A DNA stretch of 64,000 bases from NCBI GenBank assembly GCA_015178975.1, contig WHVD01000170.1, forward strand, positions 105,043 to 169,042. The letters are read 5' to 3'. The notes under the pieces are model-generated. The model worked only from the letters and a program-made list of their open reading frames with translations. It was not told the DNA's origin and searched no databases. This document shows, piece after piece, positions 1 to 64,000 of this stretch (positions are counted from its first letter, which is position 1; each line of letters opens with the position of its first letter). The stretch comes from Hysterangium stoloniferum. Taxonomy: Eukaryota; Basidiomycota; Agaricomycetes; Hysterangiales; Hysterangiaceae. Position numbers and translations under genes: made by a program.

Positions 1-796
1 TACGTTCTTCGTCTGAGAGTGTATAAAATGGCCAAATACTTGAAAAAAAAATTCTTGGTTTGTTATGTGTGATAAGAATGATAACATAGACGCGTACTCG
101 GGATTCCAAGCGAGAATATCCGATGGAATATAGACATTCTTAAACCCATACCTACAGATGATTAGCTCTCTGGGAACGTGAATACCATTATGAACCCTGA
201 CCCTTCAGCTACCTTACGAACGCGGTCTTTCGAACCTCCTAAAACCAAAACGGGATCTTCAGGTCGCTCTTCCGCCATTTGGCGAAGAATGGTATGCGCC
301 TGAACCAGTTGTGATGTTCGAATCTAACTACGTCAATACCTTTCCTTCGCTTTGACGGATCAACTTGCTTACTTCAACCCCTAGTTGAGATGATAATCGC
401 ATACACCGCTCTTCTTCGCTATATCCGCCGCCATTGGTAATCTAGAGACGTAGCAAAGGCATTAGGCAAGCCAATATTTTATTTATAAAATAGGGTCTCG
501 CACCAGGATATAGGGTATTTTTCTGTTCATGATATTTCATTATAAATATGTCTAGATAACAGAAAGTATGAGAGTACCTACATACCGGGGGCATTTTGAC
601 CTTCTAGGATTTGGAGTGCTCGTCTGCCTTGAGGAAGAACGGCAGATCCTTGTAACAGCACACCGTCCTAAACAAAGTTTTTATAAATATTTATATCAAA
701 AGTAATATCTCTTACGATGTCAAAGGCAAATGCAAGGGGTGAACGGGATATATTAGCTGAGGAAAGCGTTAGACTCAAAGACTTCGTCTTTCTACT
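1..796 (-). CDS. HAD-superfamily hydrolase (CECR5/YKR070W-like), 5' part; runs off left edge
   Basis: Reading right to left, the conserved blocks of the CECR5/YKR070W HAD-hydrolase family appear in order: LAFAFDIDGVLLQG (HAD motif I, DxD, around 655-740), VLPQGRRAL, a short KIPYIL block, ITNGGGYSEEERC (around 405-441), QLVQAHT, DPVLVLGG and YGFKNVYIPSDILAWNP (around 85-130). They are separated by introns with GT-AG ends: 668-715, one or two between 442 and 585, one of about 50 bp near 333-382 and one of about 50 bp near 145-195. Members are usually mitochondrial phosphatase-like proteins of unknown substrate. The N-terminus is unclear: the frame is closed by TGA at 797-799, and a basic, mitochondrial-presequence-like stretch with an ATG at 901 lies in the same frame just beyond it. 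Either an intron is missed there or the gene carries a nonsense mutation. The C-terminal half lies outside the window. Confidence 0.75.
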
Positions 797-1186
797 TCAA
801 TACAGACCAAATTGCCTGCGGGCCTCTATTGCAATGATATTTTGCACCATAAGTCTATTGATGCATCCCTTGCGTGAGAGCCTTGGCAATTTGTAAATCA
901 TCTTTGTTAAAGCGTTGGGATTTGGAAGTCTTGTGAAACTCGACAGTTCAACCAAGATCAAACTAGAATCGAACAAATTACTAATAAATGACGGCATATT
1001 AACGAACAGACCTACTTTCAAACGACGCTAAGAGATGTCGATAAAATTCTATGGTGGTTACTTTACTCCAAGCGTGACATGTGTGACGTGTGATGCGACG
1101 TGCAGCTAATACTTAACAAACTCATCTGGGTGAACCGCTTTGGTCACCGAAAAATCCTTCCCAAGGAGATGAAGTGAATTTTATTT

Positions 1187-1658
1187 TGTACTTAATCTTA
1201 AATTCCTTCATTCTTATGGACCATTTAGGCGCCCCTTCCCAATTCCCTGAGGTGATTCCACCAAAGCTATGCGCAATAAATATCAGCGGCCGATGCTGGA
1301 ACCTGCATCAGAAACGAGTGATAAAATACATTGAACCACGAACGTTCGTCCCTGAAGACATTATAAATGCAGCGAATTTGGCTACGGAATCCACCCATAT
1401 ATCACAAAGTGTCTGCTGTGATCTACTCTGGCCGTGGGTACGCACATAAGTAAGAATTTTGGCAGAAGGTAACGCCTCTGGTAAGAGATCGCGACGCCAA
1501 AGGACACCATTATCTGCAGTGAAGGACGCCTCCCGGTGCGCATCGAGGCCGCGCATGGCAACAATACTATGAGGAGTCGGTGACGTTGATTTGTGATGAG
1601 GCAAGTACCCACTTACTCGACAGTGGGAGATTCCCTTCAATACGCAAGCTCTTTTCAA
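1187..1658 (-). pseudogene. Degenerate alpha/beta-hydrolase domain (SERAC1/DUF676-type), as in fungal NACHT-type proteins
   Basis: The minus strand encodes SIVAMRGLDAHREASFTAD, then NGVLWRRDLLPEALPSAKIL, QSRSQQTLCDIW and, after an in-frame TGA, RPLIFIAHSFGGI. This order matches the lipase-like domain (IVFVHGL... W.RDLLP..LP.ARI.TYG... RPIIFIAHSLGGI) at the N-terminus of many fungal STAND/NACHT proteins. The nucleophile-elbow serine is present (AHSFGG). The histidine of the usual oxyanion HGL motif is replaced (MRGL). The frame ends soon after the elbow with no downstream NACHT or repeat region, so this is probably a truncated relic. The TGA before the last block may be a CGA-to-TGA mutation or part of an unrecognised intron. 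Confidence 0.5.
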
Positions 1659-2833
1659 TCCGAAATGGGATGCACCGGATCAGCCATGATGGGTTGGGAA
1701 GGAGACAGGAAAGTTGACATGTTGAACGGTTGGTCAAGGTCAAAGTAAGTAGCCGTTCCATTCGGTCTTGCGGCAGTGCTGGATACCCATTTCTCGTCAT
1801 TTAATATCTGACAAAACTGTGAGAAAATGATGCATTTAATTATTATTTCCTGGGGGTAGTCTATCTAACTACAGACACCCCTACACTCATTGTCATTAGA
1901 TTAGAAAGCGTAGATAGAATAGACCATGCTTCAAATCTGCAGCGCCTCCATTGAACGGCATGTATCTCCTCCATGAACGATTTGAAGCTTTCAAACGTGA
2001 TGTGACCTACAAAAAAACCAACACGTCTGATTGAGAGAGATAATATCATAAAACCAGGTTGGGGTGATATTCTGTAGAGAAAATGTCTTACGCGAAGAAT
2101 AGTTCAAATCAATTCGTTTGAGGCACAACGTTCGCCTAGGGAAGGTACTATCCAATTATAGCCTGATATCTATGCCACGAAAGCGGGACCTCGGAAAGAC
2201 AATATAGGTGAATTGACCGCTATATCCCTGCAAGAAGACTTGTGCACCTAACACCGCTATAAGTTCGACTTGAGATTTGAAACCCAGCCCAGCGGAAAAC
2301 GTTAGGACCAGATTACCCTCTTCCACCCCATAATTTCGTCAAACTTAGTTTTGTCCTTGGGAATTCAGAGTGTCGAAGAGTGTTACACTGTTCACGTATT
2401 AAAGTATGTCCTTTTCTTTCATCATTAATTAGTGGATTGTGATTGTATCGTGCACTAGTAAGCGTTTATATCTGGCCAGTAAATAGGGATCTCGAAAAGT
2501 AGTGTATTTAGCCGAGCTAGCGAGCTTTCCTAGATGGCTCTAGACGAAATATATAGCATACTTGCTGATCTTCCCACTTTCATAATGTATACCCAGGAAA
2601 AAACGTATACTTCTTCTCATGGTGTCAATAATACGGATATTGCAGCAAAAATTATGCAGCGAGTGACATGGTCTATTAAGTCTCTATTCATGAGAACAAC
2701 TTTGGCACTTTCAAATGAAAAGCAAAAATGTGCGGTGAGAGAGTGGATGCGACAGAGCAGGGATCAAAAAGAAAAAGAAAAACTTCAGGAAAGACAACCA
2801 TTAACATGCACCAATCAACCAGCAGTACAAAAA
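1659..2833. other. Intergenic, no recognised gene
   Basis: Only weak ORFs occur. A 146-codon plus-strand ORF at 2534-2974 overlaps the 3' end of the antisense kinase-like gene and resembles no family; its internal composition (KEKEKLQERQ) is low complexity. I see no transposon ends here. Confidence 0.4.
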
Positions 2834-4699
2834 TCAAATCGGCATATGCATTTGAAGAACTCGACTCAATTCTTGCTGCTCATCGTATGTGTGCGTATCC
2901 TTCCCGGTGTTTTCCTCATTGAGATTGATTGTCCGACCAAAGTCCACAATTCGGAAGGAGGGCTTATTCGGTGAACGGGCCCATAAAGGGCACGTGGCTA
3001 ACATCATATCTTTATTGGGCGGTCCGGGCTGGGCGAGGATATTACGCCTGGCGATCGAACGGTGTAGGAAACCCGCATCGTGGAACCGTTGAAACATGAC
3101 CATGATTTCTGCCCTAAAATGACAACAATGAATCGGGTGAGGAATGTGCAAAACATAATGGGATAAAATTTACTTTTGATACTGCGTTAAAGAGCTAGAT
3201 TCGATTGGGGAACCACAATCCTCCATCATCATGAGCGGTGCTCGCTTTCTATCTTCCGGCTCGTAATATCCATAGAAATGAGGGACGAGTTGGTATAGTT
3301 TTTGAGGAATATGACATGGTTTTACAAGTTGATAACCTGTGTATTCGTGTTTAAAATGTTCCGGGAAAGAACGATCTTTACCTCATTCTGCAAGAATTGT
3401 GTCCTCCCGAGCTGACTTTAGCGATAACCCTCAATACGGGAGGAAACCTGGGTACGTTTTCTTCTTCGATTTTAATCTCCAGCTCAATCTGTGCCTCATA
3501 AACGTGGCCTGTCGTTCCACACCCGAATCGACGTGATTTCGAGATAATGAGTGTCGCGTGAGATCCGTTATCGCGTTTTGCTCGAGCTGCTCCATTGCGG
3601 TTTGAGTTGATGAGACGATATCGATGGGGCTCGACTCCAGGAGACTTCAACAGCCTCGGGCAATTCTTCTGGTTTAATCGGTCAAAAATGACACCCGCAG
3701 GGCCGGAATCATTATCCATCTTTTCGCTCAATGGATTCGTCACATCGTCTTCATCATACACATCAAGAACGCAAGGAAGATCAAAATATGGAATATGGAC
3801 ATCCAACCGATCCGGTCCTATTCCTAAAAGTATCGCTACACCGTGATATGTCGGACTATAACACCTCGACTCCATAATAGTAGGTTTTCCTAGCATAAGT
3901 TCGATCACTTGTTCATTGGCGGGTTGCGTTCCAGAGTACAAGGTTTTTCCGTCCCCGCCGACGAGTTCGCATGTGACTGTGGGGTCCAAACAATCGGATC
4001 TGGCTTACTTTACAGCGAGAGACGAAATTGGGAGCAGATCTGTGGATGATCGCTTAAGATTCAATTCTTGTGACACAAAGAAAATGGCTGATAGGTGGAG
4101 ACGTACTCGATCCACAAAAACTCATCCGGCGAACGACCCCATATATAGCCCTCTGGGGTGCGAATCCCCGGAGGAAATTTACCATTAAGACTCTTAAGCC
4201 ATTCAAAATCACCGTTGTGCGCTACGTAAATCACAGCCTTCTTGCATTTTGGGTGGATTGGGAAGGCGTGCCATCCCTTGTCATCCGGCGGCTCACCTTC
4301 ATAATTATTGTCCCTCGTCATCCGACGGTTCACCTCCATGATCATCCTCTTCCCCTTCATCTCGTGTATGAGTATTGTCCTCACTAGGGCTATGAGCAGT
4401 ACCAGCAGTGGGCTCGGTTGAATTTGATTTTGGTGGGGATTCGAGATTGTCGTTGGGGTGTTGAGAGGGGGATGTGTCGCTAAGTTGGTCCGTGTCAGTG
4501 GGGCGCGCAGGTTTTGCTATCGCCACACAAGCATTGCGGAGGAGTTCAAGGACTTCGCTAATTGCTCAGAAGTGGGTAAATTGCCTTCTCTTTCAAATGA
4601 GAGAATCCCTAGTATGAGGAGGGCGAAATGAAGATTGTTTGGGTATTTATTGTTACCGTGAACGGGAATGGAAGGCTGGTCTTCATCTGATTCGTCCAT
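2834..4699 (-). CDS. Kinase-like protein of the agaric family with DFGR motif and no HRD aspartate
   Basis: A multi-exon gene on the minus strand. The ATG at 4699 opens an acidic exon that probably splices (GT after cacg, AG after ttctg) to AISEVLELLRNACVAIAKPA. Further blocks follow: EGYIWGRSPDEFLW; the glycine loop FGCGTTGHVYEA and RVIAKVS with the VAIK-type lysine (around 3400-3530); LYQLVPHFYGYYEPEDRK, MMMEDCGSPI (around 3215-3300); FHDAGFLHRSIARRNILAQPG (around 3030-3090); and PSFRIVDFGRT (around 2940-2970). Large families of this type occur in Agaricomycetes. The usual HRD aspartate is Ser here (HRSIARRN), so ATP-dependent kinase activity is doubtful. Around 3375-3400 the reading frame shifts between SSGGHNSCRM and GKDRSFPEHF, which may be a damaged exon or an unrecognised splice. 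The C-terminus at 2834 is short. Confidence 0.6.
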
Positions 4700-4939
4700 C
4701 TTATTCAAGACACAAAAATAACAACGAGACTTGGGAGACTAGTTATGCCTTTATGAATATCGACCGTAGTAGTAACTAGTGTCTAATCGGTGATGTAATA
4801 GAACTACACACCGCTTATGTAAGCGATCGATCGAGAAAGCATAACACTCAAAAGAATAAAAATGACGTTGGGATCTGCAAGTCGGCGCTTCGTCAAATAA
4901 GGGAAAAACTTGAGGTCACATAGCTTTTGCCAACAACCT

Positions 4940-6407
4940 ATGTATGCACTTATGCGTTACGGAAGGTCAGGTATTATCACCAAACGCATCTTTCTTTCGA
5001 CAAGCACGCGAAAAATGTCCATATCTAGGTCCAGTTTTGAAGACGATTCTTTGTTGGAAAGACAAGAACGCCGAGTCGGATCTGCACCCAACGGTTCACG
5101 TATTCCATTCTCCATTGCCACCGTTTCCGAGAATTCCGTAGGCTCCAACGCATCGACCATAAAGAATTTTAACTTGGCTTTGATGCCAGAGAACGTTGAT
5201 TCGGTTGTCAAACCTGCAATCGATATGCGCAAGTTCTGTCAGTTGTTGTTGGAGAATCCATCCCTTCTGAATAGTCCGCAGAAGGTTTTGCACCACCTGA
5301 GATCCGCTGTCATTGATCCTGACGTGAGCGTTCCTGTTGACTTTCTAATTATATGAAACGTAGCCTGAGGTACTTATCGTAGGTCATTTCCTTCTCCAAT
5401 ATTCTTCCAAGACACTTGGAAGTCCTTGGAATGGATTACACTGGGGCTCTCACGTATGACAACGATTGGGTTCAGAAAGCGAATTTTCATGATTCGCCTG
5501 CAAATGTTGCCTTGCAGAAAAGTGGTTATCAACGTATGAGGGCACATCTCAACTTATCTGCAAGTGTTTTATAGTCTTGACACTCTTATGGTTCTCAAAT
5601 CACGGTTTGCTCATGACTACCACAGATAAAATCTGGTGCGCGCTGGCTCATTGACCAATACATTCTGGCAGCAGTCACCTATGCACAAGATATCTTCGAC
5701 AACGATGAACAGCTTAAGCAAGAAATGGATCACAAGTACAGAATTGATGCTCCCCTTATCGCCGTTTTTCCGGGGCTGCCAATCCCGTTCACCACCATCA
5801 CTTGCGGCAATAACTCACATACTTTCCATGGTGTTCTCGATTATGGTATTGGGTTTATATCAAACGCGGGACAACGTTTGGATTTCGTCGGTTTTCCGGG
5901 AATTTAGAGTACTGATTCTTGCTTTTAGCTGCACTCGCCAGTGGTGGAGCTCATCTTGATCCTTCTCATGCACTTTTTGCTATTGTGGAGGCGAAAGGTG
6001 GGGAAAAATTCGAATTACAGGACTTGAGTCGGATTGCTACACAGCTGTTGACCTGTCTAGTATTAACGTGTGCATAGCTTATTCCTTCCAGTGTTCTTTC
6101 TCTGATGACTCCTTGCAGGAAACAAACTAGTTTTTCCGGGGCGCTCACCAATGGTGTCTTTTGGAGGTTTTTTACAGCACATGATGGTGGTAATCAACTT
6201 CGAATATACTCTTGTGGGGACTTCCGGGCTGAGGTCTATGGCGGGACGATCATCGAGTTTCTCAAAGATATGGTGTGTACCAGTCTCTGCAATCACTTAT
6301 CCCAGTCACAATTTCCGTTCTGTCACAGATTTTATATGGGAAATCACCCATGGTTACAGCAGACTTCACTAAAGAATTTATGTCAGCATAAAATTGTATT
6401 ATTATGA
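4940..6407 (+). CDS. PD-(D/E)XK nuclease-like hypothetical protein, multi-exon
   Basis: The ATG at 4940 opens a long first exon with a basic N-terminus (MYALMRYGRSG) and LLLENPSLLNSPQKVLHHL. A GTGAGC donor near 5321 joins in phase to VISFSNILPRHLEVLG and MDYTGALTYDNDW after an AG near 5382. Later blocks are SGARWLIDQYILAAVTYAQD (around 5630-5690), FHGVLDYGIGFI (around 5826-5862), ALFAIVEAKGGEKFELQ (around 5970-6020) and FSGALTNGVFWRFF (around 6137-6178). The D...(E)xK arrangement (LDYG ... VEAK) followed by a conserved LTNG.W block is typical of an abundant agaric family annotated as restriction-endonuclease-like. Its biological role is unknown. Not every splice junction could be phased, so exon edges between 5540 and 5640 are tentative. 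Confidence 0.5.
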
Positions 6408-6614
6408 GTCTTGATGAAAGTATTGTCCCACGAGTCGTAGTCATAATTGATCTTTGCCGCCACTAAACCTGTGATTGGCTGCTTCGACTATGTTTGATGC
6501 GGGAGTGATTTTTGTGTCTTTACCAGTGTTTTCACATTCTTTTTTCTGAGCTTTAATTTTTTCTGTCCACTCGCGCCATCCTTCCAGTCGCCTGGCTCAG
6601 GAGGAATGGAATTG

Positions 6615-6982
6615 TGAAAGGCTGTTGTTATCAGCCTCACTCGGTCAACACGGACAGGACTAAGTTTTCTTTATTTTAATAGCAGTATGATACAAGATGA
6701 ATGTGAGGTTCCCTAGAGAAGACTGGGAAGGGATTTCATGGTCAAAAAGATTCCCCTCTTATCACTGTGGAGTGTATACTTATATATCTGCTTGGAACAA
6801 GAAGATTGTGGTAACAAAAGGTGCCTGAAGACAAGGAAGATGTGGCGGGAAAAGGAGAACAAAGGTTGATGGAAGAACAATGGTCAAGGGTGATTGAGTG
6901 GTGATGCAAGGAATGCTTGATTAGTCGAACAAAGGGAGTGGTTGCGAATGGTGGCATATGTGGTAAGGTGGCCAGGCTTACA
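6615..6982. mobile_element. Solo LTR (family F), copy 1
   Basis: A 368-bp TG...CA sequence starting TGAAAGGCTG and ending CCAGGCTTACA, flanked by a perfect 5-bp duplication AATTG at 610-614 (in the 6.6-kb region: 6610-6614) and 6983-6987. The ends match a second copy at 13138-13507 (shared ATCAGCCTCACTC near the start and GGCCAGG[C/A]TTACA at the end), while the middles have diverged. No internal retrotransposon sequence adjoins, so it is a solo LTR. Confidence 0.75.
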
Positions 6983-6987
6983 AATTG

Positions 6988-7896
6988 TCTTTAAAACGAT
7001 GCGGTAGGACTATCTTTACAAGCTTGACATGTCTGGAGGGCTGCTGCTGTCTCGCTGGTTTTCCATTTATTATAGATATAACATCTGGCTATGACTACAT
7101 AGGAGGATAATTAAAATCTTTAACCCGGAGGGCCTAGCTGTGTGGTTACTAACCGTTTCGGATCTTCGGTCTGGGTCCGATTACTGCTGATGTGCTTTTT
7201 GGTAGCTAGCGATCTCACAATTTCCTTCGTGGGCTTTTTGTCAGATCCTATGACCTTGTGTCGCCTTTTGTTCAAAAACGTCCGCCAGCTCATCTCCCAT
7301 TACTCCTTCAGGAATTGGCACCCAATGGAACTCTAAGAACAATATCGCATCCCTGAGGTGTCGGTGTTCACATGTTTATTCCATCATATGGGATTTGTGG
7401 CAGGCATGAAATAACTTGACTGGCAGCAACAAGAAATAGTTATGACATCTCCCCAAGGAGAAGGATTTGGATCTATTGTTGGCTATACCTTCGTCACATC
7501 CGTTTTGGAATACTAGAACTGCACTGTTTCCCCAATATTAAGAGTGCTTATGCCAATGGGATGAATGCGTCATAATTAGCGCAGAAAAAATGGTCGGATA
7601 ATATCATTGCAATTTACGTGGTTGGATTATTCAGTTAATGCAACAATACAATATTCAAATGTACTAAATTACTATAAAAACTAAGTTTGTCTATCCATCC
7701 ATACGTTCATGGTTAAAATAAAAACAAATGCTAGATTAACTAGCTTCTCAAAATTGCTGTAAATATGAATACCATAATTATATAGAGAGAGTCATTCAAT
7801 ACATGTGGTTGCATGAACAAATCCTTTGACAGATCTCCAGATATCCATGTATCCCTATAAATATTTTAGCCTCTATCCACATCATGAAGCTAGCTG
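6988..7896. other. Intergenic, AT-rich, no recognised gene
   Basis: No ORF with family resemblance on either strand. The stretch 7600-7860 is AT-rich and probably lies beyond the 3' end of the DUF6533 gene. Confidence 0.4.
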
Positions 7897-7899
7897 TTC

Positions 7900-9560
7900 T
7901 TAAACCGTGTTGCTTCGTCCCGTACCTTCCATGTCGTCTAGTCTCCCTGCTGCCCACGGAAACTCCTGGAGACTGACCGTAGAGGATGAGTTGTTGGTTC
8001 CAGCCTCGCCAGCTGATGGACCCAACAGTTGTCCGGAGACATTCCCGTAGCTCGTTTGGCTGGTGAAAAGCACCTCATCTTCTGGATCTCCAATATCACC
8101 GATTATTGCATTTGACATTTTCCGGGCCGCCGCTTTAAAAAGCGAACATGGTGCCATGTCCTTTGTCCGTGATATGCCATTTTGGTGTGCATTCCGGTCA
8201 CGAAGATCAAGGAAGAACCGCAAAACTACTAGGGCTGAGACACTAACCACAAAGGTGAATCTGCGAGAAATTGCCAGTAATGAAGATATTCATACGGTCT
8301 CTCAACAACTGTCGTCAAACCCATGCTACCCCTCTGTAAAGTTTAGGTTTCATCCAAAATGAAGAATAATTGACAGTCTTACTCGAACCAGCTTTGATTA
8401 GGAGGCCGTATCAATAGAGAAATTTCCACAGTTTCGGTTATGATAATTTGAAGTCCCCAAGCAATTATCATCCTGTATCAGGGTTAGTAAATCCCAGGGA
8501 ATAACTGGTGGATGAAATGTTCGCACAAAAAGCGAAGGACACCTAATATATCCAGCGTATGATTGTTGACAATATTTCGACACGTAAGTGATATTCTCAC
8601 CTTGCTTGAGGATTAGAGACGCAAGCGATCTTTCGCTGATCATCCCAGGGAGTGATCTTCTCAATTTTACGAGAGTCCATGTATGATACGCAGTTACTCC
8701 GAATATCGCTGCATCGTACAATAATGCCAATCCATTGGCAATAGTGGCCGCTGTTTGCGAGGCGGTAAGATACTACAAATGTTTGAACTATTCGGACAAA
8801 TATACCACTTGTTTAATGACATCAGAAAGTCGCTGTAAAGAGTAGTAGAGTGAGGCGTACATTTGTGTTGGGTACGTTGAGTCACACACTTGGAGGTTTG
8901 AGTTGATCTGAGAGACATTAGCCCAAGCATCTAGAAAGGCGCGGGCTCATACCACGGTCAAAATTACATGCGAGAGGAAGATGAGCGCCAAGCATGAGAA
9001 CAGATACCGCCGTGAAGGCATGATGGCATAGACGCGTGCCAATAAAATTCCTATTCCGATTCAAGATCATCCTGTCTTTATGAATTGTTTCTTACCTCCA
9101 ACTGAAATTTCCGTGACAAGCAAGTCAAACCCAATAAACCTCACAAATGGGGAACAGTCGCTAAAGAAACCAGCCAGATCAATACCTTGTCTCACAGCCG
9201 TAAAGAGGGAACCTGTACTGATAAAAGATGTATAAATATGTCGGAGAACTTGAATATGCACACAAGTAAGCAATGCATACCCTGGGCCATAATTCTGTGA
9301 CGGTAAATATGGGGACGATGGTTTGAAACAGAAGCAGAGATAATCGAGCCGCCACATATAGAATGGTGACGCCGCGCAATTTTCCTGTCCAAATATACCG
9401 TACTTCCTGAGGAAGTGTCAGGATTGTGTCGTATAATGCAATTACTAGACAGAAAATCAAGATATATCTTTGGAACAAAGAAAAGCTGTGTACCAGAACC
9501 AATGGTGTTCCAGTATTTAAAGAGCTGGCTAGGAACAGTGATGAGTTTCAATGAAGGCAT
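7900..9560 (-). CDS. DUF6533-type multi-pass membrane protein
   Basis: The ATG at 9560 begins MPSLKLITVPSQLF. After an intron ending near 9470 comes YILIFCLVIALYDTILTLP and QEVRYIWTGKLRGVTILYV, the hallmark LYD.LLTLP.EV.YIW of the basidiomycete DUF6533 family. Downstream are further hydrophobic helices, then ALLYDAAIFGVTAYHTWTLV and SLASLILKQG (around 8590-8730), equivalent to the family's ALLYDG..F..T...T... block before the last helices. The last exon, VSVSALVVLRFFLDLRDRN (around 8190-8250), is the typical C-terminal helix plus tail, and the protein ends at 7900 with a serine-rich cytoplasmic tail. Several short introns are implied between 8250 and 9470. The function of the family is unknown; a seven-helix plasma-membrane topology is usual. 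Confidence 0.7.
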
Positions 9561-10348
9561 CTCTCCAGCGCTACTTACAGGTCATTCTCTGCTTGAACGA
9601 AGGAAGCTATTTTAGCACTGTTGTATGGCATAGTGGCTGAATGAAAGAGAGGAAAGAGTTGACCACTTCCATCATGATTCGAGATAGATTATAAGGATGC
9701 TGGTAGTTCAGTGTCGAGATGGCACTCGTAGAGTCACAGTCAGTCGGCGAGACGCATCATTATGTACCATGCACCAGAGCCATGAGGCATTAACTGCCAT
9801 GCGGTCAAGGCTCGTTGTCATCTCTGTCGCAACACGGCTAAAATTTGAGCCCGGTCAAAATCTCTACACCAATTACACGGTTCGCTATTCCTCAGTGTTG
9901 GCAGAAGACCCTGCGGCTTTCAGCGTTATCTATTTTGTAAAATATTCTCAGAGTCTTAAGTATTCTATTTGATACTCTATCTCAGTTTTTTTGAATTTGA
10001 CCGGCTTAGCCGTTGGCAACTCTATTGCCACTGCTTCTTGCGCCGATGCCAGACGCATACCAAAGTTGATTTGTGGGTGTTAAAATTGTCCCAATTTAAT
10101 GACATGTTGTTCAAATTCTCATATCAAACGAGCAAAAAAGGCTTTCCGGGAGAATCGAGCCACTGGCAAAGATTATATACTCACTACAAGGATGTGTGAA
10201 TTGTTCCTTTGCTGAGCCTCAGTCCGTGTGTTGATGGCACTCATGTATTTGTTCATAAATAGACCCGTATTGCGACTAGCCGCCGCCAGAGAGCAGGTAG
10301 ACAAGTACAATAGATGCATCAGAATTCGGTTCTGAAACTCGCTGGAAA
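9561..10348. other. Intergenic upstream of the DUF6533 gene
   Basis: Open frames at 9697-9972 and 9969-10199 have no family resemblance and no splice-linked continuation. It probably contains the promoter of the divergent membrane-protein gene. Confidence 0.35.
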
Positions 10349-11062
10349 ATGCACAAAAATGGCCACAATGAGATGGACATGGACATGAAGGTGTTAAAAG
10401 AGATTATTGATAGCAATTCGAATAAGCTTGCATGCAAGTTCAAGGTGGTTAGTAGAGGGCATGCAGAAGTGAGATTTGATTCAGGAACGGTGAGTCAAAG
10501 GATCACATCAATCAGAACTATGCCAATCCTAGGTGAAAACGCAACTGACTGTACAATTTGGATGAACGAAAGGGGAAAACCCACACAGGCAGCTCTGATT
10601 AACATTGCCCCCATTCGGAGAGCCTTACGCGCGTCCGCTCTCTTGAACATCCCATGGCCGTCCCCCCGCAACGCACGCACCATGCGCCAGCGCCCGTCGT
10701 GTTCCTTTACTCGTGGTGTACAAACACTCTTGTTATATCTTCTGAGTTAGTAGTGTGCCCGTTGGCGCATCCTTCAATGAGCGTTGCGCGGCAAAGGCAT
10801 AGTTCGACTTGGAGGGCGTGGAGTTGGGCAGTAGAAGGAGACTGGGTTCGTGCGAGTAAGCATTTTAAGTCGGTCCGCCCACCTGAAGCAGCCGGGAACC
10901 GAAAGTGGACTGCGGACACCTCAATTGGAATCGAAGAGGGAGAACGTCACCTCCTCGTCTACTGCCATCGATAATCTCCATGTCCATGTCCATCTCATCA
11001 TGGCCCTTTTTGAGCACTTCCCAATAGCCCCACAAGGGTTCCATACCGCCAGATATCGACTA
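10349..11062. repeat. Two related coding-like segments in inverted orientation
   Basis: The plus strand at 10349-10415 (MHKNGHNEMDMDMKVLKEII) and the minus strand at 11025-10955 (EVLKKGHDEMDMDMEIID) are homologous, sharing GAGATGGACATGGACATG and the flanking AAAA.GGCCA. Homology covers roughly 60-70 bp, separated by about 550 bp of unlike sequence. This could be the terminal inverted repeats of a decayed DNA transposon or an inverted duplication of a coding exon. No transposase motif and no clear target duplication were found. Confidence 0.35.
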
Positions 11063-11074
11063 GCAAGAGAGTGA

Positions 11075-11529
11075 TTTATTTAAAGATTGGAAGGCTGATG
11101 ATGACACAAGGAGGTGGATAACAATCCAAGGGTCTCATGTGTTGCAAAAGTCAGGAGGTGACGATGCAAGGCTCTCATGCGTTGCAAAGATCAGGAGGCT
11201 ATAGTACATGTTATAGGAGGCATCAGTATCCACGAGTGTATTAATTTCGAGCACAGCAATTACAATGGCATTGAACGAAACATAAATACATAAATGGAAA
11301 GACACGTAGCATCGAGGCCAGGGGAAAATGTGCAAAAGCATTGCTAGTACGAGCATGGAGAGACTGAGCGACAAGCACGAGATCTGAGTTGAGCACTAAG
11401 TGAGACCGAGAGTGTAACCTGAGAGGAACTATATAGTCCAAGAGCGAACGAGTGAGCAATGACGAGAATCTACTGATGTGCCATTGGAGCAAATAAGAAA
11501 AGAACTATATCGACAAGCATTTCGACGAC
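11075..11529. other. Intergenic, no recognised gene
   Basis: A 16-bp block, AAGGCTCTCATGCGTTG (11170) and its near copy GGGTCTCATGTGTTG (11130), is repeated, both followed by CAAA[A/G]. Nothing else recognisable. Confidence 0.3.
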
Positions 11530-13095
11530 TTACGTTTCACGATCTCTTGTTAATCGCTTCGAAGTTTGGACGCCGAGGTGGCAAAAAATCTTCATCCTCA
11601 TTATTGCTTCGACTTCCTTGATGATGTTTACGCTTGGAGGAACTAGAATTTGTGATTGTTGACGGGTTAAACTGTGAGCGAGGGGAGCTGGGCTTGTTTC
11701 GGCGGTAGCGGGGAGGTTCCGTGGCTCTATGACTGATTGTGTCAGATGAACATTGAATTTGGTGAGTGAGTGATCCAGAAAGCCGATACGTTGAGGCTGA
11801 TCAGACTGGGAAAGCAATGCATCATGAACTGTTGACATATCTCTGAAGCATGTGGCTCATGCTGTCCGTGCCTGGGATCTTGGCTATCATATCAGCAATG
11901 ATGGGAAGTTTGGTTCCTGTCGGCACCGTTGTTGGCATATCCATCATCAGAAGCATCGACACTCCGGCGGCGGTCTAATGACGGGAGCGGTATTGTCTGG
12001 GCACTCAGTCAAGACAATCCTCTTCTTCTGAATGACCTTCAGGGTCATTGAGGACGTCTTCTTCGATCTAGAATGGCCGTTAGTTTAACACTATAGTAAG
12101 CCACTCACTCACCATCTCATCACCAACTTCCCAGCTCCATTGCGCGAGAATTGCATCGACAGCATCATCATCGCTACTATTAGGTTCTTTCCAGACACTA
12201 GCCTTCCTCTGCTTCTTTGGACGATCCTGAAGTCCAGGAACCTCCCTAAAAAGTGACAAAACATCAGAGTTCGCATCGGAAGAAATACGCACATACTTTT
12301 TCCACACGCAAGCGTTTCAACTACCCATGGATGATCCGGCCTCGACTCGAACAATTTGACGATGTTGTTGTTGTAGAATGCCTCTTGGTTGAAATTGCCA
12401 TCAAAATGTGTCCATTACTCTACTGAGCATAACATGAAGCGAGCCTGAGTTATAACCATCAGCGCCGAAGATAATTAATGAAAACGAACAAGGTGTATAT
12501 TACTTGGATTGAAGTGTATGGAATTGTGTGAGCAGTCATTTTGACCAGTCCATGAGGTTGCCCTTTTGAGGGTTTCGAGGCTTGGGAATGTTTGGACACG
12601 GCTGACGAAGGGTCTGTGAAAATGTGGCAGATGTGGCAGTAAACCTAAGGGAAAATATCACAAACACGAATCGACAAAGTGAGACAATACTCACCCTCAA
12701 AAGAAGATAACCTTTTCAAAGACCTTTTTCCACCCGCTTGCTAGTGTTCAACTTCATCGTACATAAACGTGGGCCACTTTTGAGGCCTTGATTTTGATCT
12801 AGCCATCATTGACCTTCATAAAAGTCCTACATGTAAACAGAACCATTATCATAATAGGGTGATTATCGAGTGCAATGTGAGATACTTACGCAGGGTCTGC
12901 ATCAAACTCTTCCAACCGCTCCATTGGACACAAAAGTCGAGGTGTAGATCGATGATTCAAGCCACGGGAGCTTTTTGGCGTTCCCCTTGGTGATTGGAGG
13001 GCAGAGCCGTTATCACTAGTGTGAGAGATGTAGCGGAGAGCATATCTGATGGAACCTGTATCCTCTTGACGTGCGTTGTTCCCCATCGAATTCAT
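11530..13095 (-). CDS. Uncharacterised multi-exon gene
   Basis: Not recognised as a known family. A plausible model starts at ATG 13095 (MNSMGNNARQEDTGS...), a serine- and arginine-rich exon ending ...DADPA at a GTAAGT donor near 12891. A likely second exon encodes SKSRPQKWPTFMYDE after an AG near 12806. A later exon is acidic and tryptophan-rich (DDDAVDAILAQWSWEVGDEM, around 12105-12165), next to a basic stretch DRPKKQRKASVWKEP. The last exon may be 11838-11530, rich in Ser, Gln and Pro. Spacing between exons fits short fungal introns, but several junctions are unphased and the 3' exon could instead be a separate small ORF. Confidence 0.35.
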
Positions 13096-13137
13096 CTATA
13101 TAATCGATTAGTTTATGACCCAATTTGTCATGCATAT

Positions 13138-13507
13138 TGTAAGGCTGAGGTATCAGCCTCACTCAGTCGGTAACAGACAGGACAAAAGTATCTTGTTGTG
13201 AGTGGTTTTCGCTAGCTTTTACAGATGTATGTGTATCTAATTTATAGGAGTCGGAACCATTGAATGTTCGTGACGACGGAATTAAAAAAGGAGAAACCGG
13301 GGTTCTATAATGTGATGGTCAAGGAGATAAGAAGGGATTCGAGATCCTGATCCGGTTCCACCAGGCGTATGTATCACTAGGGGAATGGCTGTGATCGAGC
13401 CCAATAGCGGTTGGGACTCGGTGACACGGGCAATTGGTAAGTCGGCCAGGGGTGGCCAGTGGTCAATGATGCGGCTCTGCATGTGTGGTAAGACGGCCAG
13501 GATTACA
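13138..13507. mobile_element. Solo LTR (family F), copy 2
   Basis: A 370-bp TG...CA sequence, TGTAAGGCTGAGG...CCAGGATTACA, flanked by a perfect 5-bp duplication CATAT at 13133-13137 and 13508-13512. It is the partner of the copy at 6615-6982. Confidence 0.75.
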
Positions 13508-13519
13508 CATATAGTCACT

Positions 13520-13816
13520 TACACTAGCAGCTAATATGTCTAACAATGTCAGATACTTCATAAGCTGGGGCACTGGCTCATTTAATGTCAGTAAAATTTG
13601 TACTGTGGTGTTGAAAATCAAGTATTGTTCATCGGTTCTGCTGAAAATGGTTATCAAAAACTACCAGGTAACCCAATCCAATCATGGTACTTACTCAATA
13701 TCGTACCCCAGTTCTTTAGATAGACCAGCATAAAATATACTATGGATGGTGATAAATGGATAGATTGCACGTGGAATCCACCTGGCCACACAGTGATAAA
13801 CATTCATCTGGTCAGT
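13520..13816 (-). CDS. Possible small hypothetical gene or gene fragment
   Basis: Minus strand: ATG near 13806 gives MNVYHCVARWIPRAIYPF and AGLSKELGYDIE. A GTAAGT...GGTAG intron of about 34-40 bp then leads to FLITIFSRTDEQYLIFNTTV and MKYLTLLDILAASVSD. The frame then runs into the solo LTR at 13507. The good splice signals suggest a host exon pair whose 3' end was cut by the LTR. No family was recognised. Confidence 0.25.
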
Positions 13817-14720
13817 ACTGAGAAATTCTTGTCAGTTGGGTAACTTGTAAATGACAGGTAAAGCTCCCCTAGATTTTGATATCCCATTACTTGCAGACGG
13901 TTTTATATAGATAATTCATGGGAGGAGTCTTTGTGTTGAGACACAGTCTGCGTAATGGAAGCCACAACACGCCTCAAACTATTTTAATGATGTGCCTTTC
14001 GTTATCGAAGTACTTCTCAGTCCGGGGTAGGATTAAGCTAAGAGAGTGCATTAAAAGGCTTTCATTATTGTATGCTCAACAAAGTGTGAAGTGAAATTTA
14101 AGATCGTTAGTTCTTGTCCTGCCCTGTTTTATTAACTTGGAAGACGCCAAGTGCCAGGGACAGTGTTGAAGTAACTGCGTTATGTAAGCTATCTTTGATA
14201 AGCTGGAACGTAATACATATTGGGGAACTGTATAGTTCCCACTATGCGAGACATACTATATATAGTCACACCTCCAAATGTGTAACCTCTTAGGAGTTAT
14301 CACTTACTAAGAGGTACGTGAAGGATTCTTATATTAGCTACTAGTCATGTTGCTTACTCTACCTATAGTTCTTACTAGGTAGATATTATACATACTTAAT
14401 GGAGTTATCACTTACTAAGAGTTCTTACTAGAACTGCGCATTTTGCGTCAACAGACAGGCCCCCTCGATATTATTTTTACTGGCTTATTTATCGCACGTG
14501 ATTATGTCACCTTAGGCTATTCCACTGGGGTAAGTGTACCCAGTACCTTAAGAATGATAAAGTTTTTTGTTCGCGTTGCCGAAGTAGTATATATATCTCA
14601 GCGCGAAGTTTTCGTCGCCTTAGTTGCTCACCTAACGGTCCCAACTAAGGCTTATATATTATAGTTTTTACCGTTTATTTCTACAGCGACACCTGCGTAG
14701 TACGGCCATTGCCAGATACA
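13817..14720. other. Intergenic upstream of the oxygenase gene, with a direct repeat
   Basis: The 20-nt block GGAGTTATCACTTACTAAGA occurs at 14293 and again at 14401, 108 bp apart, both next to TACTAG-type motifs. No gene is recognised. The region just before 14721 is the presumed promoter. Confidence 0.35.
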
Positions 14721-16371
14721 ATGCCTTCGCCTTACTACATTGGAGGCTTTTCGAAGCCCGTGGATGTCTCGCGTATCATTCACATCAAGCATCCCCACGA
14801 CACTGAAACACTACAAACCGGCGACATAGTTGAGCGTTGGGACCATGTATTTGAATGGGATCAACATTGCATTAAGGCCTCTGAGCTGGAAAAATGGCGC
14901 ATGAATGGAGATCCATTATGTGATGCCGCTATCCGAGCCATGTTTGACAGTTCATCATCCAGCGCTGGTATCGACCTCCTGCAACGACTTCATACAAACG
15001 CAGCGGAAGATCCTCATGGACCTTCTCAAATGTTCCTTGATCATGTCTCTCGCCAGCCGCCGGACGGGGTAGCTGCAACGCCCGAAGAGATCGGTACTGC
15101 ACAGGCGTTTTTTCTGCAGCATGCCATGGCCATCATGGAAGCCTTGCTGCATTTCAGTCTTGCTGGTGGTTTTTCAAGGTATGAGAGATGTTTTCCACAC
15201 CCCTTGTATGTATATTAAATAAATGTGTATTAGTCCTCGAATTACCAAAATTCTCCAATCAATATCTTACCTTGTGCCGCCAAACACGAACAAAAAATTG
15301 GGAACGACCAATATCACTCCTGAAATGAATGATCGTACGTATATGCGTCTTCTAGAGACCATGCAATTCGTTTTGGATGTTTTGGGATGCACGAATCCAT
15401 ACGCTACCTTCAATGAGTCGGTAACATGCCTTCACCCTGGAGAAGACGGCTGGAAAGCTGCTTTGCGTGTTCGGTTATTGCACGGAATTTCTAGGCGCCG
15501 TATTTTAGAACACAGATGCTCATATAGCATAGAGGAAGACGGAATTCCAATTAATCAAGAAGATATGGCCGCAACGTGTGTTTTTGTTATTTGTCGTGCG
15601 AATGACGAGTGTGATAATTTCCACCATAGACTGGGATCGTTTGGTGCAGCTCCTATTGTGTGTCTGTCGCGCATTTATCCTTTGCCTATGGGCTTGCCTA
15701 CACCCAAGGAAGCTTCAGCATTCGTAGCAACATGGCGCCACATTGGGTTTTACCTTGGAATAGATGCTACAATTTTGATCAATCACTTTGCCACTTTCCC
15801 TATTTCGGAGAAGTTTCTTGCATCATCGGTAGTACATCTGCTGACGTCCCCTCCCGAAACAGGCTTATATTTTCCTACGACAATCCCAATTCTCCACGCC
15901 GTATCCAACCGCCAGCCATATCCAAGTACATTTGTGCGTCATTGTGCGTTAACCAGGAAGCTCTTAGGACCTAGTTTATCCGATCATTTAAAAGTTCCAT
16001 CCACCCCCTTCGGAGAGCACATTCGCCTCTGCATGAGCCATCTAACCGCGCAGATCCCAGTACTTTTTGCCTACTACTATCCGCGAGTAAGTTGGAGGGC
16101 GACAAAGGCGGCATTGACACGAGCTTCACTTGCGCGCCTCGTGATATATAAACTTGGAATGCGGCGGACAACATTCAGACCACGTACGGATAGTGGTGAG
16201 TTGAGAGACGAAGTTAAAAACAAAGAGGCCATCGCACCAGATCCTGAAGGAAGAAAGAGATTAGTGAGCGGTTGGAAAACATTATTTTGTGAGATGGTGG
16301 GTGTCATTTTAGGGAGTTTCATTGTCATTCTCGGCACAGTTTTATGGACTTATGTGCAGTTGAGCAATTGA
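14721..16371 (+). CDS. ER-bound oxygenase of the mpaB/rubber-oxygenase (DUF2236) family
   Basis: Complete three-exon gene of 513 codons plus stop: exons 14721-15178, 15234-15575 and 15630-16371. Splicing restores family blocks across both junctions: LLHFSLAGGFS|SPRITKILQSISYLVPP and PINQEDMAAT|LGSFGAAPIVCLSRI. Other typical blocks are RTYMRLLETMQFVLDVLGC, RVRLLHGISRRRIL and TWRHIGFYLGID. The family binds a heme or metal cofactor through conserved His residues (candidates in RLLHG and WRHIG). MpaB cleaves a prenyl side chain in mycophenolic-acid biosynthesis; the substrate here cannot be inferred and no biosynthetic cluster adjoins. The C-terminus has one strong hydrophobic segment (MVGVILGSFIVILGTVLW), fitting a tail anchor in the ER. 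The second intron is 54 bp with no in-frame stop, so it is invisible in a plain ORF search. The start was chosen as the first ATG in frame. Confidence 0.85.
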
Positions 16372-16580
16372 GGGATATTGGTTTCAACGAATTTTGGTGC
16401 TATATTTATACAATTCTTCACGCAACACTATGTATCTATAAGTATGATAATCGTACTAGCTAGCAGTAGGCTAGTAAGCAAAGGAGGATGGAAGGATTTA
16501 GGCTTCCAAAGATTAAACATGTTCGTCTCGCTATAAGCCTTCTATTCGCATCCAGCCCCGAATGTGCTAAATGTTAAGAT

Positions 16581-16720
16581 TCGATAAGTCCAATGAACAC
16601 TTGATAAGTCCAATGAACACTCGATAAGTCCAACGAACACTCGATAAGTCCAACGAACACTCGATAAGTCCAACGAACACTCGATAAGTCCAACAAACCC
16701 TCGATAAGTCCAACGAACAC
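16581..16720. repeat. 20-bp minisatellite, exactly 7 units
   Basis: Seven head-to-tail copies of TCGATAAGTCCAACGAACAC, with a few C/T and A/C changes, 210 bp downstream of the oxygenase stop codon. Confidence 0.95.
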
Positions 16721-16913
16721 TAGGGCCGGGTTTGAGAGGTCATTTGCCTCAGCTACTCTATAGGTATGACTACAGGAGCAATTAAATACACGGCTGCAAT
16801 GAAGCTATTGCACCTAATAAATAACACCGACACGGATAATTGTTGTCTACGAGCGACGCTTCATCATTATTTGTGTCGTCGGACTAGGTATATTGTTTAA
16901 CCCAATCCACACG

Positions 16914-17835
16914 CTAGCGGTGGGCAGGTGTCTCATCAGCCACTTTCATATCATGTGTCAACAAATTGTGCGCCAATATAGTCTTCAATTCTTCAATTCG
17001 TAGACAGAAAAGAAACGACCAGGGCTCCAACTCCATGAACAACTATGTGCAACTCTCCACATGTAGGAAACTTACCATGCTTGCCCGCCATGTTCAATGG
17101 CGAGAAACGTCGCCCTTGTAGCAACGGCCTGATCCTTAGGACTTGTTCCGTCTTCCAGAGTTCTACTGGATCTAAAACCACCAAATATGGTCGGATTCTC
17201 GTAGTATTCCTCGTCTTGGTGAATCGACATTGTGGCCGCTGAACGTATGCTTCCTTTTTGGAATGCGAGTTCCGTCAGAAAAGGTAACGTTTTTCACTAC
17301 TTTGCGTTGCAAGGAGACCGAAAAATTCACATCCATCAGACACAACAGGATATTATAATAGGTAATGGACGACTTTTTCGCACGGAAACCATGCATTCGT
17401 TGACTTTTCTTTAAAAAGCTATCCAACTTTCACATGCGGGTCACCGAGTTTTTGCTCCAGCCTTCCTCCGCCATGATAGTTTCTAATTCATCTCGCAGCG
17501 ACTTTAGGTACTCCGACCTTGAAACAAGGTCGTATATCAAGTCCACAAAAATCTGAAGTAAATGCCATGAACGGGTAGCTACTTACTATAGAAGTCGTAT
17601 GAATGGCTCCCAAGTTAAGCACTAGCATTGTGATAACCACGTTCTCGCTTGTGGCATAAGCCCCCTTCGCTTTTTCTAAGACCCATGTGAACACATCATT
17701 CTGAGCAGAAGAGGCATTGATAAGTATGCTGCTCAGTGGTTGGTAACGATACGAATTGGTTTATCAGGATCATCAATTCGATAGTCACCCATCTTCTGCT
17801 TGCGCTCCTCTATAATTGGGCCAAGGAGGTTAAGA
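16914..17835 (-). pseudogene. Cytochrome P450, C-terminal half, pseudogene
   Basis: Minus-strand blocks in P450 order: LGPIIEERKQKMGDYRIDDP (around 17750-17815); the I helix ENVVITMLVLNLGAIHTTS (around 17600-17660); LDSFLKKSQRMHG in place of the ExxR helix (around 17385-17425); DEEYYENPTIFGGFRSS (around 17160-17205); FLAIEHGGQA, then after an intron PGRFFSVYELK and TILAHNLLTHDMKV. The heme-ligand cysteine codon appears to be split by the intron (TG|C, donor after gcatg, acceptor ggag before ccctggtcg). Damage: the ExxR Glu is Lys (KSQR); an 8-bp tandem duplication CTTCAATT at 16983-16998 shifts the frame right after VYELK; and the N-terminal half, including the membrane anchor, is missing. 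The 5' break coincides with a hydrophobin exon on the opposite strand at 17882. Confidence 0.7.
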
Positions 17836-17881
17836 GCGACGCTCTCATCCTCTCGAACGCCCTTGATGGATCAATACTTGA

Positions 17882-18005
17882 CGAATCTTCACGCCCCTCA
17901 CCCTCTTCACAATTCTTGCGGCTGCCAGCCTAACCAACCCCATCGTCACAGTGACGGTTACTGCTCCAGGCCCCACCATGACCGCAGTGTCTCAGTGCAA
18001 CACAG
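17882..18005 (+). pseudogene. Orphan hydrophobin first exon
   Basis: The plus strand reads TLFTILAAASLTNP, then VTVTVTAPGPTMTAVSQCNTG, and ends at a GT donor at 18006. This is the signal-peptide region, Thr/Pro linker and first cysteine of a class I hydrophobin. The final block and splice position match exon 1 of the two complete copies nearby (VSQCNTG|, 17 of 18 nt around the donor). No exon with the CC pair follows, and the start Met is not evident, so it is a relic. It differs from the complete copies in the linker, so it descends from another family member. Confidence 0.55.
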
Positions 18006-18125
18006 GTTGGAGGTTGATTGTCTATCCAGACATCCAGACATTTTCTGTTAAAATGACCAGGTTGAGGGAGAGCGACCAGATGTTTCTAGATGCAAAGTTT
18101 GCCACCCTCTGCAGGATATACGGGC

Positions 18126-19573
18126 TAAGGTAATTGTGGTTCGCCTAACCCTCAAACGTCGCTTTGACATTGATTGACATTAGATGACAGAGCGGCTTAA
18201 GACTACGTATGTAAGAAGTGCATGAGAAACAAAACGAGGAAAGTCCGTCGGATCCATAAACTATATAGCACCAATCCGAAAGGGATTCTAGAGGGAGATG
18301 GGAGTGCAACCAACGTTGACCTACATCTCCGATTAAAAGGCATTTTTTGTGTAGAAATTTAGTACTTACAGCACCGTTGGACTTAACATCCTTGCAGCAT
18401 ACCGGTTGTTGGTCGCAGTCTGCTCCTTTTCCGCCTCCACTGTCAAAAATATCTCAGAGAAATTACGAGGATGCTACGCTACAACTTACACAAGAGTGAG
18501 GGGAGTACAATCCAACCCAACAATAGCAGTAGGATCGTCGAGGACAACGTTGAGAGGCTTCAGGAGCGCACTAATGGGGCCACTGCTTGCGGCTCCAACG
18601 TTCTTGCAACATTTTGGAGTTCCTAAGGTCGCAGAGGTTATCAGGAAACTGGATTAATAGAGGAGTCGAATGTAACTACCTGTGTTGCATTGAGAAACAG
18701 GAGGGGGTGCAGCAGCAGCAGCGAGGAGACCGAAGACAGCGGGAACGGCGAGAACGAATTTCATTCTGATTTATTGGGAAGGGGGCGATGTAATGAAGTG
18801 TGTTGTTGTTGAGATGAGGAAGTGTGTTTACACACCAGCATTTATACTCGCAAAGACGCCTAAATTTTATTTTATTTTCCCAAACTGCGCACACAAGCAT
18901 TATTTCGATAGCATAATAGTGATCGAAAATATTCCGTCAAGATGATCAACCTGAATATTCATTATCCGGAACGTTCATCTGTCGGAGATTCAATTCAGAA
19001 AGGTTACAGGGGTCGATTCAGAAAAGACAGTCAGGATATTAATTGTCATTCCATCCCGCGCTCGAGACGAGGGATCCGCAGCGTGTGGCTCCCGTTGTAA
19101 CACAGCTGTTCGGCCGAATATCGGGGCCCGGGATGCGGTCGCAGTTCTGCGACTACAATTTAAGGTTAGAAAAGGTCGACAACAGTGAGGAGGCAGAAAA
19201 TGAGAACGTCTACAGACATAGTAATGTGATTCTGGTCCCCCAATGCTCATATCCCGTCCAGTTCGCATGGCATGTCATAGCTTGATTTTGGTCAATATTG
19301 CATAAGGATAAAATACTATATAGTCCACTGTGCTATTGATAAGTTGATTAGGATGTAAGTAATATTTTCACTGAATTACCTGGATGTCTCCCTACTAGAT
19401 ACAAACACCGAATTATTCAAGATGATTGTTGACATTGTAGACTCCAGACACTCTGATGGCATATGAAGGGGGAAAAGTGAACCCGGATACGAGTCCTTGA
19501 AACCCAAACATCTAGCCGATAGGCGAAAGAAATAATACCACAATTATTCCAGAAGCACGAGAGATCCCGTGAT
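18126..19573. repeat. Left arm of a 1.45-kb inverted repeat holding hydrophobin copy 1
   Basis: The sequence from TAAGGTAATTGTGG at 18126 to GAGAGATCCCGTGA at 19573 is matched in reverse complement by 20836-22285. The match includes a complete hydrophobin gene and about 0.8 kb upstream of it. Differences are scattered single-base changes and small indels. Confidence 0.9.
18288..18764 (-). CDS. Class I hydrophobin, copy 1
   Basis: Four exons; by mirror symmetry with copy 2 exon 1 is 18680-18764 and the others lie at 18490-18622, 18370-18439 and 18288-18320. The 106-residue protein has a signal peptide (MKFVLAVPAVFGLLAAAAA) and eight cysteines in class I spacing: C26, C33-C34, C67, C81, C87-C88, C101 (C-X6-CC-X32-C-X13-C-X5-CC-X12-C). 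Hydrophobins are secreted and self-assemble at air-water interfaces, coating hyphae and fruit bodies. The gene is transcribed away from copy 2, with 2.87 kb between the two start codons, so both may share upstream elements. Noted differences from copy 2 are a synonymous GCT/GCA change in the alanine run and single intron changes. Confidence 0.92.
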
Positions 19574-20835
19574 GTGAATGCTCTATATAAATGTACATGA
19601 CACGATACCGGGCATGAGATGAAATTTCCGAACAACCATGTACCTTACCTGCAAAAAAACTTTTGACAAGATTCCATCTTCGTTGTGCATAGCCCCTCAG
19701 GTCACGGTCACGTTTCTTACACCTCCATTTAGAAATCAACTTGGGTGCTGCGCAGGACATATTCCCTTCCAACATCATGATTTCACAGTCGTCAAGGCGT
19801 AATTGATCAAGGGTATTTTCACCGGAAGGTAAATTGCGACAGAGCCAAGTCAGAAAAGCGCAGCCACCCTCGAAGTTCCTTTCCGGATTGTGGGCTACGC
19901 AACGTTTTCAAGTCTGAAGCTATGGCAATCTGTTTCCTATGAAACAAATGACAAGTTTGAAAGAATCAAAGCCGTAAGATCGAAAGAAGATTCACCTTCT
20001 TGTACAAACGGTGCCACGAATTAATGTACGGTACATACTTGAATTGCATTTTTGTTACATGACTTGCTGTTATGAAGCCGAGATCACATATGGGCAGGTG
20101 CCGAGACTCTTTTTAGAGGAAAAAGGTATTCTGACAATCACGGGTACTTTCTTCTGACGTGGCAGGTGAGGATAGTACGGCATTTTCTAATGCGAACTCC
20201 GAATCCAGAATCAGTTTCATCCCACCGCTGTCCCGAGCAATACTGAAATGCTGTCATGCTCGGACTAATAAACTGCGCCAATGTTATGTGTATGTTTTAA
20301 TATTTATATTTGCACCGCTTGCCCTCTTGTTCAATAGGTCGTATTGAGCCTCAGAACTCATGCTATATTTACATACCATCCATAGTATCAATTACACAAG
20401 CTTATGTGCAAATCTAGGGAAAATTGGATGAAGAGGCTCAGGCAGAGTTTTTTGTGGGTGCTTGGGCTGGGCTCCACTTGGCAGGGCACAAGCCAGGGTC
20501 TGTGGGTGGTAAAAATGGTTCAAAAATGTTGCTATACATTTGTAGCGAATCTATGGTGTGAAAATAATTTCCCAAAAATATTTGTGGATACATGTCTACC
20601 TAGACAGTCACTCCTCATCACTAGATGACTTCTAAAAATGCTGCCTCTTCTCTGCCAATAGTCAAAATTTCCCATGGTGTTGTTTCTCTCTTTGTCACTC
20701 TCAAATATCCATCTCCAATCCATCTCCAATTCAGACAATATTGTTTGGATACACACAATGAACAAAGTCCTTTGTGATCTAAGTAATGCCAAATTAAGGC
20801 AACTTCCACAGAGGTTGGTTGTCAAAACCCACTTC
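19574..20835. other. Spacer between the hydrophobin palindrome arms
   Basis: 1.26 kb of unique sequence. The minus strand has a stretch TLDQLRLDDCEIMMLEGNM running into KLISKWRCKKRDRDLRGYAQ (around 19650-19800) that could be a gene remnant, but I do not recognise the family. No transposon ends seen. Confidence 0.4.
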
Positions 20836-22285
20836 ACGGGATCTCTCGTGCTTCTGGAACAACTGCAGTATCATTTCTTTCGCCTATCGGCTATATGTAC
20901 TCGTATCCGGGTTCACTTTTCCCCCTTCATATGCCATCAGAGTGTTTGGGGTCCACAATGTCAACAATCATCTTGAATAATTCCGTGTTTGCATCTAGTA
21001 TGGAGACATCCAGGTAATTCAGTGAAAATATTACTTACATCCCAATCAACTTATCAATAGCACGGTGGACTATATAGTATTTTATCCTTATGCAATATTG
21101 ACCAAAATCAAGCTATGACATGCCATGCGAACTGGACGGGATATGAGCAATGGGGGACCAGAATCACATTACTATGTCTGTAGACGTTCTCATTTTCTGC
21201 CTCCTCACTAAGATCATCACGGGGGTTGTCGACCTTTTCTTACCTTAAATTGAAGTCGCAGAACTGCGACGCATCCCGGGCCCCGATATTCGGCCGAACA
21301 GCTGTGCGGGAACCACAGGCTGCGGATCGCTCGTCTCGAGCGCGGGTTGGAATGACAATCAATATCCTGACCGTCTTTTCTGAATCGACACCTGTGACCT
21401 TTCGGAATTGAATCTCCGACAGATGAACGTTCCGGATAATGGATATTCAGGTTGGTCGTCTTGACGGAATATTTTCGATCACTATTATGCTGTCGAATAA
21501 TGCTTGTGTGCGCAGCTTGGGAAAAGAAAAAGAAAATTTAGGTGTCTTTTCGAGTATAAATGCTGGTGTGTAAACACACTTCCTCTCAACAACAACACAC
21601 TTGAGCATTACATCGCCCCCTTCCCAATAAATCAGAATGAAATTCGTTCTCGCCGTTCCCGCTGTCTTCGGTCTCCTCGCTGCTGCTGCAGCACCCCCTC
21701 CTGTTTCTCAATGCAACACAGGTAGTTACATTCGACTCCTCTATTAATCCAGTTTTCCGATAACCTCTGCGACCTTAGGAACTCCAAAATGTTGCAAGAA
21801 CGTTGGAGCCGCAAGCAGTGGCCCCATTAGTGCGCTCCTGAAGCCTCTCAACGTTGTCCTCGACGATCCTACTGCTATTGTTGGGTTGGATTGTACTCCC
21901 CTCACTCTTGTGTAAGTTGTAGCGTAGCATCCTCGTAATTTCTCTGAGATGTTTTTGACAGTGGAGGCGGAAAAGGAGCAGACTGCGACCAACAACCGGT
22001 ATGCTGCAAGGATGTTAAGTCCAACGGTGCTGTAAGTACTAAATTTCTACACAAAAAATGCCTTTTAATCGGAGATGTAGGTCAACGTTGGTTGCACTCC
22101 CATCTCCCTCTAGAATCCCTTTCGGATTGGTGCTATATAGTTTATATAAACCGAAGGATCCAACGGACTTTCCTCGTTTTGTTTCTCATGTACTTCTTAC
22201 ATACTCAGTCATAAACCACTCTATGATCTAATGTCGATCAATGTCAAAGCGACGTTTGAGGGTTAGGCGAACCACAATTACCTTA
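20836..22285. repeat. Right arm of the inverted repeat holding hydrophobin copy 2
   Basis: Reverse complement of 18126-19573. It stops exactly where the copia LTR starts (22286), so the original arm may have been longer and been cut by the copia insertion. Confidence 0.9.
21637..22113 (+). CDS. Class I hydrophobin, copy 2
   Basis: Exons 21637-21721, 21779-21911, 21962-22031 and 22081-22113 (321 nt, 106 residues), all introns GT-AG and 49-57 bp. The reading is continuous across junctions: QCNTG|TPKCCKN, PLTLV|GGGKGADC and SNGA|VNVGCTPISL. Signal peptide and eight class I cysteines are as in copy 1. Every coordinate of the coding region mirrors copy 1 (the two positions always sum to 40401), so there has been no indel between the genes since duplication. 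A TATA-like TTTCGAGTATAAATG lies about 85 bp upstream of the ATG in both copies. Confidence 0.93.
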
Positions 22286-22541
22286 TGTTGAATAACACCA
22301 TCGAAATTCACCCGGCATAAATTGACCGACCCAAGATTTAATCGTCGGACAGGGGTAACTGGTATCACCAACATACCTATATTGGTACCTGATGATATAT
22401 GTGACAATATATAAGCTGGAGAACAAAAGTAGTATCACCTCAGTCCGTTGTAGGATACACGAGACTGAGTTATATTGTCATTAGGGTTACTTTTCTAACC
22501 GGTTATGGGCCTTATTTCGTCTACCTGAAACATATTCAACA
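22286..22541 (+). mobile_element. 5' LTR of Ty1/copia element
   Basis: A 256-bp TG...CA sequence, TGTTGAATAACACC...CATATTCAACA, with 8-bp inverted ends TGTTGAAT/ATTCAACA, directly before a copia gag. The matching 3' LTR is absent because the element is truncated at 28223. Confidence 0.8.
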
Positions 22542-22598
22542 ATTCAGCAATAATGACGAGTTGGATATTAACCCACTTTCCCCAAATTTATTTTCGCA

Positions 22599-23640
22599 AT
22601 GGCTACCTCTGCGACAGCTTCGGCGGATGACATTGCCCCCTCCATCGTCACTCCGCACGAATGTCACTTACTCTGGTCCCAAATTAGACAAATTACAATC
22701 CAACTATCAGACATGGCTTTAGACCGCCACCTTGTTTATGACATTGACTGGTTTTCACAGTTATGCCAAGGGAACTATTGCACAGCCTGGGCCTGAACAC
22801 CCTTGCGCATGTGCAAACTGGGAGAGCAACAACTCCCTGGCAGCCGTCCTCATTGCATTGACCATCGAACCCACTGAATGGGAATATATCGACCTCGAAC
22901 TTGGGGCCAAGGCCTGCTGGAATACCCTACTCTCCCGTCACAAGAGTGAGGGTCCCATCCGCCAGGTCCAGCTGCTCCAAACTGCCCTACTTACCCAGTT
23001 CTCCTGTGGTACCCCATTGCCCACTACTGCTGAAACTATTTGCGCTGCTGTGGACCACGCCTATGATATGGGAGACATATCCTGGGACCTCTTCAAGTGT
23101 ATTGCCCTCCTGAATGCCTTTGGCACCGACTTCCTACACTTGTGCTCCCTAGTCACCCAGGACATCTCTCAATCCACGACATCTCAACCTTTTACCTCTA
23201 CCCAGCTATGCTCTTACCTGGATAGTGAGCAGGCTCTGATGACCTCTGACAATACCAAACACACCACCAGTACTACCTCCATTGCCCTTACTGCCCTCCC
23301 TAAACCTGATACTTCTCCGATCTGCTCCAACTGCAAGTGGCGTCGCCATACTGCAGAATATTGTGTTTCAACAGGTGGTGGCATGGCCAGGAAGAGCATT
23401 GAGGAATCCAAACTGGCTCGTCAATGTGACCGTGAAATTAAACACCCCAAACCATCCACCTCCCCTTCCAATCCCTCTGGTCCCAGCCCTAAACCAAAGA
23501 TCTCTGTCCAGATGCAGGGATCTGATGGCCAGATGTACTTTGCACAGATGGACCCCTCTGACTTGCCATCGCTACCCCTGCCCCCACTAATTTCACAGGC
23601 ATCGTCCCTCCACCAAATAATCCTGGTTCTTCTCTAATGG
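22599..23640 (+). pseudogene. Ty1/copia gag, frameshifted
   Basis: ATG at 22599 (MATSATASADDIAPSI). After a small indel the gag frame reads KLDKLQSNYQTWL, a TAG stop, then TATLFMTLTGFHSYAKGTI and NWESNNSLAAVLIALTI, the copia gag (UBN2/DUF4219-like) pattern. Near 23320 a CCHC-like knuckle reads CSNCKWRRHTAEYC followed by STGGGMARKSIEE. Stops and shifts make it non-functional. Confidence 0.8.
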
Positions 23641-23811
23641 AACTCAACTCCAATGGAACTCGACAGCCTAGAGTATAATGGCTGGGTTGTGCTTGAGGAG
23701 GAATTGACCATGAATGTTGATTGGAACATGCATACCCAATCACACCCTACAGCCCTAAGTGCAACCAACATACAACCATTATCACAAATGAAGTGAACTA
23801 CCCTATCCACT

Positions 23812-25100
23812 GATACACATCCCTTTTGGCTAGACAGTGGCGCAACTGTTCATATATCACCAGAACAAACCAACTTCCTTACCTTGAATGCCATCACACC
23901 TTGCCCTGTAAAAGGATTAGTAGGCTCTTCCATTTTGGCCATTGGCATTGGAGACATCAAAATACGAATAGGACGGGGTGCTCACATCACTCTAAAAAAT
24001 GTTCTCTATATCCCTGATGCCATCATCTGGCTTGTATCAGTTCAATGCCTTACCTGGGACTCTAACCTCATTGCACACTTCGATAATCATTGCTGTTGGC
24101 TCAGCATGAAATCCTCAAATTCTACCATTGCTCGTGGCTCCTTACTCAAACATAAAAATCTATATTCCTTAAACTTGCATTCTACCCAAGTGGAACATGG
24201 TCTCATTGCCCAAAGAACACCTACTGTACACTTGAAACTTGGCACCGCCGCCTTGGACATGTCAATTACAAGTCAATCAGTGACATGCTCAATAGTGGCC
24301 TTATTCAAGGTGCGTGACTATCCTCAACTACAGTCCCCTCAAAGTGTGACTCATGCATCCTTGGAAAGCAGATGAAGTCTCCCATTCCAAATATGCATGA
24401 GGAATGGATAGGGCATAAGGCAACTTGGAAGCTTGAAAAGGTCTGGGTTGATCTGTCTGGACCACAAGCAGTAACATCACAAACTGGGAATAACTACATC
24501 ATGAATATAGTAGATGATTTTACAAACTTCGTTTGGACTATACCACTAAAAGCAAAAAGCAATGCCTTCCCTTCTCTTCAAATCTGGGAGTGAGCTAGAG
24601 AAACCGAGACTAGCCTTAAAGTTGGCCTGTATCATACTGACAATGGAGGACTCAAGAGCCATGAAATGGCTAATTGGTTGGAGGCATGGGGCATAGATCA
24701 TCAGTTCACGGCACCCTACACATCCGCCCACATTGGATGTGTTGAGCGAATGCATAGGACCCTTATGGGAAAGGCTAAATCAATGCGCATTTATGCCAGT
24801 TTACCCACTTATTTATGGGACGAGTTTTATCTTACAGCCACCCATCTCCATGTAAAAACTACTACTGCTGCTACCCAAGGCAAGACACCCTGGGAACTTT
24901 GGTATGGACAGACTCCTGACTCCTACCTACATGAGGTTGGATGCCATGCATTCGTTCTCACTCAAAATAAATCTAACCCCAAAATATTTGAGCACTCTAT
25001 AGAATGTATACTAATTGGATATAATTCTAAATCTAAATCCTATTGATGCTATGACTCCATAACCCGCCAAATTTACAGCTCCTACCATGTCTGGTTTCTG
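23812..25100 (+). pseudogene. Ty1/copia protease and integrase, broken
   Basis: The protease active site WLDSGATVHISPEQTNF lies near 23830, followed by KNVLYIPDA. The GAG-pre-integrase region follows with damage. The DDE integrase core shows D in KVWVDLSGPQ (around 24440), D in LYHTDNGGLKSHEMA (around 24630-24665) and E in HIGCVERMHRTLMGKA (around 24725-24770). PWELWYGQTPDSYLHEVGC is the usual copia C-terminal block. In-frame TGA stops at 24591 (IWE*ARE) and 25044 (SKSY*CYD) fall where arginine is expected. Confidence 0.85.
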
Positions 25101-25728
25101 GAGAGTCATGATGGGTACACTAGATCAAGCCCATCCTCCGATGTCCCTAACCCCCCTATAATAACTCATCCACATAGCGGTGGGATTCCGATCTCCATGT
25201 CAGACACCCCAACGCCTCTACCTGTCCTACCAGAAATATCATTAGACCCTCCTGCTCCAGATATACCCCCCACTTCACCGTTCTTCTCGTACCACAGCCA
25301 GTATTCCACCCAGGATGGACTGATTACAAAGGTCTGTACAAGCTTTGAAGGACAGTGCTGAACGTCTTCACCTCCAAAAGATGCGCCATTGACAATACAC
25401 AACATGACCACATACCTGAGGAAACCCCCCCCCCCTGATCTGGAACAGATCCAGCATGCACATTTTCCCTGTCCTTCAATCAAGAGCTCCCCAGCATGGA
25501 TGCTGTATTAGCCACCATTTCAGACAACTCAGGGATTGATCCTCTCACATGCAATGATGAGCCAAGAACTTGGCAAGAGGCACTAAAATCTGGAGATGCA
25601 GAGTGTTGGAGGGCTGGCTTTTGAGATGAACTTGACTCCTTGAAAGATATGGGGGTATACAAACTCATCCATCAGTCAGATGTTCCCCAGGGATGCAAGA
25701 TTCACCTTCCGGTCAGACTCCCAGTCAG
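25101..25728 (+). pseudogene. Ty1/copia linker and start of reverse transcriptase
   Basis: A proline-rich linker is followed by EPRTWQEALKSGDAECWRAGF, with TGA at 25622 inside it, and KDMGVYKLIHQSDVPQGCKI, the start of the copia RT. The frame then breaks at the junction of an inverted segment. Confidence 0.75.
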
Positions 25729-26464
25729 ACTCCCATCTCTGATCTGACTATCCACCTCAAAATCTGACCTGACTTCTGACTATGGAACATTTATAGTTTC
25801 CATATTTCCGAACCTCATCCTTGTTCTGTATTTAGTAACTGACAGGTTAACAGTTATTCATTTGCTTGTTTATTGTTCTTGTTGTATTCCCATTTCAGAA
25901 TCTTCATCCTAATCTGTCTTATTATACTTCTAGATTTGTAGTACAATTACTGGAACATCTATATAGTCTTCCATAGCCATGTACTTACTCTTTAGTTTTA
26001 ATCTCGAATTAGTTTGTATCTCTTCTGTCTTTCTGTACACTCAATCTTCAGAACTCTCTGGACTCCAGATATCCAGAACTCCCAGAACTTCCGAGTATCT
26101 GTAAACATTCCGACATATATTCTCCTCTGAAATATGGACACCCAAGTGAGTGCACAAGGGCACAGCACATAAGCTGAAGCCAAGTCCATCTGTACTCTGG
26201 TAATATTCTGATGCTCCCATTACTAATCCCCGGAAACTCCTGGACTAATTCTCTGAAACTCCAAGGACATATTTCTGGGAAGTGTCCGGAATATCCATCA
26301 GAAATTCTGCCCCAAGATCTGGAACTTAACAGTGAGGTAGTTTGATGGTAATCCTTTCCATAGATTTGTTCAAAACCTTTAAACACAAGTCTGACCTTCC
26401 AATGGACAGCTTTACCATCCTCATCTTGTTTAATCTGGAACACAGGACTGACTGGGAGTCTGAC
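25712..26464. repeat. Inverted block inside the copia element, bounded by 17-bp inverted repeats
   Basis: GTCAGACTCCCAGTCAG at 25712-25728 recurs in reverse complement at 26448-26464. Between them the sequence is flipped: minus-strand 26332-26447 carries the next piece of copia RT (QIKQDEDGKAVHWKVRLV, then FEQIYGKDYHQTTS). Minus-strand 26331-25729 carries most of a family D LTR, whose end GGGTCATAACA is on the plus strand at 26504-26514. Confidence 0.75.
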
Positions 26465-26514
26465 TGGAAGTCTCCTACTGAAGGGCAGAGTCCGATGAGT
26501 TCTGGGTCATAACA
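25729..26514. mobile_element. Family D LTR remnant inserted in copia RT, mostly inverted
   Basis: Starts TGTTAAGTTCC at 26331 on the minus strand, directly after CTCAC of the RT codons HQTTS. It matches the solo LTR at 53880-55119 (shared GGCTTCAGCTTATGTGCTG and many later blocks). The RT codons resume at 27320 with a second CTCAC, giving a 5-bp duplication around the whole inserted block. Confidence 0.65.
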
Positions 26515-26518
26515 GGAG

Positions 26519-27153
26519 TGTGAGAGGTATAGCAAAATATGCTCAGGAAATATAGTCTGGATAAGCCCATACTATATTCCCATTATTATTTCTTCTTTCT
26601 CTCTATTCTATTATACACTTATATTAGTTTGATGACCTATGTATGTGGTACATCGACTCTTGTGGGCATATCCATGCCAGACTCATGTATTCTAGTGCCC
26701 GTAATTAGAACTCAGACATTTTTTACCCCACAACCACAACTTACCCAGACACCCAGTTAGTGTCCCATAAGTTGTGATTGGGGTATCGTCTCGACCGTTA
26801 CATATGGGCTTCAACCATCCATGCAATCAGAGTTTCGAACTGTACCAGTCAAAACTCCAGCTATATATCAATCTGTGCAGACTACATCCACACTACTCTA
26901 TCATTCGACTCTCTCATTACTCTTTTCTACACTTGAGCAGTCACTTGGAATCACACTTAACAGTCGACTCCCTTTATTCATTCTAGCTCTCTACCTTACT
27001 TTAGATAGCTACTTCACCCAATTGTATTGAACTAAATAGTCAATACCTGTTCAGCCTGTATTAGACTTAGACAGTCAATACATCTGCGTATTGTACCTAA
27101 ACGGTCGATATTCTTCATATATAGAACGGTTAGAACTTCCACCACTCTTCACA
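26519..27153 (+). mobile_element. Solo LTR, family A
   Basis: TGTGAGAGGTATAGC...CCACTCTTCACA, 635 bp. It is flanked by GGAG at 26515-26518 and GGAG at 27154-27157. No PBS follows. It lies within the family D remnant inside copia. Confidence 0.75.
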
Positions 27154-27319
27154 GGAGGTGTCTAAATGAGGGCAGAATACCAGAATGTGATTTGCCTTGA
27201 AGGGATGAGGGTCGGGTTCCAGTGGATTCTGGATCTTGATACTGGTCTAGAAGATGGTTCAGACCCAGAGATAATATCTGGGAAATACTCCGAAGAGTTT
27301 CTGGGAACGGATCTTCACA
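27154..27319. other. Remainder of the inserted block before copia resumes
   Basis: Ends CTGGGAACGGATCTTCACA next to the second CTCAC. The ending resembles the family D LTR end (CCGGGAACGGGTC...ACA), so it may be the far end of a second D LTR. Confidence 0.35.
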
Positions 27320-28223
27320 CTCACCTACTGCACACATGGAGTCCTGGCACATCCTCCTCCACATTGCTGCCACTCTTGGATGGGATGCCCAGCAAATCAA
27401 TGCAAAGACTGCCTTCCTGTATGGTCTACTCCCAGATGATGAAATTCAATACATGGAGCAACCTGAGGGCTTCGTTGAACCAGGATGAGAAGACTACATT
27501 TGGATGCTCTTACACGGACTCTACAGTATGAAACAGAGTGGCTGAATCTGGAACAAAACAATGAATGAACAAATGCTACTCTGGGGTTTTACTCACCTTG
27601 TTTGTGAGCCTTGTATCTATTACTGTCATACAACCACAGGCACTATTATCATAGCTATCCACATTGATGACTTCCTATCTATTGCAAGCACCCCCGCAGA
27701 AAATGAATTCTTCAAAAATGACATGCATCATGTCTGGACCATTTCAGACTTGGGGTGCACCCATTTCATTGTTGGCATTGGCATTGAATGGGATCAGCCC
27801 AATCATCTCGTTTCCCTCTCACAATCTGCACTTATTGACAAGATTGTTTGTCAATTTGGCCAAACCAATGCTTCCATCATTTCAACCCCCATGGACCACA
27901 ACCTCAAACTTCATCCCACCGATTGATCCTCTCTCTCTCCAACCAATGCTGCTGCCCTGCTCGCACTACCTTACTGTTCCTTGGTTGGCTGTTTACTCTA
28001 CCTTGCCATATCAACCCATCTGGACATATCATTTGCAGTACAACAACTATCCCAATATCTTGACAGTTACTCCACCCCCACTGGACTGCGGCCATCTGTG
28101 TTGTAAGATACTTAAAAGGCACATGACTTCTTAAACTCTGCCTTGGGGGTACCAATGACCTCACACTAATTGGCTACACTGATTCTAATTGGGCTAATTG
28201 TTTAGACACATGTCGTAGCATTA
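27320..28223 (+). pseudogene. Ty1/copia reverse transcriptase and RNase H, broken and truncated
   Basis: RT resumes with MESWHILLHIAATLGWDAQ and INAKTAFLYGLLPDDEIQYM. The catalytic YxDD box is AIHIDDFLSIA (around 27655-27687). Then come VGIGIEWDQPNHLVSLSQ, the block VGCLLYLAISTHLDISFAV, and RNase H ending LTLIGYTDSNWANCLDT. TGA stops lie at 27486 (VEPG*EDYIW), 27543 (SG*IWNKT), 27924 and 28124 (LKGT*LLKL), mostly at consensus arginines. There is a 1-nt insertion near 28077. A family B LTR cuts the element at 28224. Confidence 0.85.
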
Positions 28224-28449
28224 TGTGAGGAGTATGCTTTTACCACAGTTTCATTGTGGTAAAACACTCCTTTTATTTTATTTATATTTTACACATTTCA
28301 TTCATATTTTTCTATCCTTTATATTCTTCGAATATTGCACCATTTCATTAGTTCGAAGCTTTGTGTATACTTGTGGGTGCACTTGGCACCAAATGAAACT
28401 CAGACACACTTTTTACCCAAGCACCACCACTCATAAGACATAAACTAGG

Positions 28450-29731
28450 TGTGAGAGGTATGGCAAAATATGCTCAGGAAATATAGTCTGGATGAGCTCA
28501 TACTATATTTCCTTTATTATTTCTACTCTCTCTATTTTATTATACACTTATAATTAGTTCGACGACCTATGTATGTGGTACATCGACTCTTGTGGGCGTA
28601 TACATGCCAGACTTATGTATTCTAGCACCTGTAGTTAAAACTCAGACACCTTTTTACCCCACAACCACAACTTACCCAGACACATAGTGTAAAGGGTATG
28701 CATATATGCATACCTGGACTAAGGAATAATAGCTGGATTATAGTACTTTATTATTTATCTTTTATTTTCTTTCTTTATATTCTTTCTATATTTTGAGCAC
28801 ACCTTGATTTTGTAGTTCGAAGCTTTGTGTATACGTATGGGCGCTCTCGGCGCCAAAAGAGACAGACAACTTTTACCCAGCAGACACCACCTCGTAAACG
28901 ACCCAGACGTCGAATAGTGAGAGGTGTCAAGGGTAACGTCTCAACTACCTTTAAAGGTAGTATTCTCTTGCATACTAACGTACTTTGGACTCGAACCGCG
29001 AAGGTCGAGTTCCAATCTAAGGTCTTTGCGCTAGTCGACATTATAGTCGACTCGCGCTATTATTTCTTTACTCTAGATATTCAGCTTCGCGTTGATTATC
29101 TATTTTACATCTAGCTACAAGTTGTACCGTGAAGGTCAACTCTTTCATTCTTTCATTCTAGCCATCAAGAGCAACTGTACAGTTGCTCTTGTGATGCATA
29201 GCGTGTCTTCTTACTAGTACAGCTTGTCTAGTAATCTACGGTATTGTACTGTACGGTCAATACCTGCTAATAGTAGTTGAATAGACACTATTCTTCGTAT
29301 ATTGAACGGTCAGAATCTATCGACTCTTCACACATAGTTAGTGTCCTGTAAGTCGTGATTGGGGTATCGTCTCGACCATCACAGATGGGCTTCAACTATC
29401 TACATGATCATAGTTTCGAACTGTGCCAGTCGAAACTCCACTTATATCTCCACCTGTGCGGACAACATCCGCACTACTCTATCATTCAACTCTCATTACT
29501 CTTTTCTACACTCAAGCAGTCATTTGGAATCGTACCTAACGGTCAATTCCCTTTATTCATTTTAGCTATCTACTCTACCTTAGATAGTTACTTCACTCAG
29601 ATGTATTGAACTAACAGTCAATACTTGTTCAGCATGTATTGGACTTAGACAGTCAATACAACTATGTGTTGTACCTAAACAGTCAATATTCTTCGTATAT
29701 AGAACAGTTAGAACTTCCACCACTCTTCAGA
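28450..29731 (+). mobile_element. Family A solo LTR inside family B, itself interrupted
   Basis: TGTGAGAGG...CTCTTCAGA flanked by CTAGG at 28445-28449 and 29732-29736. It is split at 28687 by a family C LTR. Confidence 0.85.
28688..29332 (+). mobile_element. Family C solo LTR inside family A
   Basis: 645 bp, TGTAAAGGGTATGCATATATG...CGACTCTTCACA, flanked by perfect CATAG duplications at 28683-28687 and 29333-29337. It contains TATGCATATATGCATA, a palindrome at the 5' end seen in all C copies. Confidence 0.9.
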
Positions 29732-29910
29732 CTAGGTCTACTACGAGCGGTGATCAGGGTAATGTGTCAGCTACCACATAGGTAGCATTATCTGAACTAC
29801 TGAACACTTCTGGCCTCAAACTATAACAGTCGAGGCCTCCACTCGATCCATCGCACTCGTTGACTCCTGCATCATCTTAATTTCCCAACTTTAAAAGGAT
29901 AACTAGACCC

Positions 29911-32154
29911 CAAACAATGGTTCCTCCTTCCCCACCATCTCAAACAGAAATTGTCGAGTGGATGGCAGAGGCCTCATCGTCCACATACCCTATGCAGACA
30001 GACTCCATTCCAAAAGCTACGCTCCTGTCCCCTGATACTTGGGGGGCTCCCTCGGGAACATGGAGCGAAACCCCCCCACCTCCTCGTAGTATTTTCCCTT
30101 CCACCGAGGAGAGATCAGGAAAAAATGGCAGTCCAAGGCTTTCTCCGTGCAGGTTCAGGAGGAATTAAAAATGCTCAAGAGGAAGAGGAGGGAGGAGTAC
30201 TTAGAAGGACAGCGGAAGATGGGTGCTAGGGATAATGTCCCTTAAAGGTGGACATGGCAGGAATGTAGGAGAATGGAAGGACACAACAATCCTTCAACCA
30301 TCATTCCCCCCCCGGGTCATAAGTGGACGGATTTCGCTGAGATGGATTGCAGCGATGGGGGGATGCCATGCATTCAAAGTGTAGGACAGAAGAGCAGGAA
30401 AGGAAAAGATGGGTCACCTTCTATGATTGGGATAAAGTATGGAGGATCAAACTACAAAGCATTTCATTGCGACATGGGGACGAAATTGCACTACCTCCCA
30501 GACCTCCTTCCCAATGTGGGCCTCAGGAACGGACCTACCAGATGGGGCCCATCGATTTTTCATCAGATTCAGAGGATGACCAATCATGCTACCCCACCTA
30601 TAATGGCAAGTACCTCGGTGCTGATTGCCACGAAGGTTTTTTACTTCCTGACAACATTCACTTCTTCACAAGTGACCCTAATCAATGATGAAAACTGCTG
30701 ACTTCCGTCAGAGTTTGGAAGGGGTATTGTCCAACCGACCCTGTGATGGCATCTAGCCCCACTCACCTCTCAACACCTCCACCCATTTCTTCCACACCCC
30801 CACTGCAGCGCTTTACACCCTTTTCAGAGCTGCCAGGAGGTCTTGAACCATCCACCGACCTGCCTTCTCTTCCCCCTATACCATTACCCCTCCCCTCTGC
30901 AGGACATTCCCTCATACCACCACCCTCACCCACACCCAAGCCTTCTCCAGCACCGTGGCCAACCCTACCCCTCCACGCGTCACCTGACCCCCTTGTCGCC
31001 ACCCGCTCTACCCTGATGCCATTGTTCCCTGTGGTGTCGGACACTTCCCTTGTTCCCCCACCAGTGTGGAGTCCACTGCATCTCTCCCTACTCTCCTTGC
31101 ATTTCCCTGGGGAGCCCCATTCAACAGCCCAATATTACATTAATGGATGTTAATCACCCTACCTTGGAAGTCCTCGCGACGCCTCCCTCAGGCATGGAGG
31201 AAGTCCTCAAGGTGCCTCCCTCAGCCACGGAGGTCCCCAAGGAACCTCCCTCAGCAATGGAAGTCTTCGAGGAGCCTCCCCCCCTAAGCGAAAAGGTGAA
31301 AGGGAAGCGGAAGGCTGATGTTCAGGCTGACAAGCCCGTGGTCATTGACCTTTCCCTGGCTGACCCCATTTGCAGCCCCCCACCGCAGCTGCCCTCTCCC
31401 TCTCACTCTCAGGACACGGCTGACTTGGCTCATTTCTTCCAGGCAGGTTGGATGCGCATGTGCATTAACTACCCCTCCAACATCTTCACTGTCAGACACA
31501 CATTAATGTGACTGGGACCAACCTTGCGGCACCCCCTTCTTAAAGGGCATATTCAAGGGTATAGCGGGTCTCTCATGCTGTCAGACCGCATGAGTACATT
31601 TTACTTATGTGTCAATGACCCTAAGGAACAGCTGCATTTAGCAGAGGATATTAAACAGGTTGAGCTCTCCATGGTTCAGTCCCTGCTCATCAACTCCTCT
31701 TGTGTTCTTCCTGAGCATACACCAATCCACTTGGCTGTGGACCTAGTCGACTTGTTGGAGCAACTGTTGTCGGATTCCGACACCTCAGGAGGATTTCCCT
31801 CTGGTGGAGAAGTGAGCTGCGCACCACTTCTCACTCCTACCCTGCCATCACTACACCCTCGGCCTCCTCTCATTGCCCACATTACTGACACCTCCACTGA
31901 TCGTGTTCACGCTATCATTCGAACACATCAGAAGGCCTACAGTCATTGGGTCTTGTCGATCCAGAAGCTGGACGGGTTGACTTCCACCAATGACATTTCA
32001 AAGTGGGAAGACATTGCTCTTTCCTTTCACACCAAGCGTCTCACCTGGGGAAACGCTATCCTACACCTCAGATGTTCGTCACAAGACGCATGGGGAGGAG
32101 TTCCAAGTGTCCTTTGACACCTTCTTTGACATAGCTCTTTGACCTGGGGGGCAC
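29911..32154 (+). pseudogene. Internal region of a non-autonomous LTR element with a proline-rich ORF
   Basis: Starting near MVPPSPPSQTEIVEWMAEA (29917), the plus strand holds several frames of one decayed ORF: a Glu/Lys-rich part, a long Pro/Ser-rich part (30743-31150), CISLGSPIQ, EKVKGKRKADVQADKPVVID (around 31290-31350), and a C-terminal domain (31530-32117) with LSDRMSTFYLCVNDPKEQLH, VELSMVQSLL, LVDLLEQLL, VHAIIRTHQKAYSHWVLS and GNAILHLRCSSQDAWGGVP. A polypurine tract CCTGGGGGGCAC abuts the family A LTR at 32155, so that LTR is its 3' LTR. The same protein is encoded on the minus strand at 57760-50199. No protease, RT or integrase motif is present. I do not recognise the domain. Confidence 0.6.
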
Positions 32155-32789
32155 TGTGAGAGGTACGGCGAAATATACTCAGGAAATATAGTCTGGATGA
32201 GCTCATACTATATTTCCATTATTATTTCTACTTTCTCTCTATTTTATTATACACTTATAATTAGTTCGATGACCTATGTATGCGGTACATCGACTCTCAT
32301 GGGTGCATACACGCCAGATCTATGTATTCTAGTGCCCGTAGTTAGAACTCAGACACTTTTTACCCCGCAACCACAACTTACCCAGACACCAGTTAGTGTC
32401 CTGTAAGTTGTGATTGGGGTATCATCTCGACCATCACAGATGGGCTTTAACTATCTACGCAATCAGAGTTTCAAACTGTACCAGTCAAAACTCCATCTAT
32501 ATCTCAATCTGTGCAGACTACATCCACACTACTCTATTACTCGACTCTCTCATTACTCTCTTCTACACTCGAGCAGTCATTTAGAATTGTACTTAACAGT
32601 CGATTCCCCTTATTCGTCTTAGCTCTCTACTCTACTTTAGATAGCTATTTCACTCACCTGTATTGAACTAAGTAGTCAATACAGATTCAGTCTGTATTAG
32701 ACTTAGACAGTCAATACATCTTTGTGTCATACCTAAATGGTTGATATTCTCCATATATAGAATGGCTAGAACTTCCACCACTCTTCACA
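32155..32789 (+). mobile_element. Family A LTR, 3' LTR of the proline-rich element
   Basis: TGTGAGAGGTACGGC...CCACTCTTCACA, 635 bp, directly after a G-rich polypurine tract. Confidence 0.8.
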
Positions 32790-33309
32790 CTATGCATGTC
32801 AGTATAGAAACAATTATAGATACATAACTGGACTTTACCTGCGATGGGCCCACTAACTGAGGGATGTACAAATATGAGGTGGGATTGGAAACTGAATGGA
32901 AAGATAAATTGTAGTCTTATAAATAATAAGATTATTGAGTTCATTGGATTATGATATGACTGCATTATGAACAGTAATGACATCAATTGACAAAACTCTT
33001 GAGGATAAAATCAATGAGAGCTTACATTAATTTTCTATAAGGCTTGAAAATGGGATGAGCACAGATGTGGATGAATGGGAAGAATGGCACACTATTGTAG
33101 AGGTTGGGAGTACCTATCGAAAGACGAAAGTCATTAAAATAAAAGGTGTGGGAGAAGTGAAGGGGTTATTTGGAATTAAAGGAGAAAGGGGATACCACAT
33201 TTTTAAGACTTACTAAGATGGAGAGAATGAAAAAAAAAAGGTGTGGAGTTCATTACATTGCCCCTTGCATTGACATGTTTGATCCCTGTAGCTATGCAGG
33301 GGAGCACCC
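32790..33309. other. Unassigned AT-rich stretch between two family A LTRs
   Basis: No ORF of note. It ends in a purine/G-rich GCAGGGGAGCACCC next to the LTR at 33310, so it is probably the 3' internal remnant of another deleted LTR element. Confidence 0.4.
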
Positions 33310-33938
33310 TGTGAGAGGTACGGTGAAATATGCTCAGGAAATATAGTCTGGATGAGCTCATACTATATTTCCTTTATTATTTCTTCTCTCTATTTTATTC
33401 TACACTTATAATTAGTTTGACAACCTATGTATGCGGTACATCGACTCTTGTGGGCAAATACATGCCAGACTTATGTATTCTAGCGCCCGTAGTTAAAACT
33501 CAGACACCTTTTACCCCGCAACCACGACTTACCCAGACACATAGTTAGTGTCCTGTAAGTCGTCATTGGGGTATCATCTCGACCATCACAGACGAATGTC
33601 AACTATCTACACAATCATAGTTTCGAACTGTGCCAATCGAAACTCCACTTATATCTCCACCCACGCGGACAACATCTGCACTACTCTATCATTCGACTCT
33701 CGTTACTCTTTTCTACACTTGAGCAGTCATTCAGAATCATACCTAACGGTCGATTCCCTTTATTTGTTTTAGCTATCTACTCTACCTTAGATAGTTACTT
33801 CACTCAGACATATTGAACTAACAGTCAATACTTGTTCAGCGTGTATTGGACTTAGACAGTCAATACAACTACGTGTCGTACCTAAATGGTCGATATTCTT
33901 CATATATAGAACAGTTAGAACTTCCACCACTCTTCACA
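33310..33938 (+). mobile_element. Family A LTR with primer-binding site
   Basis: TGTGAGAGGTACGG...CCACTCTTCACA, followed at once by GTGGTGATCCGGGCCAGACC, the primer-binding site shared with the copies at 36347 (-), 44755 and 58444. It therefore acts as a 5' LTR. Confidence 0.8.
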
Positions 33939-34343
33939 GTGGTGATCCGGGCCAGACCGCTCTTTCCCTACGAAGAAAATGTTGCTTTACGACTATTAGT
34001 TTCTAAGCACGTAAATGACCACTGGCAAGAACCAAACACCGAGATCTTTGATAACCCCGAGTAGTTCAAAACCTCATCAGAGACCTGCAAGTCTGGAACC
34101 ACCTTGTAACATCACCATGAGGAAGTCTTCGTTGACTTTTCAAAAACCAGTTCCTCCTGGAAGTTCCCCGGGAGCAGCAGCTGGACCGTCAACAGATATT
34201 CCCCCAGGTCCACATGAAGAATGTCCATCAACTGGGCAGTTGAGCACTCCTGGAGCTACTGCTGAGCCTACCCATGCTCCTGAACCTGTTCTCTCGTTCC
34301 CGCCTAGGCAGGTCATCCTCAAGCAATTCTTTGGGGGTCATAT
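33939..34343 (+). pseudogene. Gypsy Gag N-terminal extension, fragment (non-autonomous copy)
   Basis: After the primer-binding site the frame reads RPASLEPPCNITMRKSSLTF ... VLSFPPRQVILKQFFGGHI. This matches LGLPSNVTTRKSSLM ... LKFPPPQVMLQNPFRGQI of the gypsy element at 58.5 kb. The ORF is cut at 34343 by a family A-like LTR. Confidence 0.7.
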
Positions 34344-35624
34344 TGTGAGAGGTATGACGAAATACACTCAGGAAATATAGTCGGATGTGCTCTTACTATA
34401 TTTCCTTTATTATTTCTATTTTCTCTCTTTCATTATATCTATAATTAGTTCGACGACCTATGTATGTGGTACATCGACTCTTGTGGGCGCACACACGCCA
34501 GACTTATGTATTCTAGTGCCCGTAGTTTAGAACTCAGACACTTTTTACACCGCAACCACAACTTACTGTGAAGAGTGGTGGGTTCTGACCGCTCTATATA
34601 CGAAGAATAGTGTTTATTCAACTACTATTAGAGAGTATTGACCGTCAGTACAATACTATAGACTACTAGACTGTTAGTACTAGTATAAGAACGCACTGCA
34701 CGCCTCAAGAGCAACTGTATAGTTGCTCGCGACGGCTTAGAACAGTAAGATAACGAGTTGACCTTTTACGGTACAACTAGTAGCTAGAAATAAGAAAGAT
34801 ACTCAGCTAAAGACTGAGTGTCTAGGATAGAGTATTAGTAGCGTGAGTCGACTACGGTGTCGACGAGCGCAAGGTCTTGAAACTGGAACTCGACCTTAGC
34901 GGTTCGAGTTCAAAAGGCTATTAGTAGACTAGAGAATGCTACCTTTAAGGTAGCTGAGATACTACCCTTGACACCTCTCGTTATTCGACGTCTGAGTCGT
35001 TACGAAGTGGTGTCTGCTGGGTAAAAAGTTGTCTGAGTTCTAATTGGTGCTGAGTGCACCCACAAGTATACACAATGCTTCGAACTAATGAAATATGCAA
35101 GATTCGAAGAATATGAAAGATAGAAAAATATGAATAAAATATGTAAAATATAAATGAAATAAAAGGAGTGTTTTACCACAATGATACTGTGGTAAAAGCA
35201 TACTCCTCACACTTACCCAGACACCCGTTAGTGTCCTGTAAGTTGTGATTGGTGTATCGTCTTGACCGTCACAGACCGGCTTTAGCTACTCATTCAAACC
35301 GAGTTTCGAACTGTACCAGTTGAAACTCAAACCCTATCTCAACTCGCGTGGACTACATCCACGCTACTCTATTATTTGACTCTCTAACTACTCTACTTGC
35401 ACTCGAGCAGTTGTCCAGAATCGCACTTAACCAGTCGATTCTGCTTATTCGTTCTAGCTATCTACCTTACTTTAGATAGCTACTTCTCTCTACCGTATTG
35501 AACTAAGTAGTCAATACGCGTTCGGTCCATATTAGACTTAGACAGTCAATACATCATGGTATCGTACTTCAACGGTCGATATTCTTTGTATATAGAACGG
35601 TTAGACCTTCTACCACTCTTCACA
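34344..35624 (+). mobile_element. Family A-like LTR (divergent), interrupted by family B
   Basis: TGTGAGAGGTATGACG...CTACCACTCTTCACA. It shares GGATGTGCTCTTACTATATTTCC with the fragment at 48190. It is interrupted at 34566 by a minus-strand family B LTR. Left and right flanks do not match, so the junction is recombinant: it joins a plus-strand and a minus-strand gag remnant. Confidence 0.7.
34567..35211 (-). mobile_element. Family B solo LTR
   Basis: 645 bp; on the plus strand TGTGAAGAGTGGTGG...GCATACTCCTCACA, with perfect CTTAC duplications at 34562-34566 and 35212-35216. Confidence 0.9.
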
Positions 35625-35989
35625 CTCGGAGATTCGATCAGTGTAGTACATATCCCATTGTAAGTCGATGGGCTGAGCATAAATCATATTACCTCCAAGG
35701 AACTGCTTGAGAATAACCTGTCTCGGAGGGAACCTGAGAACAGGTGAGGGTGCTCGACCAGCCTCAACGTTGGCTCCAGGGGTGTTCGACTGCCCGAGTG
35801 ACAAGCGTTCTTCAGGTGGGTCGGGTGGAATGTTCATTGACGAATCCGCTACTACTCCGGAAGGATCCTCCAGAGGAGTTGATCCTTGGAGAGTCGATGA
35901 AGACTTCCTCAAAGTGACATTATGGGGTGGTTCCAAATTAGCGGATTTTTGATGAGGCATGGAGCTACTCGGAGCTGATGAAGACCTAG

Positions 35990-36240
35990 TGTTAAAGGCA
36001 TAGAAAAGAATTGACCCGGCCTGGGATTGAACCAAGGACCTCCTGGCTTTATATGCAGGTGCTCTTAACCACTGAGCTACTGGACCTATAGTCTAGTATT
36101 ATATGATGGATTATATATACATATATATAAGGACTTGTGATGCCAACTTGTGCTCTTATAACAGTTTATATAACTGATGGCAAGCCTGGGTCTTATAACA
36201 GTCTATCACATATAGATATTGTATTTTCCCATTTCTAACA
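35990..36240 (-). mobile_element. 251-bp TG...CA mini-element carrying a tRNA-like sequence
   Basis: Ends TGTTA...TAACA, flanked by perfect 5-bp duplications CCTAG at 35985-35989 and 36241-36245. The related copy at 33939-34343 lacks it, so the empty site is known. It encodes no protein. On the minus strand it holds an AT-rich leader followed by a tRNA-like cloverleaf and a short tail. It is too small for a normal solo LTR of the families here; a SMART/TRIM-type miniature or a tRNA-derived element are the main options. Confidence 0.75.
36012..36086 (-). tRNA. tRNA-like sequence (probably a tRNA pseudogene), anticodon uncertain
   Basis: Minus-strand 5' GGTCCAG acceptor, TAGCTCAGTGGTTAAGAGC D arm (A box), CCTGC/ATATAAA/GCCAGG anticodon arm with one extra C, AGGTC variable loop, CTTGG-TTCAATC-CCAGG T arm (B box), and CCGGGTC-A. 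The acceptor stem pairs at 6 of 7 positions allowing G-T; CCA is not encoded. With a standard 7-nt loop the anticodon would be ATA, but the bulge makes this doubtful. Confidence 0.55.
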
Positions 36241-36347
36241 CCTAGGTGTTTGGTTCTTGCCCGTAGTCATTCGCGGGTTCGAGTTTTAGTAGTCCAATAA
36301 TAAGATCTTTCTTCGTAGGAAAAGAACGGTCCGGCCCAGATCACCAC

Positions 36348-36989
36348 TGTGAAGAGTCGATAGATTCTGACCGTTCAATATACGAAGTATAGCGTTTATT
36401 CAACTACTACTAGCAGGTATTGACTGTTCAGTACAATACCGTAGATTACTAGACTGGCCGTACTAGTAAGGAGACACGCAATGTGTCACAAGAGCAACTG
36501 TTCAGTTGCTCTTGACCGCTAGAATGAAGAATGAAAGAGTTGACCTTCACGGTACAACTCGTAGCTAGACGTAGGATAGATAATCAATGAGAGGCCGAAT
36601 ATCTAAGGTAAAGGGATAATAGCGCAAGTCGACTATAATGTCGACGAGCGCAAAGACCTTAGAGTGGAACTCGACCTTCGCGGTTCGAGTCCAAAGTCTG
36701 TGAGTATGCGAGAGAACACTACCTTTATAGGTAGTTGAGACGTTACCCTTGACACCTCTCGCTATTCGATGTCTGGGTCGTTTACGAGGTGGTGTCTGTT
36801 GGGTAAAAAGTATCTGTCGTTTGGCACCGAGAGCGCCCATACGTATACACAAAGCTTCGAACTACAAAATAAGGGTATGCTCGAAATATAGAAAGAATGT
36901 AAATGAAGAAAATAAAAAGTAAATAATAAAGTACTATAATCCAACTATTATTCCTTAGTCCAATTATGCATATATGCATACCCTTCACA
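36348..36989 (-). mobile_element. Family C LTR shared by two minus-strand elements
   Basis: 642 bp; on the minus strand TGTGAAGGGTATGCATATATG...CGACTCTTCACA. Upstream on the minus strand it is preceded by a G-rich tract (TGTGGGGGGCATCATGGTGGAGTAC) and gag sequence. Downstream it is followed by a primer-binding site and a second gag fragment. It is thus a 3' LTR for one unit and a 5' LTR for the next. Confidence 0.8.
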
Positions 36990-38686
36990 GTACTCCACCA
37001 TGATGCCCCCCACATCCCGAATTCCCTCCATAGTCTGAACTACTAGAGCTCCCAGATGAACTGCTAGGGGGTCCTCCTGGTGGCAGGAAGGGATTCGAGG
37101 AGATCGGCAGGGAATGGCAGGGATCGTCTGGGTTCAGAGATCTTCGACCAGCAACCTGACCAGCTATGCCCTCAGTGAATGCAGTAGAGAAGGACGGTCA
37201 ACCCCTGTTGGCGACTGATCTATTCCTAGTCATGGGTAGTTCATTACTAAAGTTAGGATTATCTGAAATTCGTTCAAACACGACATGAGGGCGATGAGTC
37301 CTCTGATGAGGTGCTGGGCTGAGTTCCTTCAAGATTTCTCTCTTCAAGGGCCGACGTGGCTGAGGTTGGTGGAGGGGAGTGCAAATTTCCATTCCCTTTT
37401 CCTGAAGATGGTCTGCAACTTGCATCCTCATATCCAACAGGAAGTCTTGCAAAATAACGGGACAATTGAGCGAATGAAGGAAATGAGTGTCGGGAGTCCC
37501 ATTTAGGTTATGAACAAACGAACTAGTTGTGGAGATGGGCAAATCTGGCACTTGGATCAAGTCATTATGAGGGTAGAGCACTTCCAAAACCATCTTATTG
37601 AGTCTCCTCTGATTTCGTCTCAACCAACCCCTTAGGAGGATATCTGAAAACTATTAAGTATACCAAATTCTAATATACTCTAAAGGTCATTTAAACATCT
37701 GAGATGTGATTCAAACATAATTTGGTTTTTAAAACTTTTTAAAAGTTTTAAACTCTCTCATACATTACAAACTAAAGAATCTTTCAGGACACGAGTAGAC
37801 AATAAAAAAAATTAGTAGTTTGAAACACTAATGCTTTTAAAAAATAGATACTTTTAGATAGTCCATTCCATGCATATGTATATCATTGGCACCTCTAAAT
37901 ACATATGTATTACTTCGGAATGGATCTGTCAATCTAAACAGATTTCTACTTGATTCAACATACCCAGAATATATAGGGGGTTTTACTTAATAAAGACAGC
38001 TGTGGTATGAAAAATTTCCAATAATATTTTACATATTTTACATGGAAATAACTACATTACAACTTTTAAAAAACAAAGTACTAATAAAAGTATTAGTAGG
38101 CATCTGTAAAAGGAAGGAAATTATATACAATGGAATTTGTTAAATATCTATGGGTTGTATAAGATGTAATATGGAGAACTATTTCTGATGGTTGTTTTTT
38201 GATGATATAATTGTTTCAGAATAGATATCACTATTTAAAGATGGAGTTTTGTAAAAATAAGACTTTTATTAGTAAATATTTGAGATTATAGTAATTATAA
38301 ACACCCTCCTTAGAGTAAAATACACAAATGATGAATTTCGAGTGATCCCGTTAAGAGATTCCTCCAACATCCGGATGTATATATACTGGGAGTCAACCTT
38401 GGGCATGATGTGATCCCCACCAAGTAGGATGTGAAGGATTTGCAACGCATCATTGTGTGCACGGAGCACTTCGAGGAATAAAGAGAACACTTCTTACTTG
38501 AAAATTGTCCTTCCTCCTTCCATAACAGAAGTAACCTCACTCAACCATTCAGGAATTGAGCGGGTCAGATCCTCAAGGGTTTTAGGTTGCGTGAATAAGT
38601 CCTGTGCCGATAAGATGGCCTGATAACAACCTAACCAGACTGCTACAGTCACCAGTAAAAGAGGGTAATCCATATTGTACTCCTCC
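36990..38686 (-). pseudogene. Non-autonomous gypsy derivative: Gag N-terminal region joined to the 3' LTR
   Basis: Minus strand: VAVWLGCYQAILSAQDLFTQ, TRSIPEWLSEVTSV, HNDALQILHILLGGDHIMPK, SFVYFTLR (insertion) GWLRRNQRRLNKMVLEVL, NRSVANRG*PSFSTAFTEG and SLPISSNPFLPPGGPPSSSS. This is collinear with the gypsy element's residues from VSVWLGRLNSIV to PISRAPFFPPGG. It then runs straight into the polypurine tract and LTR, so capsid, zinc knuckle and pol are deleted. Stops are TGA. It is interrupted by the 675-bp element at 37635-38309 and its 5' part is cut by a family B LTR at 38687. Confidence 0.8.
37635..38309. mobile_element. 675-bp GGAGG-ended non-autonomous DNA transposon, copy 1
   Basis: Ends GGAGGATATCTG and (inverted) GGAGGGTGTTTA, where all four mismatches over 12 bp are transitions. 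It is flanked by TTA at 37632-37634 and 38310-38312. Removing it and one TTA restores the gag codons FTLRGWLRRN. AT-rich, no ORF. Near-identical in inverted orientation to 54177-54851, and of equal length. Confidence 0.9.
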
Positions 38687-38708
38687 TGTGAGGAGTATGC
38701 TTTTACCA

Positions 38709-41700
38709 CACTGGAGGCACCCCAAGATTTTTGGAGTTGCAAAACCTTCAAAAAATCTTGCTATTTGGCCAAATTTGCTAAGCATTCTTTGAACTGAAAA
38801 ACTGTTCGAAAATCTTGAGTTTTAGTAGGTTTTTCTGAGGACAAAAATTGTATCTGAAAACCCTAAAGATGTTGATCAGGAAATTCTAAGGAAACATTGT
38901 TGGAAATAGCCTATTTTCTGTGGATTTTCTAAATGGGGAAATTCTTAAAAAACCCTGGGTTTTGTTAGGTTTTTCCACCCAACAGATTTCTATAAAAACT
39001 GTAATAATTTGCCTAGAGAAATCAATTGAAAACAACATATTTCTGCTCAATTTTTCTGCTCAGGGAATTGGGTGAAAACTATAATTTTTTACCAGGAAAA
39101 TCTTGTGCCAAGACAATGTTTTGTTAATGTTTTGTCAAGGGGAACACCCATAATGAAATTGACAATTTAATTATATGGGAAATCATTGAATAATGATAGA
39201 TTTCAATAAAATTTTCCTTGGCCACAAACACTATGGAAATTCAAAAAATGTGTTGGTGAAATCTTGAAGAAATTAACAATTTCACATGAGTTTCTTAAAG
39301 GTTTTTCAAGATGAGAAACCTTGAACTGATTTTTCCTGATTGAGCATGATTCACAAATATTTAAGAGGATTGTTTTAGATTCAGGTAGATTCTTTTAGAT
39401 TCAGATAGATTCTTTTAGATTCTTTTAGATTCACATAGATTCACATAGATTCACATAGATTCACATAGATTCACATAGATTCAGAGAGATTCAGATAGAT
39501 TCTTTTGGATTCAGATAGATTCTTTTAGATTCACATAGATTCAGATAGATTATTTTAGATTCAGGTAGATTCTCTTAGATTCAGATAAATTCTTTGAGAT
39601 TCAGATAGATTCTTTTAGATTCAGGTAGATTCTTTTAGATTCACATAGATTCAGATAGATTGTTTGAGATTCAGATAGATTCTTTTAGATTCTTTTAGAT
39701 TCACCCTAAACCATAAAAGAATCTATGTGAATCTAAAAGAGTCTATGTGAATCTAAAAGAGTCTATGTGAATCTAAGAGAATCTATGTATCTGAATCTAT
39801 GTGAATCTATGTGAATCTATGTGAATCTATCTGAATCTATGTGAATCTAAAAGGATCTTTGTGAATCTATCTGAATCTATCTTAATCTAAAAGAATCTAT
39901 CTGAATCTAAAAGAATCTACCTGAATCTAAAAGAATCTATGTGAATCTAAAAGAATCTACCTGAATCTAAAAGAATCTATGTGAATCTAAAAGAATCTAT
40001 CTGAATCTATGTGAATCTAAAATAATCTATCTGAATGTAAAAGAATCTATCTGAATCTATGTGAATCTAAAATAATCTATCTGAATGTAAAAGAATCTAT
40101 CTGAATCTACAAGAATCTACCTGAATCTAAAATAATCTATCTGAATGTAAAAGAATCTAAAAGAATCTATGTGAATCTAAAAGAATCTATCTGAATCTAT
40201 GTGAATCTAAAAGAGTCTATCTGAATCTATCTGAATCTATCTGAATCTATCTGAATCTATCTGAATCTATCTGAATCTATCTGAATCTATCTGAATCTAT
40301 CTGAATTGATGTGAATCTAAAAGAACCTATCTGAATCTAAAAGAATCTATCTGAATCTATCTGAATCTAAAAGAATCTATGTGAATCTAAAAGAATCTAT
40401 CTGAATCTAAAAGAATCTATCTGAATCTAAAAGAATCTATCTGAATCTAAAAGAATCTCCCTGAATCTACAAGAATCTATGTGAATCTAAAAGAATCTAT
40501 CTGAATCTACAAGAATCTACCTGAATCTAAAATAATCTATCTGAATGTAAAAGAATCTAAAAGAATCTATCTGAATCTACAAGAATCTACCTGAATCTAA
40601 AATAATCTATCTGCATCTATGTCAATCTAACAGAATCTATCTGAATCTATGTGAATCGGAAAGAATCTATCTGAACCTAAAAGAATCTATCTGAATCTAA
40701 AAGAATCTATCTGAATCTAAAAGAATCTCCCTGAATCTACAAGAATCTATGTGAATCTAAAAGAATCTATCTGAATCTATCTGAATCTATCTGAATCTAA
40801 AAGAATCTATCTGAACCTAAAAGAATCTATCTGAACCTAAAAGAATCTATCTGAATCCCAAAGAATCTATCTGAATCTAAAAGAATCTACCTGAATCTAC
40901 AAGAATCTACCTGAATCTAAAATAATCTATCTGAATCTAAAAGAATCTCAAAGAATCTATCTGAATCTATGTGAATCTAAAAGGATCTACCTGAATCTAA
41001 AAGAATCTATCTGAATCTACAAGAATCTACCTGAATCTAAAATAATCTAAAATAATCTATCTGCATCTATGTCAATCTAACAGAATCTATCTGAATCTAT
41101 GTGAATCTGAAAGAATCTATCTGAATCTAAAAGAATCTATCTGAATCTAAGAGAATCTATCTAAATCTACAAGAATCTATCTGAATCTAAAAGAATCTCC
41201 CTGAATCTACAAGAATCTATGTGAATCTAAAAGAATCTATGTGAATCTAAAAGAATCTACCTGAATCTACAAGAATCTACCTGAATCTAAAATAATCTAT
41301 CTGAATCTAAAAGAATCTAAAAGAATCTATCTGAATCTATGTGAATCTAAAAGAATCTACCTGAATCTAAAAGAATCTATGTGAATCTAAAAGAATCTAT
41401 CTGAATCTACAAGAATCTACCTGAATCTAAAATAATCTATCTGCATCTATGTCAATCTAACTGAATCTATCTGAATCTATGTGAATCTGAAAGAATCTAA
41501 CCTAAAAGAAACTATCTGAATCTAAAAGAATCTATCTGAATCTAAAAGAATCTATCTGAATCTAAAAGAATCTCCCTGAATCTACAAGAATCTATGTGAA
41601 TCTAAAAGAACCTATCTGAATCTAAAAGAATCTATCTGAATCTATCTGAATCTAAAAGAATCTATCTGAATCTACAAGAATCTATCTGAATCTACAAGAA

Positions 41701-44341
41701 TCTATCTGAATCTAAAAGAATCTATCTGAAGCTAAAAGAATCTATCTGAATCTAAAAGAATCTCCCTGAATCTACAAGAATCTATGTGAATCTAAAAGAA
41801 TCTATCTGAATCTAAAATAATCTACCTGAATCTACAAGAATCTACCTGAATCTAAAATAATCTATCTGAATGTAAAAGAATCTAAAAGAATCTAAAAGAA
41901 TCTATCTGAATCTATGTGAATCTAAAAGAATCTACCTAAATCTATCTGAATCTATGTGAATCTAAAAGAATCTATCTGAATCTATGTGAATCTAAAAGAA
42001 TCTACCTGAATCTATCTGAATCTATGTGAATCTAAAAGAACCTATCTGAATCTATGTGAATCTGAAAGAATCTATCTGAACCTAAAAGAATCTATCTGAA
42101 TCTAAAAGAATCTATCTGAATCGATGTGAATCTAAAAGAACCTATCTGAATCTATCTGAATCTATCTGAATCTACAAGAATCTACCTGAATCTAAAATAA
42201 TCTATCTGCATCTATGTCAATCTAAAAGTATCTATCTGAATCTATGTCAATCTAAAAGAATCTATCTGAATCTACAAGAATCTATCTGAATCTAAAAGAA
42301 TCTATCTGAATCTAAAAGAATCTAAAAGAATCTATCTGAATCTATCTGAATCTATCTGAATCTAAAAGAATCTATCTGAATCTAAAAGAATCTATCTGAA
42401 TCTATGTGAATCTAAAAGAATCTACCTGAATCTAAAAGAATCTATGTGAATCTAAAAGAATCTATCTGAATCTACAAGGATCTACCTGAATCTAAAATAA
42501 TCTATCTGCATCTATGTCAATCTAAAAGAATCTATCTGAATCTATGTCAATCTAAAAGAATCTATCTGAATCTATCTGAATCTAAAAGAATCTATCTGAA
42601 TCTAAAAGAATCTCCCTGAATCTACAAGAATCTACCTGAATCTAAAATAATCTATCTGCATCTATGTCAATCTAAAAGTATCTATCTGAATCTATGTCAA
42701 TCTAAAAGAATCTATCTGAATCTACAAGAATCTATCTGAATCTAAAAGAATCTATCTGAATCTAAAAGAATCTAAAAGAATCTAAAAGAATCTATCTGAA
42801 TCTATCTGAATCTATCTGAATCTAAAAGAATCTATCTGAATCTAAAAGAATCTATCTGAATCTAAAAGAATCTATCTGAATCTAAAAGAATCTATCTGAA
42901 TTTAAAAGAATTTATCTGAATCTAAAAGAATCTATCTGAATCTAAAAGCATCTATCTGAATCTAAAAGCATCTATCTGAATCTAAAAGCATCTATCTGAA
43001 TCTAAAAGAATATATCTGAATCTAAAAGAATCTATGTGAATCTATGTGAAGCTAAAAGAATCTATCTGAACCTAAAAGAATCTATCTGAATCCAAAAGAA
43101 TCTATCTGAATCTAAAAGAATCTATGTGAATCTAAAAGAATCTATGTGAATCTAAAAGAATCTATGTGAATCTAAAAGAATCTACCTGAATCTACAAGAA
43201 TCTACCTGAATCTAAAATAATCTATCTGAATCTAAAAAAATCTCAAAGAATCTATCTGAATCTATGTGAATCTAAAAGAATCTACCTGAATCTAAAAGAA
43301 TCTATCTGAATCTACAAGAATCTACCTGAATCTAAAATAATCTATCTGCATCTAGTCAATCTAAAAGAATCTATGTGAATCTATGTGAATCTAAAAGAAT
43401 CTATCTGAATCTATGTGAATCTAAAAGAATCTATCTGAATCTATCTGAATCTATGTGAATCTAAAAGAATCTATCTGAATCTAAAAGAATCTATCTGAAT
43501 CTAAGAGCATCTATCTGAATCTAAAAGAATCTATCTGAATCTAAAAGCATCTATCTGAATCTAAAAGAATCTATCTGAATCTAAGAGAATCTATCTGAAT
43601 CTCAAAGAATCTATCTGAATCTAAAAGAATCTACCTGAATCTAAAACAATCCTCTTAAATATTTGTAAATCCCACTGTACCATTCCAAACAATTGTGAAT
43701 CATGCTCAATCAGGAAAAATCAGTTCAAGGTTTCTCATCTTGAAAAACCTTTAAGACACTCATGGGAAAATGTTAATTTCTTCAAGATTTCACCAACACA
43801 TTTTTTCAATTTCCATAATGTTTGTGGCCAAGGAAAATCTTATTAAAATCTATAATTATTCAATGATTTCCCATATAATTAAATTGTCAATCTCATTATG
43901 GGTTTTCCCCTTGACAAAACATTAACAAAACATTGTCTTGGCACAAGATTTTCCTGGTAAAAAATTATAGTTTTCACCCAATTCCCTGAGCAGAAAAATT
44001 GAGTAGAAATATGTGGTTTTCAATTGATTTCTCTAGGCAAATTATTACAGTTTTCATAGAATTCTGTTGGGTGGAAAAACCCTAACAAAACCCAGGGTTT
44101 TTTAAGAATTTTCCTATTTAGAAAATCCACAGAAAATAGGCTATTTCCAACAATGTTTCCTTAGAATTTCCTGATCAACATTTTTAGGGTTTTCAGATAC
44201 AATTTTTGTCCTCAGAAAAACCTACTAAAACTCAAGATTTTCGAACAGTTTTTCAGTTCAAAGAATGCTTAGCAAATTTGGCCAAATAGCAAGATTTTCT
44301 GAAGGTTTTGCAACTCCAAAAATCTTGGGGTGCCTCCAGTG
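38709..44341. mobile_element. CACTG-ended decamer-array transposon, copy 1 (CACTA/CMC-like, non-autonomous)
   Basis: 5,633 bp. Termini are CACTGGAGGCACCCC and its exact reverse complement, extended into terminal inverted repeats of about 0.66-0.69 kb (38709-39367 and 43651-44341). A 3-bp target duplication CCA lies at 38706-38708 and 44342-44344. The left repeat lacks about 30 bp present in the other arms, lost between two GATTCACA copies. Between the arms there is only decamer satellite and no ORF, so it depends on a transposase elsewhere. CACT(A/G) ends with 3-bp duplications indicate the CACTA/CMC superfamily; the superfamily call is inference. Confidence 0.85.
39368..43650. repeat. Decamer array with AATCTA core, about 420 units, orientation switch at about 39710
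   Basis: From 39719 to 43650 the plus strand is an almost unbroken run of 10-bp units AATCTA plus a variable four-base end: TCTG, AAAG, TGTG, CCTG, CAAG and rarer AAAT. From 39368 to 39704 the same units run on the other strand. The switch lies at ATTCACCCTAAACCATAAAAGAAT (written in two parts: ATTCACCCTAAACC, then ATAAAAGAAT). Confidence 0.95.
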
Positions 44342-44754
44342 CCACAGTTTCATTGTGGTAAAACACTCCTTTTATTTTATTTATATTTTACACATTCTAT
44401 TCATATTTATCTATCTTTTATATTCTTCGAATATTCCATCATTTCATTAGTTTGAAGCATTGTGTATACTTGTGGGTGCACTTGGCACCAATTAGAACTC
44501 AGACACACTTTTACCCAAGAACCACCACTCGTAAGACATAAACTAGGTCTACTACGAGTGGTGATCAGGGTAACGTGTCAGCTACTACATAGGTAGCAAT
44601 ATCTGAACTATCTAACACTTCTGGCCTCGAACTATAACAGTCAAGGCCTCCACTCGAATCATCCTTCCCGAATCATCCTTCTCGAATCATCCTTCCTCCC
44701 ATTCTACTCATTTCTTCGTATATAGAATGGTCAGAACTTATACCACTCTTCACA

Positions 44755-46140
44755 GTGGTGATCCGGGCCAGACCGTACTTTCCCTACGAAGAAAATCTCT
44801 TTTTATTCAACTATCAAATTCTAAATACAAAAGGCTGTCTAGAACTCCTCACACGCTGAGCGTCACGAATCTGGTAAAATGGAAGGTAACTCGAACTTTG
44901 AGCAGTCGAGTCCCTTGGAAAGGCAAAATGCTCGCATCTTCATGAAGGATACCCTGGTCTTCCCGCCGAGACAAGTTATGCTCAAGCACCATGGCCAACT
45001 ACTTTATTCGGAGCCTGTCAATGTGAAGTGGGGCTCCTACTACACTTCTCGAGTTTCGAGGGATAAGGTTGTCACTGCCACAAAGGATTACAAAACAAAG
45101 TACCCATCCATGCCTACGAGAATAGCCATCTGGCTGGGAAGGTACCATGGCATCATATCAGCACATGACTTATTCACTTGGCCTGGAACTCTCGACGAGG
45201 TAACAAAGTTGATCCCAAGGTGGTCAAATGAAGTGATGCTTTTCTGAGAAAAGGGAATAGTGGGTATCAAGATGGAATTGTTCATTCTGCTCTCCAATTT
45301 ACTTTGTGTGCATGATGATTTGCTACAGATTATGCATGTATTGCTTGGAGGGGACCATATCATGCCAAGGGTTGATACAGATTTCATATACATTCAAACA
45401 TTGAAGGAATCTATATACAGTAAACCCTCAAATGTGTGCTTCGCCTACTTTACTCTCAGGTCGAGATTGATGCATAACCTGGAGAGATGTAACAAGATGA
45501 TGGCAGAATTGCTTAGTGGGTTTGACAAGCCAGCACAAACACCCTCATCCTCCAGCTCTGGTCCCTTTCACGAAGAATGTCCTGGAATCTATGCCAGATC
45601 AACTGCCAAAAACGGACAGTCATCTTTCTCGAATGTGTCTGCAGAAAATATCACAGTCAAAGTCATCTCCAGTTCCCCATTATCCTCAGGTCGAGATTCA
45701 CAGTGTCCTGACAAATCTTGCCATCCATCACCTATCCATCCTATCCCATTTACTCTGCCAAGTGGACCCTTCAACAAGTTGTCCAATAGATCGAACGATT
45801 GGGACTGCGATAGAGGCCTGGAAACTGGGGAGCAGAAATCAGATGACGGTTTTAATGATATAAAAGGCATGGGACAGGACTCACCAACAGTAAAGGCATC
45901 CCATCTTGCAGGACTCGACAAAAGCTTTCCCATGGAGATACCACTGGGAATTCGTCGACACAAGCCCCTAATTCCAGAATGGGGGGCGCTGATGAAGTTT
46001 CTGCAAATGGAAGATGACCATGGATGCACTGCACTGGATACCCCTCAACAGACCAAGCCAAGGACAGATACTTTCCCATTTGACCCAGGACGCTCCCTTA
46101 AAATTTATGTTGTATGGGGGACAATTGTGATATTGTGGGA
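44755..46140 (+). pseudogene. Gypsy Gag N-terminal extension, plus-strand non-autonomous copy
   Basis: Reads FPPRQVMLKHHGQLLYSEPV, YPSMPTRIAIWLGRYHGIIS, AHDLFTWPGTLDEVTKLIP, then TGA at 45245, then KMELFILLSNLLCVHDDLLQ, IMHVLLGGDHIMPRVDTDF and FAYFTLRSRLMHNLERCNK. It is collinear with the element at 58.5 kb. The TGA is at a plausible CGA. After about 45520 a serine/proline-rich part follows, ending in a G-rich tract near 46160. Confidence 0.75.
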
Positions 46141-46900
46141 TTGTTCTGGAATAACAATGTCGCAACAGGGGGGCAGTATAGGGGGTATAGGAGAGGGCAC
46201 ATACAGTCTCGCCAATGGAACAGTCGAGAGTGGGGTGCAGTGCGTGAGCACATAGGCGCGAGTGTGCAGGAGTATGGGTGCAGCATATGGATATGGGTGT
46301 GGCAGTGTGCAAATGACTATGGCACCAGTCTCTCCGATGAAACAGTTGAGAGCTGGGTGCAGTGCATGAGCATGTAGCTGCACAGGTGCACAAGCATGCT
46401 GTGTGGGTGCACGAACACGTCAGACAGTGCACAAGCATGCTGTGCAGACGTGCAAACACGTCACATGGGTGCGCGAGCGCATCAACACATCGCACAGATA
46501 TGCAAGTATACTGCACGAGCACACCAACACATCATGTGGGGGCATGCGTGTGCACGGCGCATGGATGTGGTGTGTGCGCACGTGGTGTGGATGTGGTGCA
46601 TGCGTGCGGGGCGTGGAGGTAGTGCGTGTGCATGCCGCGTGGATGTGGTGCATGTGCGTGGCGCATGGATGTTGGTGTGCCACACGGGTACGCAAGTGCA
46701 CTGCGTAGGTACGGGTGTAGGGGTATGGGCATATGGGTACAGCGTATGGATGCAACTTGTAGGTGCACTGCGCAGGTGCAAGTGTATGGATGTGGCACAC
46801 GAACATGGGCACGTGCATGCAGTACATGGATGGGGGCGCACTGCGTAAGTGAAGACGTATAAAAATAAGGAGTGGGAGGCAGAGCTGGAGAGACAGGACG
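46141..46900. repeat. GT-rich low-complexity region
   Basis: Dense GTGCA/GCATG/TGTGGATG motifs on the plus strand, read as His/Thr/Pro-rich on the minus strand. ORFs of 60-246 codons here come from lack of stops in this composition, not from genes. Confidence 0.7.
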
Positions 46901-47085
46901 TGGAGAAGATCAATTTGTCGACTATCCCGCCCCCTCCACCCACTGAGCCACAGCTGTCCTCGTCCTCCTTTTCGGCCACTGCGCCACCCTTCTCGAAACG
47001 GCACCTTTTGTTACTCTCAAGTCTGACAACTTCAAAGGTGTGCAGCGCGAATGTGCAAGTACGGGTGCGTAAGTGCAGTCCATTG

Positions 47086-47225
47086 GCGCGGTTTGAGGGT
47101 GCACTGTGTGGGTTTGAGGGTGCACTGTGTGGGTTTGAGGGTGCGCTATGTGGGTTTGAGGGTGCACTGTGTGGGTTTGAGGGTGCGCTGTGTGGGTTCA
47201 AGGGTGCACTGTGCGGGTGCATAGT
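47086..47225. repeat. 21-bp minisatellite, about 6 units
   Basis: Units of GGGTTTGAGGGTGCACTGTGT with few changes. In one frame it encodes GALCGFE repeats and on the other strand NPHSAPS repeats. Confidence 0.9.
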
Positions 47226-48188
47226 GCATGCTAGGGTTCAAAGGGCAACTGGGCCAACGGAAACAGAGGGTGCTGCAGAGCAAGGCAATGTAAGGGCGCA
47301 GATTTGGGCCACTGGGGAGATACCCTCCAAGTGACGAGCAATTGGGGCCAGAGAAGTGGGCCTACTTTCAAAGAACCATCCCATGGCACTGTGTAGAGAT
47401 GGGTGACCACTCCATGTCAATGCTAGGACAACCTTACCCAATCCTTCCAAACAATGAGGATATGAGGTCGACAGTCAAACACGAAACAGACTAAGGGACT
47501 GACTTCCAAAACTTGTGGACACAGGGCCGTGTTACCTCATAACGAAGCCTTCACACCGTCTCAACCTTCAACGTCATCTACTCTTAGCCTTTCCCTCTGC
47601 TAAAGCTTTGTACTGAAATAGTCGAAGCTCTGTTCTTCTAAGATTTTCAACTTACAGGTTCAGCACTCACTGTTCAACAAGGTCTTTCCTCATGGTTAAA
47701 GCCTCGCACTGAAATAGTCAGAGCTTTGCCTTTCTTGACCTTCGTGACTTGCAGGCTCGGCATGCAACACTTTCTGATCAGGTATTCGCAGATTCGGGTT
47801 TGGTGTGTGACACCTTGCAATACTGCCCTGACAACTTCTCGCCAACACACATGGACCCTTTTCCCCTCTGCCCCTCCACTTTACCTTTGTCGGTGGTCAA
47901 CTAGCTGCAAAAGGTTCAATAACTCATGGGCAACACCTAGATCAGATACATCTGGACAGAACTATGTGACCCAACCTCAGTGCCGTATTTGGATCCATCA
48001 TCACAATTGTACTGAATTCAGTCAATTTCGTGATTTTTTCTTTTTCCTCTGGACCCACCCACCTACTCGAAGCATTACTGGACACTTTCTAGACCTGCCA
48101 TGGGCTAGACCTTTTGGGAACACAGACTGCAACCTAACTATACACAACAATGGTTAATTTGTGAGATTGCCATGGAACAACAATATTG
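47226..48188. other. LTR-like debris
   Basis: Two copies of a block with GTACTGAAATAGTCGAAGCTC (47610, 47710) resemble the CGCACTGAAACAGTCGAAGTC segment of the gypsy LTR at 58110. Otherwise no gene or clear ends. Confidence 0.4.
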
Positions 48189-48545
48189 CAATACACTCAG
48201 GAAATATAGTCGGATGTGCTCTTACTATATTTCCTTTATTATTTCTATTTTCTCTCTTTCATTATATCTATAATTAGTTCGACAACCTATGTATGTGGTA
48301 CATCGACTCTTGTGGGCGCACACACGCCAGACTTATGTATTCTAGCGCCCGTAGTTTAGAACTCAGACACTTTTTACACCGCAACCACGACTTACCCAGA
48401 CACCCATTAGTGTCCTGTAAGTTGTGATTGGTGTATTGTCTCGACCATCACAGACAGGCTTTAGCTACTCATTCAAACTGAGTTTCGAACTGTATCAGTT
48501 GAAACTCAATCCCTATCTCAACTCGCGTGGAGTACATCCACGCTA
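48189..48545 (+). mobile_element. Family A-like LTR fragment
   Basis: CAATACACTCAGGAAATATAGTCGG... matches the divergent A-like LTR at 34344, starting inside it and ending near GTACATCCACGCTAC. No terminal TG or CA and no target duplication, so it is truncated at both ends. Confidence 0.7.
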
Positions 48546-48959
48546 CCAAACATGTGGATGCATCTGTGCATGCGGGTACGCCATCATAAACCCCTCATCC
48601 CATGACTCACCGCTGCTTTTTTGGGAGAGTGAGGCGTCATCAGTGTTGGCGGTGGGGTGGTGCTGCATGTCACCAAGACCCACAATGGTACACAACCTGT
48701 AGCTTAACATTGATAGGGTGGAAAGGCTGAGAAAATAGTGTGATAAATTAATATACGTGATATGTTAAGGATTAACATGTAGCATGAGGCATAGCATCAT
48801 ATAATATATTCAAATATTCACTCATCAACAAAAATGACTATTGCTATAGTGACCCATTGACCAAAATAGATGCCAGCATGATTCTCGCAAACCTAACTTT
48901 GTAATTCCAGGCAAGAAAGGCCCTGCAGGAAAAATATATATACTGCCTAATAACCCAGT
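48546..48959. other. Unassigned sequence between the LTR fragment and a minisatellite
   Basis: No gene recognised. AT-rich around 48720-48830. Confidence 0.4.
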
Positions 48960-49556
48960 GATTCTGAAAAATAGGAATGATGGACCTTGAAGTTTTGAAA
49001 TGGTGATCAAGTTTTTGATGGAGAGGTTTTTGAATAGCAACACAGGTTTTTGAATTGCGAAGACATTTTCTAACGACGATGAAGAGGTTTTTGAACAGCA
49101 ATGAGACACTCTCGAACGGTGACAAAGATGTTTTCAAACAGCAATGACGTTTATGAATGGCAACGAAGACGTTTTGGAATGGTGAAGATGTTTTTGAACA
49201 GTGATGAGATATTTTCGAATGGTGACAAAGACATTTTCAAACAGCAGATGACATTTGCGAATGGTGAAGAAGAGGTTTTGGAATGGTGAAGAAGTTTTTG
49301 AACAGCAATGAGACATATTTGAATGGTGACAAAGACATTTTCAAACAGTGATGATGTTTATGAACAGCGACGAAGACGTTTTGGAATGGCAAAGATGTTT
49401 TTGAACAGCGATGAGACATTTTTGAATGGTGACAAAGACATTTTCAAACAGCGATGATGTTTATGAATGGCAACGAAGACATTTTGGAATGGCGATCACC
49501 ACCGGGGATGCCCACTTTGAAGACTGGGACCGGTGAAGACATTTTCGAATGGCAAT
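48960..49556. repeat. Degenerate minisatellite, period about 103-106 bp
   Basis: The block GGTGACAAAGACATTTTC recurs at about 49114, 49220, 49325 and 49428, with shorter internal repeats of TTTTTGAACAGCGATGA and GAATGG. The array ends at the family C LTR boundary (49557). Confidence 0.85.
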
Positions 49557-50198
49557 TGTGAAGAGTCGATAGATTCTGACCGTTCAATATACGAAGTATA
49601 GCGTTTATTCAACTACTATTGGCAGGTATTGACCATTCAGTACAATACCGTAGATTACTAGACTGGCAGTACTAGCAAGGAGACACGCAATGCGTCACAA
49701 GAGCAACTGTACAGTTGCTCTTGATGGCTAGAATGAAAAGATGAAAGAGTTGACCTTCACGGTACAACTCGTAGCTAGAAGTAAGATAGATAATCAACGA
49801 GAAGCTGAGTATCTAAAGTAAAGAGATAGTAGTGCGAGTCGACTATAATGTCGACGAGCACAAGGACCTTAGAGTGGAACTCGACCTTCGTGGTTTGAGT
49901 CCAAAGTCTGTGAGTATGCGAGAGAACACTACCTTTATAGGTAGTTGAGACGTTACCCTTGACACCTCTCGCTATTCGACGTCTGGGTCGTTTACGAGGT
50001 GGTGTCTGCGGGGTAAAAAGTGTCTGTCGTTTGGCACCGAGAGCGCCCATAGGTATACACAAGACTTCGAACTAAGAAATACGGGTATGCTCGAAGGATA
50101 TAGGGAATTAAAGAAAAGAAATAGAAACTAGATAATATAGTACTATAATGTGCATAATAATCCACTGTCCAATTATGCATATATGCATACCCTTCACA
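49557..50198 (-). mobile_element. Family C LTR, 3' LTR of the minus-strand proline-rich element
   Basis: 642 bp, same ends and length as 36348-36989. On the minus strand it is preceded by a polypurine tract AACTGGGGGGCAC. Confidence 0.85.
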
Positions 50199-51563
50199 GT
50201 GCCCCCCAGTTCGAAGGGATGTGCTATACAAGGTGTCGAAGAGCATTTGGGATGCCGCCCCAAGCCTCCTGTGAGGATCCCCCAAGGTCCAAAATGATGT
50301 TTCCCCATCGTTCCCTTTTTACTCTGAAGGATTCGGCTATTCTCGCCTGAGCCAAATCACTAGAATTCCTGTACAAGGAGTCGGCCCATCGTCTGTAGGC
50401 TTTCTGTGAGGAGTATGCTTTTACCACAGTTTCATTGTGGTAAAACACCCCTTTTATTTTATTTATATTTTACATATTCTATTCATATTTTTCTATCTTT
50501 CATATTCTTCGAATATTGCATATTTCATTAGTTCGAAGCATTGTGTATACTTGTGGGTGCACTCAGCACCAATTAGAACTCAGACACACTTTAACCCAAG
50601 AACCACCACTCATAAGACACAAACTAGGTCTACTACGAGCGGTGATCAGGGTAACGTGTCAGCTACCACATAGGTAGCATTATCTGAACTACTGAATACT
50701 TCTAGCCTCGAACTGTAACAGTCGAGGCCTCCACTCGAACCATTGCACTCGTTGACTCCTTCGTCATCTCGTGCTCCTTCTCTCACTTTCTCTTATATTG
50801 CACCGAGTAGGTCAATATCCTTCCTTTCTACTCATATCTTCGTATATAGAACAGTCAGAACTTCCGCCACTCTTCACACTGGAGGCACCCCAAGATTTTT
50901 GGAGTTGCAAAACCTTCAGAAAATCTTGCTATTTGGCCAAATTTGCTAAGCATTCTTTGAACTGGAAAAACTGTTCAAAAATCTTGGGTTTTAGTAGGTT
51001 TTTCTGAGGACAAAAATTGTATCTGAAAACCCTAAAAATGTTGATCAGGACATTCTAAGGAAACATTGTTGGAAATAGCCTATTTTCTGTGGATTTTCTA
51101 AATAGGAAAATTCTTAAAAAACCCTGGGTTTTGTTAGGGTTTTTCCACCCAACAGAATTCTATCAAAACTGTAATAATTTGCCTAGAGAAATCAATTGAA
51201 AACCACATATTTCTACTCAATTTTTCTGCTCAGGGAATTGGGTGAAAACTGTAGTTTTTTGCGAGGAAAATCTTGTGCCAAGACAAAGTTTTGTTAATGT
51301 TTTGTCAAGGGGAAAACCATAATGAAATTGACAATTTAATTATATGGGAAATCATTGAATAATAATAGATTTCAATAAGATTGTCCTTGGCCATAAACAC
51401 TATGGAAATTCAAAAAATGTGTTGGTGAAATCTTGAAGAAATTAACAATTTCACATGAGTTTCTTAAAGGTTTTTCAAGATGAGAAACCTTGAACTGATT
51501 TTTCCTGATTGAGCATGATTCACAATTGGTTGGAATGGTACAGTGGGATTCACAAATATTTAA

Positions 51564-53879
51564 GAGGATTGTTTTAGATTCAGGTAGATTCTTTTAGAGT
51601 CAGATAGATTCTTTTAGATTCAGAGAGATTCTTTTAGATTCAGATAGATTCTTTTAGATTCAGATAGATTCAGATAGATTCAGATAGATTCAGATAGATT
51701 CTTTTAGATTCAGGTAGATTCTTTAAGATTCAGATAGATTCAGTGAGATTCACATAGATTCAGATAGATTATTTTAGATTCAGGTAGATTCTTGTAGATT
51801 CAGATAGATTCTTTTAGATTCACATAGATTCAGATAGATTCTTTTAGATTCACATAGATTCTTTTAGATTCAGATAGATTCAGATAGATTCTTTTAGATT
51901 CAGATAGATTCTTTTAGATTCAGATAGATTCTTTTAGATTCAGATAGATTCTTTTAGATTCAGATAGATTCTTTTAGATTCAGATAGATTCTTTTAGATT
52001 CAGATAGATTCTTTTAGATTCTTTTAGATTCACATAGATTCAGATAGATTCATTTAGATGCAGATAGATTCATTTAGATTCAGATAGATTCTTTTGGATT
52101 CTTTTAGATTCAGATAGATTCAAATAGATTCAAATAGATTCAGATAGATTCTCTTAGATTCACATAGACTCTTTAGATTCACATAGATTCTTTTGGGTTT
52201 AGGGTTTAGGGTTCACATAGATTCTTTTAGATTCATAAAGATTCTTTTAGATTCATAAAGATTCTTTTAGATTCATAAAGATTCTTTTAGATTCACATAG
52301 ATTCAGATTGATTCTTTTAGATTCACATAGATTCAGATAGATTCAGATAGATTCAGATAGATTCTCTTAGATTGACATAGACTCTTTTAGATTCACATAG
52401 ATTCTTTTAGATTCAGATAGATTCTTTTAGATTCAGATAGATCCAGATAGATCCAGATAGATTCAGATAGATTCAGATAGATTCTTTTAGATTCAGGTAG
52501 ATTCTTTAAGATTCAGATAGATTCAGTGAGATTCACATAGATTCAGATAGATTATTTTAGATTCAGGTAGATTCTTGTAGATTCAGATAGATTCTTTTAG
52601 ATTCACATAGATTCAGATAGATTCTTTTAAATTCACATAGATTCAGATAGATTCTTTTAGATTCAGATAGATTCTTTTAGATTTTTTTAGATTCACATAG
52701 ATTGTTTTAGATAGATTCAGATAGATTCAGATAGATTCAGATTGATTCTTTTAGATTCTTTTAGATTCACATAGATTCAGATAGATTCTTTTAGATTCTT
52801 TTAGATTCAGATAGATTCAAATAGATTCAAATAGATTCAGATAGATTCTCTTAGATTCACATAGACTCTTTTAGATTCACATAGATTCTTTTGGATTTAG
52901 GGTTTAGGGTTCACATAGATTCTTTTAGATTCTTTTAGATTCTTTTAGATTCAAATAGATTCACATAGATTCAGATTGATTCTTTTAGATTCACATAGAT
53001 TCACATAGACTCTTTTAGATTCACATAGATTCTTTTAGATTCATAAAGATTCTTTTAGATTCTTTTAGATTCTTTTAGATTCACATAGATTCAGATAGAT
53101 TCATTTAGATTCAGATAGATTCTTTTAGATTCTTTTAGATTCAGATAGATTCTTTTAGATTCTTTTAGATTCAGATAGATTCAGATAGATTCTTTTAGAT
53201 TCACATAGATTCAGATTGATTCATTTAGATTCATTTAGATTCAGATAGATTCAAATAGATTCAAATAGATTCAGATAGATTCAAATCTATTTGAATCTAT
53301 CTGAATCTATCTGAATCTATCTGAATCTATCTGAATCTAAATGAATCTATGTGAATCTATGTGAATCTAAAAGAATCTAAAAGAATCTATCTGAATCTAT
53401 GTGAATCGAAAAGAATCTAAAACAATCTATCTGAATCTATCTGAATCTATCTGAATCTATGTGAATCTATCTGAACCTATCTGAATCTATCTGAATCTAA
53501 AAGAATCTATCTGAATCTCAAAGAATCTATCTGAATCTAAAAGAATCTATCTGAATCTAAAAGAATCTATCTGAATCTAAAAGAATCTATCTGAATCTAA
53601 AAGAATCTATCTGAATCTAAAAGAATCTATCTGAATCTAAAAGAATCTATCTGAATCTATGTGAATCTAAAAGAATCTAAAAGAATCTATCTGAATCTAT
53701 GTAAATCTAAAAGAATCAATCTGAATCTATGTGAATCCAAAAGAATCTAAAAGAATCTAAAAGAATCTAAAAGAATCTATCTGAATCTAAAAGAATCTAT
53801 CTGAATCTAAAAGAATCTATCAGAATCTATGTGAATCTAAAAGAGTCTATCTGAATCTATGTGAATCTATCTGAATCTA
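51564..53879. repeat. Decamer array, copy 2, with strand switch at 53285 and telomere-like inserts
   Basis: The same AATCTA-core decamers as copy 1. Orientation flips at AGATTCAAATCTATTTGAAT (about 53277-53297), a perfect palindromic junction. GGGTTTAGGGTTTAGGG-type sequence occurs at about 52196-52211 and again at 52895-52908. The array continues at 55120-55862. Confidence 0.95.
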
Positions 53880-55119
53880 TGTTAAGTGCCATGTCGGGAA
53901 CTTATTCCAGAACTATCGGGAAGTCACCGGGAAGTCGGAAACTCGTGGATAGGGTCAGGACGTCGGCTTCAGCTTATGTGCTGCGCCTCTACGCAAACAC
54001 TCAATGTCCTTAATTTCGGAAGTGAACTAACGACGGAAGATATGGATATTCAGAGTTCCGAAGAGTTCCAAATATCGAGCGTACAGAAAGACGGGAGGAG
54101 GAATAAGAAACTAAGTCGATATCAGATCTAAAGCAAAGTACAAATTCGCGGAAACTAATATAGTCTACTCGTTATTGGAGGGTGTTTATAATTACTATAA
54201 TCTCAAATATTTACTAATAAAAGTCTTATTTTTACAAAACTCCATCTTTAAATAGTGATATCTATTCTGAAACAATTATATCATCAAAAAACAACCATCA
54301 GAAATAGTTCTCCATATTACATCTTATACAACCCATAGTTATTTAACAAATTCCATTGTATATAATTTCCTTCCTTTTACAGATGCCTACTAATACTTTT
54401 ATTAGTACTTTGTTTTTTAAAAGTTGTAATGAAGTTATTTCCATGTAAAATATGTAAAATATTATTGGAAAATTTTCATACCACAGCTGTCTTTATTAAG
54501 TAAAACCCCCTATATATTCTGGGTATGTTGAATCAAGTAGAAATCTGTTCAGATTGACAGATCTATTCCGAAGTAATACATATGTATTTAGAGGTGCCAA
54601 TGATATACATATGCATGGAATGGACTATCTAAAGGTATCTACTTTTTAAAAGTATTAGTGTTTCAAACTACTAATTTTTTTTATTGTCTACTCGTGTCCA
54701 GAAAGATTCTTTAGTTTGTAATGTATGAGAGAGTTTAAAACTTTTTGAAAGTTTTAAAAACCAAATTATGTTTGAATCACATCCCAGATGTTTAAATGAC
54801 CTTTAGAGTATATTAGAATTTGGTATACTTAATAGTTTTCAGATATCCTCCATTGTACTACAAACTGAGACCATAATAAGACGGAAACGGAAGTATTCTT
54901 AAAACGGAAATACAATAAGACATATTAGGAAGACAATATTCCGAGACGGGAATACAACAACAAACGAATGAATACTTGTCAACGGACAAATTACCAAATG
55001 CGGAACAAACGAAGAACGTGGATGATACGGTAACTATGATGTTCCGTAGTCGGATATCGGATATCGAAAGTGGGAGATCGGAAGTCGGATATTGAAACAT
55101 CCGGGAACGGGTCGTAACA
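53880..55119 (+). mobile_element. Family D solo LTR inside the decamer array
   Basis: TGTTAAGTGCC...GGGTCGTAACA, 565 bp once the nested element is removed, with perfect 5-bp duplications ATCTA at 53875-53879 and 55120-55124. Homologous to the LTR remnant inside copia (25729-26514). Confidence 0.9.
54177..54851. mobile_element. 675-bp GGAGG-ended element, copy 2
   Basis: Reverse complement of 37635-38309 with very few changes and the same length. Flanked by ATT at 54174-54176 and 54852-54854, inside the solo LTR. Confidence 0.92.
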
Positions 55120-57761
55120 ATCTAACAGAATCTATGTGAATCTAAAAGAATCTATCTGAATCTATGTGAATCTATGTGAATCTAAATGAATCTATGTGAA
55201 TCTAAAAGAATCTAAAAGAATCTATCTGAATCTATGTGAATCTAAAAGAATCAATCTGAATCTAAAAGAATCAATCTGAATCTAAAAGAATCAATCTGAA
55301 TCTAAAAGAATCAATCTGAATCTAAAAGAATCAATCTGAATCTAAAAGAATCAATCTGAATCTAAAAGAATCTATCTGAATCTATGTGAATCTAAAAGAA
55401 TCTAAAAGAATCTAAAAGAATCTAAAAGAATCTATCTGAATCTATGTGAATCTAAAAGAATCTAAAAGAATCTAAAAGAATCTATCTGAATCTATGTGAA
55501 TCTAAAAGAGTCTATCTGAATCTATCTGAATCTAACAGAATCTATCTGAATCTAAAAGAATCTATCTGAATCTATGTGAATCTAAAAGAATCTATCTGAA
55601 TCTATCTGAATCTAAATGAATCTATGTGAATCTATGTGAATCTAAAAGAATCTAAAAGAATCTATCTGAATCTATGTGAATCGAAAAGAATCTAAAACAA
55701 TCTATCTGAATCTATCTGAATCTATCTGAATCTATGTGAATCTATCTGAACCTATCTGAATCTATCTGAATCTAAAAGAATCTATCTGAATCTCAAAGAA
55801 TCTATCTGAATCTAAAAGAATCTATTTGAATCTAAAAGAATCTACCTGAATCTAAAACAATCCTCTTAAATATTTGCGAATCCCACTGTACCATTCCAAA
55901 CAATTGTGAATCATGCTCAATCAGGAAAAATCAGTTCAAGGTTTCTCATCTTGAAAAACCTTTAAGAAACTCATGTGAAATTGTTCATTTCTTCAAGATT
56001 TCACCAACACATTTTTTGAATTTCCATAGTGTTTGTGGTCAAGGAAAATCTTATTGAAATCTATAATTATTCAATGATTTCCCATATAATTAAATTGTCA
56101 ATTTTATTATGGTTTTCCCCTTGACAAAACATTAACAAAACTTTGTCTTGGCACAAGATTTTCCTCGCAAAAAAGTACAATTTTCACCCAATTCCCTGAG
56201 CAGAAAAATTGAGTAGAAATATGTGGTTTTCAATTGATTTCTCTAGGCAAATTATTACATTTTTCATAGAATTCTGTTGGGTGGAAAAACCCTAACAAAA
56301 CCCAGGGTCTTTTAAGAATTTTCCTATTTAGAAAATCCACAGAAAATAGGCTATTTCCAACAATGTTTCCTTAGAATTTCCTGATCACCATTTTTAGGGT
56401 TTTCAGATACAATTTTTCTCCTCAGAAAAACCTACTAAAACCCAAGATTTTCAAACAGTTTTTCCAGTTCAAAGAATGCTTAGCAAATTTGGCCAAATAG
56501 CAAGATTTTCTGAAGGTTTTGCAAATCCAAAAATCTTGGGGTGCCTCCAGTGTCACACTTTCTCTCTGCAACGAATGACTGCGTGGACACTAACCGGCGG
56601 AGTGGAAATCCGCACGAGAAGAGGAGCATTGGGGAGGGGAAACGAAGACGCGGGTAGCGGTGCAGGAATGTGTGGCTGCATAGTGGTCTCTGTGGGAGGC
56701 GTCAGGACGATGGCCTCGAGTAAATCTACTAAGCCAGCAATAGAGAGGACACTCGCTGAGTCTGGGGGCAGACGGTGAAGCTCCACTATGATGTGCTGGA
56801 ACATAGAGAGTTTAATCTCCTGTGCTGCTCGCGCAAAGTTCTTCCCCGCTGCGAGATCCTCGAAGGAGAGATAGTAATCCTCCATTATCTCCGACAACGG
56901 AGCCAGACCGCGACAACCCTTAAGGCTCCCATGAAGGACCGGTTGCTGAAGTACTGGCACTAGCTGTGATAGCACCCTTCTGACAGGAAACTGTTCGGAA
57001 GGGTAGTTGACCGCTACTCACATCCAGAAAGTTGTGGATACGGGCTCAGTGGGTGGAAGCGGGCTGTCGAGGACGGGAATAGGGGATCGCTCTCGGAGAG
57101 GAGTGGTGGCTTTCTGCATCTCCTTCACCTTTCTGCTTGCAATGGGAATGATGATGTCCAGTGTAAGAGGGTCCAAATCGACATCCATTCACTCTTGTGG
57201 AAGGTCCTGGATAGGGCTACCTAAGGACATGCAATATGAATACGGAGAGTCGGGAGGGATACCCAGTGACAGTGGAAGTGGGGTCGGGACCGGTATAGCT
57301 TTCGGGGAGGGAGAGAGACGAGGCGCAAGAATCAGGGCTGAGGGAGTGTGTGCCGGAAGGAGGATGGGAAGGGGCCTTGACGTTGGTGAAAGGCGTGGGA
57401 CTGGAATCGGGGAAGGTTCGCGTTGGGCTGAGGGAGTGTGTGCCAGGTGAAGGATGGGAGGGGGCCTCGACATCCTAAGTGAGGTTGGGACTGGTACAGC
57501 TTTTGTGGAGGGAGGTAGATGAGGCGTTAGAATCGGGGCTGAGGGAGTGTGTGCTGGGTGAATGATGGGAAGGGGCCTCGACATTGGCGAAAGACGTGGG
57601 ACCGGAATCGTGGAAGGTTCGCATTCCAGTGACTGTTGACTAGGGCGGTGACCCCTCCATACTCTGGATGACAGTCTCCGTGTTTGTCTTTGGTTGGGGT
57701 CGCTGGTTATGAAGCAAACTTTCGATGGGAGGAGGAACCCTTCATGGCAATCCTCTCCCAG

Positions 57762-58443
57762 TGTGAAGGATAAGTCATATAGGAGGTGCGGTTAAAGGCT
57801 CTAAGCCTTACTCCTTAACCGCTTTATAATCTCATTATTCTCTTTATGTTCTATATTTTTATTCTATCTCTATATCTCATAAATACGGGTCAAACCCCCT
57901 TTATTTAGTTCGAGAGTCCATGTATGCTTGTGGGCACTCTCGCCCACAAGAAGTATGCACATGTCACAGGTAGTAGTCACACGGATAAAACTCAGACACC
58001 TTTCAACCCCGACAACCATCACCTGCACATGCAAGTACTGGTTCGGGGCCTAGTCTGAAACTAGTCTTCGCTCTATCTCTCTTACTATATCTACAGTAAC
58101 TACACTTCGCACTGAAACAGTCGAAGTCAGTTACTACCACTCAACTTGACTTCTACCTCTTGGTTCGCGCAGTAAGAATATCCATCGTAGTTCACATTCT
58201 TAGAATATTCTCTCTCCCTCACAATATATACTTTCTCTCCGCTACTTGGCCGTTAGTTCAGCTAGCTACGCAATTGGATCGTACCGCAAGGTCGATCCGC
58301 TCTTGTAACTATTTACCGATGGCACCTTAAGGGTCAATCGTAATCTATACTTGATCACTTCAAACTACTAGTCAGTTGTATATCATACTATCGTTAGTCG
58401 ATAACGATCGCACATTGAGTAGTAAACTACTCGACCCTTTACA
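57762..58443 (+). mobile_element. 5' LTR of Ty3/gypsy element
   Basis: 682 bp, TGTGAAGGATAAGTC...CTCGACCCTTTACA, followed by GTGGTGATCTGGGCCGGACC as primer-binding site. Shares scattered motifs (TATGTATGCTTGTGGGC, AACTCAGACACCTTT) with families A-C, so it is a distant relative of them. Confidence 0.8.
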
Positions 58444-58463
58444 GTGGTGATCTGGGCCGGACC
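58444..58463 (+). promoter_or_regulatory. Primer-binding site of the gypsy element
   Basis: GTGGTGATCTGGGCCGGACC directly after the LTR. The same sequence with one or two changes follows LTRs at 33939, 44755 and (minus) 36347. TGG is the complement of a tRNA CCA end. Confidence 0.6.
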
Positions 58464-58508
58464 CTCATTCACTGCGATCCACACGAACATTCGGCTAGTA
58501 GTAGTATT

Positions 58509-59831
58509 ATGACCTTAACCAGTGGCAGAACCTCCCGAATTCCTACGCCTTCAGGTGCCCCTCGGACGAGAAAGGAATACCCCGACCTAGGACTACCCAG
58601 TAATGTCACGACGCGGAAATCATCTCTAATGACTCAAGAGACCGATACTGTCTTGGAGCCCTTACAAGGTGAACACGGGCTTCCCGCGAGTGATTCTACT
58701 GAAACGAGCAAGAATAACTCCTATTTTAAGTCATCGGAAACTCTCGGACTCCTTACCGCTCGATCAAACAGAAACGACACCAGTCTGAAATTTCCACCAC
58801 CTCAAGTGATGCTACAGAATCCCTTCAGAGGTCAGATATATTTCACTGAACTGGTAAATGACAAATGGGATAAATACTACTCGGGACAAATTGAAGAAAA
58901 GGAAGTTGACGCAGTAACCTCGGATTACTCAGACAGATACCCCAACATGCCGAAGGAGGTGTCCGTCTGGTTAGGCAGATTGAATAGCATCGTGATCACT
59001 GATTCTTTCTTTTCCCAAACCGGTACTATAGATCAGCTAGTGGAGCAACTCCCCGAGTGGTCTGAGGAGCTCGTTACTATTAATGTCGCTGGAAGAGGAC
59101 GTGTAAGGCTAGCATTATTCGAACGGATTCTTGACCTAGTGGCCATGCACGACGACACGTTACAGATCTTATACGTGATCCTAGACAAGGGCGGATCGGT
59201 ACCTAAGGTGGATTACTGGTATCTTTATACGCATACACTGGAAAGATCCCTATACAAAGCTTCTCCGAACCTCCCATTCGCCTATCACAGCCTGCAACAC
59301 AGGCTCATTCGCTGCCGTGAGAAACGAGACAAGTTGTTTATGGAAGTTCTTCACTCCTATGACGATAGTACCCAGGTTCCCACTTTCCCGGCTCACACGT
59401 CCAAAACTTTCATTCGAGATCTCCAAGGATCTTCCGGCACTAGCTTTCTGCGCTCTCTCAATCGTAAGTCTATCCTCGAGAGTTTTCCCCAAGACACGAG
59501 GGAGGAGATCTTGGGAAGACTCCACGAGAAATCTATTGCACCCATTCTTCTGGCCAGCAGAATCAAGACCCTCGGCATCTCACCCCAGGATGACCTCGGA
59601 CTAGGAACTTCAAACAGACCATGAAGGAACAAAGAGCCAGATACTCCCCGCTGTAGAGTTGCTTTTGGGTCCGAGGTAGCTTCTCCCTTTACGACAGTTA
59701 GTCACTCCAACGTCCCTGTTAGATCCGTCGCAAATTGAAACCGTTCTTCCTTCGCTACCACATTCGTTGAAGGAATCACTGGACAAATACCCGGGAGGGG
59801 AACTTCTTACCCGAACAACAATCTCCCTCCT
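58509..59831 (+). pseudogene. Ty3/gypsy Gag N-terminal extension (about 440 codons)
   Basis: ATG at 58509. A Ser/Thr-rich start is followed by LKFPPPQVMLQNPFRGQIYF, YPNMPKEVSVWLGRLNSIVI, TDSFFSQTGTIDQLVEQLPE, HDDTLQILYVILDKGGSVPK and SFLRSLNRKSILESFPQDTR. TGA stops at 59622 and 59736 interrupt it, but the frame is the same as that of the capsid region, and related copies read arginine or continue through. No known domain is recognised, no zinc knuckle. Five decayed copies of this region occur in the window, always directly after the LTR and primer-binding site. It may be a matrix-like or packaging part of Gag. Confidence 0.7.
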
Positions 59832-61433
59832 TTGCCAATTTCACGGGCCCCCTTCTTTCCCCCAGGAGGGCTGCCTGGGGATTCTTCTGATGGATCCAGC
59901 GATTCAGATTACAGAAGGGATTGGGACGAGAGAAGGCGAAACCCGAAAAATCCAGGAGGCCCAGCAAGCACTAATAAGAACACTAAGAGTGCCGCTCCCG
60001 ACACCGAAATTGGGAAGTTGACCTTGAACACCAATGATCTCAAAATCAAATGGTCAGATCTCCCTGAATATGACGGCTCACAATCTAAGGCACTGGACTA
60101 CATAATGGATGTTATGAGCTTGTCGGAAATCTCAGAATCCATGACGACAATTCTAGGCATCGCTCTTCCCAGACGACTTAAAGGGAACGTGAAAATCTGG
60201 TGGACTACTTTGGATCATGAGCATAGCACTGAATTCAGTCGATTGCACAGGTCTTTCCTTTGGAGTATAGTCAAAGGGTTGTTGGGTACACGATGGCATG
60301 AATCCCTGTCCCTAGAATGGGAAGAAATGAGGTTTTGTCAGCCCCATCACGACCGCGAAACCCCTGTGCAGTATATTCAAAGAAGAGTTAAACTCTACAG
60401 ATTTCTATACGGATTCTACCAAGAAAAGGAAGAGGAGACCCACCGGTTAATACTTACCCTACCCACGGAATGGTTATACTTAATACAAGGGCAAGCCATT
60501 GATGACGTCATGAGCCTCCAAGCACACGCCAATAACCTACAGGAAGCTCTAATTAATGCCTGGAATCAAACACATAGAGATAGATTTCGCCCCATTAGAC
60601 CTCGAGTTATGGTCGCGGAAAAAAACGAATTAGAAGTGGAAGCCCTGGAGCATACTCCAACTTCTCCCGATTCCATCCACCCCCATCAGGTCCTTTCCAG
60701 CGAAATAGATGACAAGGGCATGACGAGGACTCCCAGAGCAGGAAGGACTGATCCGACGCGAGGGAAACGACACGGGAAACTCTTCTTCGAGAGGAGCGAC
60801 AAACGGAGTAGCACTAGACCCCCCAAAGAGTGCTGGATTTGTGGGAGCACAGAACATTTCAAAATTGACTGTCCTCACTCAGGTAAAATGGCTCATTACG
60901 TCTCATTGAATCTATGCTCCGGGCAGAATCCTTCGGAGGAGGCGGAGGAGCAAAGGCTATATGAGGCAGTTTACAGACTAAGTACAGGCACGCGAGTATA
61001 TAATGTCGAAAGCGAATCAATTTTCATTCCAGCTTATACTGTTACCCCTGAAGATCACGAAATAATTGAGAGGTCACCCGGAGACGAAGAACCCCAACGT
61101 GGGGAAGTATACATTTCTATATCTCACGAGGATTTCGTTGAAAGAGGAGATTGTTTGGAAGTGCACTGTCAGCACCACGAAGGTCTGTCAGGGTTTAAGA
61201 GTTCCTCAAACAATATACCGCCATCGATTGAAGAAATCGCGGACGAGGAAATGTCTATCGACCGGGTTGCCTGCCTTAACAAGCAACATCTCATAGAAGA
61301 CATCAGGAACGATATGGAGGAGGAAACCTTTCCTTTCGACCCTGGACTTCCTCCTGACCTCTTGATCAGTGACGAATCGGACTCGGAGGGGGAAACAGAT
61401 GTGACCGCCTCGATGACCGCCTCGAACAGATGA
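59832..61433 (+). pseudogene. Ty3/gypsy Gag capsid and nucleocapsid
   Basis: In frame with the upstream part: PISRAPFFPPGGLPGDSSDG linker, IKWSDLPEYDGSQSKALDYI, RRLKGNVKIWWTTLDHE, TPVQYIQRRVKLYRFLYGF (retrotrans_gag capsid), then the CX2CX4HX4C zinc knuckle CWICGSTEHFKIDC at 60831-60872 and an acidic tail. No ATG occurs before IMDVM, which supports synthesis as part of a longer Gag. It ends at TGA 61431-61433, followed in frame by pol. Confidence 0.8.
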
Positions 61434-62857
61434 CTACGTCGGGACGCTGAACTAGCCCTTAGAAAAGAGGCAAAACGACCTAGAATACAATATCCCCGAT
61501 CCAGTAAGCTAATGAAAGAGGACTCCTCAATCATATACCGAAAAAGGGAGCCACCGGGAGGATATTCTAGTGTTGGTGTTTCAGCACTACATATACTCGG
61601 AGGAGTAGGGAATCCCGATTGTGAAGAACCAATCAAAATTAGACTGGATACCGGAGCCGATTTGTCTCTCATGTCAGAGGAATTCTACCGAAAACTGAAG
61701 GATCAACCTAAGCTGAAGCAAGGACTTAAACTGTGATTAATACAGCTTACCAGGAGTGCCCGAGTACTGGGTTATATTAATGTCCCCATCTACCTTAAGG
61801 ATGATAAAGGGACCCTGCTGCGATTCAACGCGGAAACCTATGTAGTACGAGGGATGACCATACCTATCCTCCTAGGAGAAGACTTCCATATCAACTATGA
61901 GATAGGAACATTGCGAGATCAACCCCTGGGATCAAGATTAATCCTCCCTGGGAGGACAGGATTCATTCCTGCCAGCTCCTCCAACGAACCTGTCCCGTTG
62001 GCCTTTTCAGTCAACAAGATCTCGCTGGAAGACGAACTAATCACGCCGACTAATCTAACGTCCAAACCCGACAAGGGCATGTGCACTGAGAGAGTCGCGA
62101 GAACCCTAGAAGATTGCACGATAGAGCCCAAGTCGGTTAGGTTAATACCCATCTTTACCGGGGATCTAAAGGACGGGGAATGGATTGTGGAGGGCATAGT
62201 TTTACAGAATGAAGATGGGACTATCCTTGCTGCCCCCACGACCGCTATCTCTAAAGAAAAGGGTATGGTACCACTGGCTAATCCGACCTTAACTCCTCAA
62301 ACTATCAGAAGAGGAGAGATCATAGGTTTGATTCACGACGCCCAAGTCTGGGCCCAGAAACCTCGATCCCAAGCAGAAGAGGAATCAATGCAAGTCACAA
62401 GCTCGAAGATTGCCCACTTCATAGAAAGTATTTCCAGGCTAGAAGAAGACAGCACCTCCAGTCCTCGACCATCTATGGTATCTCCAGAGAATGAGACAGT
62501 AGATGACTTTGATCCCGCAGGCCCGAAGACTTCGGAAATTCCCTCCTTAGAGAAGCTCTCCTCACAGGATTTGCATAAATTGGTCAACTTAGGACCTGAC
62601 ATTCCTCCTGACATTATGTCTCGCCTTAGCTCAATATTGACTAAGAATGTGCAAGCGTTTGGAGTTGACGGCAGACTGGGGCAAGTAGATAGCAAGGCCA
62701 CTATCCCACTGAAAACCGATGTGCAACCAGTGTCTGTACCGATGTTTCAAACTTCCCCTGCCAACAGGAAGGTCATAGATGAGCAAATGGACACCTGGTT
62801 CCAGAAAGGAGTCATCGAACCTTCGAAAAGCCTTGGGGAGCGCCTGCCTTCGTAGTC
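61434..62857 (+). pseudogene. Ty3/gypsy protease and pol N-terminal region
   Basis: In frame with Gag: the protease active site IRLDTGADLSLMSEEFYRKL (about 61637-61690), TGA at 61734, then VVRGMTIPILLGEDFHINYE (second half of the retropepsin fold, with the ILGxDF-like motif). A spacer follows, then the start of RT: DEQMDTWFQKGVIEPSKS. A 1-nt deletion at about 62832 shifts the frame. Confidence 0.8.
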
Positions 62858-64000
62858 TATCGCAATAATAAGCCTCGCATAGTTATTGATTATCGAAAAC
62901 TGAACGGCCTTACTATCCCAGATGAGTTTCCGTTGCCTCGACAATCAGAAATTATGCAAGCACTCTCGGGATCCAACGTTCTATCCTCGTTTGATGCCCT
63001 AGCCGGGTTTACTCAACTGGAAATGCTGGAGGAAGACCGACACAAAATGGCCTTTCGATCACATTGAGGACTATGGCATTCAGAAGGATGCCCTTCGGAT
63101 TAAGGAACGGACCCTCCATTTTTCAGCGAGTCATGCAAAACACATTGGCACCCTATCTGTGGATATTCTGTCTAGTCTACATAGACGATATAGTAAATCT
63201 TTTCTAAAACTTGGGAGGGATCATATCGAGCACCTGGACCGAGTCTTACAAGCAATAATTTCAGCTGGCATCACTCTTTCTCCAAAAAAATGCTATGTAG
63301 GCTACAACTCTATTCTCCTGCTTGGACACAAGGTGTCGCGGTTAGGTTTTTCGACCCATCAAGAGAAAGTACGAGCCATATTGGAATTAGCAACCCCAAC
63401 TAAGGTGTCTGAACTCCAACGTTTTCTGGGCATGGTTTTGTACTTCTCGGCTTACATACCCTTTTATGCATGGACTGTATCCCCGCTTTTCTCGCTACTC
63501 AAAAAGGGCACACGATGGTCTTGGGGAGTAGATCAGGAACGAGCCTTTAACGATGTCAAGGTAGCCCTGAGCTCTTCTCCGGTTCTAGCACACCCCGCGA
63601 TCGGAATGCCCTACCGTCTCTACATGGACGCCTCTGACTTCGCCCTAGGTTGCTGTTTGCAACAAGTACAAAAAATGATGCTACGGGACCTAAAGAACAC
63701 GAAGATCTATACCCAAGCGAAATCAGCATTCGAGCAGTCAAAACCAGTACCAACGTTTGTCACCCATTTTAAGACCAAAGTTCCCGAGATCACTTGGAGG
63801 GACTCCTGGGCGAAAACATTCGAGGATACTCGCATTACAGTAGAGCGGGTTATCGCGTACTGGAGTCGTACCCTCAAGAAACCGGAACGCAACTATTCAG
63901 CCACAGAGAGGGAAGCATTAGCTGCTAAGGAAGGCCTGGTTCATTTTCAACCATTCGTGGAAGGGGCACGTACTCCTCATCACGGACCATGCCGCTTTAC
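62830..64000 (+). pseudogene. Ty3/gypsy reverse transcriptase and RNase H, runs off right edge
   Basis: In shifted frames: PRIVIDYRKLNGLTIPDEFP, SSFDALAGFTQLEMLEEDRH, TGA at about 63067, RRMPFGLRNGPSIFQRVMQ, the catalytic VYIDDIV (63175-63195), GITLSPKKCYVGYNSILLLG, ELQRFLGMVLYFSAYIPFY, then RNase H YRLYMDASDFALGCCLQQ and NYSATEREALAAKEGLVHF. At least three 1-nt indels occur between 62830 and 63240. Integrase lies outside the window. Confidence 0.85.

Follow-up and report, generated by a model that had tools for sequence, protein, structure and literature searches.

Drosophila Foldback (FB) elements carry inverted terminal repeats composed of short tandem repeats, including a 10-bp class, and differ from the elements described below in superfamily and in the length of the target-site duplication (TSD). 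Tetris/DAIBAM from Drosophila virilis is a foldback with tandem-repeat TIRs that is accompanied by a MITE with the same TIR ends and for which no autonomous copy was found (PMC4079207). It resembles the present elements in the variable number of internal TIR repeats, the MITE with a common terminal part and the repeat expansion, but has units of ~220 bp, TSDs of 8–10 bp, which suggested Mutator, and free satellite-like arrays (PMC4079207), whereas here the units measure 10 bp, the TSD is 3 bp and no free array was seen among the matches placed. Galileo (P superfamily, Drosophila) also possesses long, internally repetitive, foldback-like TIRs; its transposase is known, with extra THAP-domain binding sites in the tandem repeats (PMC3688188), whereas no transposase was found in those of the present elements that were read. 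Plant En/Spm and soybean Tgmt* elements share CACT ends, a 3-bp TSD and repeated subterminal motifs with those studied here, and the Tgmt* subterminal repeat is reported to hold a 10-bp sub-motif, AATCTTACAG (PMC2613891), which the A-type decamers described below resemble. Tgmt* is, however, described with 4 subterminal repeats at one end and 24 at the other, and with 13-bp TIRs (PMC2613891), whereas the present elements have 0.7-kb arms and, on each side, from dozens to hundreds of decamers. Fungal EnSpm elements of the CMCT clade likewise have CAC..GTG termini and 3-bp TSDs, but the fungal EnSpm/Plavaka elements described encode a transposase, and PlavakaA and PlavakaB end in TGT..ACA and CATCA..TGATG, respectively, as opposed to CACTG here (PMC12730594). 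A CACTA-like element of Chenopodium quinoa also carries a tandem array, which lies near the 3' end and is described as a captured satellite (the similar C. sosnowskyi monomer is 171 bp) (PMC8978399), unlike the short-unit palindromes here. Among the titles and abstract openings listed in searches of open-licence literature, no fungal element of this kind was seen.

The window analysed, a stretch of 64,000 nucleotides from Hysterangium stoloniferum, contains two such elements. A sequence-only reading had described them as having CACTG ends, inverted repeats of 0.66–0.69 kb and the TSDs CCA and TCA, and this was borne out: element 1 spans 38709–44341 (5633 bp, TSD CCA) and element 2 spans 50877–56552 (5676 bp, TSD TCA), with arms of 663–694 bp. 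Their parts are as follows, in window coordinates.

38706–38708, no strand: left copy of TSD CCA, element 1 (end reading and paralogous empty sites)
38709–39371, plus strand: left arm of element 1, 663 bp, starting CACTGGAGGCACCCCAAGATTTTTGG (end and arm reading)
39372–39701, minus strand: inward decamer array of element 1, TAGATT sense, 33 units (decamer-chain reading)
39702–39719, no strand: centre of element 1, the 18-bp CACCCTAAACCATAAAAG, where array polarity switches
39720–43647, plus strand: opposite decamer array of element 1, AATCTA sense, 389 chained units (Tandem Repeats Finder and decamer chains)
43648–44341, minus strand: right arm of element 1, 694 bp (end, arm and identity comparison)
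44342–44344, no strand: right copy of TSD CCA, element 1
50874–50876, no strand: left copy of TSD TCA, element 2 (end reading)
50877–51570, plus strand: left arm of element 2, 694 bp (end and arm reading)
51571–53281, minus strand: inward decamer array of element 2, with telomere-type runs at 52195–52213 (19 bp) and 52896–52911 (16 bp)
53284–53879, plus strand: opposite decamer array of element 2, part one (decamer chains)
53880–55119, no strand: nested solo-LTR-like insertion, TGTTA...TAACA, 1240 bp, TSD ATCTA, foreign to the transposon
55120–55858, plus strand: opposite decamer array of element 2, part two, 74 units (decamer chains)
55859–56552, minus strand: right arm of element 2, 694 bp (end and arm reading)
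56553–56555, no strand: right copy of TSD TCA, element 2

All four ends of the two elements are identical across the terminal 26 bp, and left and right arms share 97% identity across approximately the first 600 bp. The junction of element 1 occurs element-free in three paralogous stretches of the window (28224–28450, 35211–34931 and 50404–50723), where the left-side match is 21–23 bp long, consistent with a 3-bp duplication. Tandem Repeats Finder scored the array of element 1 at 4512, with a period of 20 and 200 copies, and array self-match peaked at lags 10 (0.70) and 20 (0.83), compared with 0.15–0.27 at lags 7–9 and 11–13, which rules out a chance origin of the decamer periodicity. The interior had been read as almost only decamers; strict decamer chains account for 75% of element 1 but for no more than 53% of element 2, which is split by the TG..CA insertion with its 5-bp TSD and contains telomere-type runs. 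Nor do the decamers form a single array in either element: two arrays run towards each other, one from each end, as far as the centre. Elements 1 and 2 are real, recently mobile DNA transposons that consist mostly of mirror-image 10-bp arrays and hold no recognisable gene.

Arrays of this kind were located in at least 44 places of the 111-Mb fungal genome, with an arm seen at 37. Twenty elements of the AATCTA family (A-type) were read, the 18 fetched ones having been chosen for exact 25-bp ends. Every one has an exact 3-bp TSD and the termini CACTG...CAGTG, and all follow a common plan of arm, inward array, centre, reversed array and arm, i.e. a giant palindrome consisting almost entirely of long, internally tandem-repetitive inverted repeats, as in foldback elements. 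The polarity of the arrays relative to the nearest end is constant, with one switch, and the array–arm junction word was found, in 20/20. The centre measures 18 bp in ten elements, 72 bp in seven and 0–4 bp in three. In 17 of the 20, the centre contains CCCTAAA or its complement; a telomere-like centre was set aside as a notable feature, as a 9–10-bp match is unremarkable by itself and another 9-bp run occurs elsewhere in the window. Telomere-type runs of 19 bp, present in 3/20 elements, are remarkable.

The termini conform to the CMC pattern CACT(A/G)...(T/C)AGTG and the 3-bp TSD to that of EnSpm/CACTA elements, and the CACTA/CMC-like structure proposed earlier was supported on these grounds. 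None of the elements read contained a recognisable transposase, so the CMC assignment is based on the ends and the TSD. A foldback of the Mutator superfamily was rejected, as its expected TSD is 8–10 bp rather than 3 bp, and so was Plavaka, for which TGT..ACA or CATCA..TGATG would be expected (PMC12730594) in place of CACTG..CAGTG.

Sister elements (B-type) carry a GTC[GA]C decamer core under nearly the same ends as the A-type, with CACTG...CAGTG termini and a 3-bp TSD in both of the two complete ones read, and decamer sequence of the B-type flanks one A-type element (L015) on either side. Eight loci listed without a second exact end (L039–L046) were examined, and comprised two MITEs (L039, 201 bp, and L042, 375 bp) and four B-type or intermediate copies (L040, L043, L044 and L045). 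The MITEs lack decamers and have the terminal ~100–190 bp in common with the larger elements; the ends of A-type, B-type and MITE copies align across this terminal 100–190 bp. One of the two MITEs has a 3-bp TSD: L042, similar over the terminal ~190 bp, has moved, as its TSD TAT indicates. Among the ends listed, at least ten more facing pairs span 364–377 bp and two span 277 and 141 bp, known by spacing alone. As a decamer-free MITE has moved and the B-type core differs, the decamers seem neither to be required nor to represent a single constant binding word, and they are dispensable for mobility if, as we assume, A-type, B-type and MITE copies all depend on one transposase. Each of the two array families repeats every 10 bp; the B-type and intermediate arrays (n=14) contain 469 GTC steps, of which 386 measure a multiple of 10 and 40 measure 8 bp. 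Of the remaining single-end loci, L046 is broken after ~118 bp by an LTR-like start, which resembles that of the nested insertion of element 2. The other, L041 (C1:1094583), shows a 719-bp arm followed by 4 kb without a decamer array, and its one open reading frame (ORF) of more than 140 codons had no Pfam match. With the arm present, and the array and a second end absent from the piece, it may represent an autonomous copy or one with a different interior.

The genome was searched for CACTG...CAGTG pairs with these arms and a transposase gene between them; the pairs were found, whereas no such gene was seen among the ends and loci covered. The ends listed were 100 of 500 genome matches with up to three mismatches, and 21 of 30 facing end pairs were read. 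Profile searches of the genome gave 68 matches for PF18759 and 12 for PF02992, and none of these 80 lay inside the 50 end pairs formed from the ends listed. Conversely, the CACTG-type ends were absent from 18 loci around 16 PF18759/PF02992-type genes and from the flanks of four Transposase_21/Plavaka-like loci, and seven ORFs from L012, L040, L044 and L045 had no Pfam match at 0.1. Three long end-bounded intervals gave no autonomous partner as far as they were read: C442 (12 kb) proved to be B-type, with a coding piece nested in it; C9 (14.7 kb, 10 kb read) comprises B-type DNA and a nested retroelement (RVT_1, E 4.7e-25); and C46 (16 kb) was sampled in two 1.2-kb pieces, which contained no decamers and match window positions 60748–60971 and 57457–57760, near retroelement-like ORFs.

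Two independent insertions, L009 (TSD AAA) and L019 (TSD CTT), show zero differences in either arm, while an alignment of their arrays, which differ by ~2.1 kb in length, has 27 gaps, of which 26 measure a multiple of 10. Across seven element pairs, 168 of 212 array gaps were multiples of 10, and L063 contains a near-perfect run of the 20-bp dimer, which suggests that it expanded very recently. Array length thus changes very rapidly in both directions, usually in steps of entire decamers, even between elements with identical arms. Indels that break the phase occur less often in arrays than the arms predict, with 34.5 substitutions per indel (53 shifts, and 1279 substitutions counted at seven positions and scaled to ten) against 8.6 in the arms (403 substitutions and 47 indels). 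This scarcity could reflect selection on phase, but homogenisation by unequal exchange likewise eliminates odd-length units.

We favour, with a probability of about 0.72, non-autonomous CMC (CACTA/EnSpm-like) foldback elements in which a repeat of the inner arm has expanded and whose arrays are passive or at most optional accessory sites. Insertion with a 3-bp TSD, near-complete palindromy and a terminal ~190 bp common to two other element classes were observed. A transposase encoded elsewhere would recognise the common terminal 120–190 bp and cut at the CACTG ends. The decamers may derive from a short word on the inner side of the arm, putatively of the GATTC/GAATC type, which would have multiplied from either end towards the centre through replication slippage of whole units or through unequal exchange, presumably favoured by the palindromic structure. 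In that case the arrays would ride passively, or at most provide optional accessory binding sites that compensate for the added length, which has been proposed for Galileo. The lack of a transposase in the elements read, the assumption of one transposase for A-type, B-type and MITE copies, the scarce phase-breaking indels, the soybean-like motif and the AATCT/AGATT enrichment at the ends, the last two detailed below, were counted against this explanation.

Alternatively, and in our view improbably, the decamers are expanded binding sites for a TNPA-like protein, which would make the element a super-substrate or let it titrate the protein from other copies. The subterminal repeats of CACTA elements are reported to be bound by TNPA (PMC2613891), and extra transposase-binding sites in the TIR repeats of Galileo were identified by EMSA (PMC3688188). 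The scarcity of phase-breaking indels and the polarity kept relative to the nearest end in all 20 elements would also fit. Near-matches to the soybean motif exceeded those in column-permuted versions of two A-type arrays (3/500 and 21/500 permutations reached the observed value), and the AGTCTA-type array L040 contains a 10/12 match to the En motif (1/500), a weak, post hoc resemblance given that the motifs were picked after viewing and that the other 12 of 15 tests were unremarkable. AATCT/AGATT was modestly enriched over base shuffles in four of six terminal 188-bp stretches (P 0.006, 0.033, 0.040 and 0.046; 0.18 and 0.56 in the other two), which are homologous and so not independent. Against such binding sites stand the mobile decamer-free MITE with similar ends, the different core of the B-type under closely similar ends, and the lack of a protein candidate in the searches above. 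A variant that we regard as still more doubtful takes the decamers as a fast-evolving recognition code: subfamilies (AATCTA, AGTCTA and GTC[GA]C) would each have expanded their decamers and diverged in step with a TNPA-like DNA-binding protein, array length and core would decide which copies are favoured as substrates, and the hundreds of sites in an element would bias transposase supply against relatives.

That the 10-bp period is itself functional, through phased DNA bending or nucleosome positioning, is very unlikely. Both array families keep to 10 bp, and A-type arrays show comparatively few indels that break the phase, but the phase of the B-type arrays is looser. DNA has a helical repeat of 10.5 bp per turn, at which a 10.0-bp unit turns away by ~17 degrees each time, so that the earlier proposal of all AATCTA cores on one DNA face fails beyond ~5 units. 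Predicted curvature was unremarkable and was discarded as a special property of the arrays: under a wedge model, with 20 column permutations each and rank 1 the most curved, two A-type arrays ranked 13 and 12 of 21 and a B-type array 21 of 21. The arm of element 2 was the most curved of 21, although its permutation control breaks A-tracts. Ordinary satellite DNA that captured transposon arms once or several times is the reading to which we give least credence; unit length and turnover are indeed satellite-like, but the evidence mostly refutes it. For an array word with 924 genome matches, 87 of the 100 listed are flanked by two seen ends and the other 13 adjoin a single seen arm, and for a rarer word 72 of 85 lie in or beside elements (59 between two ends or arms, 13 beside one); no free satellite array was seen among those 100 and 72 matches. 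Together with the junction word and the end-tied polarity in 20/20 elements, this upholds the earlier view that the decamers are part of the transposon.

With these findings, foldback architecture is extended to fungal elements that end in CACTG. A single genome holds dozens of related mobile copies with varied array length, a sister decamer family and repeat-free MITEs, all with similar ends, and constitutes a natural experiment. Because all of these co-occur in one genome, it is directly testable whether long repetitive TIRs promote transposition, as proposed for Galileo and Tetris, or are a passive by-product of slippage within palindromes.

The search covered 111 Mb of genome in 554 contigs, of which the window is C80:105043–169042. 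Element 1 and element 2 of the window carry identical 26-bp ends (CACTGGAGGCACCCCAAGATTTTTGG) and target-site duplications (TSDs) of 3 bp, CCA and TCA, respectively. Three other stretches of the window match the joined flanks of element 1, with 21–23 bp matching left of the junction, and these element-free counterparts are consistent with a 3-bp target duplication. The CACTG termini and duplications described in the sequence-only reading were confirmed. The features of the window (window coordinates) are as follows.

15223–16371 (+): 382-codon open reading frame (ORF) encoding a domain of the mpaB/Lcp rubber-oxygenase type (PF09995)
16581–16721: 20-bp tandem repeat, after the PF09995 ORF
18483–18623 (−): hydrophobin match containing a single TAA
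21778–21918 (+): hydrophobin match, mirrored relative to the former, likewise with one TAA
38709–44341: element 1
49080–49495: tandem array of ~103/207-bp units of ~20–22-bp sub-repeats, between the two elements
50877–56552: element 2
52195–52213: 19-bp telomere-type run within the element 2 decamer array
52896–52911: 16-bp telomere-type run within the same array
53880–55119: solo-LTR-like insertion (TGTTA..TAACA, 5-bp TSD ATCTA) within the same array

The two hydrophobin matches are among 18 in the genome, which together with 68 Plavaka transposase matches suggest a filamentous fungus, probably a basidiomycete. The element at L046 is broken by an LTR-like start that resembles the solo-LTR-like insertion at 84% over 304 bp.

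The end search returned 500 matches at ≤3 mismatches, and 100 exact ends among the matches listed formed 30 facing pairs. Twenty-one of these pairs were read, namely 18 A-type elements, which carry AATCTA decamers, and one element of the sister B-type, all fetched, plus the two window elements. The 20 A-type elements span 3.0–7.5 kb and have transposed with a 3-bp TSD, exact in every case. All follow one palindromic plan, in which a left arm of ~650–700 bp (mostly 663 or 694 bp) leads into inward decamers in the TAGATT sense, a single switch point, decamers of the opposite sense and the right arm. The switch point measures 18 bp in ten elements, 72 bp in seven and 0–4 bp in three; in the sequences listed it consists of CACCCTAAACCATAAAAG, a longer form containing part of CACCCTAAACCATAAAAG, or a direct palindrome. 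Each A-type element thus amounts to one inverted repeat along its full length around a very short loop, and so to a foldback element. The two arrays may be strongly unequal, as in element 1 (33 and 389 chained units), or nearly equal, as in L009 (306 and 302). The total number of units depends on the method, with 6810 found by walking inward from the ends and 7304 by chaining GAATCTA words; in the most frequent units AATCTA adjoins TCTG, AAAG, TGTG, CCTG or CAAG.

Telomere-type sequence recurs within these elements. Runs of 19 bp occur in three of the 20 (element 2, L016 and L024), CCCTAAA or its complement sits at the centre of 17, and the runs possibly reflect telomerase-type repair of palindrome breaks. 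The telomere repeat of this genome appears to be TTTAGGG rather than TTAGGG, with 149 exact overlapping matches to a 28-bp four-unit word, those listed apparently lying at contig ends (C65, C97, C125, C186, C196 and C209, among others) to judge by the lengths of adjacent contigs, against three matches to the 30-bp five-unit TTAGGG word. A TTTAGGG telomere repeat is unusual in fungi.

That the decamers form an ordinary satellite that merely captured the arms was rejected, since the word matches examined sit in or beside elements. A first array word has 924 exact genome matches; among the 100 listed, which cover contigs C1 to C68, 87 fall inside a pair of ends and the other 13, all on C46, next to a single arm. 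A rarer word, present in 18 of the 20 elements read (all except L021 and L024), has 85 matches at 42 places, which were checked against the listed ends and arms and the array at L063. Fifty-nine lie between two ends or arms and 13 beside one; the remaining 13, at seven places, are on contigs beyond those of the listed ends. Counting also L021 and L024, A-type arrays occur at 44 or more places, 37 of them with an arm seen. As 389 of the 924 first-word matches fall in the 20 elements read, scaling suggests a genome total of ~175 kb of A-type array.

Arrays turn over much faster than arms mutate, chiefly in steps of whole decamers. The elements L009 and L019 occupy different insertion sites and show zero differences in either arm (~600 bp each), yet they hold 608 and 394 chained units, respectively. 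Their interior alignment contains 27 gaps, of which 26 have lengths divisible by ten, and 66 mismatches, some of which may be alignment artefacts; over seven aligned element pairs, gap length is divisible by ten in 168 of 212 cases. At L063, a long run of 20-bp dimers is nearly uniform. Relative to substitutions, indels that break the phase are about fourfold scarcer in arrays than indels are in arms, with 34.5 substitutions per indel compared with 8.6. Selection on decamer phase might explain this scarcity, but unequal exchange would likewise purge odd-length units, and we therefore do not read it as selection.

B-type elements share the A-type ends, and their arms are ~85% identical to A-type arms over ~655 bp. 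Their decamers have a GTC[GA]C core with AAAGT, ACAAA or AAAAA tails, and an intermediate array is found at L040 (AGTCTAAAAG). The 469 GTC steps counted over 14 B-type or intermediate arrays include 386 with lengths divisible by ten and 40 of 8 bp, so that phase is not strict. B-type copies have in common a GC-rich interior of ~2 kb (L012/L013, L043, L044, L045, L055, L057–L059 and L062), inverted in some and open in several frames; it gave no Pfam match among the ORFs scanned and is possibly captured host sequence. In the 12-kb copy (L012/L013) the TIRs measure 3.1 kb and are 99.5% identical. This copy also holds a nested coding piece, from about 4521–6732 of L012 into L013, with reverse transcriptase-like and tyrosine recombinase-like ORFs by eye (DIRS-like); in Pfam the latter had no match and part of the other matched RVT_3 below the cut-off (E 0.0088). 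The A-type element L015 is bordered on either side by B-type array sequence.

The third class comprises MITEs of 200–375 bp, which are 78–89% identical to A-type arms over 74–189 bp, the common terminal stretch reaching ~190 bp. Decamer arrays are absent from the two read, L042 and L039. The former has inserted with a TSD of TAT; the latter has a mutated left end and a 4-bp repeat (TGCT) in place of a 3-bp TSD. At least ten further facing end pairs among the matches listed span 364–377 bp, and two others 277 and 141 bp, spans that suggest more MITEs. At L041 (C1:1089850–1094650), the same end is followed by a 719-bp arm and 4 kb devoid of decamer array, with no second end within the piece read; this copy may be an autonomous relative or one with a different interior.

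The CMC-type transposase gene with the same ends that had been proposed as a search target was not found in the end pairs and loci examined. Profile matches in the genome number 68 for Plavaka and 12 for Transposase_21; none of the 80 lies inside 50 end pairs drawn from the matches listed. Ends of this kind are also absent from 18 loci surrounding 16 of the matched genes, fourteen of which extend ~1.5 kb beyond the match and four ~5 kb. The transposase source may have died out, may be missing from the assembly, or may lie among ends outside those listed. The ends and the TSD support an assignment of the elements as putative CMC members. Fungal EnSpm elements also have 3-bp TSDs (PMC12730594). 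The Tetris/DAIBAM foldback system (PMC4079207) has the same build, from which the present elements differ in their CACTG ends, 3-bp TSDs and far shorter unit. No element of this kind is described in the titles and abstract openings listed for foldback elements of fungi, for tandem repeats in EnSpm and for minisatellite transposons of basidiomycetes.

The decamers had been proposed to be binding sites of the TNPA kind making the element a titration or super-substrate device, with every AATCTA core on one DNA face. The latter fails geometrically at 10.0 bp per unit; special array curvature was also rejected, the predicted curvature being ordinary. The decamers are not essential, as a MITE lacking them has moved, nor are they one fixed word, as B-type cores differ. 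Extra binding sites are, however, reported for Galileo TIR repeats (PMC3688188), and AATCT/AGATT is modestly enriched at four of six terminal stretches. There is also a resemblance between A-type units and the sub-motif AATCTTACAG of a soybean CACTA element (PMC2613891), with 3/500 and 21/500 permutations as good for two arrays. L040 matches the En motif at 10 of 12 positions (1/500 permutations); the other 12 of 15 motif comparisons were unremarkable. We infer that one trans-acting CMC transposase would recognise the terminal 120–190 bp common to all classes. The decamers would have grown by slippage or unequal exchange from a GATTC-type motif on the inner side of the arm, visible where arm and array meet, and may act as super-substrate binding sites as an accessory effect.
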